Position numbers and translations under genes: made by a program. Below, one piece after another: positions 1-64,000 of a DNA stretch of 64,000 nt (its first letter is position 1; every line of letters begins with the position of its first letter). The notes under the pieces were generated by a model. It did not search any database. It saw only the letters and a list, made by a program, of their open reading frames with translations, and was not told the DNA's origin. Source of the DNA: Candidatus Zixiibacteriota bacterium (GTDB taxonomy: Bacteria; Zixibacteria; MSB-5A5; GN15; FEB-12); the NCBI GenBank assembly GCA_028289585.1, contig JANQPI010000035.1:466717-530716 (forward strand). The letters are read 5' to 3'.

Positions 1-1
1 C

Positions 2-487
2 TTCGCACGCCTCGATGAGGCGGAATTGAAGACCGTCGATATCCACGAGGGTCTCGACGACACGCTCATGCTGATGCACCACGAATTGAAACGTGGCGTA
101 ACCATTGAACGAGACTACGGGGAGCTTCAACCAATCCCGGTCTATCCTGGCCGCTTGAACCAGGTCTTCCTTAACGTCATCAATAACGCTCGTCAGGCGA
201 TGGATAATCAGGGCACGATAACGATCAGCACCCGGTTGTCGGAACAGCAAATCACGATTCGCATTGGCGACACCGGTCCGGGGATTGCCCCTGACCACCT
301 GAAACGGATATTCGATCCAGGATTCACAACTAAGGGCGTAGGGGTCGGAACCGGCTTGGGCCTTTCGATTGTCTATCAGATAATTGAGGACCACCGAGGC
401 GAAATTACGGTCGAATCGACCGTGGGGGAGGGAACAACCTTCACGATAACTCTGCCCACCAACCTCGACGAGCTCGTACCAACGTGA
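2..487 (+). CDS. Sensor histidine kinase, C-terminal ATPase part (5' end outside window)
   Basis: The reading frame is open from base 2, so the gene starts before the window and only about 161 residues are visible. They form a HATPase_c domain: an N box (NVINNARQAM), a G1 box (DTGPGIAP), an F-box-like RIFDPGFTTK and a G2 box (GTGLGLSIVYQII), ending with a typical 'GEGTTFTITLP' strand. This domain binds ATP and phosphorylates the conserved His of the kinase, which lies upstream. The residues before the N box (FARLDEAELKTVDIHEGLD) match the linker common after HisKA domains. It lies 19 nt before the transporter-like gene and upstream of several receiver proteins, so it probably is their phosphodonor. 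That partnership is inferred from position only. Confidence 0.9.
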   Translation, partial: FARLDEAELKTVDIHEGLDDTLMLMHHELKRGVTIERDYGELQPIPVYPGRLNQVFLNVINNARQAMDNQGTITISTRLSEQQITIRIGDTGPGIAPDHLKRIFDPGFTTKGVGVGTGLGLSIVYQIIEDHRGEITVESTVGEGTTFTITLPTNLDELVPT

Positions 488-506
488 TCGGTGCAATGGA
501 CTGCCA

Positions 507-3251
507 ATGAATCTGTATTCGTGGGCTCAGTCACTACTCAACGTTCGTCGGTCCGAGCTGGGCGTTACGTTGTTGATGCTGGTCTATATCTACCTGCTGT
601 TGTTGACCTATTACCTTCTGAAGCCGGTTCGTGATTCTCTCTTTCTCACCGAGCTTGGTGCCGAGCAACTCTCCATCGTCTACATGCTCACCGCCGTGGT
701 GACGCTTCCGATCACGTTAATCTACAGCCGGGTAGCTCAGCGATGGTCGCTGCTGGCCGTAATTAATGGCACCACGATCTTTCTGATCGTCTGTCTCGGC
801 ATCCTTCGCTGGCTCGTAACATTCCCGGACAGCTGGGTCTACATTGCATTCTTCATTTGGGTGTCCCTGTTCGGGATACTGACAACCGCCCAGTTCTGGC
901 TGCTCGCCAACGCAATCTTCTCGGCGACTCAGGCGAAACGCATCTTCGTCATTCTTGGTCTCGGCGCCATCGTTGGGTCTATCACCGGGGGAGCGGTTAC
1001 CAGTCTTCTCGTGTCACAGGCGGGGGTCGCAACCGAAGACCTGCTCCTCATTTGCTCGGTGCTGATGATTGGCTGCGTGGGGCTGGTGACGCTCATCTGG
1101 CAGAGGCAGCGTCATGATATCGAAAATGAAACCCATACGTCACCGGGCCAGGAATCTTCACCTCCGCTGCTGTCGATCTTCCGGGAGATCAACCAACTCC
1201 CGCTTCTCCGGCTCATTGTGGGTATGGTCGCACTGCTGACTGTTATCGCAACGCTGATCGACTTCCAATTCAAGGCTATCGCACAAACGACGTTTCCTGA
1301 CCGAGCTAACTTGACCGCGTTCTTCGGTTCGTTCTACAGCATTGTCGGTGTGATCTCGATGGTGGTGCAGTTTACACTCACCTATCCGCTGCTGCGGCGT
1401 TTCGGAGCAGCCACGGCGGTGATCCTACTGCCGCTTGGTATCCTCATCGCATCCGGCTACATGGCTATTGTTCCCGGCTTATTAGCGGCGGTGCTGCTGT
1501 CAGGAACCGACGACGTACTTCGCTACTCGGTCGATAAGACAGGACGAGAGTTACTCTTCCTGCCGGTGTCGCTGGAGGTCAAGAAGCGCGTAAAGCTGTT
1601 CATCGATATGGTTGTCGATCGCTGGTTTCGCGGCTTAGGTGGTCTCATCCTGTTTCTCGCTACCTCCGTAGCAGCGCTGACCGTTGCTCAGGTCTCGATC
1701 ATCGTCCTCCTGCTGGCCGCCGGATGGCTTACGCTCGCGGTGCTGGTGCGCAAGGAGTACCTGAATGCGTTTCGTCAGGCAATGGAGCGACGCGAGCTCG
1801 ATCTCGATCTTACTCCCGTCTCCATTACTGATGATACGACCATCAACACACTCATTCTGTCACTGGGAAGTGCCAATAAACGACAAGTGCTCTACGCTCT
1901 CGATCTGGCCCAGTATGTTCGCGGTGTCGATCTCACATGGCCAATCAAGGCCCAGCTTTCGAACGTCGATCCGGAGATTCGTGCCGCCGCGCTCGCTGCT
2001 TTGTTGCCACATGCCGACGCCGCCCTTCGCCCGGATGCTGAACGCCTCATCCACGATCCTACAGCGGCGGTTCGCGTTGCGGCAGCGCAATTGCTGCTGC
2101 AGGTCGCTACCGACCACGCCGAGACCGCCCGAACGCTCCTTGATCACGATGACCCGCGCATTCTCTTCGCTACTGTAGTTGCATTGATTCGTTCCGATCG
2201 AGACACCCATCTGATTCCCGACACCCACGTAACGGATTTATCGCCAACGGAAGCGGATGAACGCGCACTATTGGCCGAGGCGCTGGGAGAACTGAACGAT
2301 CCGGCCACTTATCCAACGCTTACGGACCTGCTGTCCGATCGATCATCTCAGGTACGGCGAGCCGCTGTAACCGCTGCCGGGGCAACGCAGGCGGAAACGT
2401 TCATCGAACCGCTGTTCGGCCATCTAGTTGATCGGCATGCTCGTACTGAGGCCCAGTCGGCATTGGCCGCCTTTGGCACCCGCATCATTCCAACTGTCGT
2501 TGAGCGCGTGAACGATCATGACTTGCCCCTGGGTACTCGGGCCAACGTGCTTCGCGTGCTGCGCCTGCTTCCTCAGGAGCGATCCGTCCGTGCCTTAATT
2601 GACCTGCTCGACAGTGGAGAACCGACGATTCGGTATGCGGCGTTGCGGTCGCTCAATGCGATGCGGATGCGCTGGCCGGGACTCGCGGTCGATCGCCGCC
2701 GGATTGAACAATCGGTCGTCCGTGATACGCGCTTCTACTTCGAAGTTCTGGCGTCATTGCGAGCCACCCAGCAAACTACGCCAACGGCGTCGGAGTCATT
2801 GCTCACTCGTGCGCTGCAGGAACGCCTCGATCAATATCTTGAGCGCATCTTTCGACTGTTGGGGCTCTGCTTTTCACCGGAAGATATGTTCCGGACCTAT
2901 CAGGTTATGATCGGCAACGACCCACGACAACGAGCGCGCGCGATCGAGTTCCTTGAGAACTTACTGCCGGCCGAAACGCGCTCTGTTCTGGCGCCGATTC
3001 TTGATGATCTGTCCGCCGAACTGATGTTGCAGCGCGGCCGTGAACTGTTTGCCGTACGCATCGACTCTCGCGAAGATGCGCTGGTTGCATTGATTGCTGG
3101 CGATGACCCTTGGCTTCGGGCATGTGCGATCTTCGTTGCGCAGCACGATGAATCGCTCCCTGACCGTGTTGAAGCCGCAATTGCCAAGGCCCAAGCCGAT
3201 ACCAATGAAATCGTTCGCCAGACAGCGGACTGGGCAACGGCAGCGGCGTAG
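507..3251 (+). CDS. ATP/ADP-translocase-like (NTT/MFS) membrane protein with HEAT-repeat C-terminus
   Basis: The 914-residue product has about twelve hydrophobic segments in residues 1-430. The start (YYLLKPVRDSLFLTELGA) resembles the NTT/TLC nucleotide transporter family, whose plastid and intracellular-parasite members exchange ATP for ADP. From about residue 450 to 720 there are alpha-helical HEAT-type repeats (for example DPEIRAAALAALLPHAD, DPTAAVRVAAAQLLLQVA, SSQVRRAAVTAAGATQ). A further helical region reaches the C-terminus. Free-living bacteria carry such NTT-HEAT proteins with no proven substrate, so nucleotide transport should not be assumed. The next gene, 11 nt on, encodes a cyclic-nucleotide-binding domain that could act with it. 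It sits in one operon with a PP2C phosphatase and receivers, which suggests a sensory or regulated membrane protein. Family assignment is fairly sure; the function is not known. Confidence 0.8.
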   Translation: MNLYSWAQSLLNVRRSELGVTLLMLVYIYLLLLTYYLLKPVRDSLFLTELGAEQLSIVYMLTAVVTLPITLIYSRVAQRWSLLAVINGTTIFLIVCLGILRWLVTFPDSWVYIAFFIWVSLFGILTTAQFWLLANAIFSATQAKRIFVILGLGAIVGSITGGAVTSLLVSQAGVATEDLLLICSVLMIGCVGLVTLIWQRQRHDIENETHTSPGQESSPPLLSIFREINQLPLLRLIVGMVALLTVIATLIDFQFKAIAQTTFPDRANLTAFFGSFYSIVGVISMVVQFTLTYPLLRRFGAATAVILLPLGILIASGYMAIVPGLLAAVLLSGTDDVLRYSVDKTGRELLFLPVSLEVKKRVKLFIDMVVDRWFRGLGGLILFLATSVAALTVAQVSIIVLLLAAGWLTLAVLVRKEYLNAFRQAMERRELDLDLTPVSITDDTTINTLILSLGSANKRQVLYALDLAQYVRGVDLTWPIKAQLSNVDPEIRAAALAALLPHADAALRPDAERLIHDPTAAVRVAAAQLLLQVATDHAETARTLLDHDDPRILFATVVALIRSDRDTHLIPDTHVTDLSPTEADERALLAEALGELNDPATYPTLTDLLSDRSSQVRRAAVTAAGATQAETFIEPLFGHLVDRHARTEAQSALAAFGTRIIPTVVERVNDHDLPLGTRANVLRVLRLLPQERSVRALIDLLDSGEPTIRYAALRSLNAMRMRWPGLAVDRRRIEQSVVRDTRFYFEVLASLRATQQTTPTASESLLTRALQERLDQYLERIFRLLGLCFSPEDMFRTYQVMIGNDPRQRARAIEFLENLLPAETRSVLAPILDDLSAELMLQRGRELFAVRIDSREDALVALIAGDDPWLRACAIFVAQHDESLPDRVEAAIAKAQADTNEIVRQTADWATAAA

Positions 3252-3262
3252 GAAGAACGACC

Positions 3263-3727
3263 ATGAGTGAGTCCGCAAGCGAACTGACGATCATCGAGAA
3301 AGTGCTGCTCCTGCAAGCTGTCGATGTCTTTTCCGATCTACCGACCGAAGAACTGGCGTACATCGCGTCGATCTCCCAGGAGGTACGTTTCTCGCCCGAA
3401 GATCGCATCTATGAGCAACAGGATCGGGCCGATGCTCTGTACCTGGTGCTTGAGGGGCGGGTTCGGCTCCATCGCGGAAGCGAGACGATTGCCGAGGTTG
3501 GTCAAGGCGAGTCGTTCGGCGTGTGGGCGCTCTTTGATGAGGAACCACGTGTGACAGCTGCAACAGCTGCGATTGCGACTCACACATTGCGAGTAGAACG
3601 CGAAGAGTTCCTCGACCTGCTGGCTGACCATGTCCGCATTACGCAGGGAATCCTGAGCCAGTTTGCCCGTCGTCTGCGCGGACTTCTCGAACGCATTGCG
3701 TCTCCCGGGTCAGGGGGAAGACGATGA
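3263..3727 (+). CDS. Cyclic-nucleotide-binding domain (Crp effector fold) protein
   Basis: The 154-residue protein is almost entirely one cNMP-binding beta-roll: 'VFSDLPTEELAYIAS', a glycine turn 'LYLVLEGRVRLHRGSE', then 'VGQGESFGVWALFDEEPR', with a C-terminal helix. There is no helix-turn-helix, so it is not a Crp-type transcription factor. The phosphate-binding cassette is only partly conserved (GESFGVWALFDEEPR; canonical cassettes have GE.A and R-[ST]-A), so true cyclic-nucleotide binding is uncertain. The ATG follows an AGGAAG ribosome site that overlaps the stop of the transporter gene. The last four bases overlap the next start (ATGA). In related proteins such a domain is fused to the NTT-HEAT part; here it is a separate co-translated subunit, which suggests a soluble regulatory partner. 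Confidence 0.82.
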   Translation: MSESASELTIIEKVLLLQAVDVFSDLPTEELAYIASISQEVRFSPEDRIYEQQDRADALYLVLEGRVRLHRGSETIAEVGQGESFGVWALFDEEPRVTAATAAIATHTLRVEREEFLDLLADHVRITQGILSQFARRLRGLLERIASPGSGGRR

Positions 3728-4932
3728 CACGACCGGCACGCATTGTGATCGTCGACGATGAAGATATTGTTCTGACATCACTGCGATCGTTTCTGGTGCT
3801 TGAGACAGATTACGACGTTGTCACGTATCAATCACCCCGAGCAGCGCTCGAAAGCATGAGTCAGAATCCGCCGGATCTAGTCATTTCCGATTTTCTGATG
3901 CCCGACATGGATGGTCTCCAGCTCCTGAGCGAGGTGAAAGAGCGGTTCCCGAATAGTCCACGAATCCTGCTGACTGGCTACGCCGACAAGGAAAATGCCA
4001 TTCAGGCGATCAATCGAGTTGGACTCTTCCAGTATCTGGAAAAGCCATGGGATAACGAGCAACTCAAGATCGTACTGCGGAACGCGTTGCGTCAGAGCAA
4101 CCTCGAACGCCTGCTCCAGGAGAAGATTGACGCTCTCGATGCCGCTCTGAGGCACCGTGATGATCTCGCGGCTCGTAATGAGGCGGTAAGGCGCGATCTC
4201 GCGCTCGCGGAGGCCGTTCAGCGAGGACTGCTGCCGGATCAATTGCCTCGTTCACCGATCGGCGTTTCGGCAATCTACGAACCCTCCGGAACGATCGGCG
4301 GTGATTTCTACGACACGGCTTGTCTGTCAGACGGACGATGGGCTGTTCTGCTTGCCGACGCCTCCGGACATGGAATCCCTGCTGCGCTTTCAACAACGTT
4401 GATCAAATCGGCATTTGGCCGCTCCATCGAAGAATCATCGGAGACTCAGACCATTCTCCGATCAATGAATCGCATCTTGCACGCCGTGCTACCCGATTCC
4501 GTTTTCGTGGCTGCCCAGCTTGCGGTCATCGCATCGGATCACGCCAGCCTCGAACTCGTCAACGCGGGCAACCCACACCCCATTCTCTGGCGGGCGGCCG
4601 AGTCTACACCCGAGCGCATTGCCAGTAACGGACTTCTGCTGGGGATGGCCGATGATTCTCTCTATCCGTCGGAAACGCCGCAGCAGATCACCCTCGACCA
4701 TGGCGACCGCTTGCTTCTGTTTAGTGATGGCTTAACCGAAGCAACGTCATCAACCGGCGAGCAGTTTGAAGATGCTCGACTGACCGGTGCGATCGAGCGT
4801 TTGCAAAGCGATCCGATCGAACGTATACTCGCCGACCTGAGCAGCGAGGCTCAGGCCTGGCACACGGCCGACTTCGAGCGAGACGACCTCACGATTATCG
4901 GCCTGGAACGTTGCCCCGAAAGCGAGGACTAA
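3724..4932 (+). CDS. Response regulator with PP2C/SpoIIE-type serine phosphatase output
   Basis: The N-terminal receiver has the acidic pair D11-D12, phosphoacceptor D56 in 'LVISDFLMPDMDG', and the 'TGYADKENAI...EKPWDN' C-terminal signature. A coiled-coil linker (about 130-170) leads to a PP2C/SpoIIE phosphatase domain (about 180-395) with metal-binding aspartates in 'GGDFYDTACLSDGRW' and 'LLADASGHGIPAAL', and the late 'LLLFSDGLTEA' motif. Phosphorylation of the receiver by the upstream kinase should switch phosphatase activity. Such proteins usually dephosphorylate STAS-type anti-sigma antagonists or related Ser/Thr-phosphorylated partners; none is visible in this window. The start overlaps the stop of the preceding gene by four bases, so translation is coupled. 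Confidence 0.9.
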   Translation: MTRPARIVIVDDEDIVLTSLRSFLVLETDYDVVTYQSPRAALESMSQNPPDLVISDFLMPDMDGLQLLSEVKERFPNSPRILLTGYADKENAIQAINRVGLFQYLEKPWDNEQLKIVLRNALRQSNLERLLQEKIDALDAALRHRDDLAARNEAVRRDLALAEAVQRGLLPDQLPRSPIGVSAIYEPSGTIGGDFYDTACLSDGRWAVLLADASGHGIPAALSTTLIKSAFGRSIEESSETQTILRSMNRILHAVLPDSVFVAAQLAVIASDHASLELVNAGNPHPILWRAAESTPERIASNGLLLGMADDSLYPSETPQQITLDHGDRLLLFSDGLTEATSSTGEQFEDARLTGAIERLQSDPIERILADLSSEAQAWHTADFERDDLTIIGLERCPESED

Positions 4933-4933
4933 G

Positions 4934-5413
4934 GTGACCGACGAACAGCCCCCCCGCATTATCCTGGTCGATGACGAGGAGATCGTGCTGACGTCTCTCA
5001 GTTCATTCCTTCGCCTCGAAACTGAGTACGAAGTCGTCACGTTTCTGAAGCCGCAGGATGCACTCACCTACCTCGCTGATAACCATGCTGACCTGATCGT
5101 ATCGGACTATCTGATGCCGGAAATGGACGGTATCTCGTTTCTGGCTGAATGTCGAAAGCTGCATCCTGAAGTACCGCGAATCATCCTGACTGGATACGCC
5201 GACAAAGAAAACGCCATCAAGGCGATCAACGATGTCGGTCTGTTTCAGTACATCGAGAAACCGTGGGACAACGACGATCTCCTGATCATCTTTCGCAACG
5301 GTCTGGAAAAGCTGTACCTCATGAAGAAGCTGCAGCAGAAGATCGACGAGATCAATCGCGCCTATGGTGATCTTCAGGGTCTGCATCGAGAAATCGTGAA
5401 GACGTTCGTTTAA
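4934..5413 (+). CDS. Stand-alone response regulator receiver with coiled-coil tail
   Basis: It starts at GTG one base after the previous stop, behind a GAGG ribosome site. The 159-residue receiver has D13-D14, phosphoacceptor D58 in 'LIVSDYLMPEMDG', and the same 'TGYADKENAIKAINDVGLF' stretch as the preceding phosphatase, so the two receivers look like tandem duplicates. After the receiver (about residue 125) there is only a short coiled coil ending 'LQGLHREIVKTFV'. In RpfG-like regulators this linker normally leads into an HD-GYP or other output domain, but a stop codon follows directly here. It may therefore be a single-domain regulator that competes for phosphate or docks on a partner, or a truncated descendant of a two-domain protein. 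Confidence 0.88.
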   Translation: MTDEQPPRIILVDDEEIVLTSLSSFLRLETEYEVVTFLKPQDALTYLADNHADLIVSDYLMPEMDGISFLAECRKLHPEVPRIILTGYADKENAIKAINDVGLFQYIEKPWDNDDLLIIFRNGLEKLYLMKKLQQKIDEINRAYGDLQGLHREIVKTFV

Positions 5414-5555
5414 CCTTCCCGACCCCGTTCTCCAGTCACCAAAAGTAATCGCCGGACACTGCCGATAACCAGAATACCCCGAAATCGGTCGCGGGCGAGA
5501 CTGGCCACGAAAAAATGGTACGAGGCAGGAGTGGGGGAGAAGCGAATGAGGCGCG

Positions 5556-6377
5556 ATGTATACCGAAGATCCGGCACAGCTATCTGACGACACGCCCGCA
5601 GAGCAGGTTTTGTCGCCCTCCCCTGAGCCCGACACCACTCGGGATTCGCGGCGCGGAATCATTGCCGTTGTCGACGACGATCCAGATGAGTTAGCCGAAA
5701 CCTGCCGTCACCTGCGATCGGCTGGGTATTCGGTCGTGGAGGCGTTGGACGGACGAGTTGCAGCTCAGGAAATAGCCCGCCGCGAACACTGCGACCTCGT
5801 GATTACCGAGATTCAGATGGCTGGCGGCGACGGCTTCCGTTTGATGCAGGTACTCAAAGGCAATCAGCGATTCCGCATGATGCCAGTCATTATCTATTCC
5901 TCAAACACACAACCAGAACTGGTTCGCAAAGCGCTCGAATTCGGTGCCGCGGATTTCATCGCGAAACCCGCCGACCCTGCCAGTCTTCTCAGCAAAGTAG
6001 ACCGGGCTCTGGAAAAGGCGAATCGATACGTCTTGATCATCGACGATACGGTTATCGTTCGCGATCTCCTGCACAAAGTTGTCAAGCGCGAAGGCTATCG
6101 GGTTCTGGTTGCACGCTCGGCCGAGGAGGGCTTGGAGATTATCCAGTCCCACAACATCGCTGCTGTTATTAGCGACATTACATTGCCCAAAATGTCAGGC
6201 TTTGACTTTTTGGTGGCGGTTAAGGAATCCCATCCTCGGCTTCCAGTTATTCTCATTACCGGCCACACCGGTGAGTTCACACGAGATGATGCGATCAGTG
6301 CCGGTGCCGACGGCTACATCTGTAAGCCGTTCAAGAATACTGAAATAGCCGCTCGACTCTCGTCACTGATTCGCTAG
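5556..6377 (+). CDS. Tandem double-receiver protein, first receiver with Glu at the phosphorylation site
   Basis: The 273-residue protein has a disordered N-terminus (1-33) and then two receiver domains with no output domain. The second (about 157-273) is complete: acidic pair D163-D164, D207 in 'VISDITLPKMSG', and K257. The first (about 34-150) keeps the acidic cluster D40-D42 and K137, but the position of the phosphoacceptor Asp is E85 ('LVITEIQMAGGDG'). Asp-to-Glu at this place often mimics the phosphorylated state. Adjacent receiver genes lie upstream after a 142-nt gap, and a superoxide dismutase gene converges only 2 nt away. It may be a phosphorelay intermediate or an adaptor; no partner can be named. 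Confidence 0.88.
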   Translation: MYTEDPAQLSDDTPAEQVLSPSPEPDTTRDSRRGIIAVVDDDPDELAETCRHLRSAGYSVVEALDGRVAAQEIARREHCDLVITEIQMAGGDGFRLMQVLKGNQRFRMMPVIIYSSNTQPELVRKALEFGAADFIAKPADPASLLSKVDRALEKANRYVLIIDDTVIVRDLLHKVVKREGYRVLVARSAEEGLEIIQSHNIAAVISDITLPKMSGFDFLVAVKESHPRLPVILITGHTGEFTRDDAISAGADGYICKPFKNTEIAARLSSLIR

Positions 6378-6379
6378 GC

Positions 6380-7093
6380 TTAGCCTCGCGCCGACTGATA
6401 CAACTCCGCTACCCGGTTCCAGTTAACGACTTGCCACCAGGCGTCGACATAATCCGCTCGCCGATTCTGATATCGCAGGTAATAGGCATGTTCCCAGACA
6501 TCGATACCAAGGATCGGCGTCGCTCCCCACATCGCCAAATCATGCTGCTTTTCCGCCTGAGCAACGACCAGGCGATTGTCTTGAGGACGGTAGTGCAATA
6601 ACGCCCAGCCGCTTCCCTCAACCGTTCGAGCGGCGGCCGAAAACTGCCCGCGGAAGGCATCAAATGAGCCAAAATCTCTGTCAATCGCGGTAGCAAGTTC
6701 GCCCGACGGGCCCCCCGTTCCGGAGCTATCAGGTGGTGCCATCGTCTGCCAAAACAGCGTGTGCAGAACGTGCCCGCCGAAATGGAAAGAGAGTTTGCGG
6801 CTCCAGTGCTGGATCAGGCCATAGTCTTCGCTGGCCCGGGCTGCCGCCAGCGCTTCCTCAGCAGCTTTGAGTCCGTTGATATAGCCCTGGTGATGCCGGG
6901 AGTGATGGATCTCCATGGTCTGAGCATCGATCACCGGTTCGAGGTCAGCGTACCCATACGGCAACTCGGGAAGCTCATAGAAATCTGATCCGGATGGCTC
7001 GGCGCTCTGGGCAAAGAGACTGCCCCCTAACAGGGGTGCGCCGGCGGCGGCCAGTCCGGCGGTACGGATGAATGATCGTCGATCGAGGGTCAT
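6380..7093 (-). CDS. Tat-exported Fe/Mn superoxide dismutase
   Basis: The 237-residue protein starts with a twin-arginine signal (DRRSFIRTAGLAAAGAPLLGG, cleaved near LFAQS), so the folded metalloenzyme should be exported by Tat. The mature part has the Fe/Mn-SOD ligands: His in 'MEIHHSRHH', His in 'VLHTLFW', and Asp and His in '[12 protein letters not shown]'. It converts superoxide to oxygen and hydrogen peroxide, here probably in the periplasm. The start follows a near-perfect AAGGAGGT ribosome site. A second, cytoplasmic paralogue is encoded near 50.4 kb. Metal preference cannot be fixed from sequence alone. Its divergent neighbour is a DsbD-like reductase, so the two lie in an envelope redox block. 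Confidence 0.92.
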   Translation of the reverse strand: MTLDRRSFIRTAGLAAAGAPLLGGSLFAQSAEPSGSDFYELPELPYGYADLEPVIDAQTMEIHHSRHHQGYINGLKAAEEALAAARASEDYGLIQHWSRKLSFHFGGHVLHTLFWQTMAPPDSSGTGGPSGELATAIDRDFGSFDAFRGQFSAAARTVEGSGWALLHYRPQDNRLVVAQAEKQHDLAMWGATPILGIDVWEHAYYLRYQNRRADYVDAWWQVVNWNRVAELYQSARG

Positions 7094-7277
7094 GCGACCT
7101 CCTTGTCAGATTCGATTTAGTCTTCCCGTTAGTCAACGGAATGGCATTGCAGGAGTTCAAGTTCTATCTTTACGCCGTAAGGCTCGAGTCGTTCCTTCGA
7201 CGGATTCTGCGGCGGTCGGCCGCTGAAAGTCGGAACCGAACCTGACGCGAGGCGTGTAAGCGCCGTAACGGCAACGA

Positions 7278-9455
7278 ATGATGAAAGAGTCCATGACCCA
7301 CGTACGAAAGCTTATCACCCTGACCGGGCTAACCATTCTTGGACTAGCATTTGCCAGCACGATGGCGCTGGCCCAAAGTCGGATCGTCGACGGCCCCGTC
7401 ACCCTGCAGATCGCCGCGGAATCCCCTTCAGCTGTTCCCGGTCAGACAGTCAGCTTGGGACTCTATTTCGAAATCGAAGATCACTGGCACCTCTACTGGT
7501 TGAATCCGGGAGATGCTGGGCTTCCGCCGCGCGTCCGCTGGGAACACCCAGAAGGCGTTCAGATTGGCGACCTCCAGTTTCCCTATCCTGAACTGATCCG
7601 ATACCCGCCTCTTGCCAGTTACGGGTACGAATACGAGTTACTGCTACCGTTCTCTGTGACAGTCCCGGAGACTGCCGTCCCCGGCGAGCAGATCGAACTC
7701 GTCGCCAATGTCAGTTGGCTCGTCTGTAAAGAGGAGTGCATTCCGGGTAAGGGAACCGTGACGTTCTCTTTGCCCGTTGTCGCGCAGGCTGAGGCACCGA
7801 ATGAATTCTGGTCGACCAAGTTCAACGACACCCGCTTTCGGATGCCGATTGAATTGCCCGGCTGGAGCGCTGGCGTAGTCGGCACCGATGAGGCGATGAT
7901 CGTCACCGTCGTCCCCCCGTCACCCTATACCGATCCGCTCGATTCGATCTTCTTCTTTCCTCTGACCGACGGCCTGGTCGAGGCGATCGGAACGCAATCA
8001 ATAACTGTCGAGGACAGCCTGTTCTCTCTCTCGCTGCCCCGAACGGTCGCCAATCTGCCGGTTCCCGACACGGTGTCCGGTATTCTCTACAACCCGAATG
8101 GTTGGCGGGGAGAGGGATCGGAGCAAGCTCTCTGGCTGACCGCTACGAGCGACGGTGTGACCACAGCCGGTGCAGCAGCGACCACCGACAGTGGGATCAC
8201 GATTTGGCAGGCGATACTCTTCGCCTTCGTTGGCGGAATTATCCTCAATCTCATGCCGTGCGTGCTGCCGGTGCTGTCGCTGAAGATTCTTGGTTTCGTC
8301 CAACAGGCGGGGGAAGATCGCTCCAAAATCCTGTCCCACGGCCTCGTCTTCACACTCGGTGTCCTGGTTTCGTTTTGGATTCTCGCCGGCGCTTTGTTGA
8401 TTCTGCAGGCCACCGGCTCAGCGATCGGCTGGGGCTTCCAGCTCCAGTCACCTGCATTCCTGGTGGTCCTCTCCGGATTCATGTTCCTATTCGGACTCAA
8501 TCTTCTTGGTGTCTTCGAAATTGGAACTTCAATGCAATCAGTTGGGGGACAGGTTGTCGGCAAACAGGGGAACGCCGGTTCGTTTCTCAATGGGGTCACC
8601 GCGACAGTCGTCGCGACTCCGTGCACAGCACCGTTTATGGGAGCGGCGCTCGGATTTGCTCTCAGTCAACCGGCAATCGTGGCAATGGGGGTCTTCACTG
8701 CCCTCGGCCTCGGCATGGCGGCCCCCTATCTCGTTCTGTCGGCGTTTCCACGCCTGCTCCAGTTTGTCCCCAAACCGGGAGCGTGGATGGAATCGCTCAA
8801 GCAGTTTATGGGTCTGCTCCTGCTGGGCACGATCCTCTGGCTCTCCTGGGTACTCGGACTCCAAGCCGGGGCGACCGCCGTCAGTTGGCTGCTGGTCGGT
8901 CTTTTCGTTCTGGGGCTGGCGGCCTGGATCTACGGTCGTTGGGGCTCTCTCGCGCGGACCACAGCTGTTCGCCGATCCGCGACAGCACTAACCGTACTGC
9001 TCATTGCCGCGGGCCTTTTCTTCTCGATTCAAAATGTGAACGTTGAGGCAAAGAGTTATCAGGCTGGACTCATGGCCAACCCCGGAACGACCTCTTCTAA
9101 CACATCAGGTTTATCGTGGGAACCGTTTAGCCAATCGCTGGTTACGTCATACCTTGAAGCAAATTCTCCGGTCTTCGTTGACTTCACAGCAGCGTGGTGT
9201 ATCTCCTGCCAAGTCAACAAGCGCGTAGCGCTAAAGAATGATGACGTCGTTGCTGAGTTCGAGCGTCTTGGCGTTCGACCGGTAATTGCTGATTGGACCT
9301 CTCGCGACGAGATGATTACTCAGGCTCTGGCCGAATTTGGTCGGAACTCCGTTCCCCTCTACGTTTTATATGACGGAAAGGGAGGGGAACCAATCATCCT
9401 TCCCGAGGTACTGACTCCGGGTATCGTGCTGGAGTCTCTTGAGCGGCTCAACTGA
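7278..9455 (+). CDS. dsbD: Thiol:disulfide interchange protein DsbD-like (periplasm-facing reductase)
   Basis: The 725-residue protein begins with a signal peptide (cleaved near MALAQS), then an N-terminal DsbD-alpha-like periplasmic domain (about 30-290) with a Cys pair in 'LVCKEECIPGKG'. Eight or so membrane helices follow (about 310-590) with the paired cysteines of 'LMPCVLPVLSLK' and 'VVATPCTAPFMG'. It ends in a thioredoxin domain (about 625-725) with CxxC in 'AAWCISCQ'. The family passes electrons from cytoplasmic thioredoxin across the membrane to periplasmic thiol proteins. ATGs lie at 7278, 7281 and 7293; the last has an AAAGAG site at good distance and gives a shorter, more normal signal peptide, so the start may be 7293. 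The secreted redoxin next door is a plausible electron acceptor. Confidence 0.9.
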   Translation: MMKESMTHVRKLITLTGLTILGLAFASTMALAQSRIVDGPVTLQIAAESPSAVPGQTVSLGLYFEIEDHWHLYWLNPGDAGLPPRVRWEHPEGVQIGDLQFPYPELIRYPPLASYGYEYELLLPFSVTVPETAVPGEQIELVANVSWLVCKEECIPGKGTVTFSLPVVAQAEAPNEFWSTKFNDTRFRMPIELPGWSAGVVGTDEAMIVTVVPPSPYTDPLDSIFFFPLTDGLVEAIGTQSITVEDSLFSLSLPRTVANLPVPDTVSGILYNPNGWRGEGSEQALWLTATSDGVTTAGAAATTDSGITIWQAILFAFVGGIILNLMPCVLPVLSLKILGFVQQAGEDRSKILSHGLVFTLGVLVSFWILAGALLILQATGSAIGWGFQLQSPAFLVVLSGFMFLFGLNLLGVFEIGTSMQSVGGQVVGKQGNAGSFLNGVTATVVATPCTAPFMGAALGFALSQPAIVAMGVFTALGLGMAAPYLVLSAFPRLLQFVPKPGAWMESLKQFMGLLLLGTILWLSWVLGLQAGATAVSWLLVGLFVLGLAAWIYGRWGSLARTTAVRRSATALTVLLIAAGLFFSIQNVNVEAKSYQAGLMANPGTTSSNTSGLSWEPFSQSLVTSYLEANSPVFVDFTAAWCISCQVNKRVALKNDDVVAEFERLGVRPVIADWTSRDEMITQALAEFGRNSVPLYVLYDGKGGEPIILPEVLTPGIVLESLERLN

Positions 9456-9563
9456 GCGTTACACAGACACGAACAACGACACAATAAGGGGAGTGTCCGG
9501 GACAGCCCGCACCCGGTCCTAACCACACCAATCACACCGTGGGCAACGAGGAGAACGTACGAG

Positions 9564-10226
9564 ATGAAGAAGATCGCGTTAACGGGCCTTTCCGCATTGG
9601 CCCTGATTGTCAGCGCCAGCGTTATGGCGGACAATCATGGTGAGGGCGAAACTGAGGGGGAGGCCAAGGCCGAAGCCAAGATGATGACGGCCGAGGTCGG
9701 TAAGCCGGCCCCTGAATTCACTCTGACCGACGTGCATGGCAACGAGCACTCGTTGTCAGACTTTGCCGGTAAGAACGTTGTTCTGGAATGGATCAACTTC
9801 GATTGCCCGTTTGTGAAGAAATTCTACTCCGTCGGCAAAATGCAGGAGTGGCAGACAATGATGGCCGAACAGGATGTGGTCTGGCTAACGATCTGCAGCT
9901 CGGCTCCGGGCAAGCAGGGCCACTTTACCAACTTCATCATTAAAGAAAAGATGAAGGAGTTAGGTGCGGCTCCGGCTGGCTACCTGATTGATGAGACTGG
10001 TGAAGTCGGTCAACTGTACCAGGCAAAGACGACCCCCCACATGTACGTGATCGACGGTGAGGGTGTCCTCCGCTATGCTGGTGCGATCGATTCCAAAAAG
10101 TCAGCTGATCCGGCGGATATCGACGGTGCGACCAACTATGTAGCCGCGGCCCTGACTGCCATCATGGCCGGGGAAGAGGTCGAGGTTACTCAGACTGCCC
10201 CGTACGGCTGTTCCGTGAAGTACTAG
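9564..10226 (+). CDS. Secreted redoxin (AhpC/TSA-fold thioredoxin-like protein)
   Basis: A signal peptide (residues 1-22, MKKIALTGLSALALIVS) is followed by an acidic, low-complexity spacer (EGETEGEAKAEAK) and a redoxin domain from about residue 43. The usual CxxC or peroxidatic motif is replaced by 'NFDCPFVKKFY' with a single Cys (C81). Other cysteines are C111 ('LTICSS') and one in the C-terminal 'PYGCSVKY'. This DCPFVKK...GCSVKY pattern is a recurrent secreted subfamily whose substrate is not established. The ATG follows GAGGAGA. The gene is 108 nt downstream of the DsbD-like gene on the same strand and is closed by a strong terminator, so DsbD-mediated reduction is a reasonable inference. 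Confidence 0.85.
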   Translation: MKKIALTGLSALALIVSASVMADNHGEGETEGEAKAEAKMMTAEVGKPAPEFTLTDVHGNEHSLSDFAGKNVVLEWINFDCPFVKKFYSVGKMQEWQTMMAEQDVVWLTICSSAPGKQGHFTNFIIKEKMKELGAAPAGYLIDETGEVGQLYQAKTTPHMYVIDGEGVLRYAGAIDSKKSADPADIDGATNYVAAALTAIMAGEEVEVTQTAPYGCSVKY

Positions 10227-10249
10227 AGAAACAGAGACAGATTTGTCTG

Positions 10250-10286
10250 CGGCGCCCCGAGAGATCGGTGGCGCCGTTTTCTTTTT
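10250..10286 (+). terminator. Rho-independent terminator after the redoxin gene
   Basis: A GC-rich stem CGGCGCC/GGCGCCG, extended by an inner CCGA/TCGG pairing with a small bulge, is followed by TTTTCTTTTT. It starts 24 nt after the redoxin stop. Confidence 0.9.
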
Positions 10287-10361
10287 GGTTCTGCGCGGAA
10301 CGTTCGACCCCAGCGGGACGTTAGGTCTGGAAGTTACGACGTATCGAAAGGTCAGTATCTC

Positions 10362-11096
10362 GTGTCTAAATCGGGTGTTGTCATCATTGGAGCTACCTCC
10401 GCAATTGCACAGGCGACTGCACGTCGCCTCGCGGCTGATGGACGGCCGCTGTTTCTCGCGGGTCGTAATGAGAAACGGCTCGGAACGATCGCCCGGGAAC
10501 TGGGAGCGCCCTACCACGTGCTGACCGGAACTGACTTCGACTCGATTGCTGGCGTCGTCGACAGTGCAACGGGCGAGATCGGACCGATCAGCGGTATCGT
10601 CAACTGCATCGGCTCAATCGTTCTCAAGCCCGCCCACATCACTGCAGAATCAGACTATGATTCAGTTTTGGACACCAATTTGCGCTCGGCCTTTGCCACG
10701 GTGAGATCCGGTGCCAAGGCGATGCTTAAAACCGGTGGATCGATCGTTTTGATCAGCTCCGCGGCAGCCCAAACCGGACTGACTAATCACGAAATGATCG
10801 CTGCGGCGAAAGGTGCAATTATCTCGCTCACTCGAGCTGCGGCCGCCTCATATGCCACAAAGCAGATCCGCGTTAACGCGGTCGCTCCGGGATTAATTGA
10901 TACGCCGGCGGCCGCACGGCTGCTGGCCAGCGAGGCAAGCCGTCAGGCATCTGAGTCGATGCATGCTCTCGGGCGAGTCGGCAAACCAGATGACGTCGCC
11001 TCGGCTATCACTTGGCTCTTGGATCACGAGAACTCTTTTGTCACCGGTCAGGTCGTCGGTGTCGACGGTGGTTTGGGACATGTCCGGCCACGCTAA
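10362..11096 (+). CDS. Short-chain dehydrogenase/reductase lacking the catalytic tyrosine
   Basis: It starts at GTG after an AAAGG site. The 244-residue protein has the SDR Rossmann pattern (VVIIGATSAIAQATARRLA), the 'NCIG' strand-4 motif, Ser in 'IVLISSAAA', and the C-terminal 'VAPGLIDTP' and 'VTGQVVGVDGG' segments that mark FabG-like classical SDRs. The catalytic YxxxK reads IAAAK: K150 is present but I146 replaces tyrosine, and no nearby Tyr takes its place (NHEMIAAAK). Classical oxidoreductase chemistry is therefore doubtful. Homologues with 'NHE.IAAAK' exist as a recognisable SDR branch as far as I recall, so this is probably inherited rather than an error. It overlaps the next gene by 17 nt. 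The substrate is unknown. Confidence 0.85.
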   Translation: MSKSGVVIIGATSAIAQATARRLAADGRPLFLAGRNEKRLGTIARELGAPYHVLTGTDFDSIAGVVDSATGEIGPISGIVNCIGSIVLKPAHITAESDYDSVLDTNLRSAFATVRSGAKAMLKTGGSIVLISSAAAQTGLTNHEMIAAAKGAIISLTRAAAASYATKQIRVNAVAPGLIDTPAAARLLASEASRQASESMHALGRVGKPDDVASAITWLLDHENSFVTGQVVGVDGGLGHVRPR

Positions 11097-12096
11097 GATC
11101 GCATCGCCACAGCCAACGAAATGGCGAGCCAAGCCGTGGATGGGGGCGGTCATGCTCGCCGCGGCTGCCTACAACATTCTCTGGGGAATTGGGATCATTA
11201 TCTGGCCAAACGCGCTCTTCTCACTGGCCGGAATGGCCGCTCCGATGTACCCGTGGCTCTGGCAGTGTATCGGGATGTTTGTTCTCGTTTGGGGAATCGG
11301 TTACCTGGTGACTGCCTTCGATCCACTTCGCTACTGGCCGGTCGTTCTCGTCGGTCTACTTGGCAAAGTGTTCGGTCCAATTGGTTTTGTTTACGCAGCC
11401 GTTTCGGGGCAGATACCACTGGCGTTCGGTTGGACGATCATTACCAATGACCTCATCTGGTGGGTGCCGTTCGCTTTCATTCTCGCAACGGTTTACCATC
11501 GACAGTTCTTGGTGACTGCGGAGAGTGCAACCACAGCCGAGCGCAGGGATCTGCTGGCGACCTATCGGACCCAATGCGGTGAGCGCTTATCGACGCTCTC
11601 CAATCATGGACCGGTGCTTCTCGTTTTCCTTCGTCACTTCGGCTGTACGTTCTGTCGCGAGGCATTGACTGACATCAGCGAGCGGCGCGATGACCTTCGC
11701 GACCGAGGCGTTACACCGGTTCTGGTGCATATGCTTGAGCCGGATGATGACGCCGTGGTAACAGAACTAACAAAGTACGCACTGGACGATATCCCGCGGA
11801 TCGCTGATCCATCGAAAGCGCTCTATGGGGCATTCGGCCTTAATCGAGGATCGTTCCGTCAGCTTTTCGGCTGGAAAGCACTGACCCGCGGCTTCCGCGC
11901 CGGGGTCGTCGACGGTCACGGGGTAGGGATGGAGCTCGGCGATGGTTTCCAGATGCCGGGAGTTTTTGTTGTGGTCGACGGGGAAATCAAAGCCTCTTAC
12001 CGTCATGATTCCGCTGCTGACCGCCCTGACTATCTGGCCCTTGTCGATAAGTACCAAACTACCCCTCTGGAAACGATCGCTTCCAGCCCTTGCTAA
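11080..12096 (+). CDS. Membrane-anchored SelL-like / peroxiredoxin-like redox protein
   Basis: I place the start at ATG 11080, inside the end of the SDR gene, because longer versions only translate the SDR in another frame. The 338-residue product has four membrane helices (about 21-42, 60-80, 88-108, 118-138). A thioredoxin-fold domain follows from about residue 165, with CxxC at C189-C192 ('RHFGCTFCREAL'), and late motifs ('GDGFQMPGVFVV') of the AhpC/TSA_2 family. The SelL selenoproteins carry UxxU at this place, and this is a Cys-containing relative. The domain probably faces the cytoplasm, reduces or senses peroxides or disulfides, and takes electrons from a membrane or soluble donor. Co-translation with the odd SDR suggests joint use, by position only. 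Confidence 0.78.
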   Translation: MSGHAKIASPQPTKWRAKPWMGAVMLAAAAYNILWGIGIIIWPNALFSLAGMAAPMYPWLWQCIGMFVLVWGIGYLVTAFDPLRYWPVVLVGLLGKVFGPIGFVYAAVSGQIPLAFGWTIITNDLIWWVPFAFILATVYHRQFLVTAESATTAERRDLLATYRTQCGERLSTLSNHGPVLLVFLRHFGCTFCREALTDISERRDDLRDRGVTPVLVHMLEPDDDAVVTELTKYALDDIPRIADPSKALYGAFGLNRGSFRQLFGWKALTRGFRAGVVDGHGVGMELGDGFQMPGVFVVVDGEIKASYRHDSAADRPDYLALVDKYQTTPLETIASSPC

Positions 12097-12123
12097 CCAA
12101 GCCTCTCATCTGAGGTTATCTTG

Positions 12124-12567
12124 ATGAGCTATCAGGCGGGTCTTCTTGTCGCCCATGCGTTGCTTACAGCAATGATGACCGGTGTCATCTGGTTCGTGCA
12201 AATCCTTCACTACCCACTTATGCGACGACTTGGTCGAGACTCCTTTGTCGAGTACGAGCGAGAGCATACGCGCCTGGCCGGACTCATGATTGCTCCGCTT
12301 ATGATCGCTGAGCTCGCCACCGCGGGACTGGTGCTGCTTGCAACCCTGACAACGCCGCTCGCCACCGGCCTGATCGTTAACCTCGGTGCTCTCGTTGCAA
12401 TCTGGGCTCTGACTTTTCTCGTCTCTGTTCCACTCCACCGGAAACTCTGCGACACCTTTGACCAGGCTGTACTGAGACGTCTGATTCAGACCAACTGGTG
12501 GCGGACGGCGCTCTGGACAGTTCGGACGATCCTGCTCGGCTGGCTCACGCTGCGCGTGTTCGGGTAA
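12124..12567 (+). CDS. Conserved four-helix membrane protein of unknown function
   Basis: The 147-residue product has about four membrane helices: residues 5-25, 50-75, 80-100 and 125-143. The ATG at 12124 follows a GAGGT site; a TTG directly before it is less likely. The 'WFVQILHYPLMRRLG' and 'WWRTALWTVRTILLGW' segments are conserved-looking features of small bacterial inner-membrane proteins often annotated only as hypothetical. It is 27 nt after the SelL-like gene on the same strand and ends the run, so it probably belongs to that operon. No catalytic motif is visible. Confidence 0.75.
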   Translation: MSYQAGLLVAHALLTAMMTGVIWFVQILHYPLMRRLGRDSFVEYEREHTRLAGLMIAPLMIAELATAGLVLLATLTTPLATGLIVNLGALVAIWALTFLVSVPLHRKLCDTFDQAVLRRLIQTNWWRTALWTVRTILLGWLTLRVFG

Positions 12568-12581
12568 CCCGAGCGACCCCC

Positions 12582-12618
12582 GATAAAGAGAAAGCGGCCC
12601 CCCGCTTGGGAGGCCGCT
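12582..12618 (-). terminator. Terminator for the large secreted protein gene (minus strand)
   Basis: The stem AGCGGCC/GGCCGCT (12593-12599 with 12612-12618) is followed on the minus strand by a T-rich run (complement of 12582-12592). It lies about 25 nt beyond the minus-strand stop and between two convergent genes. Confidence 0.8.
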
Positions 12619-12642
12619 ACAAAGTCAGCTACGAGTAATTGC

Positions 12643-15600
12643 CTACTGACAGTTACGGAGCGGTGCCAGGCTGATGAAGAGATGATCAATAAGCGTCGAG
12701 AGATCCGCCAGATTGACCAGACCGTCGGTACCCGTCAGATCCGCCTCGCCGTCGCAGCAGAGCGGTGTGAACGAGATGAAGAGATGGTCAATCAACGTCG
12801 ACAGATCCGGCAGACCGACCGAGCCGTCACAATTGACATCGCCAGTCGAACCAACACAGCAACCACCTACGATCGTCTCAATGTTGTCGGAGAACCAGGT
12901 GGTGGCATCCTGTTTCAGGGTCGAAAGATCAGCCGAGCTGCCATCGCGCACGGCACCAAGAACAGTGTAGATACGCACGGTATCACCGGGACCAACCGCC
13001 AGATCATTGGCAAACGACAGCACGGTGTGAGCGTCGTCAGCCACGCCGTTCCACTGGAAACCACCCGCTCGCCAGATCGAATCAAGGACGCCCGGCAGGT
13101 AATTGCCACCGTTGGCAAAGATGAACGTCGGGTTGTCATTCACGCGGCCAGCTTCTGAATCAGCGGAGTTGATGACACCATCACCGACATCGATACCGAT
13201 TACAGCATTGCCGCCAAAACGATTCGTGTTGTCGATACAACTGACACCGGCGCCGATCTGAACGATCATACCGTCATCAGCGATACCGGTACCCGTGTTC
13301 GATCCGAAGTCAGGAATATCCCAGTCGATAATCGAGCCGAACGAGAACGTGTTCGTATCGCTGTTTCCGGTGTACACTTTGTACCCAAGAATCATGTACG
13401 ATCTGTTCACATCCGCCTGATCGGGAGCATAGAACTCCGCCTCATAACGAATTCGACCGTCTTGAGTCTGAACCGTTCCGGAGTTGTAGTAGCGGTAGTT
13501 ACCAAAGTTGGTTACCGGAACGGTCGGGTTGCCAACCGCGACCTTCGAAACGTCACGATCGTTCTGGAAAAACTCCGAAAGTACCGGGCTCGATGCGGCA
13601 TTGGTGATGATCGCCGGTGAGCCGCTGAAGAGGTAGCTCCCGCCGCAATCACCAACTCCGTTGAAGCTAAAGCCGGTACCATTCTGCGAACCGTAGCGAC
13701 CGAAGTTATCGATCGTGAGACTGACAACATCGTTCGTGATCTGATCGAGGACGATCGAGTTGTCGACTTCGCAAACATCGCCAATGCCATTGCTGTCAGC
13801 ATCGGTCTGATCGGGATTAAAGGCGTCGACGCAGTTATCGGCGGCGCAGATTTCATTGCCGAAGCCTTCACCGAAGCCATCGAAGTCGCGGTCGGTGCAA
13901 TCGTCGCAGACGTCACCGATGAAGTCGCCGTCGAGGTCTGACTGATCCGCATTACTCGTACCTGGGCAGTTATCACAGACATCTGGGACGCCATCAGCGT
14001 CACTGTCGGTCGTTCCAGGGCAGTCGACAATCACCGAGTACATCGAACGGCCATGCGTCCCGGCGACGAGTTTTCGCGTCTTCGGATCCATGACGAGGTC
14101 ATGGACACAGGTGATCGGGAGATCGGTACCGAGCGGAGCCCAGGTGCCGCCCAGATCCGTTGTCACATAAACACCTACGTCCGACCCGACATACAACGTG
14201 TTCAGATCGTGCGGATCGATGATGACATCGTTCAGCGGTGCGTCCGGAAGATTGCTCTGAATCTGCGTCCAGGTTGTTCCAAAGTTGGTCGAGCGATAGA
14301 TGCGCGGCAGCGTCTCGGCGTTCGTCTGATAGCCTGAGAGCGTGAGGTAGACGATCGCGGCATTCGTGGGATCGACAGTCAGGCGCGTTACCCAGCGATT
14401 CGGCAGGCTGCCACTGATCAGCGTCCAGTTCGGAGTGGCATCGTATGCGTTGGTAGTGACCCAGACTCCGCCCGAGCTTGACCCGGTGTAGATGACATTC
14501 GAATCGCTCTTGGCGACACCGATCGCTTTCATTGACCCCGATGTGAGATCACCAGAAAGATCGGTCCACGACTCGCCTCGGTCACGGGAGCGGAAGACCC
14601 GGTCCGAACCGTAGTAAAGAATACGGGGATCGTTCGGATCCATTTCAACCGGTGTGTTCCAGTTGGTTGTCCCGGAAGTTCCACCGGTGATGCTGGAGAA
14701 TGAAAAGCCGCCGTCGTCGGAGCGCGCCAGGTTACCAAACTGCGACTCGGCGTAGATAATATCCGGGTTAGCGTAATCGACGAGGGTATAGAAGCCGTCG
14801 CCACCAAAGATGCGGGTCCAGTCGTCGAGAGCACCAGTCAGAGTACGATTTGTTCCGTTGTCCTGCGTGCCGCCGTACAACCGCTCTGGATTCTGATAAT
14901 CGAGCGTGATCGCATAGAACTGCGTGTTCGGCATGTTGAAGAAGGTCGTCCAACTGCCACCGCTGTTACTCGAGTAGTTAACTCCGCCGTCGGTGCCAGT
15001 GAACACCTCACCATCGGCAAATGCAATCAGATCGTGGAAGTCGACATGCTGGATACCGGTGTTATTGAACCACGAACTGTTGCCACCGTTTTCAGTCTTG
15101 CGGAGAGAAACAGCAAGCACCCAGACCTCGTCAGGATTTCCAATCTTGGCCCGGACCTGTCCGAAGTACCAGGCGAAGCCGCCCCCCTGACCGTCGATGC
15201 CACCATCATCCGTACGAGTCCAATTGACTCCGAGGCTGTCTGTTGATTTGTAGACCGATTCGATCGTCTGATCAGATCCGTCGACATGGACGACAAACCA
15301 GGTGCCTGTGACCGGCTCAACTTCAACGCCGATACGGCCAAAGTTACCGCCAGCATCCGTGTCGACGGGTAAGCCTCCCGTACCTGAAAGTACACTGAAC
15401 GACCCCGACGTTCCAAACGTGCTGGAACGCCAGACCGCGGTGGCCGAACCTTGGGTCCAGTTCCAGATCACGGCGAGCACGACTCCGGTGTTCGGATCGA
15501 GATCGACATCGATCACACCCGCGTTCGACGGCGTCGTCAGGACTCGGGTCCAAGAGGTACCCGCATCTTCAGAACGCCAGAGGCCTTTGTCGGAGCCGTA

Positions 15601-16338
15601 CTGGCCGGCGTAGCGATAGCCAAACGCGGCGGCAAATACCGTATCCGGGCGGAGCGGGTCGACAATGATTTTGCCGAAACGGAAGCTGTTGGGGAGACTC
15701 GGACCGGTCCAGGTGAGACCGCCATCAACTGTTTTGTAGATACCCGTGCCGTAGTAAGAATCGATCGAGGCGGAAGCTTCACCGGTGCCAACGTAGAGGA
15801 TATCCGGATCAGTTGGGTGGCCGGCAATCGCGCCAACACCGATCGTGCCGACGTCATCGAAGATCTGCACCCAGGTCGATCCCTTGTCGGTTGACTTGAA
15901 GACACCACCGGCCGCCGATCCGGCATAGATCACGTTACGACCCGGGATGTCCGGAACGTGAATGGAGGTGATTCGACCGGGGACGTTGGTTGGTCCTGCC
16001 TGCTGCCAGGCTCCGGTTGCCAGGATACCTGCCGCAGCCGGTCCCCGGAAGCGAGCAGCACGGTGCATCTCCTCCGCCTCAGCCATCGCCTTTTCATAGG
16101 CGCCATCCGGCAGCGTAGTGTAGGGGTAAGCCCGCATCTCCATGAAGGTGCCACCCGGGTAGGCCTGGAGCCGCTTGGGAATCTTTCCGTCCCGTTTGAA
16201 CTTGTAGGACTCGTAATTGGGGACGTCAGTCGCCAAATCGTAGCGGCTTGGGGCCATCCGTTCCTGATCGGGCAGCGTCAAGATGACACTGACCGCCAGA
16301 AGGGCGACCGCAGCACTGAGAAGAGCTGATCGCTTCAT
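12643..16338 (-). CDS. Large secreted beta-propeller (BNR/sortilin-like) protein with TSP3 repeats and dockerin-like tail
   Basis: The 1231-residue protein starts with a signal peptide (MKRSALLSAAVALLAVSVI). Residues 110-770 carry BNR/Asp-box repeats (STDKGSTWVQ, TVDGGLTWTG, SEDAGTSWTR, SRDRGESWTD, STNFGTTWTQ) and 'DPxxPxILYVGT' strands typical of VPS10/sortilin or exo-sialidase-type propellers. Without a catalytic set it is more likely a binding scaffold. About residues 775-865 hold calcium-binding thrombospondin type-3 repeats (DSDADGVPDVCDNCP and relatives). A beta-rich domain of about 270 residues follows. The last 65 residues have two dockerin-like repeats (GDVNCDGSVGLPDLSTLID, TDGLVNLADLSTLID). 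Such tails occur in many secreted proteins of Zixibacteria-like and Planctomycetes-like genomes without cellulosomes. It is probably exported or surface-bound; the ligand is unknown. Confidence 0.88.
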   Translation of the reverse strand: MKRSALLSAAVALLAVSVILTLPDQERMAPSRYDLATDVPNYESYKFKRDGKIPKRLQAYPGGTFMEMRAYPYTTLPDGAYEKAMAEAEEMHRAARFRGPAAAGILATGAWQQAGPTNVPGRITSIHVPDIPGRNVIYAGSAAGGVFKSTDKGSTWVQIFDDVGTIGVGAIAGHPTDPDILYVGTGEASASIDSYYGTGIYKTVDGGLTWTGPSLPNSFRFGKIIVDPLRPDTVFAAAFGYRYAGQYGSDKGLWRSEDAGTSWTRVLTTPSNAGVIDVDLDPNTGVVLAVIWNWTQGSATAVWRSSTFGTSGSFSVLSGTGGLPVDTDAGGNFGRIGVEVEPVTGTWFVVHVDGSDQTIESVYKSTDSLGVNWTRTDDGGIDGQGGGFAWYFGQVRAKIGNPDEVWVLAVSLRKTENGGNSSWFNNTGIQHVDFHDLIAFADGEVFTGTDGGVNYSSNSGGSWTTFFNMPNTQFYAITLDYQNPERLYGGTQDNGTNRTLTGALDDWTRIFGGDGFYTLVDYANPDIIYAESQFGNLARSDDGGFSFSSITGGTSGTTNWNTPVEMDPNDPRILYYGSDRVFRSRDRGESWTDLSGDLTSGSMKAIGVAKSDSNVIYTGSSSGGVWVTTNAYDATPNWTLISGSLPNRWVTRLTVDPTNAAIVYLTLSGYQTNAETLPRIYRSTNFGTTWTQIQSNLPDAPLNDVIIDPHDLNTLYVGSDVGVYVTTDLGGTWAPLGTDLPITCVHDLVMDPKTRKLVAGTHGRSMYSVIVDCPGTTDSDADGVPDVCDNCPGTSNADQSDLDGDFIGDVCDDCTDRDFDGFGEGFGNEICAADNCVDAFNPDQTDADSNGIGDVCEVDNSIVLDQITNDVVSLTIDNFGRYGSQNGTGFSFNGVGDCGGSYLFSGSPAIITNAASSPVLSEFFQNDRDVSKVAVGNPTVPVTNFGNYRYYNSGTVQTQDGRIRYEAEFYAPDQADVNRSYMILGYKVYTGNSDTNTFSFGSIIDWDIPDFGSNTGTGIADDGMIVQIGAGVSCIDNTNRFGGNAVIGIDVGDGVINSADSEAGRVNDNPTFIFANGGNYLPGVLDSIWRAGGFQWNGVADDAHTVLSFANDLAVGPGDTVRIYTVLGAVRDGSSADLSTLKQDATTWFSDNIETIVGGCCVGSTGDVNCDGSVGLPDLSTLIDHLFISFTPLCCDGEADLTGTDGLVNLADLSTLIDHLFISLAPLRNCQ

Positions 16339-16693
16339 GCCGTTTCTCCCATCAACGTTTGTGGTCCGCGTTATAGCAGACAGGGTAGGTCAGCGATGTG
16401 GATATCGGGCGAATCCGTCGGTGTGTTCATGTGAGGTAACTGCCCGGCGGTGAGGGGGACAGCTGGCATCCGTCAATATCCCGTACACGCTTGGAATATA
16501 GGGCGTAACCCCAAATGCCGCAAAACGTAATTAACCTGTGTCGCAGATGGGAAAGCGATTGCGTCAAAGTTAGACAAGAGATACGTTGGCGTCCCGCGGA
16601 GATCCTTGCATCGCCGTGTCGAACTTATCTCGGTCGTTAGGTGTTAAACCGGCACGTGGTAGTGAATCCACGGCATCTCACGAAAGGGCACCC
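16339..16693. other. Divergent intergenic region between the propeller gene and the RND operon
   Basis: This 355-nt stretch holds the two divergent promoters in principle. I see no complete gene, RNA gene or strong hairpin. A loose -35/-10 pair for the RND operon could be TTGCGT near 16558 with GATACG about 17 nt on, but this is weak. The AAAGG ribosome site of the adaptor gene is at its right end. Longer upstream starts of the adaptor (for example TTG 16586) would add a non-signal leader and are unlikely. Confidence 0.4.
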
Positions 16694-17824
16694 GTGAAAT
16701 CTCGAATTGCGTTATCAGTCGGCTTCGTTCTGCTTCTGGCAACCACTGCTGCGGCGCAGGATATGCCACCGACTGTCGTCGCCGTCGAACCCGTCATTGA
16801 AATGGAGTTCTTCGACCAGGTAACACTCGTCGGCCGCTCGGAATCGGTCATCGAGTCTGACCTCGTTGCCGAGGTCACCGGGCGCGTAGAGGCTATTGTC
16901 ACAGCTGAGGGAACCGCTGTCGGCCGCAGCACCGCTCTCCTGCGAATCGACGACGAGCGTTTTCGTCTATCGCTGCAGGCCGCTGCCGCCGAGGCGACGC
17001 AGGCTGAAGCCGAGGCGAAGCTGGCGGCCGATCAACTCCGCCGGTCCGAAGATCTTTTTGCACAGAATCTTATCTCCCAGTCGGCGATCGATTCGGCCCG
17101 CGCCTGGGCGACGATTCAACAGGCCAACTATGAACTCAAGGCCGCGGAACGTGACCGTCTGCAACTCGACGTTGATCGCTGTGTCGTGAGGGCGCCGTAT
17201 GACGGTTACACCGGCCGCCGGCTGATCAACGTCGGTGAATGGGTAACTCCCGGCACGCCGGTGTTTGAACTCGCCAATCTCAACCGCATGCGAATCCAGG
17301 TTGATCTGCCCGAACGGTTTTTCGGACGGGTCGTCATTGGTAATCCGGTCAGCGTACAGGTGTCGGGAGATACGAGCGTGAGCCTTGAGGGAAAGGTGAC
17401 CGGAGTTTCGCCGACGGCGATTGGTGCAACACACACGTTTCCGGTCTTCGTTGAGATTGACAACACCTCGGGTCGGATCGGTAGTGGCATGCTCGTTCGT
17501 GCACGTGTTGCTCTCGACAATCGGTTTACCTCAATGGCGGTACATAAAGATGCCCTCGTTCGTCAGGGCGAAAACTTACTGATCTATGCCGTGAACGAGG
17601 GAACGGCGGTGCCGATTCCGGTGATCACGACTTCTACGCAGGGTGAATATGTTGCCGTCACCTCTCCGGCCGGATTGCAGCCGGGAATGCCGGTTGTGAT
17701 CCGCGGCAACGAGCGGATCTTTCCCGGAGCGCCGGTTCAAATACTGGGGGAAGGTGGAGGAACGGGTGGTCCCGGTCAGTCTCCACCAACCGAAGAGGCG
17801 TCTGAAAACGTCGGTGGTGAGTAA
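16694..17824 (+). CDS. RND efflux periplasmic adaptor (membrane fusion protein)
   Basis: I choose GTG 16694, preceded by AAAGG, because it gives a clean signal peptide (KSRIALSVGFVLLLATTAAAQ) in a 376-residue protein. The order is beta-barrel/lipoyl half (about 25-95), an alpha-helical hairpin rich in Ala/Gln/Glu (about 95-155), the second lipoyl half ('VRAPYDGYTGRRLINVGEWV', about 160-190), a beta-barrel, and a membrane-proximal domain. This is the HlyD/AcrA-type adaptor that links the inner-membrane pump to an outer-membrane channel. It is 46 nt upstream of the RND permease. No TolC-type channel gene is seen in the window, so the channel must come from elsewhere. Confidence 0.92.
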   Translation: MKSRIALSVGFVLLLATTAAAQDMPPTVVAVEPVIEMEFFDQVTLVGRSESVIESDLVAEVTGRVEAIVTAEGTAVGRSTALLRIDDERFRLSLQAAAAEATQAEAEAKLAADQLRRSEDLFAQNLISQSAIDSARAWATIQQANYELKAAERDRLQLDVDRCVVRAPYDGYTGRRLINVGEWVTPGTPVFELANLNRMRIQVDLPERFFGRVVIGNPVSVQVSGDTSVSLEGKVTGVSPTAIGATHTFPVFVEIDNTSGRIGSGMLVRARVALDNRFTSMAVHKDALVRQGENLLIYAVNEGTAVPIPVITTSTQGEYVAVTSPAGLQPGMPVVIRGNERIFPGAPVQILGEGGGTGGPGQSPPTEEASENVGGE

Positions 17825-17870
17825 CCGACTGTCCGATACGCTATAACCGATCACAAAGGCTTAACGAATA

Positions 17871-20800
17871 ATGTCCGTTGTCAGTTCTGCCATCCGATTT
17901 CCTGTCACTGTCGTCGTTGGTGCAATTATCGCGATAGCCGGTGGTTTTTTGGCGTTCACCGCCGTTCCCGTTCAGCTGACGCCTGAGGTTGAACGCCCGA
18001 TCGTCACGGTAACAACTAACTGGATTGGCGCCTCCCCCGAAGAGATCGAGAAGGAGATCATTGAGGAGCAGGAGGATTACCTCAAATCAGTTGAGGGACT
18101 CCTGAAGATGACTTCGACGTCGAATGATGGCCAAGGCGTCGTTACCCTCGAGTTTCCGGCCGGCACCGACATCACGAGTACGGTCGTCCGTGTAACGAAC
18201 AAGCTCAACGAAGTTCCCTCGTATCCGGATAACGCTGACCGCCCGATCATATCGACATCTGATCAACTCGATGGGGCGATTGCCTGGTTTATTATCAAGG
18301 CAAGGGATACATCGCAGATCTTCGTGCCGAACGTGCAGGACCTCGTTGAAGACTTCATTCAGCCGCGCTTGGAGCGTGTCGAAGGCGTTTCCTCAATCAA
18401 TATCTTTGGCGGTCTGGAGCAGGAGCTTCATGTCGTCTTCTCGACCGACCGCCTGGCGTCCGCCGGAATCACGGTTACGGATCTCGCGAACGCACTTCGC
18501 TCACAGAATACGGATGTTTCCGCAGGCGACATTGGTGAGGGGAAACGGCGCTACGTCGTTCGAACCGTAAATCGATTCAATTCGATTGATGATGTAGAGC
18601 AAACTGTCATACGAGTCATTGACGGGGTCCCGATTCGCGTCCTTGACGTTGCCGATGTCGAATTAACGTACCAGAAGCCTAGAGCTCTCGTTCGCCATCT
18701 TGGCGAACCGGCCATTGCGTTTAATGCGCAGCGTGAAGTAGGGGCAAATGTTATCGCCGTTCTCGATGGTCTTGAGGAGCAGCTGGCGATTCTCGATCGC
18801 GAGATTCTCCAACCACGTGGCCTGTATTCACAAGTCGCCTACAAAGAGACTGTGTACATCAACTCCGCAATCGATCTGGTCATTCAGAATATCTGGGTCG
18901 GTGGTCTCCTCGCTATCTTTGCGCTGTTTATCTTCCTCCGTTCCTGGTCGGCAATCGGTGTCATTGCTGTCGCTATTCCAATATCGATTATCACGACATT
19001 CCTGATGATGTCGATCTTCGGCCGATCGATTAATGTCATATCACTGGCGGGGATGGCATTTGCGGTGGGAATGGTGGTTGATGCCGCCATTGTCGTTCTG
19101 GAAAACATCTACCGTCACATGCAAATGGGGAAGCCACGGTTCAAGGCGGCTACTGACGCTACTCTGGAGGTCTGGGGCGCCCTGTTGGCCTCTGCCGTGA
19201 CGACCGTCGCAGTCTTTCTCCCGATCCTGTTTATCGCTGAGCAAGCCGGTCAACTCTTCAAGGATATCGCAATCGCGATCTCGAGCGCGATCGTCATCTC
19301 GCTGATCGTTTCGGTGACGGTCATTCCAACCATGGCGTCGCGTATTCTGTCCACCTCAGCACGAGTCACGTCGAGTGAGGGTAAGCCAGGAGGATTCCTG
19401 GGGATTTTCTCCCGCACCGTTGCGTCATTCGTCGACTGGATTAACCGCTCACTTGTGCGGCGCGTTGTTGCTGTACTTGGTATCGTCAGTTTCTCACTAG
19501 GACTGTCATGGCTCTTGCTCCCCAATGCTGAATACCTGCCAACAGGCAACCAGAATCTTGTCTTCGCAGGAATGCTTCCTCCTCCCGGGTACAACATCGA
19601 CGAGATGATTTCACTCGGTGAACAGATTGAGGATCAGATCCGACCGCTGTGGGAGACAGATCCCGCCGAAGCTGATACGCTGGCAGGTGGAGGTGTCGAT
19701 AACTTCTTCTTCGTTGCGGTAGGCGGTTTCGGCTTTATGGGCCTTCGGGCGAGAGATGAACTTCGTGCCCGTGAGCTTGTCCCGGTCGCCAACAGAGCCA
19801 TCGGCTCTATTCCAGGAACCTATGGTTTCGCATCGCAAACGTCGATTTTTGGTCGCGGCGTTGAAGGAACGCGCTCCGTTCAAATCGATGTTTCCGGTCC
19901 CGACTTGAATCAGATTCTTGCCTTAGCTACGCCGATCTTCTTCCAAATCTCCGAGGTAGTCCCCGGTGCTGGCGCGCAACCTGATCCGGGTCTCGATCTA
20001 GGCTCGCCCGAGGTTCGCGTTTATCCCGACCCGGTCAGAGCCACGCAGCTCGGCCTATCGGCATCCGAGATTGGACTCTCGGTGAACGCCCTCGTTGATG
20101 GTGCGATTGTATCAGAATTCTATCAGAACGGCAGAGAAATCGACTTGCTAATCCGCGGATCAGACGATCGAGCTCAACATACACAGGACGTCGCGATGCT
20201 TCCGTTGTCAACATCTGACGGCCGACTGATTTCAATCGCCGATGTTGCCGATGTCCGTCAGACACAAGGACCGGTTCAGATTAACCACGTCGAACGACAA
20301 CGTACTGTTTCATTGATCGTTAGCCTGCCAGATGAGGTCCCACTTGAGTTGGCAGTTGCATCACTCGATGAGCAGATAATCCAACCGATGCGCGATCAGG
20401 GACAGATTGGTGGGCTCTATGATGTTACCCTCTCTGGTACGGCAGACGACCTCACCAAGCTACGCGCGGTGCTCGCCAACAACCTCATTCTTGCAGTACT
20501 TCTGACATATCTGCTCCTCGCCGCACTTTTCCAGTCATTTATCTATCCGCTGGTCATCATGGTAACCGTTCCGCTGGCGACATTTGGTGGAGTGCTCGGC
20601 TTAAACGTGATACGACTGTTTAATCCGACTCAGCAGCTTGATGTCCTGACGATGCTCGGATTCGTCATCCTGATCGGAACGGTTATCAACAATGCCATTT
20701 TGATCGTGTACCAGGCGCTGAACTACATGCGTGAAGGGAAGGAGATGCGTGAGGCAGTCAAAGAGGCCGTTCAGGTTCGTGTCCGGCCGATCATGATGTC

Positions 20801-21038
20801 GACCGGGACATCGACCCTCGGCATGCTGCCGTTGATCGTGATGCCCGGGGCTGGCTCCGAGCTCTATCGAGGACTGGGCTCTGTTGTAGTCGGAGGACTG
20901 GCCCTGTCGACGATCGTTACGCTGGTTCTCACGCCGCTGGTCTTCTCATTCATCCTCGACGCGGTGTCGAAGATTCGATCGCTCTTGGGATTGAGTGGTC
21001 AGGTGGTATCGGCGGCACCGTCGATCGAGCAGCAATAG
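17871..21038 (+). CDS. RND (HAE-1/AcrB-type) efflux pump permease
   Basis: The 1055-residue protein has the complete RND layout: TM1 (9-30), a large periplasmic loop, TMs 2-6 (about 335-490), TM7 near 535, a second loop, and TMs 8-12 (about 860-1035). It exports hydrophobic or amphipathic compounds using the proton gradient. The TM4 relay motif reads 'VGMVVDAAIVVLENIYRHM', keeping one of the two aspartates found in AcrB (VDDA). The TM10 motif reads 'GTVINNAILIVYQ', with Asn where AcrB has the relay lysine. Such variants are common in distant HAE-1 branches, so the pump is probably active with a modified relay. It forms an operon with the adaptor and ends in a strong terminator. Confidence 0.93.
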   Translation: MSVVSSAIRFPVTVVVGAIIAIAGGFLAFTAVPVQLTPEVERPIVTVTTNWIGASPEEIEKEIIEEQEDYLKSVEGLLKMTSTSNDGQGVVTLEFPAGTDITSTVVRVTNKLNEVPSYPDNADRPIISTSDQLDGAIAWFIIKARDTSQIFVPNVQDLVEDFIQPRLERVEGVSSINIFGGLEQELHVVFSTDRLASAGITVTDLANALRSQNTDVSAGDIGEGKRRYVVRTVNRFNSIDDVEQTVIRVIDGVPIRVLDVADVELTYQKPRALVRHLGEPAIAFNAQREVGANVIAVLDGLEEQLAILDREILQPRGLYSQVAYKETVYINSAIDLVIQNIWVGGLLAIFALFIFLRSWSAIGVIAVAIPISIITTFLMMSIFGRSINVISLAGMAFAVGMVVDAAIVVLENIYRHMQMGKPRFKAATDATLEVWGALLASAVTTVAVFLPILFIAEQAGQLFKDIAIAISSAIVISLIVSVTVIPTMASRILSTSARVTSSEGKPGGFLGIFSRTVASFVDWINRSLVRRVVAVLGIVSFSLGLSWLLLPNAEYLPTGNQNLVFAGMLPPPGYNIDEMISLGEQIEDQIRPLWETDPAEADTLAGGGVDNFFFVAVGGFGFMGLRARDELRARELVPVANRAIGSIPGTYGFASQTSIFGRGVEGTRSVQIDVSGPDLNQILALATPIFFQISEVVPGAGAQPDPGLDLGSPEVRVYPDPVRATQLGLSASEIGLSVNALVDGAIVSEFYQNGREIDLLIRGSDDRAQHTQDVAMLPLSTSDGRLISIADVADVRQTQGPVQINHVERQRTVSLIVSLPDEVPLELAVASLDEQIIQPMRDQGQIGGLYDVTLSGTADDLTKLRAVLANNLILAVLLTYLLLAALFQSFIYPLVIMVTVPLATFGGVLGLNVIRLFNPTQQLDVLTMLGFVILIGTVINNAILIVYQALNYMREGKEMREAVKEAVQVRVRPIMMSTGTSTLGMLPLIVMPGAGSELYRGLGSVVVGGLALSTIVTLVLTPLVFSFILDAVSKIRSLLGLSGQVVSAAPSIEQQ

Positions 21039-21068
21039 TCGCTGCTACTCATTTTAGCCTGCTATACG

Positions 21069-21099
21069 GGCGTCTCCGAGAGTTCGGAGGCGCCTTTTT
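21069..21099 (+). terminator. Rho-independent terminator of the RND operon
   Basis: An 11-bp stem (21069-21079 with 21084-21094, one G-T pair) and a four-base loop are followed by TTTTT. It is 30 nt after the permease stop. Confidence 0.92.
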
Positions 21100-21227
21100 C
21101 TGATTCCACCTGCGCTTTTTTGCCCAATTTCACGGCCTGACGGAAACAATCGCCAAAGACTCTCGGTTGCATTGTCCAAAGTTTGTCTTAACGGGACAAG
21201 CACACACAACGAAAGGGAATGGAACAG

Positions 21228-21776
21228 ATGAACTTCACGAAAGCACTTGTCGCCTCCGCGCTCATGGCTGGCACCCTCGCCACCAGCGCCTGCTCCGGCG
21301 ATCAGTCCGCCAAAACGGACGATGCGGCTCAGGCGACAGCCGAAACTGCCGCCGCGCCGAAGACAATCGTTGAGACGGCGATCGCCACCGAAGGCTTTTC
21401 GACTCTCGTCGCCGCCGTCCAGGCTGCCGACCTTGTTGAAACCCTCTCCGGAGAAGGGCCGTTTACCGTCTTTGCTCCAACTGATGAGGCGTTCGCCGCG
21501 TTGCCAGAGGGCACTCTTGAGGCTGTTCTCGCTGACAAGGCGCTGCTAACCGCAATTCTGACATATCACGTCGTTCCTGGCAAGGTTATGGCCGCGGACG
21601 TGGTCACGTTGACCGAAGCCGAGACTGTCCAGGGTCAGAAGGTTGCCATCAAGGTGGAAGATGGAACCGTCATGATAGACAACGCGACCGTAAGCGTAAC
21701 CGATATTGAATGCAGCAATGGCGTCATACATGTCATCGATGCGGTTATTCTCCCCGAGACTGAGTCCAACAGCTAA
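21228..21776 (+). CDS. Fasciclin (FAS1)-domain secreted or lipid-anchored protein
   Basis: ATG 21228 sits ten bases after GAAAGGGA; ATG 21219 is too close to it. The 182-residue product has a signal sequence ending 'ATSAC', which is close to a lipobox, so it is probably a lipoprotein. An Ala/Thr-rich spacer leads to one FAS1 domain (about 45-180) with the H1 motif '[17 protein letters not shown]', the '[11 protein letters not shown]' YH motif and the H2 '[12 protein letters not shown]' strand. FAS1 domains mediate surface adhesion or ligand binding. It is a single-gene unit between two terminators, next to other surface proteins. Confidence 0.92.
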
Positions 21777-21807
21777 AACGACGCTGTGGACGTTGTAAGA
21801 CTGACCA

Positions 21808-21851
21808 GGAGCGATGGTTATCAAAACTGGTGATCGTCGCTCCTTCGTTTG
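21808..21851 (+). terminator. Terminator after the fasciclin gene
   Basis: A 16-bp stem (21808-21823 with 21828-21843) with several G-T wobbles and an AAAC loop is followed by TTCGTTT. It begins about 30 nt after the stop. Confidence 0.78.
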
Positions 21852-21935
21852 TACCCACCTGCACCTGACGCTAAAACTGCCATAACGCAACAGTGCGACC
21901 GTACTCGTGCGGTCCGACGTGAAGAGGAGACGAAC

Positions 21936-24900
21936 ATGAAACGTCTGTTGGGCCTGTTCGCAGTATGGGCGATCCTGATCTTGCCAATCTCCGGCAGTGC
22001 ACAGGATGCCCGGCTGCAAGTCATTCACAATGCTGCCGATACTCTGGCGGCGACCGTTGACATTTACGTTAACGGAGATATTTTCATCGACGATTTCGCT
22101 TTCCGATCAGCCACTGAATTCCGGACCGTACCGGCGGGCGTGACCCTCAACATCGGTGTTGCCCCTGGAAACTCCGGATCGGCGAGCGATACGATCGCTA
22201 ACTTCCCAGTTGTTCTTGAAGCGGGGAAGACGTACGTCGCGATAGCCAACGGTCTTGTTGATGCGACCGGAGCCACGGCCAACCCCGACGGCGCAAGCAT
22301 CGGTTTCACGATCTTCGCACGCGACGGTGTGCGTGAGAAGTCGCGCTTCCCGTGGCAAGTCGACCTCCTGGCTTTCCATGGTTCCACCGATGCTCCCACG
22401 GTCGATATCTTCGCTGATATCTGGGGGCACCCGCTGCCACTCTTCCGTGGTCTGTCGTACGGCAACTTCAAGGGCTACAAACCAGCCCTACCGCTGAAGT
22501 ACACCCTAATCGTCGCCGCAGCGAGCAACAGTCATCGCTTTGATGAGGCAAATGCCGTGGCTCGCTTCAAAGCTGATCTGCGCCAGCTCGGCGGTGGCGC
22601 CGCGACCGTGTTCGCGTCCGGTTTTCTGAACCCGGCGGCCGGCGAGCCCACCTTTGGTCTCTTTGCCGCCTTACCGAATGGTGATGTCGCCCCGTTGCCG
22701 GCGATCGTTCCGCCGACACCTGAGGCCGAGCTACAATTGGTGCACAACGCCGCTGATCCGGCCGCAGCTACCGTAGATATCTACGTCAACGGCGACCTGT
22801 ACAAAGATGACTTCACCTTCCGTTCGGCCACTCCGTTTGAAACGGTGCCGGCAGAGGTTCCGCTTGAGGTTGGCGTTGCGCCGGGTAACTCATCGTCAGC
22901 CGCCGATACCCTGGCGAGTTTTACCGTAACACTGAAGGATGACCAGAAATACGTTGTCTTTGCTAATGGCGTGATCGGCGACGGCTTTGCCGCCAACCCC
23001 GATCCGAATCGCTCAATCGGCTTTTCGATCTTCCCGTTCACTCCGGCCGAAACCTCCGGTCCCGCTCACCGCACCCGAGTTCTTTCGTTCCATGGCGTGA
23101 CCGACGCACCCGAAATCGATATCAAAATCAGCGACAGTCACCGCTGGCATGAGTTCCGTATCCGTCACCTCGGCTACGGTGACTTCGATCGCTATCGGTC
23201 GTTCCGCGATCGGGAATATGAACTCACCATCACGCCGTCCGGATCGGATCTTGTTGTTGGTCGCTTCACGGTCGATTTCCGTCCGCTCCGAGGTCAGGCC
23301 GGCGTTCTCTTCGCCTCAGGATTCCTGGCTCCCCAGGATATGGATCAGCCGTCGTTCGGCCTGTTCTTCGTGGGTGCTGATGGCGCTGTCTCGCAGCTCG
23401 AGCAGGAGCAGCCGCTCGCTCAGGCACAGATCATTCACAACGCAGCCGATCCGGCAGCCAAGTTCGTTGACATTTACCTTGGTGACACACGAATCGCCAA
23501 CAACTTCGAGTTTCGCACCGCGACACCGTTCCTTGACCTGCCGGCCGAGACCGATCTTATCATCGGCGTTGCCGATAGCGGATCGATGTCTGTTGAAGAC
23601 ACTATCGTGAACTTCACCGTGAACTTGAAAGCGGATGAGCAGTACGTTGTCGTCGCCAATGGTGTCATCGGCGGTGGCTTCACGCCTAATCCGGATCCGA
23701 GCATCGCGATCGACTTCTCTCTCTTCCCGTTTGAGGGAGCGAAGACACGAGCCGGCCGCAACAAAACCAACATACTCGCATTCCATGGTGCCACCGATGC
23801 CCCGACGGTTGATGTTGTTGCGCGCGCCAAGGAATTGGGTGGCCCCCTGACGCTCATCGACGACCTCAGCTACGGTCAGTATCAGGGCTACGCCGCGGTG
23901 CCGTCGATTGCATACAATCTCGACGTTACAACAGCCGATCAGAGTGTTGTCGTTGGTACGTTTGCCGCCGATCTTTCGGATCTCGCTAAGCAGGCCCTCG
24001 TGGTCTTTGCGTCGGGCTTCCTGACACCGCTGGCGATGGACGATCCATCGTTCGGTCTCTATGCCGCGCTGCCGTCAGGCATGGTTGTTAAGCTGCCGCA
24101 GGTTGAGGCTGAAGCCAAGACCGCCGAATTACAAGTCATTCACAACGCCGCCGATACACTCGCCCGCGTTGTTGACGTCTACGTAAACGGCGAGATCTTC
24201 ATCGATGATTTCGCGTTCCGGACGGCGACCCCGTTCGCCGAAGTTCCTGCTGGTGTCGCGCTTGAAATCGGCGTCGCTCCGGGGAACTCCAGCTCAGCCG
24301 CGGATACGATCGCGAGTTTCGAAGTCACCCTGGAGCCATATGAGCGTTATGTCGTCGTCGCCAATGGCGTGATTGCGGGTGATTTCGCGGACAATCCGGA
24401 TGGCGCGTCGATCGGCTTTTCACTCTTCCCATTCACCCCGGCTAAATCGGAAGCAAGACGCAAAATCTTTGTCGAGCTGGCCGCCTTCCATGGTGTAACC
24501 GATGCCCCGACGGTCGACATTGTGCCGGTTCGCGCCAACCGCTGGGGTCGCAATCATCCGCTCTTTGATAATCTTAGCTACGGTAACTTTGCCGACTACC
24601 GACGTCTGCTCGCCCGGACGCTGTACCTGAACGTCACTCCTGGCGATGACAACGACAATGTCCTGCTTACCTATCGCGCCCCACTGCGGAGCCTGCGTGG
24701 TCAGGCGGCCGTCGTCTTTGCCTCAGGCTTCCTCGCTCCGCAGAGTGTGAATGAACCCGGTTTCGGTCTCTTCGTTGCTCTCGGTAATGGTGATGTTGTC
24801 GCACTTGAGCAGGTAACGACTGGCTCGGGCGGCATGGCAGCCTTAGCCAATGGCGAAGCCGAGCTGCCGGCGACATTCGCGCTTGAGCAGAACTTCCCGA

Positions 24901-25133
24901 ATCCATTCAATCCGACGACCCAGATTCCGTTCTCGCTGCCGACAGCTGGCGAGGTCAATCTGACGGTCTACAACGTGCTCGGACAGGAAGTAGCCCGCCT
25001 TGTGGACGGGTTCCGCGCTGCGGGTGAGTACACGGTCGAGTTTGATGGTGGCAACCTCGCCTCCGGAATTTACTTCTACCGTCTGCAGACTGGTACCGAG
25101 TCGGTTACCAAGCGAATGGTGCTGATCAAGTAA
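21936..25133 (+). CDS. Secreted multi-repeat DUF4397 protein with FlgD-like/type IX-like C-terminal sorting domain
   Basis: The start is ATG 21936, behind GAGGAGA, giving a signal peptide (MKRLLGLFAVWAILILPISG) in a 1065-residue protein. Four units of about 230 residues follow, beginning near 21.98, 22.73, 23.42 and 24.12 kb. Each opens with a 'LQVIHNAAD' type strand and 'VDIYVNGD', and each has a second half starting 'AFHGSTDAPTVDI', so there are eight DUF4397-like half-units. The last 85 residues are a sorting domain ('LEQNFPNPFNPTTQIPF', 'VYNVLGQEVARLVDG', 'GIYFYRLQTG', end 'KRMVLIK') as used by type IX secretion in Bacteroidota and FCB relatives. It is probably a surface-displayed adhesive or structural protein; the function of DUF4397 is not known. 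Confidence 0.9.
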   Translation: MKRLLGLFAVWAILILPISGSAQDARLQVIHNAADTLAATVDIYVNGDIFIDDFAFRSATEFRTVPAGVTLNIGVAPGNSGSASDTIANFPVVLEAGKTYVAIANGLVDATGATANPDGASIGFTIFARDGVREKSRFPWQVDLLAFHGSTDAPTVDIFADIWGHPLPLFRGLSYGNFKGYKPALPLKYTLIVAAASNSHRFDEANAVARFKADLRQLGGGAATVFASGFLNPAAGEPTFGLFAALPNGDVAPLPAIVPPTPEAELQLVHNAADPAAATVDIYVNGDLYKDDFTFRSATPFETVPAEVPLEVGVAPGNSSSAADTLASFTVTLKDDQKYVVFANGVIGDGFAANPDPNRSIGFSIFPFTPAETSGPAHRTRVLSFHGVTDAPEIDIKISDSHRWHEFRIRHLGYGDFDRYRSFRDREYELTITPSGSDLVVGRFTVDFRPLRGQAGVLFASGFLAPQDMDQPSFGLFFVGADGAVSQLEQEQPLAQAQIIHNAADPAAKFVDIYLGDTRIANNFEFRTATPFLDLPAETDLIIGVADSGSMSVEDTIVNFTVNLKADEQYVVVANGVIGGGFTPNPDPSIAIDFSLFPFEGAKTRAGRNKTNILAFHGATDAPTVDVVARAKELGGPLTLIDDLSYGQYQGYAAVPSIAYNLDVTTADQSVVVGTFAADLSDLAKQALVVFASGFLTPLAMDDPSFGLYAALPSGMVVKLPQVEAEAKTAELQVIHNAADTLARVVDVYVNGEIFIDDFAFRTATPFAEVPAGVALEIGVAPGNSSSAADTIASFEVTLEPYERYVVVANGVIAGDFADNPDGASIGFSLFPFTPAKSEARRKIFVELAAFHGVTDAPTVDIVPVRANRWGRNHPLFDNLSYGNFADYRRLLARTLYLNVTPGDDNDNVLLTYRAPLRSLRGQAAVVFASGFLAPQSVNEPGFGLFVALGNGDVVALEQVTTGSGGMAALANGEAELPATFALEQNFPNPFNPTTQIPFSLPTAGEVNLTVYNVLGQEVARLVDGFRAAGEYTVEFDGGNLASGIYFYRLQTGTESVTKRMVLIK

Positions 25134-25161
25134 TCCACACCACACCGTTGTTCCGAAACAT

Positions 25162-25189
25162 GGCCCACTCTCATTCAAGAGAGTGGGCC
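25162..25189. terminator. Perfect hairpin after the DUF4397 gene
   Basis: An 11-bp perfect stem (GGCCCACTCTC with GAGAGTGGGCC) has a six-base loop. No clear T run follows on the plus strand, so it may be a factor-assisted terminator or an RNA-stabilising end. It starts 28 nt after the stop. Confidence 0.65.
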
Positions 25190-25227
25190 GTATCGTATGT
25201 GTGATTCAGGTATCTGTGCGGAATATC

Positions 25228-25311
25228 TGCCGGAGGCGGGACTCGAACCCGCATGACCTTGCGGCCGGGGGATTTTGAGTCCCCTGCGTCTACCAATTTC
25301 ACCACTCCGGC
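25228..25311 (-). tRNA. tRNA-Leu (anticodon CAA)
   Basis: Read on the minus strand, the 84-nt sequence folds into a class II tRNA. The acceptor GCCGGAG pairs with CTCCGGC, discriminator A73 is present, the anticodon stem GGGGA/TCCCC holds loop CTCAAAA, a variable arm follows, and the T arm is GCGGGTTCGAGTCCCGC. The anticodon CAA reads UUG. The long variable arm and A73 fit leucine. CCA is not encoded. Confidence 0.97.
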
Positions 25312-25384
25312 GGCTGAGCGGGCATAGTAACGGCTTCAGCGTATCGGATCAAGTAGCCGGGGCAGGGGTTGCGCTGCCTGAGCT

Positions 25385-27535
25385 CTAGAAATGTCCGCGT
25401 TCTTTCGTGGTGTCTGAGGAGATGAGTCGATCGTTCTGAGCCCGCGGGGTTACATAACGACCGGACGAGGGGTGCAAGGGGCATGATTCGGTCGGTTGAT
25501 TATCGACCCGAAAGATCTCGTTACGCACCTCAAGACAGCGATCGGTGGCGAGTTGACCAGACTCAAGACAGACGTCAAGACGTACCAATCCGGGCGGCTC
25601 CTCGAACCCGATCAACGGAAGCGAGTCGTGCGCGGCAATCATGAACTCAGTCCAGGGCGGCACGGCATTGCGGGCACCGTCCTCACGCGCACCCAGCGAC
25701 GTCTTATCGTCGAAGCCAACCCACGTCCCCGCCGTGATCTGGGGGGTGAAGCCGACAAACCAGTTGTCGGCGAACTCGTTCGATGTCCCGGTCTTGCCGC
25801 CAGCCGGTCGTGAGAAGCCCATCCAACGCGCACGACGTGCCGTACCGGCATCTACCACGGAACGGAGCATATCGGTCACCACGTATGCCGTCTGAGGAGA
25901 GAGCACCTCTTCACGCGGGATAGAGCTGTTGTCCTCAAGAACCCGACCATACCGATCGACGACTTTGGTGATCATCCGATGCGGAATCTTGATTCCCTGG
26001 TTAGGGAAGACCGTGTACGAAGAGACCAACTCGACCAGACGAACCTCGGATGCCCCCACGGCCAGGGAGGGGACAGGAACCAGGTCACTCGTAATCCCCA
26101 TGCGTTTCGCGTAGTAGATGACCTCCGCGGGAGCAAGCTTGAGTAGCAGCCGAATCGCTACGAGGTTTCGTGACCGGCGTAAGGCGTCACGAATCGTCAT
26201 CGGTCCCGAGAACTTCTTATCGTAGTTGCCGGGTCGCCACTCTTTCGAGCCGGGGATTTCGAGGACAATCGGAGCGTCATCGACAATATCTGTTGGGCGG
26301 TATCCGTTGTCGATTGCCGCCGTATAGACAAATGGTTTGAATGCCGAACCGGGCTGACGCAGCGCCTGCACCGCTCGATTGAACTCAGAGTCGTCGAAAG
26401 ATCGCCCGCCAACCATCGCCAGAATATCGCCGGTCTCATTCTCAATGGCGACAAACGCCCCCTGGACTTTCTTGTGGACGCGAATCGAGTCGCCGTTTTC
26501 GTCCACCGTATCCGGGAGAGTGTAAGCGTAACGAGTCGAGGAAAGCGGATACTTCTCCTCGATGGCCCGTCGCAGTGAATCAACGCGTTTCGTGATTGAC
26601 GATTGGGCAACCTGCTGTAAGCCGGCATCAAGAGTCGTGAATACGCGCAACCCACCCGAGTAGACCTCGTCTTCGCCGTACCGGTCAATCAGGTACTGAC
26701 GAATCGTCTCGGTGAAGTAGGGGGCGAGTCCGGTTTGCTCGACCGGGCGCTGAAGACGTATAGGTTCGTTGCGAAGCGAGTCGAATTCCGACTCGGTGAT
26801 ACCATCAACGGCAAAGTAGGAATAGAGAACGCGGTTACGGGCTGCGAGCGCTTTCTCCATCGAACGAAACGGGGTATTGACGTTGGGTGCTTTTAAAAGA
26901 CCGATCAGCATCGCACATTCGTTCCGGTCGAGCTCTTGCACCGTCTTGTCAAAGTAGGTCCGAGCCGCCGCCGCGACACCGTATGCACCACGAGCGAAAT
27001 AGTGCTGGTTGAGATAGAACTCGAGAATTTCCTGCTTCGAATACGTTCGCTCCAGCTTAATAGCGGTCAGCGCTTCCTTGATCTTCCGATTCAGCGTCTG
27101 CTCCCGATTCAGAAAGAGCATGCGGGCGACCTGTTGTGTTACGGTCGACGCACCACCGGTGATTTCCCACTTGATCAGGTTGTTTGCGGCAACTACGCCA
27201 ACACGCCGCAGATTGATTCCCCAGTGGTCGTAGAACTCCCGATCTTCCGACGCGAGCAACATCTCAATGAGATGGTCAGGCATATCTCGGTAGGGAGTGA
27301 GCACACGATTTTCAGAGAAGTATTCGCGGAGCAGAATGCCGTTGCGATCATAGATCTTCGTGTTGACACTCTGTTCGATATTGTGCAACTGCTCGAAGGA
27401 GGGGAGATCGGTCTCGTAGACCGTCCAAGCTCGCCAGATGCCGAGGATGGCCGCCAGAACAATGATCCCCGCCCCGAGGAAGAGATAGGAGCGGAGCCGC
27501 CGCTGCTTTCGACGCTGTTCTGATAACGAAGTCAT
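25385..27535 (-). CDS. Penicillin-binding protein 1A (bifunctional transglycosylase/transpeptidase)
   Basis: The 716-residue protein has a short cytoplasmic tail and one TM (about 17-35). A GT51 transglycosylase domain (about 60-235) carries catalytic E97 in 'LLASEDREFYDHWG', 'GGASTVTQQVAR' and 'EILEFYLNQHYFARGAYGV'. A transpeptidase domain (about 300-650) has SxxK in 'QPGSAFKPFVY', SxN in 'RSRNLVAIR', and KTGT in 'AGGKTGTSNEF'. It polymerises and crosslinks peptidoglycan in the periplasm. Its length is normal for the shorter class A PBPs. It diverges from tyrS with about 170 nt between them. The SxxK and KTGT boxes are intact, so it should be active and beta-lactam binding. Confidence 0.95.
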   Translation of the reverse strand: MTSLSEQRRKQRRLRSYLFLGAGIIVLAAILGIWRAWTVYETDLPSFEQLHNIEQSVNTKIYDRNGILLREYFSENRVLTPYRDMPDHLIEMLLASEDREFYDHWGINLRRVGVVAANNLIKWEITGGASTVTQQVARMLFLNREQTLNRKIKEALTAIKLERTYSKQEILEFYLNQHYFARGAYGVAAAARTYFDKTVQELDRNECAMLIGLLKAPNVNTPFRSMEKALAARNRVLYSYFAVDGITESEFDSLRNEPIRLQRPVEQTGLAPYFTETIRQYLIDRYGEDEVYSGGLRVFTTLDAGLQQVAQSSITKRVDSLRRAIEEKYPLSSTRYAYTLPDTVDENGDSIRVHKKVQGAFVAIENETGDILAMVGGRSFDDSEFNRAVQALRQPGSAFKPFVYTAAIDNGYRPTDIVDDAPIVLEIPGSKEWRPGNYDKKFSGPMTIRDALRRSRNLVAIRLLLKLAPAEVIYYAKRMGITSDLVPVPSLAVGASEVRLVELVSSYTVFPNQGIKIPHRMITKVVDRYGRVLEDNSSIPREEVLSPQTAYVVTDMLRSVVDAGTARRARWMGFSRPAGGKTGTSNEFADNWFVGFTPQITAGTWVGFDDKTSLGAREDGARNAVPPWTEFMIAAHDSLPLIGFEEPPGLVRLDVCLESGQLATDRCLEVRNEIFRVDNQPTESCPLHPSSGRYVTPRAQNDRLISSDTTKERGHF

Positions 27536-27704
27536 GAGGTTTCCTTACCGTTAGTGCCCGCAGTATGACCGGATTGCGACGGGAGCGTCAACATCAATAG
27601 CCGCTCTCTTGTTGCCCCTGCGGCTCCTTTCCAATATTCTCGACCAGACAGAACCGACTCCTGACCCAACCTGATATGAATGAACGCGCCGAAAGATTCC
27701 GCCG

Positions 27705-28979
27705 ATGAATAATCGTGATTTCACCCAGCCTGGGGACGCCCCGCTGGAATCCGAAGTTGCGCGCCAACTGGCTGCTATTCAGGAACATACCGTCGACCTG
27801 CTCCCCCTTGATGAACTCCGCACCAAGTTGCGTCGATCGCTGGCAACCAATCAACCGCTGCGCATCAAGCAGGGGTTTGACCCGACCACGGCGGATATCC
27901 ATCTCGGCCATGCGGTTGGTCTTCGCAAACTGCGCCAGTTTCAGGATCTCGGACACATGGTCGTGTTGATCATTGGGGACTACACAACGCTCGTCGGAGA
28001 CCCCTCTGGCCAGTCGGCGACGCGACCACAACTCGAATACGAGACGATTCTGGCTAATGCCAAGACCTACCAGGAGCAGTTCTTTCGGATCGTGGACGAA
28101 GCTAGAACTGAGGTGCGTTACAATGGCGAGTGGTTCAAGACGATGGAGTTCAGCGATCTGCTCCGTCTGACCGCACGCTATACGGTCGCTCGAATTCTGG
28201 AGAGGGAAGATTTCGCACGACGTTGGCAGGAGCAATCACCGATTGGCGTTCACGAACTGCTCTATCCGCTGATGCAGGCGTATGACTCGGTGGCGATTCG
28301 CGCCGATGTCGAAATCGGCGCCACCGAACAGAAGTTTAACCTCTTGGCAGGTCGCACGATTCAAGAGGCATACGGGACGGAGCCGCAGTGTATCCTGACC
28401 CTGCCGATTCTCGTCGGTACCGACGGCGAGCGAAAAATGTCGAAGTCACTCGGCAACTATATTGGACTGACCGACGAGCCAAACGACATGTTCGGTAAAA
28501 TCATGTCGATCCCCGACAGCGCCATGGCTGACTATTTCTCGCTTGCTGCCGCCGTCCCAGCAGAAGAACTCGTAGACACGAAACGACGGCTCGCTGATTC
28601 CCGTGAGAACCCGATGAACCTGAAGAAAGAACTGGCGGCCCGGATCGTTGAACTCTATCACCCCAGCGGCTCCGGAACATCGGCTCGGGAAGCATTTGAA
28701 TCGGTCTTCTCCAAAGGTGAGATCCCTGATGAGATGCCGACCGTCTCTCGAAACGACATCCGTGGCTGGGATATGGATCCGGAGGCGCTCTTCCTGCCGG
28801 CATTTCTCACCCGAGCAGGGGCGACGGCGACCAATTCCGAAGCGCGTCGCCTGATCACGTCTGGGGCAGTGACGATCAATCAGACGGAAAAGGTGACCGA
28901 TCCTCGTCATACGTTTGCCTTCGTCGACGGCCTGATCATCAAGGTCGGTAAGCGCCGCTGGCTGAAACTGACTGATTAG
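27705..28979 (+). CDS. tyrS: Tyrosyl-tRNA synthetase
   Basis: The 424-residue enzyme charges tRNA-Tyr with tyrosine. The class I signature HIGH appears as HLGH (66-69) and KMSKS is intact near residue 245 ('ERKMSKSLGN'). The C-terminal 60 residues form an S4 RNA-binding domain ('NSEARRLITSGAVTINQT'). Length and the S4 tail fit the bacterial TyrS branch of roughly 400 residues. The ATG has a GAAAG site. A TPR protein follows on the same strand after 74 nt. Confidence 0.96.
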   Translation: MNNRDFTQPGDAPLESEVARQLAAIQEHTVDLLPLDELRTKLRRSLATNQPLRIKQGFDPTTADIHLGHAVGLRKLRQFQDLGHMVVLIIGDYTTLVGDPSGQSATRPQLEYETILANAKTYQEQFFRIVDEARTEVRYNGEWFKTMEFSDLLRLTARYTVARILEREDFARRWQEQSPIGVHELLYPLMQAYDSVAIRADVEIGATEQKFNLLAGRTIQEAYGTEPQCILTLPILVGTDGERKMSKSLGNYIGLTDEPNDMFGKIMSIPDSAMADYFSLAAAVPAEELVDTKRRLADSRENPMNLKKELAARIVELYHPSGSGTSAREAFESVFSKGEIPDEMPTVSRNDIRGWDMDPEALFLPAFLTRAGATATNSEARRLITSGAVTINQTEKVTDPRHTFAFVDGLIIKVGKRRWLKLTD

Positions 28980-29053
28980 GGAACTCTTACTCGACTCGAA
29001 CGTCATAAGCTAAGAACCAGCGAGGACCAGCTATCACAGTTTCGACCGCCATC

Positions 29054-30634
29054 GTGCGAACCGCACGTATCATTGCCCTAGGACTCGCTCTGAGCCCGCT
29101 GGCTGATGCCCAGCAGCGGCCGTCGGCCATGATGAACCCCGACGACTCGATTGCAATCGATAACCGCGTCTACTACTACTTCGTCAGTGGTCTCTACTTC
29201 GAGGGGGAACAACGACCGCGGGAGGCGATCCGAGCGTATCGACAGGCGTGGCAGCTAGCTCCCTACTCGTACGAAATCGGCATGGCCTACGCGCGTTCAC
29301 TTCTGGCCGGCAATCAAACGCAGGCAGCGATCGACGTTCTCACGAGAGTCGAACCGAACGAGGTAGGCTACTACTTGCTCCAGGCCCGTGCCCTCGGCAA
29401 GCTGGGCGATACCCGCTCGGCCATCACATCGTTGAAACTGGCCACCGAATTGGACTCGACCGAAAGTCGACCGTATGAACTCTTATCAAGCTACTATCGT
29501 CGCAACCGTCAACTCGACTCGCTCGCCTGGGCCTATGAGAACATTGTTCGCATCATTCCGATCAACTTCCGTCTGCTCTCCGAGCTCGGATCCATGCAGG
29601 CACAGCTTGGTCGTATGGACGACGCCGAAGAATCGTTTATCAGGTCACTGACCCTGGCGCCCAATGCCATCAATCTCTCGACTTACCGCCTCTACGGACA
29701 GTTGCTTGTTGAGACCGGTCGCGTCGACTCCGGACTCGCGGTGCTCGAGGCGGGGGCTGCCATTGAGCCACGCGATTCTCAGATCAATCGCACTCTTCTC
29801 GAAATTTATTCCGACCAGGATACGGCGCTCCCAGGAATCGCTGTCGCCCGCCGCATCCTTGACCTCGAACCTCAGAACCGAGGGGTCGCCCAGCGCCTGG
29901 GCATTTTTCTTACTGAAGCTGATTCGCTGGAGGCCGCTGACTCGGTCTTCACCGCGTTGTACGACAGTGGGGATCTCAATCCGTTGTCCCTCTACTATCT
30001 CGGCCGCATCAAACTCATTCAGTCGGAGTACGATGCCGCCTTGCCGGTCCTTGAGCAACTCACGCGTGTTGCCGGAGAGGAACCTCAGGGGTGGCTCGAT
30101 CTCGGGTACGCACTACGCCAGCTGGGTAACCTTGAGCAGGAGATCGAAACGTATCTACGCGGCCTCCCGAAGATGAGGACCGAACCAGATGGGATTCGAC
30201 TTTCCTATGCACTGGGAGCCGTTTACGAACGCACCGGTCGGTACGACGAGGCCCAGGAAGTTTTTGAACAGATACTTGAACATGATCCTGATAATGCCCA
30301 GGCACTCAATTACCTCGGCTACATGCTTGCTGATCAGAACCTGCACCTATCCTATGCCGAGGAGCTCATCGCCCGCGCCCTAGAGATCGAACCGGAGAAC
30401 GCCGCATTCCTTGATTCGTACGGCTGGGTTTGGTACCGTCTCGGAGATTTCAAGAAGGCAATCAAGTACCTGGAGAAAGCCGCATCGCAACAAGACGACC
30501 CTGTGATCTTCGACCATCTCGGCGATGCATATCACGCCCGCGGCAAGGCCAAAGAAGCGCGACAGGCCTGGGAACGAGCACTCGAACTCCAGCCAGAAAA
30601 CGACACGATACGCGACAAACTCGATCGATTGTAG
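29054..30634 (+). CDS. TPR-repeat protein, probably exported
   Basis: The 526-residue protein starts at GTG 29054; no strong ribosome site is seen, so the start is less sure. The first 20 residues (RTARIIALGLALSPLADA) look like a signal peptide ending before 'QQRP'. Tetratricopeptide repeats fill residues 40-520, for example 'AIRAYRQAWQLAPYSYE', 'AQEVFEQILEHDPDNAQ' and 'AIKYLEKAASQQDDP'. Such periplasmic TPR scaffolds often work with outer-membrane assembly or with the lipoprotein encoded next to them. The stop overlaps the presumed start zone of the Ig-like lipoprotein gene, so the two are translationally linked. No enzymatic motif is present. Confidence 0.88.
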   Translation: MRTARIIALGLALSPLADAQQRPSAMMNPDDSIAIDNRVYYYFVSGLYFEGEQRPREAIRAYRQAWQLAPYSYEIGMAYARSLLAGNQTQAAIDVLTRVEPNEVGYYLLQARALGKLGDTRSAITSLKLATELDSTESRPYELLSSYYRRNRQLDSLAWAYENIVRIIPINFRLLSELGSMQAQLGRMDDAEESFIRSLTLAPNAINLSTYRLYGQLLVETGRVDSGLAVLEAGAAIEPRDSQINRTLLEIYSDQDTALPGIAVARRILDLEPQNRGVAQRLGIFLTEADSLEAADSVFTALYDSGDLNPLSLYYLGRIKLIQSEYDAALPVLEQLTRVAGEEPQGWLDLGYALRQLGNLEQEIETYLRGLPKMRTEPDGIRLSYALGAVYERTGRYDEAQEVFEQILEHDPDNAQALNYLGYMLADQNLHLSYAEELIARALEIEPENAAFLDSYGWVWYRLGDFKKAIKYLEKAASQQDDPVIFDHLGDAYHARGKAKEARQAWERALELQPENDTIRDKLDRL

Positions 30635-32262
30635 GCCTCATCGCGGCCACCCTCCTAGTAGGGGCGTGCGCGGAAATCGTTGCCCCCCCGGGTGGCGAGC
30701 CCGATGATCGCGGCCCCACTGTTGTTGACAGTTGGCCAGCCGACGGTGCCGTCAGTGTGCCTCTCGACTCATCCATCATCCACATCCGATTTTCAGAACG
30801 GATCGTCGTGCCAGAACAGGGCGAACCATTGTTCATTTCTCCTCAACCCGATCTGCCCCCCGAAGTCAGCATTAGCGCTCGGGATATTCGGGTCACCTTC
30901 GCTGACCGGCTCGACAGCGCTCGCACGTACACCATTGGTCTCAACAGTGCAATCACCGATCTTCGGAACAACGCCCTCGACGGTACCGTCACCCTCTCGT
31001 TCTCTACCGGCGCGAGCCTCGATTCGGGATTAATCGCCGGAACGGTGTTCGACGGTTCCACTCCACGAGCCGGCGTCCTGGTCGGCCTCTGGCCAATCGA
31101 ACCGGGGCATGGTACTGACTCAATCGGACGGCCCGACTACCTTGTGAGTAGCAATCAGGACGGAGCATTTAGCGTTCCGTTCTTACCCGCTCAACCGTTC
31201 TGGTTGGTCGCCTTTGCCGACGATAATCGCAACCAGCGACCCGAACCGGATGAGGAACCGTTTGCCGTCGCGGACCGGCCGCTTGACCTCTCCGCACTCA
31301 CCGAGGTTCGAGATCTCCGACTGACGCTGTCGACAGGGGGGGAAGAAGACAGCCTGCCGGAGGTGAGGCGTATCGCGTTAACGACCGACGGCCTGGTCCG
31401 ACTGAGCCTGAGCCGACCATTCATGCCCTCGCGACTGCCTCAAGGTGTGACTACCCTTGCCGTAAGTGACAGTATCGATCAGCGATCTGGCCGGGCGCTG
31501 CTGGAACCAACGGATCAGTTGACGTTGACACTTACTATCTGGTTCGGAGAATTGTCGTCAGGAACCTATACCGTTCGTCTGGCGGACGACTCCATTGGTA
31601 CGTTGAGTGTCGATGACCGTGTCGACAGGTTGACTCCGGAGATTGTCCTTCGCGAACCGGATCCGCCGATCGTGCTGGCGGATGATCTGAATCTTCGACT
31701 CCGGTTTTCCGAGCCGCTTATCCGTGATTCCATCAGCCCTGAAAGCTGGCTGCTGCTGGAGGATTCGGTACAGCCAATCCCGCTGTCGTTCACCTGGGAC
31801 GATCCTCTAACGATTCGACTGCAGCCCGAGCGCGTATCTCCCGGAGGTCGATACGAGCTTGAATACAACGAACTTGATCTCTTCGATCTGGCCGGCAATA
31901 CCCTTGGTGACAGTATCGGGTCGTACGCATTCACGGTCCTGGACCCCGACTCGCTCGGGTCCATTTCGGGATCGATTGCCATCACGATTCCCGAGCGAGA
32001 ACGCGATCTCGTTTCGGTGACAGCTTTGAGGGTTGAGGATTCGACCTCTTTCACGGTTACGGCCGGGGTACGGGACTACCTCATAGCGGTACCTGCCGGT
32101 GCCTACCTGGTGTCGGCATACATTGACTCAGATGGTGATGGAATCCGTAGTCTGGGTTCTGTGCGGCCTTACCAACTTGCCGAAACAGCGCTGTCGTTAA
32201 CTGATACGGTCTTCGTACGGGCACGATTCGAGACCGCGGGAATCGATCTCGTTTTTCAATAA
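30610..32262 (+). CDS. Lipoprotein with Ig-like (Big_5/SbsA) domains; unusual start
   Basis: The product has an N-terminal lipobox (IAATLLVGAC) and two or more bacterial Ig-like domains of the Big_5/SbsA kind: 'DRGPTVVDSWPADGAVSV' with 'IIHIRFSERI', and again 'LRLRFSEPL' near the middle. A transthyretin-like beta-sandwich region lies between them ('GLIAGTVFDGSTPRAGVLVGL'). Bacteroidota and relatives carry similar outer-membrane lipoproteins. No ATG, GTG or TTG lies between TTG 30430, deep inside the TPR gene, and the lipobox. An ACG at 30610 or ATT at 30628 would give a sensible short signal peptide, and ACG gives the normal Arg-rich n-region. I use 30610, with the start unproven. The body of the gene is certain. 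Confidence 0.72.
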   Translation, partial: TRQTRSIVGLIAATLLVGACAEIVAPPGGEPDDRGPTVVDSWPADGAVSVPLDSSIIHIRFSERIVVPEQGEPLFISPQPDLPPEVSISARDIRVTFADRLDSARTYTIGLNSAITDLRNNALDGTVTLSFSTGASLDSGLIAGTVFDGSTPRAGVLVGLWPIEPGHGTDSIGRPDYLVSSNQDGAFSVPFLPAQPFWLVAFADDNRNQRPEPDEEPFAVADRPLDLSALTEVRDLRLTLSTGGEEDSLPEVRRIALTTDGLVRLSLSRPFMPSRLPQGVTTLAVSDSIDQRSGRALLEPTDQLTLTLTIWFGELSSGTYTVRLADDSIGTLSVDDRVDRLTPEIVLREPDPPIVLADDLNLRLRFSEPLIRDSISPESWLLLEDSVQPIPLSFTWDDPLTIRLQPERVSPGGRYELEYNELDLFDLAGNTLGDSIGSYAFTVLDPDSLGSISGSIAITIPERERDLVSVTALRVEDSTSFTVTAGVRDYLIAVPAGAYLVSAYIDSDGDGIRSLGSVRPYQLAETALSLTDTVFVRARFETAGIDLVFQ

Positions 32263-32266
32263 ACAA

Positions 32267-32291
32267 CGCCCGAGCCAACGTGGCCCGGGCG
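32267..32291. terminator. Convergent-gene terminator
   Basis: An 11-bp stem with one mismatch (32267-32277 with 32281-32291) is followed on the minus strand by GTTGTTTATT. It separates the Ig-like lipoprotein gene from the convergent OmpA-type gene and best serves the latter. Confidence 0.72.
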
Positions 32292-32322
32292 CTTGATTAG
32301 CTGGTCATTTGTCCACAGCCGG

Positions 32323-32925
32323 TTACATCCCGCTTGGAATGCCCCAGATCGTGAGGTTCACACGACGATTCTCGGAGGCCGATGACGACCCCTCACCCAT
32401 TGCAACCGGAGCCTCTTCGCCCCGTGAAAGGATGAACAAGCGAGGAAGCATGATGTCGAAGCGGCTCGCGACGAATCGCTGGGCAGCCTCGGCTCGCATC
32501 TGACCCAGACGCAGGTTGTAGCTCGAAGAACCCGTACCGTCGGTATGGCCAACGATCTCTAGAATCGACTTGGGCTCGGATTGAAGTTTCTGGCCAGCCT
32601 CGCTAAGAATCACTTCTGCCGTCTGATTGAGGTCGTACGAATCGAAAGCGAAATTGATCGTTCCGGTCCAAAGGATCTCATAGTTCTCCAGGCCGGCAGC
32701 CTGATTGAGGGCCATCTCCGTCTGACCGCGCAGTTCATCCTGAGCAGCCATTAAGCGATTGATCTCTGCTTCGTTGTTGTTGGCCTTTGCCTCGGCGGCC
32801 TGGATCTGTGCAGCCATCCGCGATTCAGCCTCGGCGACACTGGTATCCACATACTCCTTGTTCACGCCGCATCCGGCAACCGCGATAAGAGCAACTGCGG
32901 CAATCGGCAACAGGGAACGCTTCAT
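32323..32925 (-). CDS. OmpA/Pal-family peptidoglycan-binding lipoprotein
   Basis: The 200-residue protein has a lipoprotein signal with lipobox 'AVAGC' (C19). A charged Ala/Glu-rich coiled coil spans about 28-75. An OmpA-C domain spans about 85-195, with 'INFAFDSYDLNQTAE' and 'LEIVGHTDGTGSSSYNLRLG', and the meso-diaminopimelate-binding Asp/Arg region 'SASENRRVNL'. It anchors the outer membrane to peptidoglycan from the periplasm, like Pal. The coiled coil resembles an Lpp-like spacer. No tol genes are adjacent, so it is better called OmpA-like than Pal. Confidence 0.9.
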   Translation of the reverse strand: MKRSLLPIAAVALIAVAGCGVNKEYVDTSVAEAESRMAAQIQAAEAKANNNEAEINRLMAAQDELRGQTEMALNQAAGLENYEILWTGTINFAFDSYDLNQTAEVILSEAGQKLQSEPKSILEIVGHTDGTGSSSYNLRLGQMRAEAAQRFVASRFDIMLPRLFILSRGEEAPVAMGEGSSSASENRRVNLTIWGIPSGM

Positions 32926-33047
32926 TTCCTGGACTTCCTTTCTTCAGGCGACCGAGGTCGGTCGCACCCATATTCACTACCTGTCTTTCGACTCGCAATC
33001 TTGTACCCCGGCCAAGAACCGATCAAGCAATAAATCAGCGCGTCGGG

Positions 33048-33857
33048 CTACTGTTTGATCGCACCAGCCGTGATCCCCGAGACGATATGTCGTTGCAGGA
33101 TAACAAAAACCACCAGAACCGGGACAACCGCCAGGGTGGCGCCAGCCATCAGCTCCGGCCACTCGATACCCTGCCTCCCCTGAATCATCGCAAGAGCCAC
33201 GGGCAGGGTGTGGAGATCGGATCGAGAGGTGAGGATGAAGGGAAAGAGAAACGAATTCCAGTTAGTGAAGAAGACCTGAATCGCCAATACGACCAGGGCC
33301 GGTCTCGCCATTGGCATTACGATCTGAAACAGAATACGAAACTCCGACGCACCATCAACTCGCGCTGCTTCCTCCATCGCGGTTGGAATCCCGTCGAGGT
33401 ACTGCTTCACCAGAAAGATCCCGATGGGATTGACCAGGAAGGGAAGAATGAGCGCTCCGTACGTATCGTACAGGCCCGATTCGACGGCGAGTAGATAGAG
33501 GGGAATGATCACGATGTGGACCGGCACGAACAGCACCGCCAGAACCGTAAAGAGAATAAACCGATTCTCGATGAGGCGGTACCGAGAGAGTGCGTAGGCG
33601 CACATGAAGCCAAACAGAATGTTGCCAATCGTCACGCCGCCGCCCACAACGAGCGAATTAAAAAACGGTCGCACGAGACCGTCGCTATCGAGCAACGCCA
33701 ACACGTTTGCACCAGTGACTGTTACCGACAACAGCGTCTCGGCCGTCAACGGCAACCCCTTGGGTAGTAATGCTACCCGCAGCATCCAGAGCATCGGAAA
33801 GATGGTGATCATAAGCACGAGCCCCAACAGTCCATAACGAAAGAGGGTCGTTACCAT
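33048..33857 (-). CDS. Carbohydrate ABC transporter permease (MalG/UgpE-type)
   Basis: The 269-residue protein has six membrane helices and the cytoplasmic EAA loop (EEAARVDGASEFRILFQIVMP) that docks on the ATPase. It forms the import channel together with the MalF-type partner encoded just upstream. The ATG follows GGAG and overlaps the end of that gene by 7 nt. This is the third gene of the minus-strand unit: binding protein, permease, permease. The substrate is probably a sugar or sugar derivative, judged from the family only. Confidence 0.93.
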   Translation of the reverse strand: MVTTLFRYGLLGLVLMITIFPMLWMLRVALLPKGLPLTAETLLSVTVTGANVLALLDSDGLVRPFFNSLVVGGGVTIGNILFGFMCAYALSRYRLIENRFILFTVLAVLFVPVHIVIIPLYLLAVESGLYDTYGALILPFLVNPIGIFLVKQYLDGIPTAMEEAARVDGASEFRILFQIVMPMARPALVVLAIQVFFTNWNSFLFPFILTSRSDLHTLPVALAMIQGRQGIEWPELMAGATLAVVPVLVVFVILQRHIVSGITAGAIKQ

Positions 33858-34717
33858 AGCGATCTCCTTTGCCGTGCGAAGGCAAGAAACGGTAGCAGCG
33901 AAACGAGTCCGATAATCAGGAAGAGCAGGTAGGCGGCGGCCGATGCATACCCAAAAGAGAAATCAGTCGTGAGTGCCTGCTCATAGATGAAAAAGACGAT
34001 CGTGGCCGTATCGAATTTTCCCTTAGTCATTACAAAGATCTCGGTGAAGACCTGGAACGACTTGATCGTGTTGATTACCAGTATGTAGCCGAGAACCGGT
34101 CGGAGGAGCGGAAGTGTGATCGAACGGAACCGTCGCCACCACGACGCTCCCTGAACCGTCGCGGCATCATACAGCTCCCGCGGAATTGCTTCGAGTCCGG
34201 CGAGAAAAATCAGCATGTAGTAGCCGACCGACATCCAGACGTCCATCCCCATGATCGCGAACAGCGCAGTGCGATCGTCAAAGAGGAAACCGTACTCCGG
34301 AGGCGTAAAGCCAAGGAGCGACGCGAGAGTCGCGAGGTAGCCACCGCGCGCGAACAGGTTCGTGAAGATGAGCGCGACGACAACAATCGATGTCAACCAG
34401 GGGAGAAAGAACCCAGCGCGGAAGAGGGTTCGACCACGAAACGGATGTTGCAGGAGGAGCGCTAAGGCAAGGGCAATAACGGTCGTGACGGGGATCGTCC
34501 CTAGTACAAAGACAAACGTGTTCTCTAACGCTCCCAGGAAGTCAGAATCTCGCAGCAGTGCCAGGTAATTGGCGATGCCGATGAAACTCGGATCGCGAAA
34601 GAGCTGATAGTCGGTCAGGCTGAGGTAGATCGACCAGCCAATGGGGAACAGCCAGAAGAGCGCCAGCGTCAACAGCCAGGGAGATAGGAGCGCGAGCGAA
34701 CGCCAACGCTGCGTCAT
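33851..34717 (-). CDS. Carbohydrate ABC transporter permease (MalF/UgpA-type)
   Basis: The 288-residue protein has six helices and the EAA-type loop 'ELYDAATVQGASWWRRF' followed by 'ITLPLLRPV'. It pairs with the MalG-type permease. Its start codon shares one base with the stop of the binding-protein gene, so the three genes are translated together. No extra N-terminal helices like those of E. coli MalF are present, which fits the UgpA/LacF type. Confidence 0.93.
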   Translation of the reverse strand: MTQRWRSLALLSPWLLTLALFWLFPIGWSIYLSLTDYQLFRDPSFIGIANYLALLRDSDFLGALENTFVFVLGTIPVTTVIALALALLLQHPFRGRTLFRAGFFLPWLTSIVVVALIFTNLFARGGYLATLASLLGFTPPEYGFLFDDRTALFAIMGMDVWMSVGYYMLIFLAGLEAIPRELYDAATVQGASWWRRFRSITLPLLRPVLGYILVINTIKSFQVFTEIFVMTKGKFDTATIVFFIYEQALTTDFSFGYASAAAYLLFLIIGLVSLLPFLAFARQRRSLW

Positions 34718-35958
34718 TAGTCGTCAGCGATAAGCGAATCAATCGTTCGCTGCGCTTGTCGCAATTCACCGGCGATGAATCGTGATCCGAACAGCGCCTC
34801 TTCGACGGCGCGTTCGATTGCCGCTTCGATCTTCGGCCAGTCAGGCGTGACCGGCGGATGCGTGACACGCTGCATTTGACCATTCATCGTTCGCATCATC
34901 GGTTGCGACACGAAGAAGCTATCCGTGACCGCAGCGAGTGACGATGGCACCGAGATGAAGGCCGCCTTGCAGAAGGCGACCTGGACATCCGGCCGGTTCA
35001 AAAAGCGGACAAACTCAAGCGCCTCGTCGGTATAACGCGACTTCCGGTTGATCGCCAGCAACTCACCGCCGAGAAATGAGATCCCCGGCACCCGACCACC
35101 CGGGACAAACATCGTTCCCACCAGAAACGGGGGAGGATTCAGGTTGATGCGCTTGATCATCCAGTCACCGGAAAGGACAATGCCGACCTGACCGGCCATA
35201 AAGGCATCTTCGATACCACGCTGGGTATCAACGTAGCCAACGGAGTCGTGAAGCTGCCGATAGAAATCGAGCGCCTCAATCGCCATCTCCGAAGAGACAA
35301 CCGAGTATCGTCGCGGCGCATAGGGTGACGGTTCGCTCAGGATTCGACCTGCGTTCCCCCACAAGAAGGGAAGGAACTTCTTGTACAGGCGATGCTTCTC
35401 AGCGGTGTTGGAGCCCCAACCATAAATTTCGTCGCCGAGAGTGTGGATCTTCCGTGTGATCTCCTGAAAACCCGCGAATGTGGCCGGATTTGGTGCCTCG
35501 GCATCGGGATATGCCTGCTGCAGGAGATTGACATTCACAAACATCACGCGTGAACCAAGGATCCAGGGCCAGGCATAGAGTTCGTCCTGGTAACGAGCCA
35601 AACTCCACCCTCGCCACCCCGATGTGTCGGCTCCGACCAGCTCGCTGATCGGCAGCAGTTGATCGGTGTCAGCAAACTGCGCCAACCAATCCGATCCCAG
35701 TTCGACGACGTCGGGTCCCCGCCCGGAGGCAAACGCGATGGCTATTTTGCTTTGACCATCGGCCCAGGTGAGATCGGTGATGTTTACCTCAATCTCACCA
35801 TTCTGCTCGGCTTCGAAGACAGTCACGAGAGAATCGAGGACAGGGCGAATATCGCTGTCGGTCCAGAACTGCCAGAATTCCAGTGTTGTCTTGGCACTCA
35901 GTGAAGGAACGGTGCCGACGGCAATGAACAGGGCTATCGAAACAAGCATCGATTTCAT
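34717..35958 (-). CDS. Extracellular solute-binding protein, family 1
   Basis: I place the start at ATG 35958 because it directly opens a signal peptide (MKSMLVSIALFIAVGTVPSLSA). A TTG at 35994 would add twelve Arg-rich residues. The mature protein (about 390 residues) begins 'KTTLEFWQFWTD' and has the family-1 pattern 'AFASGRGPDVVELGSDWLAQFA' and 'VLSGDWMI'. It captures a carbohydrate in the periplasm and hands it to the two permeases downstream. No ATPase gene is nearby, so a shared MsmK/UgpC-type ATPase is probably used. The 86 nt to the divergent membrane operon must hold both promoters. Confidence 0.92.
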   Translation of the reverse strand: MKSMLVSIALFIAVGTVPSLSAKTTLEFWQFWTDSDIRPVLDSLVTVFEAEQNGEIEVNITDLTWADGQSKIAIAFASGRGPDVVELGSDWLAQFADTDQLLPISELVGADTSGWRGWSLARYQDELYAWPWILGSRVMFVNVNLLQQAYPDAEAPNPATFAGFQEITRKIHTLGDEIYGWGSNTAEKHRLYKKFLPFLWGNAGRILSEPSPYAPRRYSVVSSEMAIEALDFYRQLHDSVGYVDTQRGIEDAFMAGQVGIVLSGDWMIKRINLNPPPFLVGTMFVPGGRVPGISFLGGELLAINRKSRYTDEALEFVRFLNRPDVQVAFCKAAFISVPSSLAAVTDSFFVSQPMMRTMNGQMQRVTHPPVTPDWPKIEAAIERAVEEALFGSRFIAGELRQAQRTIDSLIADD

Positions 35959-36044
35959 GTTGACGATGGTCGCGTGAGCGCGCGCGCGTCGCAATCCTAA
36001 AGTTGTTGTTGCCGCATGGCCGCTACCGGCGTTCGTAATTCGTC

Positions 36045-36836
36045 ATGCTAGTGCCATTGACGGCGTGGATTGAACCCGATCGTCTGCCGATACTGATCGC
36101 CGCGATTATCGCCACTGCCATCGTCCTTTACACGACGTATCACCGGCGATCGCGGGACCGGTATCGTATGCGCCCTATCCAGGGATTACAGGCGGTGGAG
36201 GATGCTATCGGACGTGCTACCGAGATGGCCCGACCACTGCTCTTCACGCCGGGCTGGGGGGGAGATATTCAGCGTCCCACCACGATTGCCGCGCTTAACA
36301 TTCTCTCCCACGTCGCCGAAAAAACATCCCGCTACGATTGCCGTCTGCTGTTTCCGACTCACGATCCGGTCATCATGTCGGTGGCTCAGGAGGTTGGTCG
36401 GGAAGCGTACATCCGGACGGGCCATTCCGACCGCTTTCAGGCTGATGACTTCGCCTATGTTTCGTCGTCGCAGTTCGGCTATGCGGCGGCAGTGGAGGGA
36501 ATGATTGCCCGCGAGAACCCGGCCTCGGTCTTTCTGCTCGGTACGTTTGAAGCCGAATCACTCATCCTGGCCGAAGTTGGCAATGCGAGCGGGGCGATAC
36601 AGATTGCCGGTACCGATTCCACCATTCAGTTAGCGTTCTTCATTGTGGCGTGTGACTACACACTGATCGGCGAAGAGCTGTTCGCGGCCTCAGCGTATCT
36701 CTCGCAGGACCCTGCCATCCTGGCGTCGGTTCGAGCCCAGGACATTATGAAAGTCCTCATCGTTATCGCGATCCTCACGCTCTTAATCATTGCGAGCACA
36801 GTCGGATGGCCGCTGGAGAGCCTCAGTGCGCCGTAA
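36045..36836 (+). CDS. Uncharacterised membrane protein, first gene of a membrane operon (DUF6754-like)
   Basis: The 263-residue protein has one TM near the N-terminus (about 14-34), a mixed alpha/beta soluble part (about 45-235) and a C-terminal TM (about 236-256). The soluble part contains 'LLFTPGWGGDIQRPTTIAAL', 'CRLLFPTHDPVIMSVAQEV' and 'FGYAAAVEGMIARENPASVF', and it resembles proteins carrying DUF6754. I recall that name rather than having verified it. The alternation suggests a Rossmann-like fold held at the membrane. It opens a run of five overlapping genes. No catalytic residues are recognised and the function is unknown. Confidence 0.75.
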   Translation: MLVPLTAWIEPDRLPILIAAIIATAIVLYTTYHRRSRDRYRMRPIQGLQAVEDAIGRATEMARPLLFTPGWGGDIQRPTTIAALNILSHVAEKTSRYDCRLLFPTHDPVIMSVAQEVGREAYIRTGHSDRFQADDFAYVSSSQFGYAAAVEGMIARENPASVFLLGTFEAESLILAEVGNASGAIQIAGTDSTIQLAFFIVACDYTLIGEELFAASAYLSQDPAILASVRAQDIMKVLIVIAILTLLIIASTVGWPLESLSAP

Positions 36837-37449
36837 GCTGCCCCAGATCATCGTCGCCGCCGTTGGTTTGATCATGTTTCTTGTCTACTTCTCCGGACAC
36901 CCCACCGCCCAACGTGTCAATCAGACTATCCTCGTCGACTACTGGCAGATCATCTTCGCCTTCACGCTGATCGTCGGCGTTATCGGCTTCGCACGAAGCA
37001 ACCTGCAGCAGATTCAGCGCGGTGATGGACGTTTCTTTCGCATCGTATCCCTCGTGGGGCTCGTCTCAATGCCGATTCTCGCGCTGATCGGCGGTATCAA
37101 TGCGGGGTCACCATTCGTGTGGATGTTTGATCATGTTCAGGCACCGATGCAGGCGACCGTTTTTGCGCTGCTCGCATTCTTCGTCGCATCGGCCGCGTTG
37201 CGTGGTTTCCGCGCCCGATCGGTCCCCGCGGCCATCTTGCTGCTGGCAGCGACGATCACACTGCTCGCGCGATCCGATGTTGGCGGTGCAACGATCGCCT
37301 GGCTGCCGGAAACAGCTGAATGGATTCGGGCGCATCCCTCAATGGCGGCCCGCCGCGCCATTCTGATCGGTATCGGGCTCGGCTCACTCACGACATCGCT
37401 CCGAATCCTCATTGGGATCGAACGGACTTGGCTGGGGAGTGAACGATGA
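36826..37449 (+). CDS. Uncharacterised polytopic membrane protein
   Basis: The start is GTG 36826, with GGAGA eight bases upstream, inside the end of the previous gene. The 207-residue product has six or so membrane helices (about 5-25, 38-58, 70-92, 105-125, 130-148, 170-190). A conserved-looking central segment is 'PFVWMFDHVQAPMQATVFALLAFF'-like in hydrophobicity, with a Trp-Met-Phe-Asp core. It overlaps the next gene by four bases. No family is recognised. Tight overlap on both sides points to a complex with its neighbours. Confidence 0.75.
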   Translation: MRRKLPQIIVAAVGLIMFLVYFSGHPTAQRVNQTILVDYWQIIFAFTLIVGVIGFARSNLQQIQRGDGRFFRIVSLVGLVSMPILALIGGINAGSPFVWMFDHVQAPMQATVFALLAFFVASAALRGFRARSVPAAILLLAATITLLARSDVGGATIAWLPETAEWIRAHPSMAARRAILIGIGLGSLTTSLRILIGIERTWLGSER

Positions 37450-38264
37450 ATTCTGCGCTATCGAGACGACTCGCGTTCGCGGGTCTATTCATTGCGGTGA
37501 CCGTTGCCATGCTGATTCCGTCGGAAGGCGATGTCCGCGTTGCTCCGGAAACTCGCCAGTTGTATGAGTGGATTGATTCGATCCCACCCGGCAGCCAAGT
37601 TATTGTATCGTTTGACCACGAAGCATCAGCACTCCCGGAAATCCGCCCTCTTGCACTCGCTCTCTTGCGCCATTGCTTCGAGCGAGACCTCGTACCGATC
37701 GGTGTATCGCTGCTGGCCGAGGGAACAGGCATTGGCTTCGCCCTGATGGACCAGACCGCGGACGAATACGACAAGACCTACGGGGAGGATTACGCCTTCC
37801 TCGGATTCAAACCGCAGTTCATCGCGGCGATCCTGTCGATGGGGGAATCGATTCCGGCCACCTACCCGGAAGACTATCTCGGCACACCGATCGACTCTCT
37901 TCCCGCTATGGTTGGTGTGACTACCTATGACGACGTGGTTGGGGTACTGTCAATTGCCGACGGATCAATGACCACGCATTGGGTCGAGTACGGGGAAGCC
38001 CGCTTCGGCGTGCCGATCGCCGGCGCCGTCACGGCCGCTATGATCACCAGTTACGACCCGTATTTAGCGTCCGGTCAGATGGTCGCACTCATGGGCGGGT
38101 TGCGCGGTGCTGCCGAATATGAACAACTGATCGGTATCGGCGGGGGAGGCTCACGCGGACTCTTGGCCCAATCGGTTAGCCACCTCTACGTATTGGCAAT
38201 GATCATCATTGGCAATCTCCTCTGGTGGCGTGCGCGCCGCCGTAAGGGGAAGGAAAGCGTATGA
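37446..38264 (+). CDS. Uncharacterised protein with N- and C-terminal membrane anchors and a large exposed domain
   Basis: The 272-residue product has a TM at about 9-27 and another at about 245-262, with a 210-residue domain between them that probably faces the periplasm. Visible segments are 'IPPGSQVIVSFDHEASALPE', 'FLGFKPQFIAAILSMGESI' and 'YEQLIGIGGGGSRGL'. The topology mirrors that of the first gene of the operon (TM, soluble domain, TM). It overlaps both neighbours by four bases (ATGA). The family is not recognised. Confidence 0.75.
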   Translation: MNSALSRRLAFAGLFIAVTVAMLIPSEGDVRVAPETRQLYEWIDSIPPGSQVIVSFDHEASALPEIRPLALALLRHCFERDLVPIGVSLLAEGTGIGFALMDQTADEYDKTYGEDYAFLGFKPQFIAAILSMGESIPATYPEDYLGTPIDSLPAMVGVTTYDDVVGVLSIADGSMTTHWVEYGEARFGVPIAGAVTAAMITSYDPYLASGQMVALMGGLRGAAEYEQLIGIGGGGSRGLLAQSVSHLYVLAMIIIGNLLWWRARRRKGKESV

Positions 38265-38875
38265 TCGACTGGGGAACGATTATCGCCGGATTGCTGACCC
38301 TTGCCATCTTCACGTTCCTTTATGGCGACAATCCGATCTACCGCTTCGCTGAATCCCTCCTGATCGGCGTGTCGATCGGCTATTTTCTGGTCATCACCTG
38401 GCAGAACACGATCGTATCCCTGCTCATCAAACCGCTGGTTAGCGACGGTCGTATCGGCCTCATCATCCCCCTGGGGCTGGGTCTGCTCATGCTGAGCCGG
38501 TTCTCCTCACGGCTTAGCTTTCTGTCGCGATTACCCATTGCGGTGCTGATCGGGTCGGGAGCCGGTGTCGCGATTCCGGCGATGCTCGATGCGCGAACGT
38601 TACGACAAATTGACGCCACGATAGCACCCCTGTGGACCGACGGCGGACTGGCGATCGGGACAATTGTGGTCGTCCTTGGCGTGCTCACCACCCTCGCGTA
38701 CTTTTACTTCAGTCGCGCACAGACGGGCAGCCTGGGACGAATCTCCCAGATCGGCATCTATTTCTTAATGGTCTTCTTCGGGACGACGTTTGGCTATACG
38801 GTCATGTCGCGGATGTCGACATTCATTGGCCGCATGGAGTTTCTCCTCGTCGATTTCCTCCGCCTGACCCAATGA
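38261..38875 (+). CDS. Uncharacterised polytopic membrane protein
   Basis: The 204-residue product has about six membrane helices (about 5-22, 27-48, 62-78, 88-108, 125-147, 163-183). Arg/Lys-rich loops lie between some helices. It resembles the second gene of the operon in size and helix count, so the operon alternates anchored and polytopic proteins. It overlaps the zinc-ribbon gene by four bases. No family is recognised. Confidence 0.72.
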   Translation: MIDWGTIIAGLLTLAIFTFLYGDNPIYRFAESLLIGVSIGYFLVITWQNTIVSLLIKPLVSDGRIGLIIPLGLGLLMLSRFSSRLSFLSRLPIAVLIGSGAGVAIPAMLDARTLRQIDATIAPLWTDGGLAIGTIVVVLGVLTTLAYFYFSRAQTGSLGRISQIGIYFLMVFFGTTFGYTVMSRMSTFIGRMEFLLVDFLRLTQ

Positions 38876-39012
38876 TCTGTCCCCGTTGCCGGACAGCCAT
38901 GCAGGAGGAACGACGTTCTTACCACAAGCAGCGCAAGTGGATTTGCCCCAAATGCGGTCGGGTTCGTTTTCAGCAGCTGGTCGACAAAACGAAACCACGG
39001 CGCTCCAATTAG
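38872..39012 (+). CDS. Small zinc-ribbon protein (46 residues)
   Basis: This short ORF starts at the ATG of an ATGA overlap with the preceding membrane gene. It encodes two CxxC knuckles, 'MICPRCRTAM' and 'KWICPKCGRVRF', 19 residues apart, with a basic tail ending KPRRSN. This is a classic zinc ribbon, probably binding zinc through four cysteines. The overlap makes it the last gene of the membrane operon. A small adaptor or regulator role is inferred from size and position only. Confidence 0.72.
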   Translation: MICPRCRTAMQEERRSYHKQRKWICPKCGRVRFQQLVDKTKPRRSN

Positions 39013-39055
39013 CGCAACCGGACTGGAAAACTCGCGTATCAGCCCCTAACACCCT

Positions 39056-39442
39056 ATGCTTATGGCTATGATGACAGGCGTAGATCGCATTCGTGTGGGG
39101 ACGTCGGGGTACTCCTTTCTCGGCTGGAAGGGAGTCTTCTATCCGCGCAGGATCGATAGAGGGAAGGTGTGCGAGCTTTCTGCCTGCATGGTTGCTCGCA
39201 TACCACCGATCCACGACGTCATGGACAAAGCACCGGCCTCGCTTACAAACCGACGCGAGGATCTCACGGCCAAACGAAACGACTCCGTAAACGCAACCTC
39301 GTTTGGGACAGACCGGCCGGAACAGTTGTTGCCGGCGGCGTGGAAACAGTATGTCTTTTTTGATTACTGCCCTGTGGGGCAGGAGTTTTTTTGGTTGAAC
39401 ACACGCGCTAATCGCGGTGATTCCAGCGAACCAGAAGGATGA
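39056..39442 (+). pseudogene. Decayed DUF72 (YecE-like) gene remnant
   Basis: The frame begins with the hallmark DUF72 N-terminus ('DRIRVGTSGYSFLGWKGVFYP'), then 'RRIDRGK'. After that it jumps to pieces that match later parts of the family in order: 'RIPPIHDVMDKAP' and 'NRREDLTAKRND'. The segment that should hold the first helix and the second strand is missing, as is nearly the whole C-terminal half (DUF72 proteins are about 240-280 residues). The frame then continues with no family similarity. I read it as an internally deleted, inactive copy. A short real protein cannot be ruled out. A terminator closes it. Confidence 0.6.
39367..39392 (+). terminator. Rho-independent terminator between the membrane operon and the ABC exporter
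   Basis: The stem CTGCCC/GGGCAG has a TGTG loop and is followed by GAG and seven T residues. It lies inside the end of the DUF72 remnant frame, which further suggests that the frame is not coding there. Confidence 0.85.
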
Positions 39443-39445
39443 TCT

Positions 39446-40381
39446 ATGGGTCTGCTTGACATCGACAGTATTCACAAAGTCTACGACGAAAAGGTCGCGG
39501 TCGACAATCTCTCGCTGTCGGTACCTCGCGGTGTCATCTACGGTATCATCGGTCCCAACGGTGCCGGCAAAACGACCACGATCCGGATGATTATGAACAT
39601 CACGATTCCGGATCGTGGAGAGATTCGTTTCGACGGCAAACCGATTAGTGACGCGTTCAAGAGTCGGGTTGGCTATCTGCCCGAAGAACGAGGCCTGTAT
39701 AAGAAGATGACCTGTGAGGAAGTCCTCCTGTATCTGGCTGACCTCAAGGGTGCCTCCAAAGCCGACGTGGCCGGTCGGATCGGTCACTGGCTCGAGCGTA
39801 TGGAGCTGTCCGACTACCGCGACAAGAAAGTGGAAGAACTATCGAAGGGAATGGCCCAGAAGCTTCAGTTCATCTCGACGATCCTGCACGAACCGGACAT
39901 CGTCGTACTCGATGAACTCTTCTCCGGACTCGACCCGGTAAACACCGAACTCCTCAAAGACGTCATCCTTGATCTCAAACGAAACGGTACCACGATCCTC
40001 TTTTCGACCCATGTGATGGAACAGGCGGAGAAGCTCTGCGAATACCTCTGTATGATATCGAAGGGACACAAGGTCCTCGATGGTTCCTTGAGCGACGTCA
40101 AGAACCGCTTCGGCACGAATTCGATTCATGTGCAATACGAGGGCGACGGGGCGTTCATGAAAGGCTTGGCGGGCGTTGAAGCCGTTCGCGAGTTTCCTAC
40201 CTATTCGGAACTCCGACTGGCGGATGCGGCCGACGGCAACGCTGTTCTCGCTCGCATTATCGAACAGGTGAGTGTTCGTCGCTTTGAGTTCAAGGAGCCG
40301 TCGCTCTACGATATTTTCATTCAAATGGCCAAAGTCGACCCGGCCGAATTACAGTCCGAGCCTGAGGAGGTAGTGTCATGA
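39446..40381 (+). CDS. ABC exporter ATP-binding protein (NatA-type)
   Basis: The 311-residue ATPase has Walker A 'GPNGAGKTTT', the Q-loop region 'VGYLPEERGLY', signature 'LSKGMAQKLQF', Walker B 'IVVLDELFSGLD' and the switch His in 'LFSTHVMEQ'. A C-terminal extension of about 80 residues (DUF4162-like) is typical of NatA and related ABC-2 exporters. It powers the permease encoded next, whose start overlaps its stop by four bases. The substrate may be sodium, a drug or a lipid; the sequence does not decide. Confidence 0.94.
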   Translation: MGLLDIDSIHKVYDEKVAVDNLSLSVPRGVIYGIIGPNGAGKTTTIRMIMNITIPDRGEIRFDGKPISDAFKSRVGYLPEERGLYKKMTCEEVLLYLADLKGASKADVAGRIGHWLERMELSDYRDKKVEELSKGMAQKLQFISTILHEPDIVVLDELFSGLDPVNTELLKDVILDLKRNGTTILFSTHVMEQAEKLCEYLCMISKGHKVLDGSLSDVKNRFGTNSIHVQYEGDGAFMKGLAGVEAVREFPTYSELRLADAADGNAVLARIIEQVSVRRFEFKEPSLYDIFIQMAKVDPAELQSEPEEVVS

Positions 40382-41697
40382 GCAAGATGCGCACGATTGC
40401 CGGACGCGAATACGCTCAGGTCGTTCGCAAAAAGAGCTTCGTGGTTGGCCTCCTGTTGACACCAATCATGATGATTGCGTTTACCGTATTACCCGCTCTT
40501 CTGGCGACGCAGAAGTCAAGCAGCACCGAGCAACTCGCGATTCTTGATTGGGCCGATGATGGAACGGCCGAACAGTTTACCGAGGCGCTCGCAGACTACC
40601 GACTCGCTGATACGACCGTACCGTACTACAACGTTCAAGGTATCGTGAAGGTCGACGCCGACGATCTGGAGCGACAGCAATTCGTGCGTGACTCACTGGC
40701 GACCTATATCAACGATGAATCGTTGCGCTACTTCCTCAAGATCGGTCCCAATTCTCACCTGATCGACACGAACCTCACAATCGTCACCAACTCGGACAAC
40801 ATTCGCAGCCTTGACCGATTCGAGCGAGAACTGACCGACATCGTGTCGTCGCGGCGGCTGGCTGAATCCGATGTCAACCTACCAGTCGATTCCGTTCTCA
40901 GTCTCACGCGAAATCTCAATCTCCGAACCGAGGACACCCGAGGCGAGTCGATCCCGTTCTTCGTCAAGTACATGGTCGGCGTCGTCTTCTTCATGCTCAT
41001 CTTCATTATGATTCAGACGTACGGTGTCCTGGTCATGCGAGGCGTGATCGAGGAGAAGAACTCCCGAGTCATGGAGGTGCTCGTTTCGTCGGTGTCGCCG
41101 ATGCAGCTCCTGACGGGTAAACTCCTCGGGTTGGGCGGGGCCGCTCTTACGCAGGTCGGATTGTGGGTAGCGATTGGTGTGGTCATCTTCTTTCTCCAGG
41201 GGCCACTCAATCTGTCGATCGATTCGTCGATCGCCACGATTGTCTTCAATCCGTTTCTTATCTTCTTCTTCGTGGCGTTTCTGTGTAGCGGCTACGTGAT
41301 GTTTGCATCGCTGTTCGCATTGATCGGTTCGATCGTGAACTCCGAGCAGGAAGCCCAAAATCTTTACAGCCCGCTCATTCTCATTCTGGTCATGCCGATC
41401 ATGATCGCCTTCGTCGTGGTGCAGGAACCGAATTCAACCCTCGCGACGACAATCAGTTTGATTCCGCTGTTCACCCCGGTGATGATGACAATGCGTCTGG
41501 CTGTTCTCGCGCCCAGTGTGGAAGGCCTCTCGCTGTTTAGCGGGATCGGGGGAGAGGCAATGCTTGGTCTCCTCATCGTTATCGTAACCGGCTTGCTGCT
41601 CGTCTGGCTGACAGCGCGCATCTTCCGCATCGGCATCCTGATGTATGGAAAACGACCGACACTTCCGGAACTGATGCGTTGGGTAAGGTACTCGTGA
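40378..41697 (+). CDS. ABC-2 type exporter permease (NatB-type)
   Basis: The 439-residue protein has TM1 at about 20-42, an extracytoplasmic domain of about 155 residues, and then five or six TMs (about 200-425). A conserved cytoplasmic 'GVIEEKNSRVMEVLVSSVSP' coupling motif follows the second TM. This is the NatB/YhaP arrangement. It forms the exporter with the preceding ATPase. A D-Ala-D-Ala peptidase-like gene follows after 16 nt and may be in the same transcript. Confidence 0.92.
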   Translation: MSKMRTIAGREYAQVVRKKSFVVGLLLTPIMMIAFTVLPALLATQKSSSTEQLAILDWADDGTAEQFTEALADYRLADTTVPYYNVQGIVKVDADDLERQQFVRDSLATYINDESLRYFLKIGPNSHLIDTNLTIVTNSDNIRSLDRFERELTDIVSSRRLAESDVNLPVDSVLSLTRNLNLRTEDTRGESIPFFVKYMVGVVFFMLIFIMIQTYGVLVMRGVIEEKNSRVMEVLVSSVSPMQLLTGKLLGLGGAALTQVGLWVAIGVVIFFLQGPLNLSIDSSIATIVFNPFLIFFFVAFLCSGYVMFASLFALIGSIVNSEQEAQNLYSPLILILVMPIMIAFVVVQEPNSTLATTISLIPLFTPVMMTMRLAVLAPSVEGLSLFSGIGGEAMLGLLIVIVTGLLLVWLTARIFRIGILMYGKRPTLPELMRWVRYS

Positions 41698-41713
41698 GGC
41701 CGACCTAGTCGAT

Positions 41714-42649
41714 ATGCGCATTACCCGGGTGACATCGTCGATCGCCGTCAGCGTCCTGGCGGTGGCTGGACTGGCCGCCGGAATGGGTATGTTCGGCACC
41801 GGCAACCAACCGCACGTTGATCCGCAGTCGTTGTCGACTGCGGCACTCGTACAGCAGCAGCCGTTCGGTCCGTACCGCTTCGACTTTTCAACCGAACGCC
41901 AGCGGCAACCCTACATAAATGCGAAGGCCGTCCTGTTGGTCGACTTCGAGTCGGGGGAGGTGCTCTACGCCAAGCGCGCCGATCAGGCGCGCCCAATCGC
42001 ATCGATCACCAAACTCGTTTCAGCAATGGTTGTGCTCGATGCCGGCATTGACCTGACGCGGACCGAAACGATTACCCGTCAGGATGCCTACCGATCATCG
42101 AAGTCCCGCCTTCGGGTCGGTACCAAGATGACGCTCGCCGATCTGCTCAATATCGGTCTCTCGATTTCCGATAATCGTGCTTTCCGAGCGCTTGCCCGGG
42201 CCACTGCCGGTTCGCAGGAAGAGTTCGTTCGACGGATGAACCAGAAAGCGACCGAGCTTGGTCTGTCGAAGACGGTCTTCTTTGAGCCGACCGGACTCGA
42301 CGAACGCAACGTCTCGACTCCGCATGAAGTCGCCCGCCTGCTTAATCATGCCTACGATTATGAAGTCATCGCCCGACTCACCGGACAGCGCCGATCAGAA
42401 GTGACGTTCCTGAACCGCAAACGCAATCGGGTCCTGCAGCTTGGCAACTCCAACCGCATGGTGCACTCGCCGTATCGCGTCCTCGCCGGCAAGACCGGCT
42501 TCATCTTCGAATCCGACCACTGCCTCGCGACGATCCTTCAAAATCGAGACGGCAAACGTCTCTCGCTGGTCGTCCTTGGTGTTCCCGGTGACCGCACGCG
42601 CTTCCGCGAGGCTCGCAAACTGGTCGACTGGGGCTTCCGCAACGCCTAG
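41714..42649 (+). CDS. Peptidase S11 family D-Ala-D-Ala carboxypeptidase/endopeptidase (PbpG-like)
   Basis: The 311-residue protein has an N-terminal signal or anchor (about 8-27). The catalytic set is S97-K100 in 'ASITK', the SxN box S152-N154 in 'SISDNRAF', and K260-TG in 'LAGKTGF'. The length fits PBP7/DacD-like murein endopeptidases, which lack the C-terminal amphipathic anchor of PBP5. It trims or cleaves peptidoglycan crosslinks in the periplasm. All active-site residues are present. It is probably co-transcribed with the NatAB pair, with no obvious functional link. Confidence 0.92.
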   Translation: MRITRVTSSIAVSVLAVAGLAAGMGMFGTGNQPHVDPQSLSTAALVQQQPFGPYRFDFSTERQRQPYINAKAVLLVDFESGEVLYAKRADQARPIASITKLVSAMVVLDAGIDLTRTETITRQDAYRSSKSRLRVGTKMTLADLLNIGLSISDNRAFRALARATAGSQEEFVRRMNQKATELGLSKTVFFEPTGLDERNVSTPHEVARLLNHAYDYEVIARLTGQRRSEVTFLNRKRNRVLQLGNSNRMVHSPYRVLAGKTGFIFESDHCLATILQNRDGKRLSLVVLGVPGDRTRFREARKLVDWGFRNA

Positions 42650-42660
42650 CCTAGCTGGAT

Positions 42661-42694
42661 GGCAACGCCACTCCGTTGAGTCAGTGGCGTCGCC
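42661..42694 (+). terminator. Probable terminator hairpin after the S11 peptidase gene
   Basis: An 11-bp stem with one mismatch (42661-42671 with 42684-42694) begins 12 nt after the stop and is followed by ACTTTGTC. The T run is weak. Confidence 0.5.
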
Positions 42695-42836
42695 ACTTTG
42701 TCGGGCTAAACGGTCATAAAATCAGACACGGCCCAGCTATCAGACAAAGTCTGGGTGCAGACAATGTCTGTGGACGGAACTTGCCGGCTAGCTACCGTCG
42801 TTGCATCTAACGACACGCTAGATAGGAGTTCTCACT

Positions 42837-43949
42837 GTGCCCGATCTCTTCTCACCACTCACACTGCGTGGAGTAACGATTCGTAACCGTATCGGTGTCT
42901 CGCCGATGTGCATGTATTCGGCGGTCAACGGTACGCCGAACGACTGGCAACTCGTCCATCTTGGCAGCCGCGCGGTCGGAGGCGCGGGACTGGTCATGAC
43001 CGAAGCGACGGCGGTCGTTCCCGAAGGGCGGATCACCCCCGGGTGTACGGGGATCTGGGATGATGCGCATATCGACGGGTGGCGTCGGGTCACTGAGTTT
43101 CTCAGGACCTACGGTGCGACTTCCGCGATTCAACTCGCCCATGCCGGACGCAAAGCGTCGTATCGCCGCCCGTGGGACCATCGGGACCGCACCGACCGGC
43201 GGATCTACCCCGACGCGGGGGAGGAGTGGGATAAAGGCTGGGACCGAGCCGATGCCCCGTCGGCGATCCCGTTCCGGCCGAACGATCATGTTCCGCATGA
43301 GATGACGATCGACGAAATCCATGCTCTCCAACGACGCTGGGTTGCTGCTGCTGCACGAGCCAATGAGGCAGGTTTCGATGTTGTTGAGCTACATGGTGCG
43401 CATGGCTATCTGATCCATAGCTTTAACTCTCCGCTGAGTAACCAACGGACCGATGAGTACGGTGGATCGTTCGAGAATCGCACGCGCTTCGTCCGGGAAA
43501 TCGCCGCCGCAGTTCGCACGGTCTGGCCGAATCACAAGCCGCTCTTTGTTCGCCTTAGCTGCACCGACTGGGTCGACGGTGGCTGGACTGTTACGGACAG
43601 TGTGAAGCTGTCAGCAATGCTTAAGGACACTGGCGCCGACCTGATCGACTGTAGCTCCGGCGGGGCGACACCCGATGCCGAGATACCGGTCGGACCTGGT
43701 TTCCAGGTTCCCTTTGCCCAGCAGATTCGGAATGAGTCAGAGATCGCGACCGCCGCGGTCGGTGCAATCACCGAACCGGAGCAGGCGAACGAGATCATCT
43801 CGTCGGGTCAAGCGGACATGGTCTTCCTGGCGCGCGCGTTTCTGCGCGATCCGTATTGGGGCGTGCATGCGGCGGCGAAACTCGGCCGGTACAGTGATCT
43901 TGCGTATCCCGATCAATACGATTTCTTTATTGGTCGGGAGCCGATCTAA
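42837..43949 (+). CDS. NADH:flavin oxidoreductase, old yellow enzyme family (YqjM/NamA-like)
   Basis: It starts at GTG 42837 behind AGGAG. The 370-residue TIM barrel has the YqjM-type cysteine in 'VSPMCMYSA', 'HLGSRAVGGAGLVMTEATAV', the FMN/substrate residues of 'QLAHAGRKAS', the signature 'HGAHGYLIHSFNSPLSN' with 'RTDEYGGSFENR', and a C-terminal 'FLARAFLRDPYW'. It uses FMN and NAD(P)H to reduce activated C=C bonds, and such enzymes often serve in detoxification or oxidative stress. It is a single cytoplasmic gene flanked by non-coding regions; the right flank carries short repeats. Confidence 0.94.
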   Translation: MPDLFSPLTLRGVTIRNRIGVSPMCMYSAVNGTPNDWQLVHLGSRAVGGAGLVMTEATAVVPEGRITPGCTGIWDDAHIDGWRRVTEFLRTYGATSAIQLAHAGRKASYRRPWDHRDRTDRRIYPDAGEEWDKGWDRADAPSAIPFRPNDHVPHEMTIDEIHALQRRWVAAAARANEAGFDVVELHGAHGYLIHSFNSPLSNQRTDEYGGSFENRTRFVREIAAAVRTVWPNHKPLFVRLSCTDWVDGGWTVTDSVKLSAMLKDTGADLIDCSSGGATPDAEIPVGPGFQVPFAQQIRNESEIATAAVGAITEPEQANEIISSGQADMVFLARAFLRDPYWGVHAAAKLGRYSDLAYPDQYDFFIGREPI

Positions 43950-43977
43950 AGCCACACGTGGCATCGTCACGCGACAC

Positions 43978-44117
43978 GTCGTATTGAGACATTTCATCTA
44001 TGTCGCATTGAGGCGGTAACGTGTCAGATTGTGCTGTGACTAGTCACATCGAGGCGCGACTCGGTACAGCGAGAAGCTACTTCGGTCACATCGAGCCGCT
44101 CCCGCGTCACATCGAGC
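43978..44117 (+). repeat. Degenerate short repeats with about 21-bp phasing
   Basis: Five related 12-mers of the form GTCRCATYGAGS start at 43978, 44002, 44043, 44085 and 44106. The last two read GTCACATCGAGC, the third GTCACATCGAGG, the second GTCGCATTGAGG and the first GTCGTATTGAGA. The spacings are 24, 41, 42 and 21 nt, near multiples of two helical turns. The last copy continues into GTAGTCGAGATGCGAC, which forms a weak inverted repeat with it. They lie directly upstream of the pentapeptide-repeat gene. Confidence 0.6.
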
Positions 44118-44138
44118 GTAGTCGAGATGCGACACTGA

Positions 44139-45908
44139 TTGGATAATCAGCGAGGGGAGACATTCAGTGGCGGATACCGACACACCAGCAGCGATCACCA
44201 AACCTGCCAGGTCAAAATGCACGACGATAAACCGTGCGGCCGACCTTTGCACAACGGCGGCGAGACCTGTATCTGTCACTCCGATGATCCCAACAAAGAC
44301 ATTAGACTCTTTCAGCAGGAACTCGACGCTTTGCTGTCCAATATTGCCACTAGAGTGTTTGATTTTACTTCCTTTGTTTTCCCCGAATCTGGTTATCGGC
44401 TACCAAGCTCATACGGAAAAGCGGTTGCGTTCGACTATGCAACATTTCTGGGTGAAGCGAGGTTCAGAAATGTTCAGTTTCTAGGCGAGGCGAGATTCAT
44501 CGGTACCCGCTTCCTAGACTTAGCAGTCTTCGATGTTGTCCGATTTGATGGAAGCTCAGTTTTTTTTGCAGGTGCCAGATTTCAAAATATGGCAGGATTT
44601 AGTGCGGCAAGGTTTAAGGGACGAACAATTTTCAACGGTGCGAAGTTTCGAGGTTCTGAGCAGAACTTCGAGTACGCGACGTTTCATGACGAAGCACGTT
44701 TTTCGGCAACCAAGTTTCGCGGGTTTACAAGGTTCAACTTTGCCAAATTTTTGAATGAAGCTGTTTTCGCTGGTTCTGAGTTCGAAGATCATGCCATTTT
44801 TAAGAAAGTTGAGTTTTACGGTAAGGTTGACTTCTGGGGAACCAAATTTAGGGGCAAAGAGAATACAGCGGATTTCAGTTCAGCTGAATTCAAGAGCGAA
44901 GTAGACTTCTCCGGTGCCAAGCTTGAAGGCTTAGCAGTTTTCCAGTCTGCTGAGTTTCAGAGCAATGCGGATTTCTCTGCAGTTGAGTTTTGCGGAGGGG
45001 TAGACTTTCATCTGTTAAATGCCAATGAAAAAAGCCATGTAGTCTTTCTCGGTACTTTTTTTTTGAAGAACGCTTCCTTTTTCGGAGCAACTGTCAAAGG
45101 AAGAATCGACTTTCACTCAGCAAACTCAGCTGATCAGCAGCTTCGCTTTGTAGATTTCCGTGGCTGCGGAATCAATCAAGCACAGAAAGTTACCTTCAGG
45201 AATATGAGTCTTGAGAAGATCTTGCTTCTTGAAACTGACATCAGCAAAGAAGTGAGCTTTGTTAATGTTGTGTGGTATAGCAAATCAAAGTTCTTTGGAC
45301 TAGGAAGCAGTAAGATATTCGGATGGTTACCCCAATTCCTTGGTAGCAGTCCGACCCGAACTGCTGTGTATGATGAGGTTTGCCTTGACCCTGAAAACCC
45401 TTCAGCAGTGCAACAGGAGTTGTTTAATCACGAACTCGTAGCTCGCCTGTACCGCCAACTCCAAGCAAACTACATTGAAAACTACAACTACACCGAAGCC
45501 GGTGATTTTTACATTGGCGAACAGGAGATGCTACGAAAGAGCAAAGGCCGTTGGGGTCAGTTCTTTTCTACTAACTGTCTTTACAAGGTATTGTCGTACT
45601 ACGGTGAGAGCGTGGTCTTGCCAGTTTTCTGGCTACTGGTTACGTTGTGTGGATTCTCGTTATGGATACTATTCGAAACAAGCTATGATTGGGCCTGGGG
45701 AGGTCAGTTTCTACTATTCACTACTGACTTCTGGAACGCCTTCTTTAGGAACCTATCCTTTGTCGCGTTCAATCAAAGAGCGACTCTGGAAAAGTTTTCA
45801 GAACCGTACCAATGGGCTCTGATTGCAATCGAGCAGATCATTGTAGCCTCACTTATCACGCTTTTCATCCTGGCGCTGCGGCGTAAGTTCCGGCGGAAGT
45901 CGTTCTAG
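44139..45908 (+). CDS. Pentapeptide-repeat membrane protein with N-terminal Cys-rich motif
   Basis: The product (589 residues from TTG 44139) has an N-terminal Cys-rich segment ('CQVKMHDDKPCGRPL', 'ETCICHSDDPNKD') that could bind zinc. Pentapeptide-like repeats follow with aromatic centres (ARFRNVQFLGEARF..., FSAAEFKSEVDFSG-like) from about 85 to 390. A helical linker leads to two or three TM helices (about 497-520 and 560-582). Pentapeptide repeats form a right-handed quadrilateral beta-helix. The membrane part resembles two-TM ion-channel-like tails of similar proteins. The gene is clearly more AT-rich than its neighbours, has T8 and T9 runs inside coding sequence, and lacks a good in-frame start; the best ribosome site points to GTG 44167 in another frame. 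Probably acquired; function unknown. Confidence 0.78.
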   Translation: MDNQRGETFSGGYRHTSSDHQTCQVKMHDDKPCGRPLHNGGETCICHSDDPNKDIRLFQQELDALLSNIATRVFDFTSFVFPESGYRLPSSYGKAVAFDYATFLGEARFRNVQFLGEARFIGTRFLDLAVFDVVRFDGSSVFFAGARFQNMAGFSAARFKGRTIFNGAKFRGSEQNFEYATFHDEARFSATKFRGFTRFNFAKFLNEAVFAGSEFEDHAIFKKVEFYGKVDFWGTKFRGKENTADFSSAEFKSEVDFSGAKLEGLAVFQSAEFQSNADFSAVEFCGGVDFHLLNANEKSHVVFLGTFFLKNASFFGATVKGRIDFHSANSADQQLRFVDFRGCGINQAQKVTFRNMSLEKILLLETDISKEVSFVNVVWYSKSKFFGLGSSKIFGWLPQFLGSSPTRTAVYDEVCLDPENPSAVQQELFNHELVARLYRQLQANYIENYNYTEAGDFYIGEQEMLRKSKGRWGQFFSTNCLYKVLSYYGESVVLPVFWLLVTLCGFSLWILFETSYDWAWGGQFLLFTTDFWNAFFRNLSFVAFNQRATLEKFSEPYQWALIAIEQIIVASLITLFILALRRKFRRKSF

Positions 45909-45918
45909 GGTTGTATCA

Positions 45919-45946
45919 GCGGCAGCCGAGGGCGACTGCCGCTCAC
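45919..45946 (+). repeat. REP-like palindromic unit, left copy
   Basis: This 28-bp unit contains the inverted arms GCGGCAG and CTGCCGC around CCGAGGGCGA and ends CTCAC. It matches the unit at 46526-46553 in opposite orientation at 27 of 28 positions. It begins 11 nt after the pentapeptide gene and could also act as its transcript-end hairpin. Confidence 0.75.
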
Positions 45947-46059
45947 AAAAAAACAGCTGCCTCGCACGAATGAGAAACACGCTTTATGGCCTCTCGTACA
46001 TGTCGAGCCGAGTCGAGACATGACGGCAACAGGTCGATAAACTCAGAGTAGTGTTGACT

Positions 46060-46431
46060 ATGACAATTCAGCGTATCCACCATATACAGATTACCGTTAA
46101 TTGTGCCGACGAAGATGCCGCGCGGCAGTTCTACATCGACTTCCTCGGACTCCCCGAAATCGATAAACCGAACTCCCTCAAAGCACGTGGTGGTTTCTGG
46201 TGCCGGGTAGGTGACCGGGATCTCCATGTCGGGGTAGAGGAGGGTGTCGATCGACACGCCACCAAAGCTCACGTCGCCTACCAGGTCGATGACCTCAGTG
46301 ATTGGCGACGGAAGATCGAAGCTGCCGGACTGACAGTCAAAGACTCGATCCCGATTCCGGGTTACGACCGTTTCGAGTTCCGTGATCCGTTCGGCAATCG
46401 GGTGGAGCTGATCGAGGCACTACGTGGCTAG
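46060..46431 (+). CDS. VOC (glyoxalase/bleomycin-resistance fold) family protein
   Basis: The roughly 123-residue protein has one vicinal-oxygen-chelate unit pair: 'IHHIQITVNCADEDAARQFY', 'FLGLPEIDKP' and 'HVAYQVDDLSDWRRKIEAAG', then 'GYDRFEFRDPFGNRVELIEAL'. Metal ligands would be His near the start, His of 'KAHVAYQV' and the last Glu. The family includes glyoxalases, dioxygenases and antibiotic-binding proteins, and the substrate cannot be told. GTG 46051, TTG 46054 and ATG 46060 are possible starts, with no strong ribosome site. It lies alone between two inverted REP-like units. Confidence 0.88.
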   Translation: MTIQRIHHIQITVNCADEDAARQFYIDFLGLPEIDKPNSLKARGGFWCRVGDRDLHVGVEEGVDRHATKAHVAYQVDDLSDWRRKIEAAGLTVKDSIPIPGYDRFEFRDPFGNRVELIEALRG

Positions 46432-46525
46432 CCGCAGCTGCTGTCGTCCCGTCTCGACCAGGCTCGACGTGACAAGTACTAGTGACAGGGCGCTTTTTCA
46501 CTACTAGAGCGTCAGATCATAGTTG

Positions 46526-46553
46526 GTGAGCGGCAGTCGCCCTCGGCCGCCGC
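46526..46553 (-). repeat. REP-like palindromic unit, right copy (inverted)
   Basis: It is the inverted partner of the unit at 45919-45946, differing at one of 28 positions. The sequence identity does not extend into the flanks on either side, so it is a compact unit rather than the end of a longer terminal repeat. Confidence 0.75.
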
Positions 46554-46627
46554 CAGTAATCGTCCCATAAGATATATTATGTTAACATTACGGATAGACT
46601 AAGTAACTCCTTAGCGACTTGGTCTCT

Positions 46628-49111
46628 CTACCCTTTGACGACGATATTTAGAAGGCGGCCAGGAACGTAGATCTTCTTAACGACCGCTTTACCGTCGGTA
46701 TGCTGCTGAACACGACTCGAACCGAGTGCGACAGCCTCGATATCCCCCTGTCCGGCATCGGCTGCTACCGCAATCGTATCGCGCAACTTACCGTTGACCT
46801 GCACCGCAATCGTCACCTGATCGCCCGTTAAAGCCTCCGGATCAGCGCTCGGCCACGCCGATCGGAAGACGGAACCTTCCTGACCACAGCGCTGCCACAA
46901 CTCCTCAGCCAAGTGTGGTGCCATCGGTGCAATCAATTGAATAGCTGTTAGGATAACTCGATCATTGAGAGTATCACTTGAGATTTTGCTCGCGTCATAC
47001 TCACGGACCAACTCCATCAAGGCTGCAATACAGGTGTTGAACTGAAGCTTCTCTGAGTCTTCGTCGACCCGCTTGATCGTCTGATTGAGCTTCACGTAGA
47101 TATCACGTTCATAACCACTTAGCCCATCTCGACTCAATGATTGCTTGAGCGCATCAGTCGTTCCGCGATAGCTCTCTGCCAGCGGCCAGAAACGGTTGTG
47201 CGTGAATTTCTCAACACCGGTCACGGAATCATCCGACCAGAGCACCGGCATCTCCGACGGTGCGGTGAAGAACATCGCGAGCCGGCTGACGTCGATACCC
47301 CGCGTACGCATCAGTTCGATTGGAGAGACTACGTTCCCCTTTGATTTCGACATCACCTCCCCCTCGGCGTCCATCACCATTCCGTGATTGAACAAGCGCG
47401 TAGCTGGTTCATCGAAATCCAGGTAGCCAAGGTCCTTCAGCACCTTGGTGAAGAAGCGGAAGTAGATCAGATGCCCGGTCGCATGCGTGATCCCGCCGAT
47501 GTACAGATCGATCGGCATCCATGCCTTGACCTGGTCCCAGTTGGCGAGGGCGGTCTCGTTCTTCGGGTCGATGTAACGCAGGAAATACCACGACGAACAG
47601 ACGAACGTATCCATCGTATCGGCATCGCGCTCAGCAGGACCACCGCACTTTGGGCAGGTCGTATTAAGAAACTCGGGGACGTCGGCGAGCGGTGATCTCC
47701 CCTTCGGCATGTAGCTTTCGACTCGCGGCAGCACGACTGGCAACTGGTCGTCCGGGACGGCCTGGGGACCGCACTTTGGACAGTGAATGATCGGAATCGG
47801 ACAGCCCCAGTAGCGCTGGCGGGAGATCGACCAATCTTTCAGTTTGAAATTCGTCCGACGCCGTCCAAAACCTTCTGACTCGGCATAGGTGCTGAACGCA
47901 TTAATCGCTTCCTCGCCCGCCGGTATTCCGTCGAACTGACCGGAATTCTCAATGAACCCCGGACCTGCATAGGCATCGTCCATCTCGCTGATAACGAGTG
48001 ACACATCCGCTTTGGGGCGAATCACGAGCTTGAGTGGCAGGCCGTACTTCCTGGCAAAGGCGAAGTCTCGCTCGTCATGGGCAGGAACGGCCATAATCGC
48101 CCCGGTCCCGTAATGAGCCAGGACATAGTCTGCCACCCACAGTGGCACCCGCTCGCCGTTGTACGGGTTGATGACATACTTGCCGGTGAAGACCCCGTCT
48201 TTTTCCCCAGCGGCCGTGCGATCGATTTCGGACTTGGTCAGCGCCTGTTGGCGGTAGGCCGTTACTCGTTCGAGGTCGTCCCCGGTGAGGCCCAGGCGGT
48301 CGATCAGTTCGGATTCAGGAGCAACCACCATAAACGTTGCCCCGTAGATCGTATCCGGACGGGTGGTGTAAATCGGCAGCTTCTCCCCCGTCTCTTCGAC
48401 GGTGAAGTCGACCTCCAACCCGTAGGAGCGGCCAATCCACTCCGTTTGCATGCGGCGGACAGCATCCGGCCAGCCGGGCAGTTGTTCGAGATCATCGATT
48501 AACCGATCGGCGTACTTGGTGATCGCGAAGTACCACCCGACGAGTTCTTTCTTCTCGACTTTCGCTCCGGAACGCTCGGCGATACCGTCTTTGACTTGCT
48601 CGTTCGCCAGCACCGTCTTGTCAATCGGATCCCAGTTCACCCAGGTCTTCTTCTGAATGGCGAGGCCTTTCTTGAAGAACTGCGTGAATAGCCACTGCGT
48701 CCATTTGTAGTAGTCGGGGTCGCAGGATGCGACTTCACGACTCCAGTCGAACGAGATTCCTGCTTCCTGTAGCGTCGCCCGTGACATTGCGATGTTCTGA
48801 TTCGTCCAGTCAGCCGGATGGACGCCCCGCTTGATCGCGGCGCGTTCGGCCGGGAGGCCAAAGGCATCCCACCCAAACGGATGGAGCACCGCCTTACCGA
48901 GCATCAGCTGCTTCCGCGCCACAGCGTCGCCGATGATGTAATTGCGGAAATGCCCCATGTGGATGTCACCAGACGGGTAGGCAAACATGACGAGCATATA
49001 GAAGCTCTTCGCCGGATCGGGCTGATCGGGAGCTTCATAGAGCCGTGACTCGGCCCATTGGCGTTGCCAGGCTTTTTCGATAGCAGTGAAATCGTAGGTC
49101 TGCTCGGCCAC
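46628..49111 (-). CDS. leuS: Leucyl-tRNA synthetase
   Basis: The 827-residue enzyme charges tRNA-Leu. HIGH appears as HMGH at 51-54 ('AYPSGDIHMGHFRNYI') and KMSKS as 'VMSKSKGNVVSP' near 587. A CP1 editing domain sits in the middle ('TTRPDTIYGATFMVVAPE', 'VPAHDERDFAFARKYGLP'). A zinc-like Cys pair occurs in 'IPIIHCPKCG' with 'TTCPKCGGP'. The anticodon-binding and C-terminal domains are complete. Length is normal for bacterial LeuRS. It is a single gene on the minus strand, with 230 nt to the next, divergent gene. Confidence 0.97.
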   Translation of the reverse strand: MAEQTYDFTAIEKAWQRQWAESRLYEAPDQPDPAKSFYMLVMFAYPSGDIHMGHFRNYIIGDAVARKQLMLGKAVLHPFGWDAFGLPAERAAIKRGVHPADWTNQNIAMSRATLQEAGISFDWSREVASCDPDYYKWTQWLFTQFFKKGLAIQKKTWVNWDPIDKTVLANEQVKDGIAERSGAKVEKKELVGWYFAITKYADRLIDDLEQLPGWPDAVRRMQTEWIGRSYGLEVDFTVEETGEKLPIYTTRPDTIYGATFMVVAPESELIDRLGLTGDDLERVTAYRQQALTKSEIDRTAAGEKDGVFTGKYVINPYNGERVPLWVADYVLAHYGTGAIMAVPAHDERDFAFARKYGLPLKLVIRPKADVSLVISEMDDAYAGPGFIENSGQFDGIPAGEEAINAFSTYAESEGFGRRRTNFKLKDWSISRQRYWGCPIPIIHCPKCGPQAVPDDQLPVVLPRVESYMPKGRSPLADVPEFLNTTCPKCGGPAERDADTMDTFVCSSWYFLRYIDPKNETALANWDQVKAWMPIDLYIGGITHATGHLIYFRFFTKVLKDLGYLDFDEPATRLFNHGMVMDAEGEVMSKSKGNVVSPIELMRTRGIDVSRLAMFFTAPSEMPVLWSDDSVTGVEKFTHNRFWPLAESYRGTTDALKQSLSRDGLSGYERDIYVKLNQTIKRVDEDSEKLQFNTCIAALMELVREYDASKISSDTLNDRVILTAIQLIAPMAPHLAEELWQRCGQEGSVFRSAWPSADPEALTGDQVTIAVQVNGKLRDTIAVAADAGQGDIEAVALGSSRVQQHTDGKAVVKKIYVPGRLLNIVVKG

Positions 49112-49341
49112 GTTCGATTCTCCTCACGTCACGTAAGCCGGGAAGAAACCCGCCGGGGCGGCATCGATCAAGCTCGATCTGATTCTGCAATCAGGTGCAG
49201 GTCAACGACGCATCGCGAAGCGACCAAAACGAACGAGTTAGTTCCGGGTAGCTTCCCAACTATCATCGGCTTAGCGGGACCGTTCGCCAGTTTCCCGCTG
49301 TTGGCCCAGCGTTTGCATGAGTGGTTGGCGGAGAACTACTA

Positions 49342-49794
49342 ATGGAAACGACCCTCATTGAGTTGATGACCGACGCGACGATCGCGCAGCTGATCGGTCT
49401 GCTCATCGGTGCACTATTCTTCAGCGTTCTCGGTATTCGGGAGATCGCCGACGATCGCCCCGAGGGTTTTCTGCTCCTTACCTTTGGCCTGTTCTTCGCC
49501 GGTGGTCACTGCTGGCTGCTGTTCGGTAGCGATTCACTCTTCCGGCTGTCAAGCGTCTGGGACTGGTTCGTGCTGCTCCTCGCTCCGAGTTTGGTCCTGC
49601 TCTTCTCCGTGCGCGGCGTGGTCTGGGCCCTCCTCCGTCACCGCCGCGAGGCACTCGTTCGTATCTTCTTCGGGCTGACGCTCTTTGCCTTCACGACCAT
49701 GCTCAGTCAGGGTTGGCCAGTCGACGTGACTGGCGTGATCGCACTCTTCTACGCGATCACATTCGGCATGGTCGAGCTCCATCCAATCAGCTAA
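49342..49794 (+). CDS. Small membrane protein of unknown function
   Basis: ATG 49342 has GGAGA upstream and is preferred to GTG 49321. The 150-residue product has five or so hydrophobic helices (about 12-32, 38-60, 70-92, 103-120, 125-143) and ends 'FGMVELHPIS'. No motif is recognised. It is followed by an oxidative-stress pair, but a 126-nt gap makes co-transcription uncertain. Confidence 0.7.
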   Translation: METTLIELMTDATIAQLIGLLIGALFFSVLGIREIADDRPEGFLLLTFGLFFAGGHCWLLFGSDSLFRLSSVWDWFVLLLAPSLVLLFSVRGVVWALLRHRREALVRIFFGLTLFAFTTMLSQGWPVDVTGVIALFYAITFGMVELHPIS

Positions 49795-49920
49795 AGGGGA
49801 ACTCCCCCCGCTTCATCTCGTTGATTATTCCGACGGGTGAGACTTGAGCCGCCTGGCTCGCCGTTGTACTCTTACCCACAGATCGCACACTGTCATATTC
49901 GTGCCAAGAGGAGGGCATCT

Positions 49921-50361
49921 ATGATCGACATCGGTTCACCGGCCCCTGACTTCGAGCTTAAGAATCAGGATGGACAGCCGGTCAAGCTCAGCGATTACCG
50001 CGGTAAGCGAGTTCTACTCGCGTTTTATCCGTTCGCATTTTCGTCGGTTTGCGCCGACGAGTTCAGTTGTATTCGCGAGGACATGTCACAGTTTCGCAAT
50101 GACACGACGGAGGTCCTCGGTATCTCGGTCGACTCACACTACGCGCAAAAGGCGTTCGCCGATTCGCTTGGGATCACCCATCCCCTGTTGTCGGACTTTG
50201 GCAAAACCGCAACGGAGTCGTATGGTGTGTTGCGGCCGGAAGGCTTCTCCGAACGCGCGTATTTTGTTGTCGATCCGGAGGGGACCGTCGCCTGGAAACA
50301 GGTGATGCCGTCGCCAGGAGAACGGCTCGAAAACAGCGAACTGCTCGCAGTCCTCAAGTAA
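49921..50361 (+). CDS. Peroxiredoxin, AhpE-like
   Basis: ATG 49921 follows AGGAGG with good spacing; the longer frame upstream is not credible. The 146-residue enzyme has the peroxiredoxin motif PxxxSxxC at P37-C44 ('YPFAFSSVC'), a variant of PxxxTxxC. C50 lies six residues later ('EFSC'), and there is a conserved Arg in the C-terminal half. It reduces hydrogen peroxide and organic peroxides in the cytoplasm. The second Cys could act as resolving residue or be spare; AhpE is usually 1-Cys. The superoxide dismutase gene follows after 32 nt, so superoxide and peroxide removal are encoded together. Confidence 0.92.
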
Positions 50362-50393
50362 TCCCGATCCAGGAAACATTGAAGGAAGAAACT

Positions 50394-50990
50394 ATGCCTC
50401 ACACACTTCCCGAACTTGGCTACGCGTACGACGCGCTGGAGCCGCATATCGACGCGCAGACAATGGAGATTCATCACTCCAAGCACCATAACGCATATGT
50501 GACCAAGCTAAACGCGGCACTTGACGGTCATGCTGACTGGGCCGACAAACCGATCGGTGAGTTAATCGCACATCTCAATGCCGTTCCGGAATCGATCCGC
50601 ACCGCGGTTCGCAACAACGGCGGTGGCCATCTTAATCACAGCTTCTTCTGGCCGCTTCTCAAGACGGGGGTTTCGATGTCCGGGCCGATCGTTGATGCGA
50701 TCAACGGAGCGTTCGGCTCGTTCGACGCGTTCAAAGAGCAGTTCTCCGCAGCCGCCGCCAATCAGTTTGGTTCAGGTTGGGCCTGGCTCGTCGATGATGG
50801 TGGCTCGTTGAAAGTCACCTCGACACCCAATCAGGACTCGCCGGTTACCGCCGGACAGAAACCGATTCTCGGTCTCGATGTCTGGGAACATGCTTACTAC
50901 CTGAAGTACCAGAACCGCCGACCGGACTACATCTCGGCGTTCTTCAGTGTCGTCAATTGGGACAGGGTCAACGAACACCTGAGCGGCTGA
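50394..50990 (+). CDS. sodA: Cytoplasmic superoxide dismutase (Mn-type signature)
   Basis: ATG 50394 follows GAAGGAAG; the upstream TTG at 50379 lies in front of that site. The 198-residue enzyme has ligands H27 ('EIHHSKHH'), His in '[11 protein letters not shown]', and Asp/His in '[12 protein letters not shown]'. The Gly of 'GGGH' and Gln of 'PNQDSP' are the pair usually seen in Mn-preferring enzymes, so Mn is more likely than Fe. There is no signal peptide, unlike the Tat paralogue at 6.4 kb. It forms an operon with the peroxiredoxin gene and converges on the CarH-like regulator gene. Confidence 0.94.
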
Positions 50991-51011
50991 GCGCTCAACT
51001 AGCGACAAAAA

Positions 51012-51050
51012 AACCGGATTGGGGTCATCGACCTCAATCCGGTTTCTTGT
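51012..51050. terminator. Bidirectional terminator between sod and the MerR gene
   Basis: A 15-bp stem (51012-51026 with 51030-51044, one G-T pair) has a three-base loop. A T-rich run follows on the right and an A run precedes it on the left, so it can stop transcripts from both sides. Confidence 0.92.
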
Positions 51051-51073
51051 TGTCGTTAAACTAGGTGTGCCGA

Positions 51074-52135
51074 CTAACTCTCCAACATCTGATCGGAGTC
51101 CCCACGCCAGTGGGTCGCAGGAGTACCACCCAACGCAGGCCGATCAGGTGAATCGGATGACGATGTGGTGGTGCGCTTCTCCTCGTCGGGTGGCTGTTGA
51201 CGCAGCTGTTCAAGGTATCCCCGCAGCTCCTGCATCGTTGCGGCGAAGATAATCCCTTTGCTCTGCAGTTCCTCCCGGTAGGGAGCAGCACCCCGGCCAC
51301 CGATGATCATGGCGATTCCCTTACCGAGCAGGCGCTGCAGCCGAGTAAGCTCAGATACCAGTTCTCCGTGATCATACGGGAAAATGACCGACAGACCGAT
51401 TGCGCGAACGCCCTTCTTCCGAGCCGTACTGGCAATCTCCTCGGCAGGTAGATTCGGTCCCATGTAGGTGACCCGCCAGCCTTCCGACTGCGCAATAGCG
51501 GCGGCTATCTCAGCACCGAGCGCATGCAGGTCACCGGCCGGGGTCGTATAGAGAATTGACGGGGCATTTGTTGGCGGTGAGATCTGCGGCTTGAGGTTCG
51601 CAATGAACTTCTGCACCGTAGCCGTCGCCAAGTGCTCCTCGGATACGCGCAGTGATCCGGTTCGCCACCGCTCACCAATCTCTTCCATCAACGGAAGGAT
51701 GAGCCGCTCCAGAAGGATGACCTGACTGAATTCCAGAGAGGCGCGTTGGAGACGTTCGTTGAGTGCCTCACTGTCGAGACGAGCCACGTCGTCGAGCGCG
51801 GCATGCATGTAATCGGAAATCCGATTGGGATCGTCTTCGGTCCGCTGCGGGGTATGTCGCGGAGTCGGAACGTACCGCCCCTCCTCCATTCGGATAATCT
51901 CTTCGAGCTTAGCGTCATCAAAGTGAGCGATCTGGCCAATCGTGTAGCCGCAGGCGATCACCCGCTTAAGAAGCAGGAGTCGATCGATCTCCGTATTGGT
52001 GTAGATCCGCCGCCCCGAGGCTGTTCGTTTGGGCGTGACGGCGTTGTACCGTCGCTCCCAAACTCGAATAACGTGAGTTGACAGCCCCGTGCGCTGAGCG
52101 ACGACCTTAATCTGGTGTCCCTCGTGCTGCTTCAT
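51074..52135 (-). CDS. MerR-family regulator with cobalamin-binding domain (CarH/LitR-like)
   Basis: The 353-residue protein has a MerR DNA-binding N-terminus ('VVAQRTGLSTHVIRVWERRY', 'GRRIYTNTEIDRLLLLKRV'), then a helical cap domain (about 105-185). A Rossmann-type B12-binding domain follows (about 192-310), then a disordered tail. The cap carries the CarH-type W-x9-EH motif: W157, E167, H168. The B12 fold has D202-x-H204-x2-G207, whose His is the lower axial ligand. In CarH, adenosylcobalamin drives DNA-bound tetramers in the dark and light releases them. The residue after W157 is Arg rather than the His used for light-state ligation in Thermus CarH, so the light response may differ. SOD and peroxiredoxin genes face it. 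Confidence 0.9.
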   Translation of the reverse strand: MKQHEGHQIKVVAQRTGLSTHVIRVWERRYNAVTPKRTASGRRIYTNTEIDRLLLLKRVIACGYTIGQIAHFDDAKLEEIIRMEEGRYVPTPRHTPQRTEDDPNRISDYMHAALDDVARLDSEALNERLQRASLEFSQVILLERLILPLMEEIGERWRTGSLRVSEEHLATATVQKFIANLKPQISPPTNAPSILYTTPAGDLHALGAEIAAAIAQSEGWRVTYMGPNLPAEEIASTARKKGVRAIGLSVIFPYDHGELVSELTRLQRLLGKGIAMIIGGRGAAPYREELQSKGIIFAATMQELRGYLEQLRQQPPDEEKRTTTSSSDSPDRPALGGTPATHWRGDSDQMLES

Positions 52136-52586
52136 ACGACAGCAAAACCCCCTTTGCTGGTCATGGTCTCTCGACCTCTTTGACTATGTAAAACAAACTA
52201 TCATCAATTTGTAAACAATAATCGGGTTTTTGTCCAAATTTCTAACCTCTCTAACCCATAAAGACAACCCGTTGTTCCCAAACGATTTAGCAAACAAAAA
52301 CAACTCTCTTCGGCCCCCTTACGATCAAAACAGGCCGTCTCCGTCTAATTTTGCTCAACTTTTTGTCTAGCTCCGGAACCTACGGACAAAGCAGGCAGTT
52401 ACAGACCCCAGATTCGAGTAGACAGAGGGCTGCTGAATCGTGACAGGCGGGGGTTCCGGAATAAAGCAATCGGAATGAAACGCTGAACAATGACAGTTCG
52501 GCACAGCATGTCAGGAGGTCTCCCGGTCGACCATTGGTCAAGATTGTAAAGTGGGGACAACCCGTGGGAAACCCTGGAGGATGATG
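52136..52586. other. AT-rich divergent control region between the CarH-like gene and the DUF4397 lipoprotein gene
   Basis: This 451-nt stretch has no convincing gene. Its left half (about 52170-52380) is markedly AT-rich and carries many TTTTGT/ACAAA words. The minus-strand ribosome site AAAGGGGG lies next to the regulator start, and GGAGG (52576-52580) serves the lipoprotein gene. It should contain the promoters of both genes. Confidence 0.6.
52188..52215 (-). promoter_or_regulatory. Candidate CarH-type operator repeats upstream of the regulator gene
   Basis: TGTAAA occurs at 52188 and again at 52210, exactly 22 bp apart, with a weaker TATCAT midway at 52199, so the pattern has an 11-bp period. 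On the minus strand these read TTTACA. TTTACA with TACATA could form the -35/-10 of the regulator promoter, about 55-80 nt before its start. CarH tetramers contact direct repeats about one helical turn apart, so autoregulation is plausible. The site itself is unproven. Confidence 0.4.
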
Positions 52587-53279
52587 ATGAAAACACGCAC
52601 ACTCTTTTCTGCCGCAGCGATCGCGCTGCTCCCAACACTCGCCTTCGTCGGCTGCGACGACGACGATGACAACCCGACTGGACCGAGCACGTCAAATGCC
52701 ACGGTTCTCGTCGTGCATGCCTCGCCCGACGCTCCACCGGTTGATGTTCTCGTCAACGGAGCGGAAGTCGACTCGAATCTAACGTTTCCCGGCAACACGG
52801 GTTATCTGACGCTGCCGGCCGGTACGTATAACGTGGACGTCAACGTCGCCAACACGACAACCACGGCGATCGACACGTCCGTGACGGTCTCTGGCAACAC
52901 TCATTACTCCGTGTTCGCAGTCGATTCGGTCAGCCGCATTGAGGCGCTCGTCCTGGTTGATGACCTTTCGGCTCCGGCCGCGGGCAACGCCAAGGTACGC
53001 TTCGTGCATCTCTCCCCCAACGCCCCGGGAGTTGATGTCAATGCTGTCGGTGTCGGAACGCTCTTTAACAATCAGTTCTTCCGCGACGCCACGACCTTCT
53101 CAGAGGTGCCGGGTGGAACGTACAATATCAACGTGACCGACACGTCCGGAACGACAACCTTCCTACCCGTCGGCAACGTGACGTTCAACGCCGGACAGAT
53201 TTACACTGTCTTCGCACGCGGTTTTGTTGGTGGCGCCGGGAACCAGGCGCTCAATGCCGAGGTTATTGTTAATCAGTAG
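52587..53279 (+). CDS. Lipoprotein with two DUF4397 domains
   Basis: Three consecutive ATGs follow GGAGG (52576-52580). The third (52587) has the right spacing and opens the signal sequence MKTRTLFSAAAIALLP with lipobox 'AFVGC'. An Asp-rich spacer (DDDDDNPTGPS) follows. Two DUF4397-like units make up the rest: 'TVLVVHASPDAPPVDVLVNG' and 'KVRFVHLSPNAPGVDVNAV'. It is a small relative of the large four-unit protein at 21.9-25.1 kb, but here lipid-anchored and without a sorting tail. The function of DUF4397 is not established. Divergence from the CarH-like gene raises the chance that it is controlled by that regulator. Confidence 0.88.
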   Translation: MKTRTLFSAAAIALLPTLAFVGCDDDDDNPTGPSTSNATVLVVHASPDAPPVDVLVNGAEVDSNLTFPGNTGYLTLPAGTYNVDVNVANTTTTAIDTSVTVSGNTHYSVFAVDSVSRIEALVLVDDLSAPAAGNAKVRFVHLSPNAPGVDVNAVGVGTLFNNQFFRDATTFSEVPGGTYNINVTDTSGTTTFLPVGNVTFNAGQIYTVFARGFVGGAGNQALNAEVIVNQ

Positions 53280-53322
53280 ATAGAAAAATCCCGCACACTC
53301 CCACACGCCTCCCCAGCGTAAG

Positions 53323-53355
53323 CCGACCGGACCCATAAGCCCGGTCGGTTTTTTT
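53323..53355 (+). terminator. Rho-independent terminator after the DUF4397 lipoprotein gene
   Basis: The stem CCGACCGG/CCGGTCGG has a ten-base loop and is followed by seven T residues. The T run abuts the stop codon of the convergent DUF4340 gene. Confidence 0.92.
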
Positions 53356-54697
53356 ATAGGGACGTGCGATCGCGTCGTAAGCGCTCGAAATCGACGGAAG
53401 AGATCACGTAGTACCAATCGGCAAAACGTCGATTGAGTTCGTTGGCCAGGTCGGCAGACGCCGCAAGCTTCTTCTGATGGTCCTCAAGTCGACTGTTCCG
53501 GACCGCGTTTTCGCGGTCCGGATCGGTCAAGAGCGAGTCCGGCTTGCTGAGAAACGCCATATTCGTCGGTCGAGGCGGACCGGGCATCAACACCGGATCG
53601 TGTTGCACCGACACAAACAGATACCGCCCCTCACCGTCTCCTGACTGGGACGCTTGATCGGCGGAGCTTCCACTGCCGGCGGTAATGGCCAGTCCGGTTC
53701 CATAGAGAACCTCCCCGAATCGCAGGGTGTAGCGGAGACCGGTTGCCGTTTCCACAATCAGCTCTCCCTCGTTGGACAGAAGCTGTCCGTCGCGGGAGAG
53801 ATAGAAACCTTTACTCTGGAGATCGAGCCAGTCGGATTGCGAGATGCGCTGTTGGTCAGCCTGGCCTGTGAGAACGTCGGTCAGCCCCGATGGTTTCGGT
53901 CGGACGCCAACGATGACCACGTCGTCGATGGCGGTCAGCAGATCCTCGACGTTGGCCGAATCCGGTTGCCCCGAACCATCGAAACGCCACTCTCCCTCCC
54001 GCTTACCGAGGACAATCCGTTCCCCCTGACGCACCGAACCGGTGCGTTCATCGATCCGGTAGTTGTTCATGGTCAGTCGGTTGATATCATCCTTGTCAAT
54101 CTTCAGAAGATCGGGAACGATCCAGTCGCTAAATCTCGTCGAGATGTCGACGTTGATGCGACTCGCAAAGACCCGTCGTGCCTCCGGTTCACGAACAAAT
54201 CGGAAGCCGGGACGCTCGGGAATCGGATTGCCGATAATCAAATCGGCGAGAGTTACGTCGTTGGCACCGCGAATAGTTACGCGTTGACCTCGTCCGGTAA
54301 CACCGGTCGCGACCTCATCGAGCGGATCAATGACCCCCATCGCGGCGTAATCATTCGGCGAATCACTGCGGAAATCGTCACGGACGATGTCAATAACTCC
54401 GGCCGCTGTCCGAGCGAGACGATCGGCAGCATCGGCCGGATAATCATTATGAGATGGAATCACCCACTGGCCGGACTCAAAGGCGACCTTGAACGGACGC
54501 GCTGAGGCCGTGGCATTGTCCCACTCAATGACTTCCATTGACAGTGCGGTATTGGGGTCAGAGAACTCGGGGAAGAACGGTTCGCCGACATCAGCAAAGC
54601 TGTCCGGCACGATCGTTCGTGGGGAGAGCAACCAGGCAATGACGACCAAAACGGCAGCCGTGCCGACATAGATCAGCGTGCGTTGTGTTTCAATCAT
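53354..54697 (-). CDS. DUF4340 membrane-anchored protein of a gliding-type ABC cluster
   Basis: The 447-residue protein has one N-terminal TM (about 8-24) and a large extracytoplasmic part. This contains the DUF4340 pattern 'FKVAFESGQWVIPSHNDYPA' and 'LADLIIGNPIPERPGFRFVR', and beta-rich repeats such as 'WRFDGSGQPDSANVEDLL'. DUF4340 proteins are regularly encoded with GldG/ABC_transp_aux permeases and are thought to act beside them. The start overlaps the GldFG-fusion stop by four bases. Its role is not known beyond this association. Confidence 0.88.
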   Translation of the reverse strand: MIETQRTLIYVGTAAVLVVIAWLLSPRTIVPDSFADVGEPFFPEFSDPNTALSMEVIEWDNATASARPFKVAFESGQWVIPSHNDYPADAADRLARTAAGVIDIVRDDFRSDSPNDYAAMGVIDPLDEVATGVTGRGQRVTIRGANDVTLADLIIGNPIPERPGFRFVREPEARRVFASRINVDISTRFSDWIVPDLLKIDKDDINRLTMNNYRIDERTGSVRQGERIVLGKREGEWRFDGSGQPDSANVEDLLTAIDDVVIVGVRPKPSGLTDVLTGQADQQRISQSDWLDLQSKGFYLSRDGQLLSNEGELIVETATGLRYTLRFGEVLYGTGLAITAGSGSSADQASQSGDGEGRYLFVSVQHDPVLMPGPPRPTNMAFLSKPDSLLTDPDRENAVRNSRLEDHQKKLAASADLANELNRRFADWYYVISSVDFERLRRDRTSL

Positions 54698-57363
54698 GAG
54701 GAACCCCGCAGACGACGAACCGCTGCGGCACCCTCGTCTTCGCGACGGCGGCGGCGGAAGAAGATGAACAGGCCGATAATGGCAACCGGCACCGGAGGAA
54801 GAGCCACCGCCAATACCTTGATGCGACTCTGGATGGCGGCCACAGCGGCTTGCGTTCGTTCCTGGCTCTCTGCGATCTGAGCGTCCTTACGAGCAGTGAT
54901 ATTTGCTCGCGCGACCTCAAAGCGTCGATTTTCGACTTCCTGAATGTTCTGCACCATGATGCGTTTCGTTTGATCGTCAAGGTCAGTGCGTTCCCGAACC
55001 TCAGCAACGCGCGCATCGAGTCGCTGCTGGGCTTCGGCCAGGGCCTCTTGCGCGGCAGTCTCAGCCGTCTGCTCATCGGCAAGTCGCTGTTCAATAAACT
55101 CGCGCGTCTGATCTTCAACTGCGGTAAGCGTGCGGTGCCGTACGCGTTTCTTGCGCAGCTCGACGAACGACGAATCCCCAACCAGCAGGTCCATGCAATT
55201 GAGCACGAAGCCAACGTTGTCGAAGTTGAGGTTCTCAAGTCCCTGCTCCCGCATCATGAAAAACTGATCGGAGATCATGTCGATATCGGCGATGACGATG
55301 GCGTTCACTGGCCGATTGGACGCAGCGTTCTCGACGTCTGTTTCGCGCCCCGTAAGCTGTCCGGCCAACACGTACGACTCGTTGTTCGGGGTGCGCCGAG
55401 GATTGCGGTTGAACTGAACGCCGAAAAACCCTTGCTGGAGGATCTGATTGAACGGCAGTTGACCGGACAGACGCCCCGTACGCAGCAAGGGCTGCCATGT
55501 GTAGGGAGACGTTGGGGTTGCAAAGAGGTAGCCCGCATAGAGGGCGATTAGTTGCTGAAGGCCCGACGTGGCCGGATGATCGTTGCTAAACGCATCGGCC
55601 GTCTCGTTCTGGGCACTCACAAACACGATCTCTGCGGGCAACTGCGAAAGCTCCGGCAGCGGATTGTACGCATCCCAGACAATCTGGTCGACATTGAAAA
55701 CAAGCCCCAGCGACTCATAGAAAGCGCGGAAGTCACCCTTGGGGGGCGGCTGTGTCTGTTGCTGCTGGAACGGATTCCGACCGGCCCCCGGCGGCAGAAT
55801 CGGCGCCAGCATCGGATCGATCATTGGCAGTGGGTCGTCCAGCAACAGCGTGGGATTGCCAGCCTCGATAAACGCCTTCAGGTTATCCAGAGCGGCTTGC
55901 GTCAACGATGACGGCAAAACGGCCAGCAAACCGTCGAGCGACTCCGTTATCGGTTCGTCCGCTGAGATTTGCACCACCTCGTACTGCTTGCGAAGTTCAT
56001 CGACCACCCGCCAGGCAGGCGTTTGGCGCATCGTCTGAAAGTCCATACCTCCGAAGACTTGAACTGCGGTATTCAGCACGCCAATGCGTCGGCGGTCAGC
56101 GTCGGCGGCAACCCGAATCGATCGCACCAGTTCGTACTCAACCGGCAAACCGCGATCAAAGAACGGTATGACCACCTCACGCGGTCCACTGGTAAGGGCA
56201 ACACCCAGATAGATTGTTTGCCGGGAGAGGCGCGCTCCCTCGTTGCTGACCACCTCACGTGGTCCGATTCCGAATGTTTCCCGCGCCTCGCGAGCCCGAT
56301 CGGTGAACTGCTCGGTCTCATGGATCAACACCTGAACCCGGTCACCGCCGATTGCCGAGAGCTCTCGCAATGTACCGATCAGGTTCGTGCGGGTTTCGAC
56401 ATACTCCCGAGGTACGTCCGGTGACACAAACGCCTGGATAAGCACAGCTCGTTCCTCGGGAAGGTCATCGATCATCTCGCGAGTCTTGTCCGACAGCGAA
56501 TGCAGGCGCTCCGCGGTGGCATCGACTCGAACTTCGGCCCGTGCAACGATCGCGTTAACGGCGATCAATGCCACAGCCACCGCAACAGCCCGAACCGACT
56601 GATGACCCGTATACGTCCGATGCTGAGCCCCTGATGGCCAGTGGCGGCGAGACAACAACAGGACGTTCAGATACATGACGAATACCGATACGCTCGCGAA
56701 GTAGAGCAGACCGGAGAGCGAGATAATGCCTCGGGAGAAGTCGTCGAACGCGGCATTGACCGATAGCGGTGCGAGCACATTGTAGAGCCATTCGGATGGC
56801 ACGAACTGTCGCGACGAGGTCATGACTAGCAGCCCGCAGAGCAACGCGCCCAGAACGAAGGCGACTGTTGCATTTCTTGTCAGTAGCGAGGCCAACATAC
56901 CAATCGTCAGTAGTGACAGACCGAGCAACCAGTAGCCAAGATAATTGCCAATCATGAGTCCGAGGTCGGGTGAACCTAACCAGAAGAGCACAACCACGTG
57001 GGAGAGCGAAAGGAGGAGTGAGGCTGTATAGATACCAACCACCGACAGGTACTTCCCCAACACGATTTCGAGATCGGCGGCCGGAAGTGTCAGGAGAAGT
57101 TCATCCGTCCCCGACCGTCGCTCCTCGGACCACGCGTTCATCGTTAGAGCGGGAACGAAGAGCAGTAACAGGTAGGGAAAGACATCATTGAGCAGGGCCA
57201 GATTGGCGAGGTTGTTGGCAAAGAACCGCCCCTGCCAGAATGCGCCGACGGCGCTCAGAAACACAAAGAGCGTGATGAACACATAGCCAGTCGGGCTCGA
57301 AAGATAGAGGCGTAAATCGCGCTTCGCGAGCGCGGCGACAATGCCCCAGTTGATTCCAATCAT
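54694..57363 (-). CDS. Fused ABC-2 permease (GldF-like) and GldG-like auxiliary protein
   Basis: The 889-residue protein joins two families. Residues 1-250 are an ABC-2 permease with six TMs ('MNAWSEERRSGTDELLLTLP' is the usual GldF/NosY loop). From about 265 to 700 there is a GldG/ABC_transp_aux periplasmic domain ('LSDKTREMIDDLPEERAVLI', 'PFFDRGLPVEYELVRSIR'). A coiled coil (about 755-850) and a last TM (about 855-875) finish it. In Flavobacterium the two are separate genes, gldF and gldG, needed for gliding and linked to secretion. The fusion is also common in other phyla that do not glide, so gliding cannot be concluded. It forms an exporter with the ATPase encoded upstream. Confidence 0.9.
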   Translation of the reverse strand: MIGINWGIVAALAKRDLRLYLSSPTGYVFITLFVFLSAVGAFWQGRFFANNLANLALLNDVFPYLLLLFVPALTMNAWSEERRSGTDELLLTLPAADLEIVLGKYLSVVGIYTASLLLSLSHVVVLFWLGSPDLGLMIGNYLGYWLLGLSLLTIGMLASLLTRNATVAFVLGALLCGLLVMTSSRQFVPSEWLYNVLAPLSVNAAFDDFSRGIISLSGLLYFASVSVFVMYLNVLLLSRRHWPSGAQHRTYTGHQSVRAVAVAVALIAVNAIVARAEVRVDATAERLHSLSDKTREMIDDLPEERAVLIQAFVSPDVPREYVETRTNLIGTLRELSAIGGDRVQVLIHETEQFTDRAREARETFGIGPREVVSNEGARLSRQTIYLGVALTSGPREVVIPFFDRGLPVEYELVRSIRVAADADRRRIGVLNTAVQVFGGMDFQTMRQTPAWRVVDELRKQYEVVQISADEPITESLDGLLAVLPSSLTQAALDNLKAFIEAGNPTLLLDDPLPMIDPMLAPILPPGAGRNPFQQQQTQPPPKGDFRAFYESLGLVFNVDQIVWDAYNPLPELSQLPAEIVFVSAQNETADAFSNDHPATSGLQQLIALYAGYLFATPTSPYTWQPLLRTGRLSGQLPFNQILQQGFFGVQFNRNPRRTPNNESYVLAGQLTGRETDVENAASNRPVNAIVIADIDMISDQFFMMREQGLENLNFDNVGFVLNCMDLLVGDSSFVELRKKRVRHRTLTAVEDQTREFIEQRLADEQTAETAAQEALAEAQQRLDARVAEVRERTDLDDQTKRIMVQNIQEVENRRFEVARANITARKDAQIAESQERTQAAVAAIQSRIKVLAVALPPVPVAIIGLFIFFRRRRREDEGAAAVRRLRGSS

Positions 57364-58109
57364 GACACCCCCTCCGTCTCCGACTGGCGGGTCAACCGGT
57401 GGAAAGCAGCCTCAAGGCCACCGTCAGCCGCCAACGAGGCGGGCGTTCCGTCGAAGACGAGCCGTCCAGCGTTGATCAACAGTACGCGTTCGGCAACGGC
57501 CTCAACCTCCTGGAGGATGTGGGTCGAAAGGAGGATTGTCTTGGTTTGTCCTAAGGCGACGATGTTCTGGCGAAACTCCTGAATCTGATTCGGATCAAGG
57601 CCGGCGGTCGGCTCGTCCATGATCAACACATCCGGATCGTGGAGCAGCGCCTGAGCCAGACCCACACGCTGCCGAAACCCTTTCGACAACTTGCCAATCG
57701 GCTTGGCCCGCACTTCCCCCACCGCACACAGCTCAATCACTTCCGTGATCCGTCGGGTCCGGTCACTTCCGATCAATCCCCGAGCATCGGCGAAGAATTC
57801 CAGTAGCTCTTCCGGGGTCATGTCACCATAGAGGGGGCCGTTTTCCGGCAGGTAACCAATCCGCCGGACAGCCTCCAGGCGATTGTCCTGGACATCGAGA
57901 CCGGCAATGCGAGATCGGCCTTCGGACGGCGCGATAAATCCGGTCAGGACCTTCATGGTCGTCGTCTTGCCGGCTCCGTTGGGACCGAGGAAGGCCACGA
58001 TCTGCCCCTGCGGTATAGAGAACGTGATATCTTGGATGGCTACGAACGGGCCGTAGAACTTGCTCAGCCCATCGGCTTCGATCATCAGTGGCGGCGCATC
58101 GCCTGCCAT
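57360..58109 (-). CDS. ABC transporter ATP-binding protein (GldA/NosF-type)
   Basis: The 249-residue ATPase has Walker A 'GPNGAGKTTTMK', the Q-loop area 'RIGYLPENGPLY', signature 'LSKGFRQRVGLAQ', Walker B 'VLIMDEPTAGLD' and switch His in 'LLSTHILQE'. It powers the fused GldF-GldG permease, whose start overlaps its stop by four bases, and opens the three-gene minus-strand operon. The cargo is not known. Confidence 0.93.
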   Translation of the reverse strand: MAGDAPPLMIEADGLSKFYGPFVAIQDITFSIPQGQIVAFLGPNGAGKTTTMKVLTGFIAPSEGRSRIAGLDVQDNRLEAVRRIGYLPENGPLYGDMTPEELLEFFADARGLIGSDRTRRITEVIELCAVGEVRAKPIGKLSKGFRQRVGLAQALLHDPDVLIMDEPTAGLDPNQIQEFRQNIVALGQTKTILLSTHILQEVEAVAERVLLINAGRLVFDGTPASLAADGGLEAAFHRLTRQSETEGVS

Positions 58110-58257
58110 ACGATAACCTCCCGAGTCATGAAAACATGGTTATGCTGTTATCTGCCACACAGACGTGGTGTGGACTGTGGAACCGACGATAGACATCGGC
58201 TCAGCGAGTGTCAACGGCAACCGTCATCGGCCGCCGCTGACGCTCAGTGATGATCCG

Positions 58258-58704
58258 CTAGACGCCGACGTCGCGGACGTCGTTCTGGATGTCCTGCCAT
58301 TCCTCGCTATCCGTCCCCTGATACTTCGACGGACATTTCACGAGAATCTGGTCAGCCACAAAATGGCCGGCTTCCGGATCGGGCGTTCCTTTGATAACGA
58401 CCGATTGTGCTTGCTCGAAATTGCCCGGAATCTGGCCGTCGTAGACAACCGGAAGCCGGTAACAGGTCTGGGGGTTGTCCGCCTCGACGTCGTAGATAGT
58501 GAACTCAAGGCGGTTCGCATCGATCTCGTAACGGACCTTATCAATATCAACCTTGCCCATCACCTGAATCATACGGTCGTGCCCCATCGCCTCTTCGACT
58601 CCGACATAGGCGACGGTGGACTCGAAGAACGAACTCGCTCCCCAAGCACCAAAGGCAATCACGATAATCGCACCAATGATATACTTTGCTTTACTCGTCG
58701 ACAT
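58258..58704 (-). CDS. ccmE: Cytochrome c maturation heme chaperone CcmE, CXXXY type
   Basis: I choose ATG 58704, behind GAAAGGG, because it opens a normal CcmE anchor (KYIIGAIIVIAFGAWG) in a 148-residue protein. The rest is the OB-fold beta-barrel ('YVGVEEAM', 'IQVMGKVDIDKVRYEIDAN', 'VVIKGTPDPEAGHFVADQIL'). The covalent heme site is 'VKCPSKYQG', Cys-x3-Tyr, where ordinary CcmE has His-x4-Tyr. This CXXXY form is known from archaea and sulfate reducers, where heme binds the cysteine. It takes heme from CcmC, encoded 28 nt upstream, for delivery to apocytochrome c. No ccmA, B, F, G or H gene is in the window. Confidence 0.9.
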   Translation of the reverse strand: MSTSKAKYIIGAIIVIAFGAWGASSFFESTVAYVGVEEAMGHDRMIQVMGKVDIDKVRYEIDANRLEFTIYDVEADNPQTCYRLPVVYDGQIPGNFEQAQSVVIKGTPDPEAGHFVADQILVKCPSKYQGTDSEEWQDIQNDVRDVGV

Positions 58705-58732
58705 CACACTACCCTTTCGACTTTCTACCCGA

Positions 58733-59404
58733 TCAGGCACTCGCCTGTTCCAGCAGGGCCTCATCGCGCTGCCTCCGCAGCGCCGTGAATCGTCGCCCAA
58801 TCGCAAACAGCCATACGTACAGGGCGGAAAACAGAACCATCGAGGAGGCAAAAATGGCTGCCACCTCCCCGCTGATGTTAAACTTCAAATCATTACCAAT
58901 GATCGAGTCGGACGGATGCAGCGACTCGGTCATTCTAGGGATAATAAACACCAGGAAGGGGACGGTAACAAAAGCGAAAACCGAATAGACCGCAGACAAA
59001 CGGCTCCGCCGCTCCGGCTGATCCACCGCCTCTCGCAGGGCGAAATAGGCCGCGTAGATAAGCAGCAGCAGGAAGATTGAGGTCTGTCGAGGGTCCCAGT
59101 TCCAGTACGTCCCCCACGTCACTTTCGCAAAGACCGCGCCCGTAATCGTCGCCAGAATACAGGCGATGAAACCAAGCAGTGCCGCCGTGTACGAAGCGTC
59201 ATCATGTTTCGGATTCCGAGACCGGAGATAGATCCCGCCGAACAGGGCCGCGACGAGGAAGGCAACCGAGCAGATCCACGCCTGGGGGACATGGTAATAG
59301 AATATCCGCGATGACTCCCCAATCTGCTGTTGGGGGGCAGGTGATACAAAGCTCCAGATAATCAGCCCGGTAAAGGCCAGGCCCAGTAATCCGCGCCACC
59401 ACAT
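58733..59404 (-). CDS. ccmC: Heme handling protein CcmC (cytochrome c maturation)
   Basis: The 223-residue protein has six TMs and the tryptophan-rich WWD motif 'WGTYWNWDPRQTS' in an external loop. The two flanking heme-ligand histidines lie in 'FYYHVPQAW' and 'ESLHPSDS'. CcmC attaches heme to CcmE in the periplasm. The pairing with a CXXXY-type CcmE just downstream is consistent. Starts further upstream are absent. It begins a two-gene minus-strand unit. Confidence 0.93.
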   Translation of the reverse strand: MWWRGLLGLAFTGLIIWSFVSPAPQQQIGESSRIFYYHVPQAWICSVAFLVAALFGGIYLRSRNPKHDDASYTAALLGFIACILATITGAVFAKVTWGTYWNWDPRQTSIFLLLLIYAAYFALREAVDQPERRSRLSAVYSVFAFVTVPFLVFIIPRMTESLHPSDSIIGNDLKFNISGEVAAIFASSMVLFSALYVWLFAIGRRFTALRRQRDEALLEQASA

Positions 59405-59585
59405 CGTGTTACGCCTCCGACATCAAGATACAACGGCCCCTCTCACCCGGGCAAGAAATAACACCAATCCTGTCGGGAAAGATCGCGTAATCCGACGGAG
59501 CTTGATTCCGTATCTCCCCCACCGTACTCTCGACCGATAGTGCACCGCAGGTCTCGCCGATCTGCGCTTTATGAAGGAGGACAAC

Positions 59586-60797
59586 ATGTCGATAGAAGCG
59601 ATCGGCATTATTACATCGGGGGGCGACTGCGGCGGGCTCAATGCCGTGGTCAAGGGGGCTGCGCAAATGGCGACGCGAAAGGGCGTCAAGCCGTACGCCA
59701 TCCCCAATGGGTACGCCGGCCTGTATAACCTGATTCATTACGATCACCTTGTCGAACTGACCCCCGGACGAGTCGACTCGTTTTCGATCGGACTTGCTGG
59801 TTCCGAAGCCGGACATTCGCGCGTCAAGATCTCCCGTATCAAAGATGAGCAGAAATACGAACGGATCAAAGCGGGGCTCGAGAAATTTAAAATCGGTGGT
59901 CTCGTTATCTCAGGTGGCGATGATACGGGCTCGGTCATTCTCGATCTCACCAAGAACGGTATCGATGCAGTCCATGCCCCCAAAACGATGGATCTCGATC
60001 TGAATCCGTACTCTGTGGGTGGCGATTCAACGATCAACAAGATTGCCGAGTTCATCCGCGATATCAAAACGACCGGTCGGACCCACAACCGCATCATGGT
60101 TGTCGAGGTGTTTGGTCGGTATGCCGGCCATACCGCCTTTCGTGGCGGGATCGCCGGTGAGGCCGATGCCATCCTCATTCCTGAGGTTCCGGTCAATTTC
60201 GCCGAGCTCTATCGGCACCTCAAGAAAGTCTATCTGAATCGTGTCCTCGAATCGGATATCAATGCCGGGACGTACACGATCGTCGTGGCTGAGGGTCTCA
60301 AGAATGCCGACGGCTCCGAGTTGTACGATGAATCAGCAGGCGTCGACACATTCGGTCACAAGAAACTGGCCGGCGCCGGCAAGTACGTTTCCCAGGAACT
60401 AACCAAGCAGATGCAGGCCGACTCAGAGATCCACACGTTCATGGAGAAGTCTGGCATGTTCGTCGAAGGACTCTATGAGCTTCCCGAGATTCGAATCATC
60501 ACGCCGAGCCATCTCGTCCGTTCTGGGGTGACATATGCTTACGACGCGAACTTCGGCATGGAGGCCGGTGCGACCGCTGTCTGTGCGTTGTTGGGCGGAC
60601 TCAGTTGCGTCACGATTGTTGGCTACGCGAACGGCTGCGTGAAATATCTCCCAACTGAAGACGCGATCCGTCAGCGCCACGTCGACCTCGAGCAGGTCAA
60701 TATGTACGAGCAACTCGGGTTTACGTTCGGGCGGGTTCGCCACGACTTCAACCCGTCGTTCGAGAAAGTTGCCGGGAAGGTCGACCGGATCTACTGA
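59586..60797 (+). CDS. 6-phosphofructokinase, probably PPi-dependent, with atypical active-site motifs
   Basis: ATG 59586 lies five bases after GAAGGAGG; an earlier ATG at 59571 precedes that site. The 403-residue protein has the PFK fold: 'IITSGGDCGGLNAVV' (10-22), 'SGGDDTGSVI' (109-118), 'APKTMDLDLN' (131-140), and 'VVEVFGRYAGHTAFRGG'. ATP enzymes have Gly after the first Asp of GGDG; Asp here (D113) is the mark of pyrophosphate use. The usual GGDCPG and KTIDND read GGDCGG and KTMDLD, so it belongs to a divergent branch and the substrate should not be taken as settled. It would phosphorylate fructose-6-phosphate in glycolysis. The methyltransferase gene follows after 4 nt. Confidence 0.85.
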   Translation: MSIEAIGIITSGGDCGGLNAVVKGAAQMATRKGVKPYAIPNGYAGLYNLIHYDHLVELTPGRVDSFSIGLAGSEAGHSRVKISRIKDEQKYERIKAGLEKFKIGGLVISGGDDTGSVILDLTKNGIDAVHAPKTMDLDLNPYSVGGDSTINKIAEFIRDIKTTGRTHNRIMVVEVFGRYAGHTAFRGGIAGEADAILIPEVPVNFAELYRHLKKVYLNRVLESDINAGTYTIVVAEGLKNADGSELYDESAGVDTFGHKKLAGAGKYVSQELTKQMQADSEIHTFMEKSGMFVEGLYELPEIRIITPSHLVRSGVTYAYDANFGMEAGATAVCALLGGLSCVTIVGYANGCVKYLPTEDAIRQRHVDLEQVNMYEQLGFTFGRVRHDFNPSFEKVAGKVDRIY

Positions 60798-60801
60798 GCC
60801 C

Positions 60802-61530
60802 ATGGAGTCGGCATCTATCTACCGAGAGCTAGCCGATTGGTACCCGCTGCTCGATCCGGTGACGGACCACACCGAGGACGCTGAACTGTTTCGGCGCCTT
60901 CTTCAACCAAATGAGTCGACCGGTCAGCCAACGCTGCTCGAGTTGGCGTCCGGGGCCGGGAACAACGCACACTACCTACAGCGAGACTTCCGGTGCACGC
61001 TCACCGACATTTCCAAAGAGATGCTCGAACTGAGCAGTCGGCAGAATCCGGATTGCGAGCATCTTGTTGGTGATATGCGAACGCTGAAGCTGGATCGTCA
61101 ATTCGATGCGATACTCGCTCACGACGGCCTGGTCTATTTGACCAGCCAAGATGACCTGTATCTGACGTTCAGAACGATCTGGCACCATCTCCGACCGGGT
61201 GGTAGGACACTGCTCGCACCCGACTACTACGCCGATTCCTTTAGCGAGGTCTCAGAACTGCACCGTGCTAACGACGGGGAACGTAGCCTGCGTTGCCTCG
61301 AGTGGTGCTACGATCCTGATCCAACGGATACTGAATACCTTGTCGACTACGTCTATCTCTTGCGTGAGGGTTCTGACACTCGAGTCGTGCATGATCGACA
61401 TGTTGAAGGGCTTTTTTCACTAGATCTTTGGAGGCGCGGTCTCAGAGAGACGGGCTTCGAGGTCGAGGTCGTCGAGAACAGCCTGGGCCCGGACCGGTAC
61501 GGTGACTTGTTGCTCTGCCGTCGTCCGTAA
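60802..61530 (+). CDS. Class I SAM-dependent methyltransferase
   Basis: The start is ATG 60802. The 242-residue protein has the SAM-binding motif I 'LLELASGAGNNAHYL', the acidic strand-2 residue in 'CTLTDISKEMLELS', 'LVGDMRTLKLDRQFDAILAH', and a post-II 'HLRPGGRTLL'. This is the Methyltransf_25-type Rossmann fold with no added domain to show the substrate. The last Gly of the usual GxGxG is replaced by Asn (GAGNN), a common variant. Only four bases separate it from the phosphofructokinase gene, so they are co-transcribed. A tRNA gene on the other strand follows. Confidence 0.9.
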   Translation: MESASIYRELADWYPLLDPVTDHTEDAELFRRLLQPNESTGQPTLLELASGAGNNAHYLQRDFRCTLTDISKEMLELSSRQNPDCEHLVGDMRTLKLDRQFDAILAHDGLVYLTSQDDLYLTFRTIWHHLRPGGRTLLAPDYYADSFSEVSELHRANDGERSLRCLEWCYDPDPTDTEYLVDYVYLLREGSDTRVVHDRHVEGLFSLDLWRRGLRETGFEVEVVENSLGPDRYGDLLLCRRP

Positions 61531-61534
61531 GAAC

Positions 61535-61610
<76 letters not shown>

Positions 61611-61719
61611 GCTGGCTAATCAGCGACGGTCGCCTCGTCGACCTCCACAGTCGAAGGAGCGGAGAAGCCGCCGCGAGCGCTCCAAAGTAGCGGTCGGCAG
61701 GCCGTTGTCAATCCGTTAG

Positions 61720-62337
61720 TTATCCAAGTTTACGGGTCAACGAAACGACAACGCCGGCGATGCGAAAGTCATCACCCGGAGAGACGGTGATCGGCTCAAA
61801 ATCAGGGTTCTCCGGCAGCAGACGGACAGCGTTGCGGTGAAGCTGGTAGCGCTTCACGGTCGCCTCACCGTTGACGATTGCGACGACGATATCCCCTTTG
61901 TTGGCGGTCGCCTGTTTCCGAACGACAACCAGATCACCGTCGAGAATCCCCGCATCCCGCATCGACATACCGTCAACGACCAGCGAGAACATCTCCCCCG
62001 ACCGAGGTAGAAACGACTCATCGACCGCCACCTCTCCCTCGACATTCTCCGCAGCATCGATCGGTACGCCAGCCGGTACGCGTCCAACAATCGGCACGCG
62101 ATTGGCCCGGGTCGCCAGTTCGTGAGTCGGTACCAAACCGCGAGAGAGATTGGCCGCCTTCTTGAGATAGCCCTTACGGATGAGAGCATCGAGATGGGTC
62201 CGAACTCCATTCGTCGAACTGATGCCGAAGTGAGCTCCGATTTCTCGCAGCGTGGGAGCTGAGCCCCGCTCGGCCATCCGGGTCTCGACGAATGCCAGAA
62301 TATCACGCTGCTTATCGGTAAGCGACGGTTTCACCAT
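61720..62337 (-). CDS. lexA: LexA SOS repressor
   Basis: The 205-residue protein has a winged-helix N-domain (1-70; 'TLREIGAHFGISSTNGVRTH') and an S24 autoprotease domain. The cleavage site is A89-G90 in 'RVPAGVPID', the nucleophile is S125 ('DGMSMRDAG') and the base K162 ('ATVKRYQL'). On DNA damage, RecA filaments induce self-cleavage and the SOS genes are released. All catalytic residues are intact. Two possible LexA sites lie in the 100 nt upstream, consistent with autoregulation. Confidence 0.96.
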   Translation of the reverse strand: MVKPSLTDKQRDILAFVETRMAERGSAPTLREIGAHFGISSTNGVRTHLDALIRKGYLKKAANLSRGLVPTHELATRANRVPIVGRVPAGVPIDAAENVEGEVAVDESFLPRSGEMFSLVVDGMSMRDAGILDGDLVVVRKQATANKGDIVVAIVNGEATVKRYQLHRNAVRLLPENPDFEPITVSPGDDFRIAGVVVSLTRKLG

Positions 62338-62423
62338 CGTTCAGCTTCCTTTCGTCCCTTCAACGAGCGATCATTGTTCACTGCCTCTGACTACTGTACA
62401 TACGGGCAGGTGTCAATCATAAA

Positions 62424-62437
62424 CGAACCATTGTTTG
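62424..62437 (-). promoter_or_regulatory. Candidate LexA box upstream of lexA
   Basis: CGAACCATTGTTTG resembles the GAAC-N4-GTTY form of the Gram-positive-type SOS box and is a near palindrome. It lies about 87 nt before the lexA start. A CTGT-N8-GCAG sequence at 62394-62409 is close to the Gram-negative consensus with one mismatch and is a rival candidate. Which form this lineage uses cannot be told from one gene. Confidence 0.4.
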
Positions 62438-62486
62438 CAAGTTTCCCGTCGGGCTCTAACAAAACTCGGCTCCAAGACTCCCACAC

Positions 62487-62518
62487 AAAAGGCGGGTCCC
62501 GATCAGGACCCGCCTTTT
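62487..62518. terminator. Strong terminator after the EF-G-family gene
   Basis: A nine-base stem GGCGGGTCC/GGACCCGCC (62491-62499 with 62506-62514) has AAAA on the left and TTTT on the right, so it can work on both strands. On the minus strand it ends the elongation-factor transcript. Confidence 0.9.
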
Positions 62519-62544
62519 CATACAAAGCTGGTAAGTTGCAGCAG

Positions 62545-64000
62545 CTAAGCAGCGTGCTCGGCCTCTCGCTGCGCGGTGTATTCGTCGATCACCTTCTGAG
62601 CGGCATCGTGAGGCACCTGCTCATAATGGGAGAAGGTAAGCGAGAAGACACCCTGACCCTGGGTCATAGAGCGAAGGTCAACGGAGTAGTTGTACATCTC
62701 CGCCTGCGGCACCTGCGCCTTGATCTTCTGATTCGTACCATCCGGTTCCATACCGGCAATCTTGCCGCGGCGTGACGACATATCACCCATCACATCTCCG
62801 GTAAATGCCTCGGGAACGAGGACTTCGACATCAAAGATCGGCTCAAGCAACACCGGCTTCGAATCCGCAAAACCGTTACGGAATGCTTGAGACGCGGCAA
62901 TCTTGAACGCCATATCCGAGGAATCAACCTCGTGGTAGGAGCCGTAGTAAACCGTTGCCTTGACGTCGACGACCTGGGAACCGGAGAGCGGTCCGACTGC
63001 CATCGCCTCGACAACACCCTTTTCAACCGCTGGGATATACTTCGTGGGAATCACGCCGCCCGTGATTTCATTGATGAACTGGAATCCAGCTCCACGCTCG
63101 TTTGGTTCGAGACGAAGGTGCACGTCGCCAAACTGACCACGGCCACCCGACTGCTTCTTATGGCGATACTGAACCTCGGACTTCCCACGGATCGTCTCGC
63201 GATAAGGGACACGCGGTCGAGCCAGCTCAACACCGACGTTGTACCGCTGCTGCAACTTCTCGAGAAGAATCTCAATCTGAGTCGATCCCTGAGCATAGAG
63301 CACCATCTGATGCAACGCGGCATCCTGAACGACACGGAAAGTAGGATCTTCGGCGTTCAGCTTGGCAAGCCCAGATGCAACTTTGTCTTCGTCACCCGCT
63401 TTCGCCGGCTTGATGGCGACATCCATAACCGGATTCGGGAACTCGGCTGCGGGGACGCTGAAGTCGGCGCCTTTATCCGTAATCGTCGAGCCGGTGGCCG
63501 TACCTTTCAGTTTCACGAGCACACCAATGTCACCCGCCGGTATCGACTGGAGTTCGACTCGATTCTTACCCTGGAACGAATAGAGCTGCGCCGGCCGTTC
63601 CGAGGTCGAGGTCTGTTGATTAACGAGCTCTCCGCCAGGTTTGATCGTTCCTGACAGAACGCGCAGGAACGACATCTCGCCCATATGCGATTCCGATGCG
63701 GTCTTGAAGACATAGGCAACGGTCTTGGCTGACTGATCGACGGGCAGCTCGACCAGGTCCTCACTGCCGGTCTTGAATACGTTCGGCGTGGGAACATCTT
63801 TGGGGGTTGGCGCGAACTGGGCGACAAAGTCCATGAGGACGCGCACACCCATGTTCTTCTGAGCGGAGCCAAACAGAACCGGATAGAGTGTACCTTCAAC
63901 AAGCCCCTTTACAAACCCGACACGAATGTCTTCATCGCTTAAGGTTCCGGCATCGAAGTACTTCTCAATCAGAGCGTCGTCAGCTTCAGCCGCAACTTCG
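62545..64000 (-). CDS. Elongation factor G family protein, C-terminal part (5' end outside window)
   Basis: The frame is open to the right edge, so only the last 485 residues are seen. They start in the end of the GTPase domain ('ALIEKYFDAGTLSDEDIR', 'LFGSAQKNMGVRVLMDFV'). Next are domain II ('VFKTASESHMGEMSFLRVLSG'), domain III, domain IV with 'YRHKKQSGGRGQFGDVHLRL' and 'YYGSYHEVDSSDMAFKIA', and domain V with 'RRGKIAGMEPDG'. EF-G moves tRNAs and mRNA through the ribosome after peptide-bond formation. Some features, such as 'RYNVGVELARPRVPYRETI', look like the EF-G2-like side branch rather than canonical FusA, so a paralogue is possible. The G motifs lie outside the window. Confidence 0.93.
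   Translation of the reverse strand, partial: EVAAEADDALIEKYFDAGTLSDEDIRVGFVKGLVEGTLYPVLFGSAQKNMGVRVLMDFVAQFAPTPKDVPTPNVFKTGSEDLVELPVDQSAKTVAYVFKTASESHMGEMSFLRVLSGTIKPGGELVNQQTSTSERPAQLYSFQGKNRVELQSIPAGDIGVLVKLKGTATGSTITDKGADFSVPAAEFPNPVMDVAIKPAKAGDEDKVASGLAKLNAEDPTFRVVQDAALHQMVLYAQGSTQIEILLEKLQQRYNVGVELARPRVPYRETIRGKSEVQYRHKKQSGGRGQFGDVHLRLEPNERGAGFQFINEITGGVIPTKYIPAVEKGVVEAMAVGPLSGSQVVDVKATVYYGSYHEVDSSDMAFKIAASQAFRNGFADSKPVLLEPIFDVEVLVPEAFTGDVMGDMSSRRGKIAGMEPDGTNQKIKAQVPQAEMYNYSVDLRSMTQGQGVFSLTFSHYEQVPHDAAQKVIDEYTAQREAEHAA

Follow-up and report, generated by a model that had tools for sequence, protein, structure and literature searches.

The stretch of DNA analysed here (the window, 64,000 nucleotides from a Candidatus Zixiibacteriota bacterium) contains at positions 36045-39012 a run of five overlapping genes, referred to below as G1 to G5, and the question raised by this locus is whether the five genes specify a single membrane system and, if so, what such a system might do. 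The sequence-only reading of the window had described anchored soluble proteins alternating with polytopic ones, a very small CxxC-CxxC protein at the end of the run and divergence of the whole set from a sugar importer. The open reading frames bear out this description exactly, with overlaps of 11, 4, 4 and 4 nt at the G1/G2, G2/G3, G3/G4 and G4/G5 junctions, a TM-soluble-TM plan for G1 and G3, six TM segments for G2 and about six for G4, and an importer binding protein and two permeases upstream on the opposite strand (Table 1).

Table 1. Coordinates of the five-gene operon and of neighbouring features in the window
Feature	Position	Strand	Remarks
Two importer permeases	33048-33857 and 33851-34717	-	open reading frames read
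Importer binding protein, divergent	34717-35994	-	likely true start ATG at 35958
G1	36045-36836	+	ATG start, 263 aa; PF20539 (DUF6754)
G2	36826-37449	+	GTG start, 207 aa; six TM
G3	37446-38264	+	272 aa; TM-soluble-TM
G4	38261-38875	+	204 aa; about six TM
G5	38872-39012	+	46 aa, CxxC...CxxC zinc ribbon
Decayed DUF72 remnant	39056-39442	+	tblastn E=1e-13, to parts only of relatives' DUF72 proteins
Terminator-like hairpin and T run	39367-39390	+	would close the transcription unit; consensus match only

The five-gene layout is not a matter of chance, because 66 of the 83 loci, which come from many phyla, contain complete quartets with the gene order G1-G2-G3-G4, 77 in all (many of the loci that lack a complete quartet are interrupted by contig ends), and because at 29 of the 30 ribbon loci that were read the ribbon gene lies directly 3' of G4, separated from it by -4 to +66 nt. 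The proposal of an undescribed five-gene membrane system is upheld insofar as the genes are co-inherited and undescribed, but the unit is the quartet, and the ribbon is absent from the four other quartets of the window's genome as well as from most copies elsewhere. Of the five genes, G1 to G4 travel together across genomes, whereas the ribbon is kept without a quartet at three loci (L221, L225 and L227) and therefore belongs to the locus and not to the core complex. It seems to be a separable, locus-linked accessory rather than a core subunit. The quartet itself is a real, widely conserved and undescribed system.

The zinc ribbon, which is probably cytosolic, was found in 106 of 130 Zixibacteria genomes, mostly as a single copy. 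Its two CxxC knuckles are shared with the small zinc ribbons of the YnfU, FmdB and TFIIB types, but it falls below every curated cut-off (for example, 22.1 versus 36 bits for the YnfU family of zinc-binding proteins, to which it was accordingly not assigned) and carries a motif of its own, KRSfHKqRKW...VRFQ, seen in the alignment as CPxC..M.E.kRSfHKqRKW.CPxC..vRFQ.

The genome from which the window was taken (3.15 Mb, 99.6% complete), whose relatives place it in the Zixibacteria, encodes five DUF6754 genes, each of which heads a G1-G2-G3-G4 quartet: one is the window copy, on contig C16, another lies on C21, and C19 carries a tandem run of three. The corresponding Pfam family, PF20539, was detected in all 133 genomes examined for the phylum Zixibacteria, mostly in 4-6 copies, whereas the 14 well-known genomes that served as controls all lack it; a system that no genome of a phylum lacks usually has a central task. 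A scan of public genomes yielded 80 loci, which according to the titles of their records come from about 13 phyla or candidate phyla, and the gene order of the quartet was seen directly in records of about 13 phyla. In the Armatimonadota, a phylum with cultured members, DUF6754 occurs in 103 of 121 sampled genomes, mostly as one copy; of the 16 loci opened there, all have c8 ahead of G1 and G2, and 15 contain a full quartet. The presence of the quartet in most Armatimonadota brings this long-standing blank within experimental reach. At one of the Armatimonadota loci, L190, G1 was located by its PF20539 match, and an apparent G1-G2 fusion proved to be an artefact of ORF calling.

The distances of the four quartet genes correlate with each other (Spearman 0.49-0.71), and in three of the pairs of loci that were compared (L036 and L059, L041 and L059, L056 and L058) all four genes pick the same partner copy, while the choice for L036 and L041 is mixed. 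Judged from such sequence comparisons, each quartet is inherited as a unit. Several phyla have two or three quartets in a tandem array (L012, positions 4458-15254; also L036, L041, L059, L083 and L094), which hints that paralogous quartets may form a heteromeric assembly, and at L200 of the Armatimonadota, as well as at G178:C34, two adjacent G1 genes precede a single G2-G3-G4 set.

When each of the five proteins was searched against profile libraries, only G1 scored above a cut-off, and G2 to G5 were either below the cut-offs or without a match. The contention that no member can be linked to a known pathway thus stands for G2 to G4, which lie outside every characterised family, but G1 is a clear member of PF20539 (E=7.9e-95, 317.3 bits versus a gathering cut-off of 27, covering positions 4-247 of 257), for which the Pfam entry gives only a domain of unknown function. 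In the library that was searched, no paper names DUF6754 or describes this gene cluster and its partners. Three of the four subunits are without a family model, and none has a close solved relative.

AlphaFold2 models of G1 (pLDDT 90.6, with TM helices at residues 11-36 and 223-253) and of G3 (pLDDT 96.2) both depict a six-stranded alpha/beta domain between two TM segments. Based on hydropathy and the positive-inside charge bias, the Rossmann-like domain is predicted to be cytosolic in G1 and extracytoplasmic in G3. Foldseek comparisons of the two models with the PDB returned only generic Rossmann-like folds, none at E<=1e-3 and mostly with TM scores <0.4, and for G3 neither Pfam nor NCBIfam gave a match, nor did the PDB sequences at E<=0.5. 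Homology between G1 and G3 was considered on account of their shared TM-Rossmann-like-TM plan and similar-looking C-terminal motifs and was rejected, since hhalign did not support it and a reversed control scored equally. Conservation within G1 is highest in the DUF6754 domain, while the ectodomain varies: some relatives have much longer N-terminal regions, and the ectodomain may be absent, an FN3 domain (over the cut-off in L086 and L048) or hundreds of residues in length. The window copy has no FN3-like ectodomain, and many Armatimonadota copies likewise lack an ectodomain.

The polytopic proteins G2 and G4, the latter of which is kept directly after G3 across loci, are predicted to be opposite in topology. 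Hydropathy and charge distribution over 36 homologues predict six TM segments with both termini inside for G2, and the same kinds of evidence predict about six segments with both termini outside for G4. Neither protein has a Pfam, NCBIfam or PDB match over the cut-offs, and no homology between the two was found. Identification of G2 as an EutH ethanolamine permease was discarded (14.2 bits versus a cut-off of 25, with a match in just one of 36 G2 proteins).

Four partners recur in the company of the quartets and are all present in the genome of the window: an actin-fold ATPase that resembles GlmL/MutL, a barrel-sandwich/KOW protein, a small protein designated c8, and c15, which is bacterial-PH-like. 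There, the tandem array on C19 is divergent to an operon whose genes encode a MutL-family ATPase, a secreted anchored protein and the KOW protein, and a c15-c8 pair resides on C20. A c8-MutL-KOW-G1-G4 cluster is seen repeatedly, in several phyla, and at the Armatimonadota locus L203 the genes c15-c8-G1-G2-G3-G4-MutL-KOW are consecutive. The arrangement c15-c8-G1-G4 is typical of the Armatimonadota, where c8 directly precedes G1 in 16 of 16 loci and c15 lies directly upstream in 11 of them; c8 was also found in 50 of 50 cases in the Zixibacteria. The KOW protein occurs in 121 of 130 Zixibacteria genomes (78 of the 79 of good quality), and of the 26 genomes with a quartet that were reached by way of other loci 24 have it, two of them only in a weaker fused form. 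Among the best matches, which alone were listed, it lies <=10 kb from a listed DUF6754 gene, in both relative orientations, for at least 40 of the 64 genomes in the comparison. Fusions of MutL and KOW of ~940 aa (L135, positions 4968-7808, with similar ORFs in L136, L137 and L138) also exist; within the sequence that was read, they lie apart from the quartet. The MutL and KOW genes adjoin only some of the quartet copies, and none is tied to the window copy itself.

The ATPase partner carries the invariant ASKHA-type motifs DCGSTTTK, DxGGATTD and GSGG, and the protein encoded on C19 is a member of PF13941 (436.4 bits versus a gathering cut-off of 27), the GlmL/MutL family whose namesake is an accessory of the B12-dependent glutamate mutase. 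It differs from GlmL in its neighbours, which are the membrane quartet and the barrel-sandwich/KOW protein, and it was rejected both as a GlmL equivalog (NF040745, 243.3 bits versus a cut-off of 475) and as an Or-4 equivalog (228 versus 600). A membrane role may exist for a GlmL-like lineage that has been named only after the B12 mutase accessory. Among 11 members of the KOW protein there are weak matches to Biotin_lipoyl (9), RnfC_N (6) and NQRA_N (3), and 3 of 10 c15 members show a resemblance to bPH_6 that stays below the cut-off. Profile and fold searches against the PDB yielded nothing significant, and no match to an ABC ATPase was detected in G1 to G5 or in the MutL, KOW, c8 and c15 proteins.

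A fixed quartet, domains on both faces of the membrane and an ATPase and adaptor that co-occur with it genome-wide are most simply read as a membrane complex that is assembled or driven by ATP. That G1 to G4 would form a co-inherited complex is well supported, and co-inheritance, gene order and co-divergence make it quite probable that the four associate physically as stoichiometric subunits. We suggest that these are the subunits of one inner-membrane complex, in which G2 and G4, six-TM proteins with opposite topologies, would be joined by the anchored Rossmann-like proteins G1, facing the cytoplasm, and G3, facing the outside. In most lineages the cytosolic MutL-like ATPase, the barrel-sandwich/KOW adaptor, c8 and the bacterial-PH-like membrane protein c15 might serve this complex; for the ATPase we regard such a partnership, with the coupling to ATP that it implies, as fairly likely. 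The most likely task of the complex would be to move or assemble some component, assisted by ATP, in or across the inner membrane; G1 would handle this component on the inside and G3 on the outside. As a whole, such an ATP-assisted inner-membrane complex is the best explanation that we can offer, although we give it somewhat less than even confidence, and the transport or assembly role taken separately, together with the cargo and direction that it would require, is a little more tentative still. In its boldest form, the proposal would be that a near-universal, pseudo-symmetric G1-G4 machine of the Zixibacteria, the Armatimonadota and about a dozen further phyla, on which the MutL-like ATPase acts through the KOW adaptor, represents a new class of ATP-driven envelope machines with several paralogous quartets per cell, one of them attached to sugar uptake; this we consider doubtful.

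Two other roles are close rivals of transport or assembly, each of them rather improbable in our estimation. The quartet might be a transmembrane sensor or signalling platform, in which the G1 ectodomain senses an external cue and the cytosolic DUF6754 domain relays it to the MutL and KOW proteins, as would suit the variable ectodomain, the greater conservation of the DUF6754 domain and the several paralogues per genome. However, the ectodomain is missing from the window copy and from many Armatimonadota, Pfam searches of the quartet and its partners reveal no output domain (kinase, receiver, GGDEF, HTH or any other), and a conserved extracytoplasmic G3 domain plus two six-TM subunits exceed the needs of a sensor. 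Alternatively, the Rossmann-like domains might be catalytic parts of an envelope-biogenesis complex that would modify a precursor of a lipid or glycan, or flip it. There are two such domains, their weak Foldseek matches include glycosyltransferases and dehydrogenases, and some copies reside among housekeeping genes (GlmU-, AroK- and AroB-like, for example, as identified by reading the sequences), but the fold matches are not significant, no catalytic signature was seen and, in a test for catalytic pockets, conserved residues were not enriched at strand C-termini.

The remaining explanations are considerably less likely. Rnf and Nqr combine a cytosolic barrel-sandwich subunit with two six-TM subunits that are opposite in topology and with an anchored subunit outside the cytoplasm, a layout that resembles in general terms that of the quartet plus the KOW protein, and the weak KOW-protein matches would also fit an ion- or redox-coupled complex working in the same way. 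Rnf and Nqr have conserved Cys ligands for a 2Fe-2S center in their six-TM subunits, whereas the invariant and near-invariant columns of G2 and of G4 include no Cys; no flavin- or Fe-S-binding Pfam domain was found in any component, nor was there a flavin-binding match among the G3 members or an NADH/FMN-domain match among the KOW members, and we regard this explanation as very improbable. Only slightly less so is the notion that the five genes are no more than accessories of the sugar importer next to them in the Zixibacteria. A divergent importer is indeed kept in 16 of 21 window-type loci (the other five show no binding protein in the stretch read, some being cut by contig ends), but other phyla have quartets too, the window's own genome has four more at importer-less sites, and L221 and L225 retain importer and ribbon in the absence of the quartet. 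Judged by their defining features, membership in the Rnf/Nqr, ABC, EutH and GlmL groups was rejected in each case.

The single locus noticed in the window is one specialised paralogue of a wider system that includes the MutL-like ATPase, the barrel-sandwich/KOW protein, c8 and c15. Zixibacteria have several paralogous quartets, and the window copy, which groups in a well-supported clade of Zixibacteria copies in the tree, is best read as the one specialised to the locus shared with the sugar ABC importer. Linkage to the importer is limited to the Zixibacteria, and because of this shared locus the window copy probably concerns carbohydrate uptake or the envelope. A scan of the gap between the importer and G1 revealed no sigma-70-like promoter, and no inverted repeats were seen, which is uninformative for this phylum. 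In most relatives an intact DUF72 gene occupies the place of the decayed remnant 3' of G5.

Some further observations were made along the way. Among the neighbour genes read around the importer (33048-35994) there is no ABC ATPase, and the same set of genes recurs in relatives. A locus labelled Ignavibacterium (L024) is of the window type and groups inside the Zixibacteria clade; it is probably mis-binned. ExbB/ExbD/TonB-like and TonB-dependent-receptor-like genes, identified by reading the sequences, lie 3' of the quartet in the Fermentibacteria and Stahlbacteria (L043, L049, L071, L074 and L092; L070 and L088), and they were left out of the model because they are neighbours in these two lineages only. 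A gene for a MazG-like pyrophosphohydrolase is located just upstream of G1 at L035, L041, L050, L053, L059, L062 and L080, which belong to WOR-3, Stahlbacteria and Latescibacterota.
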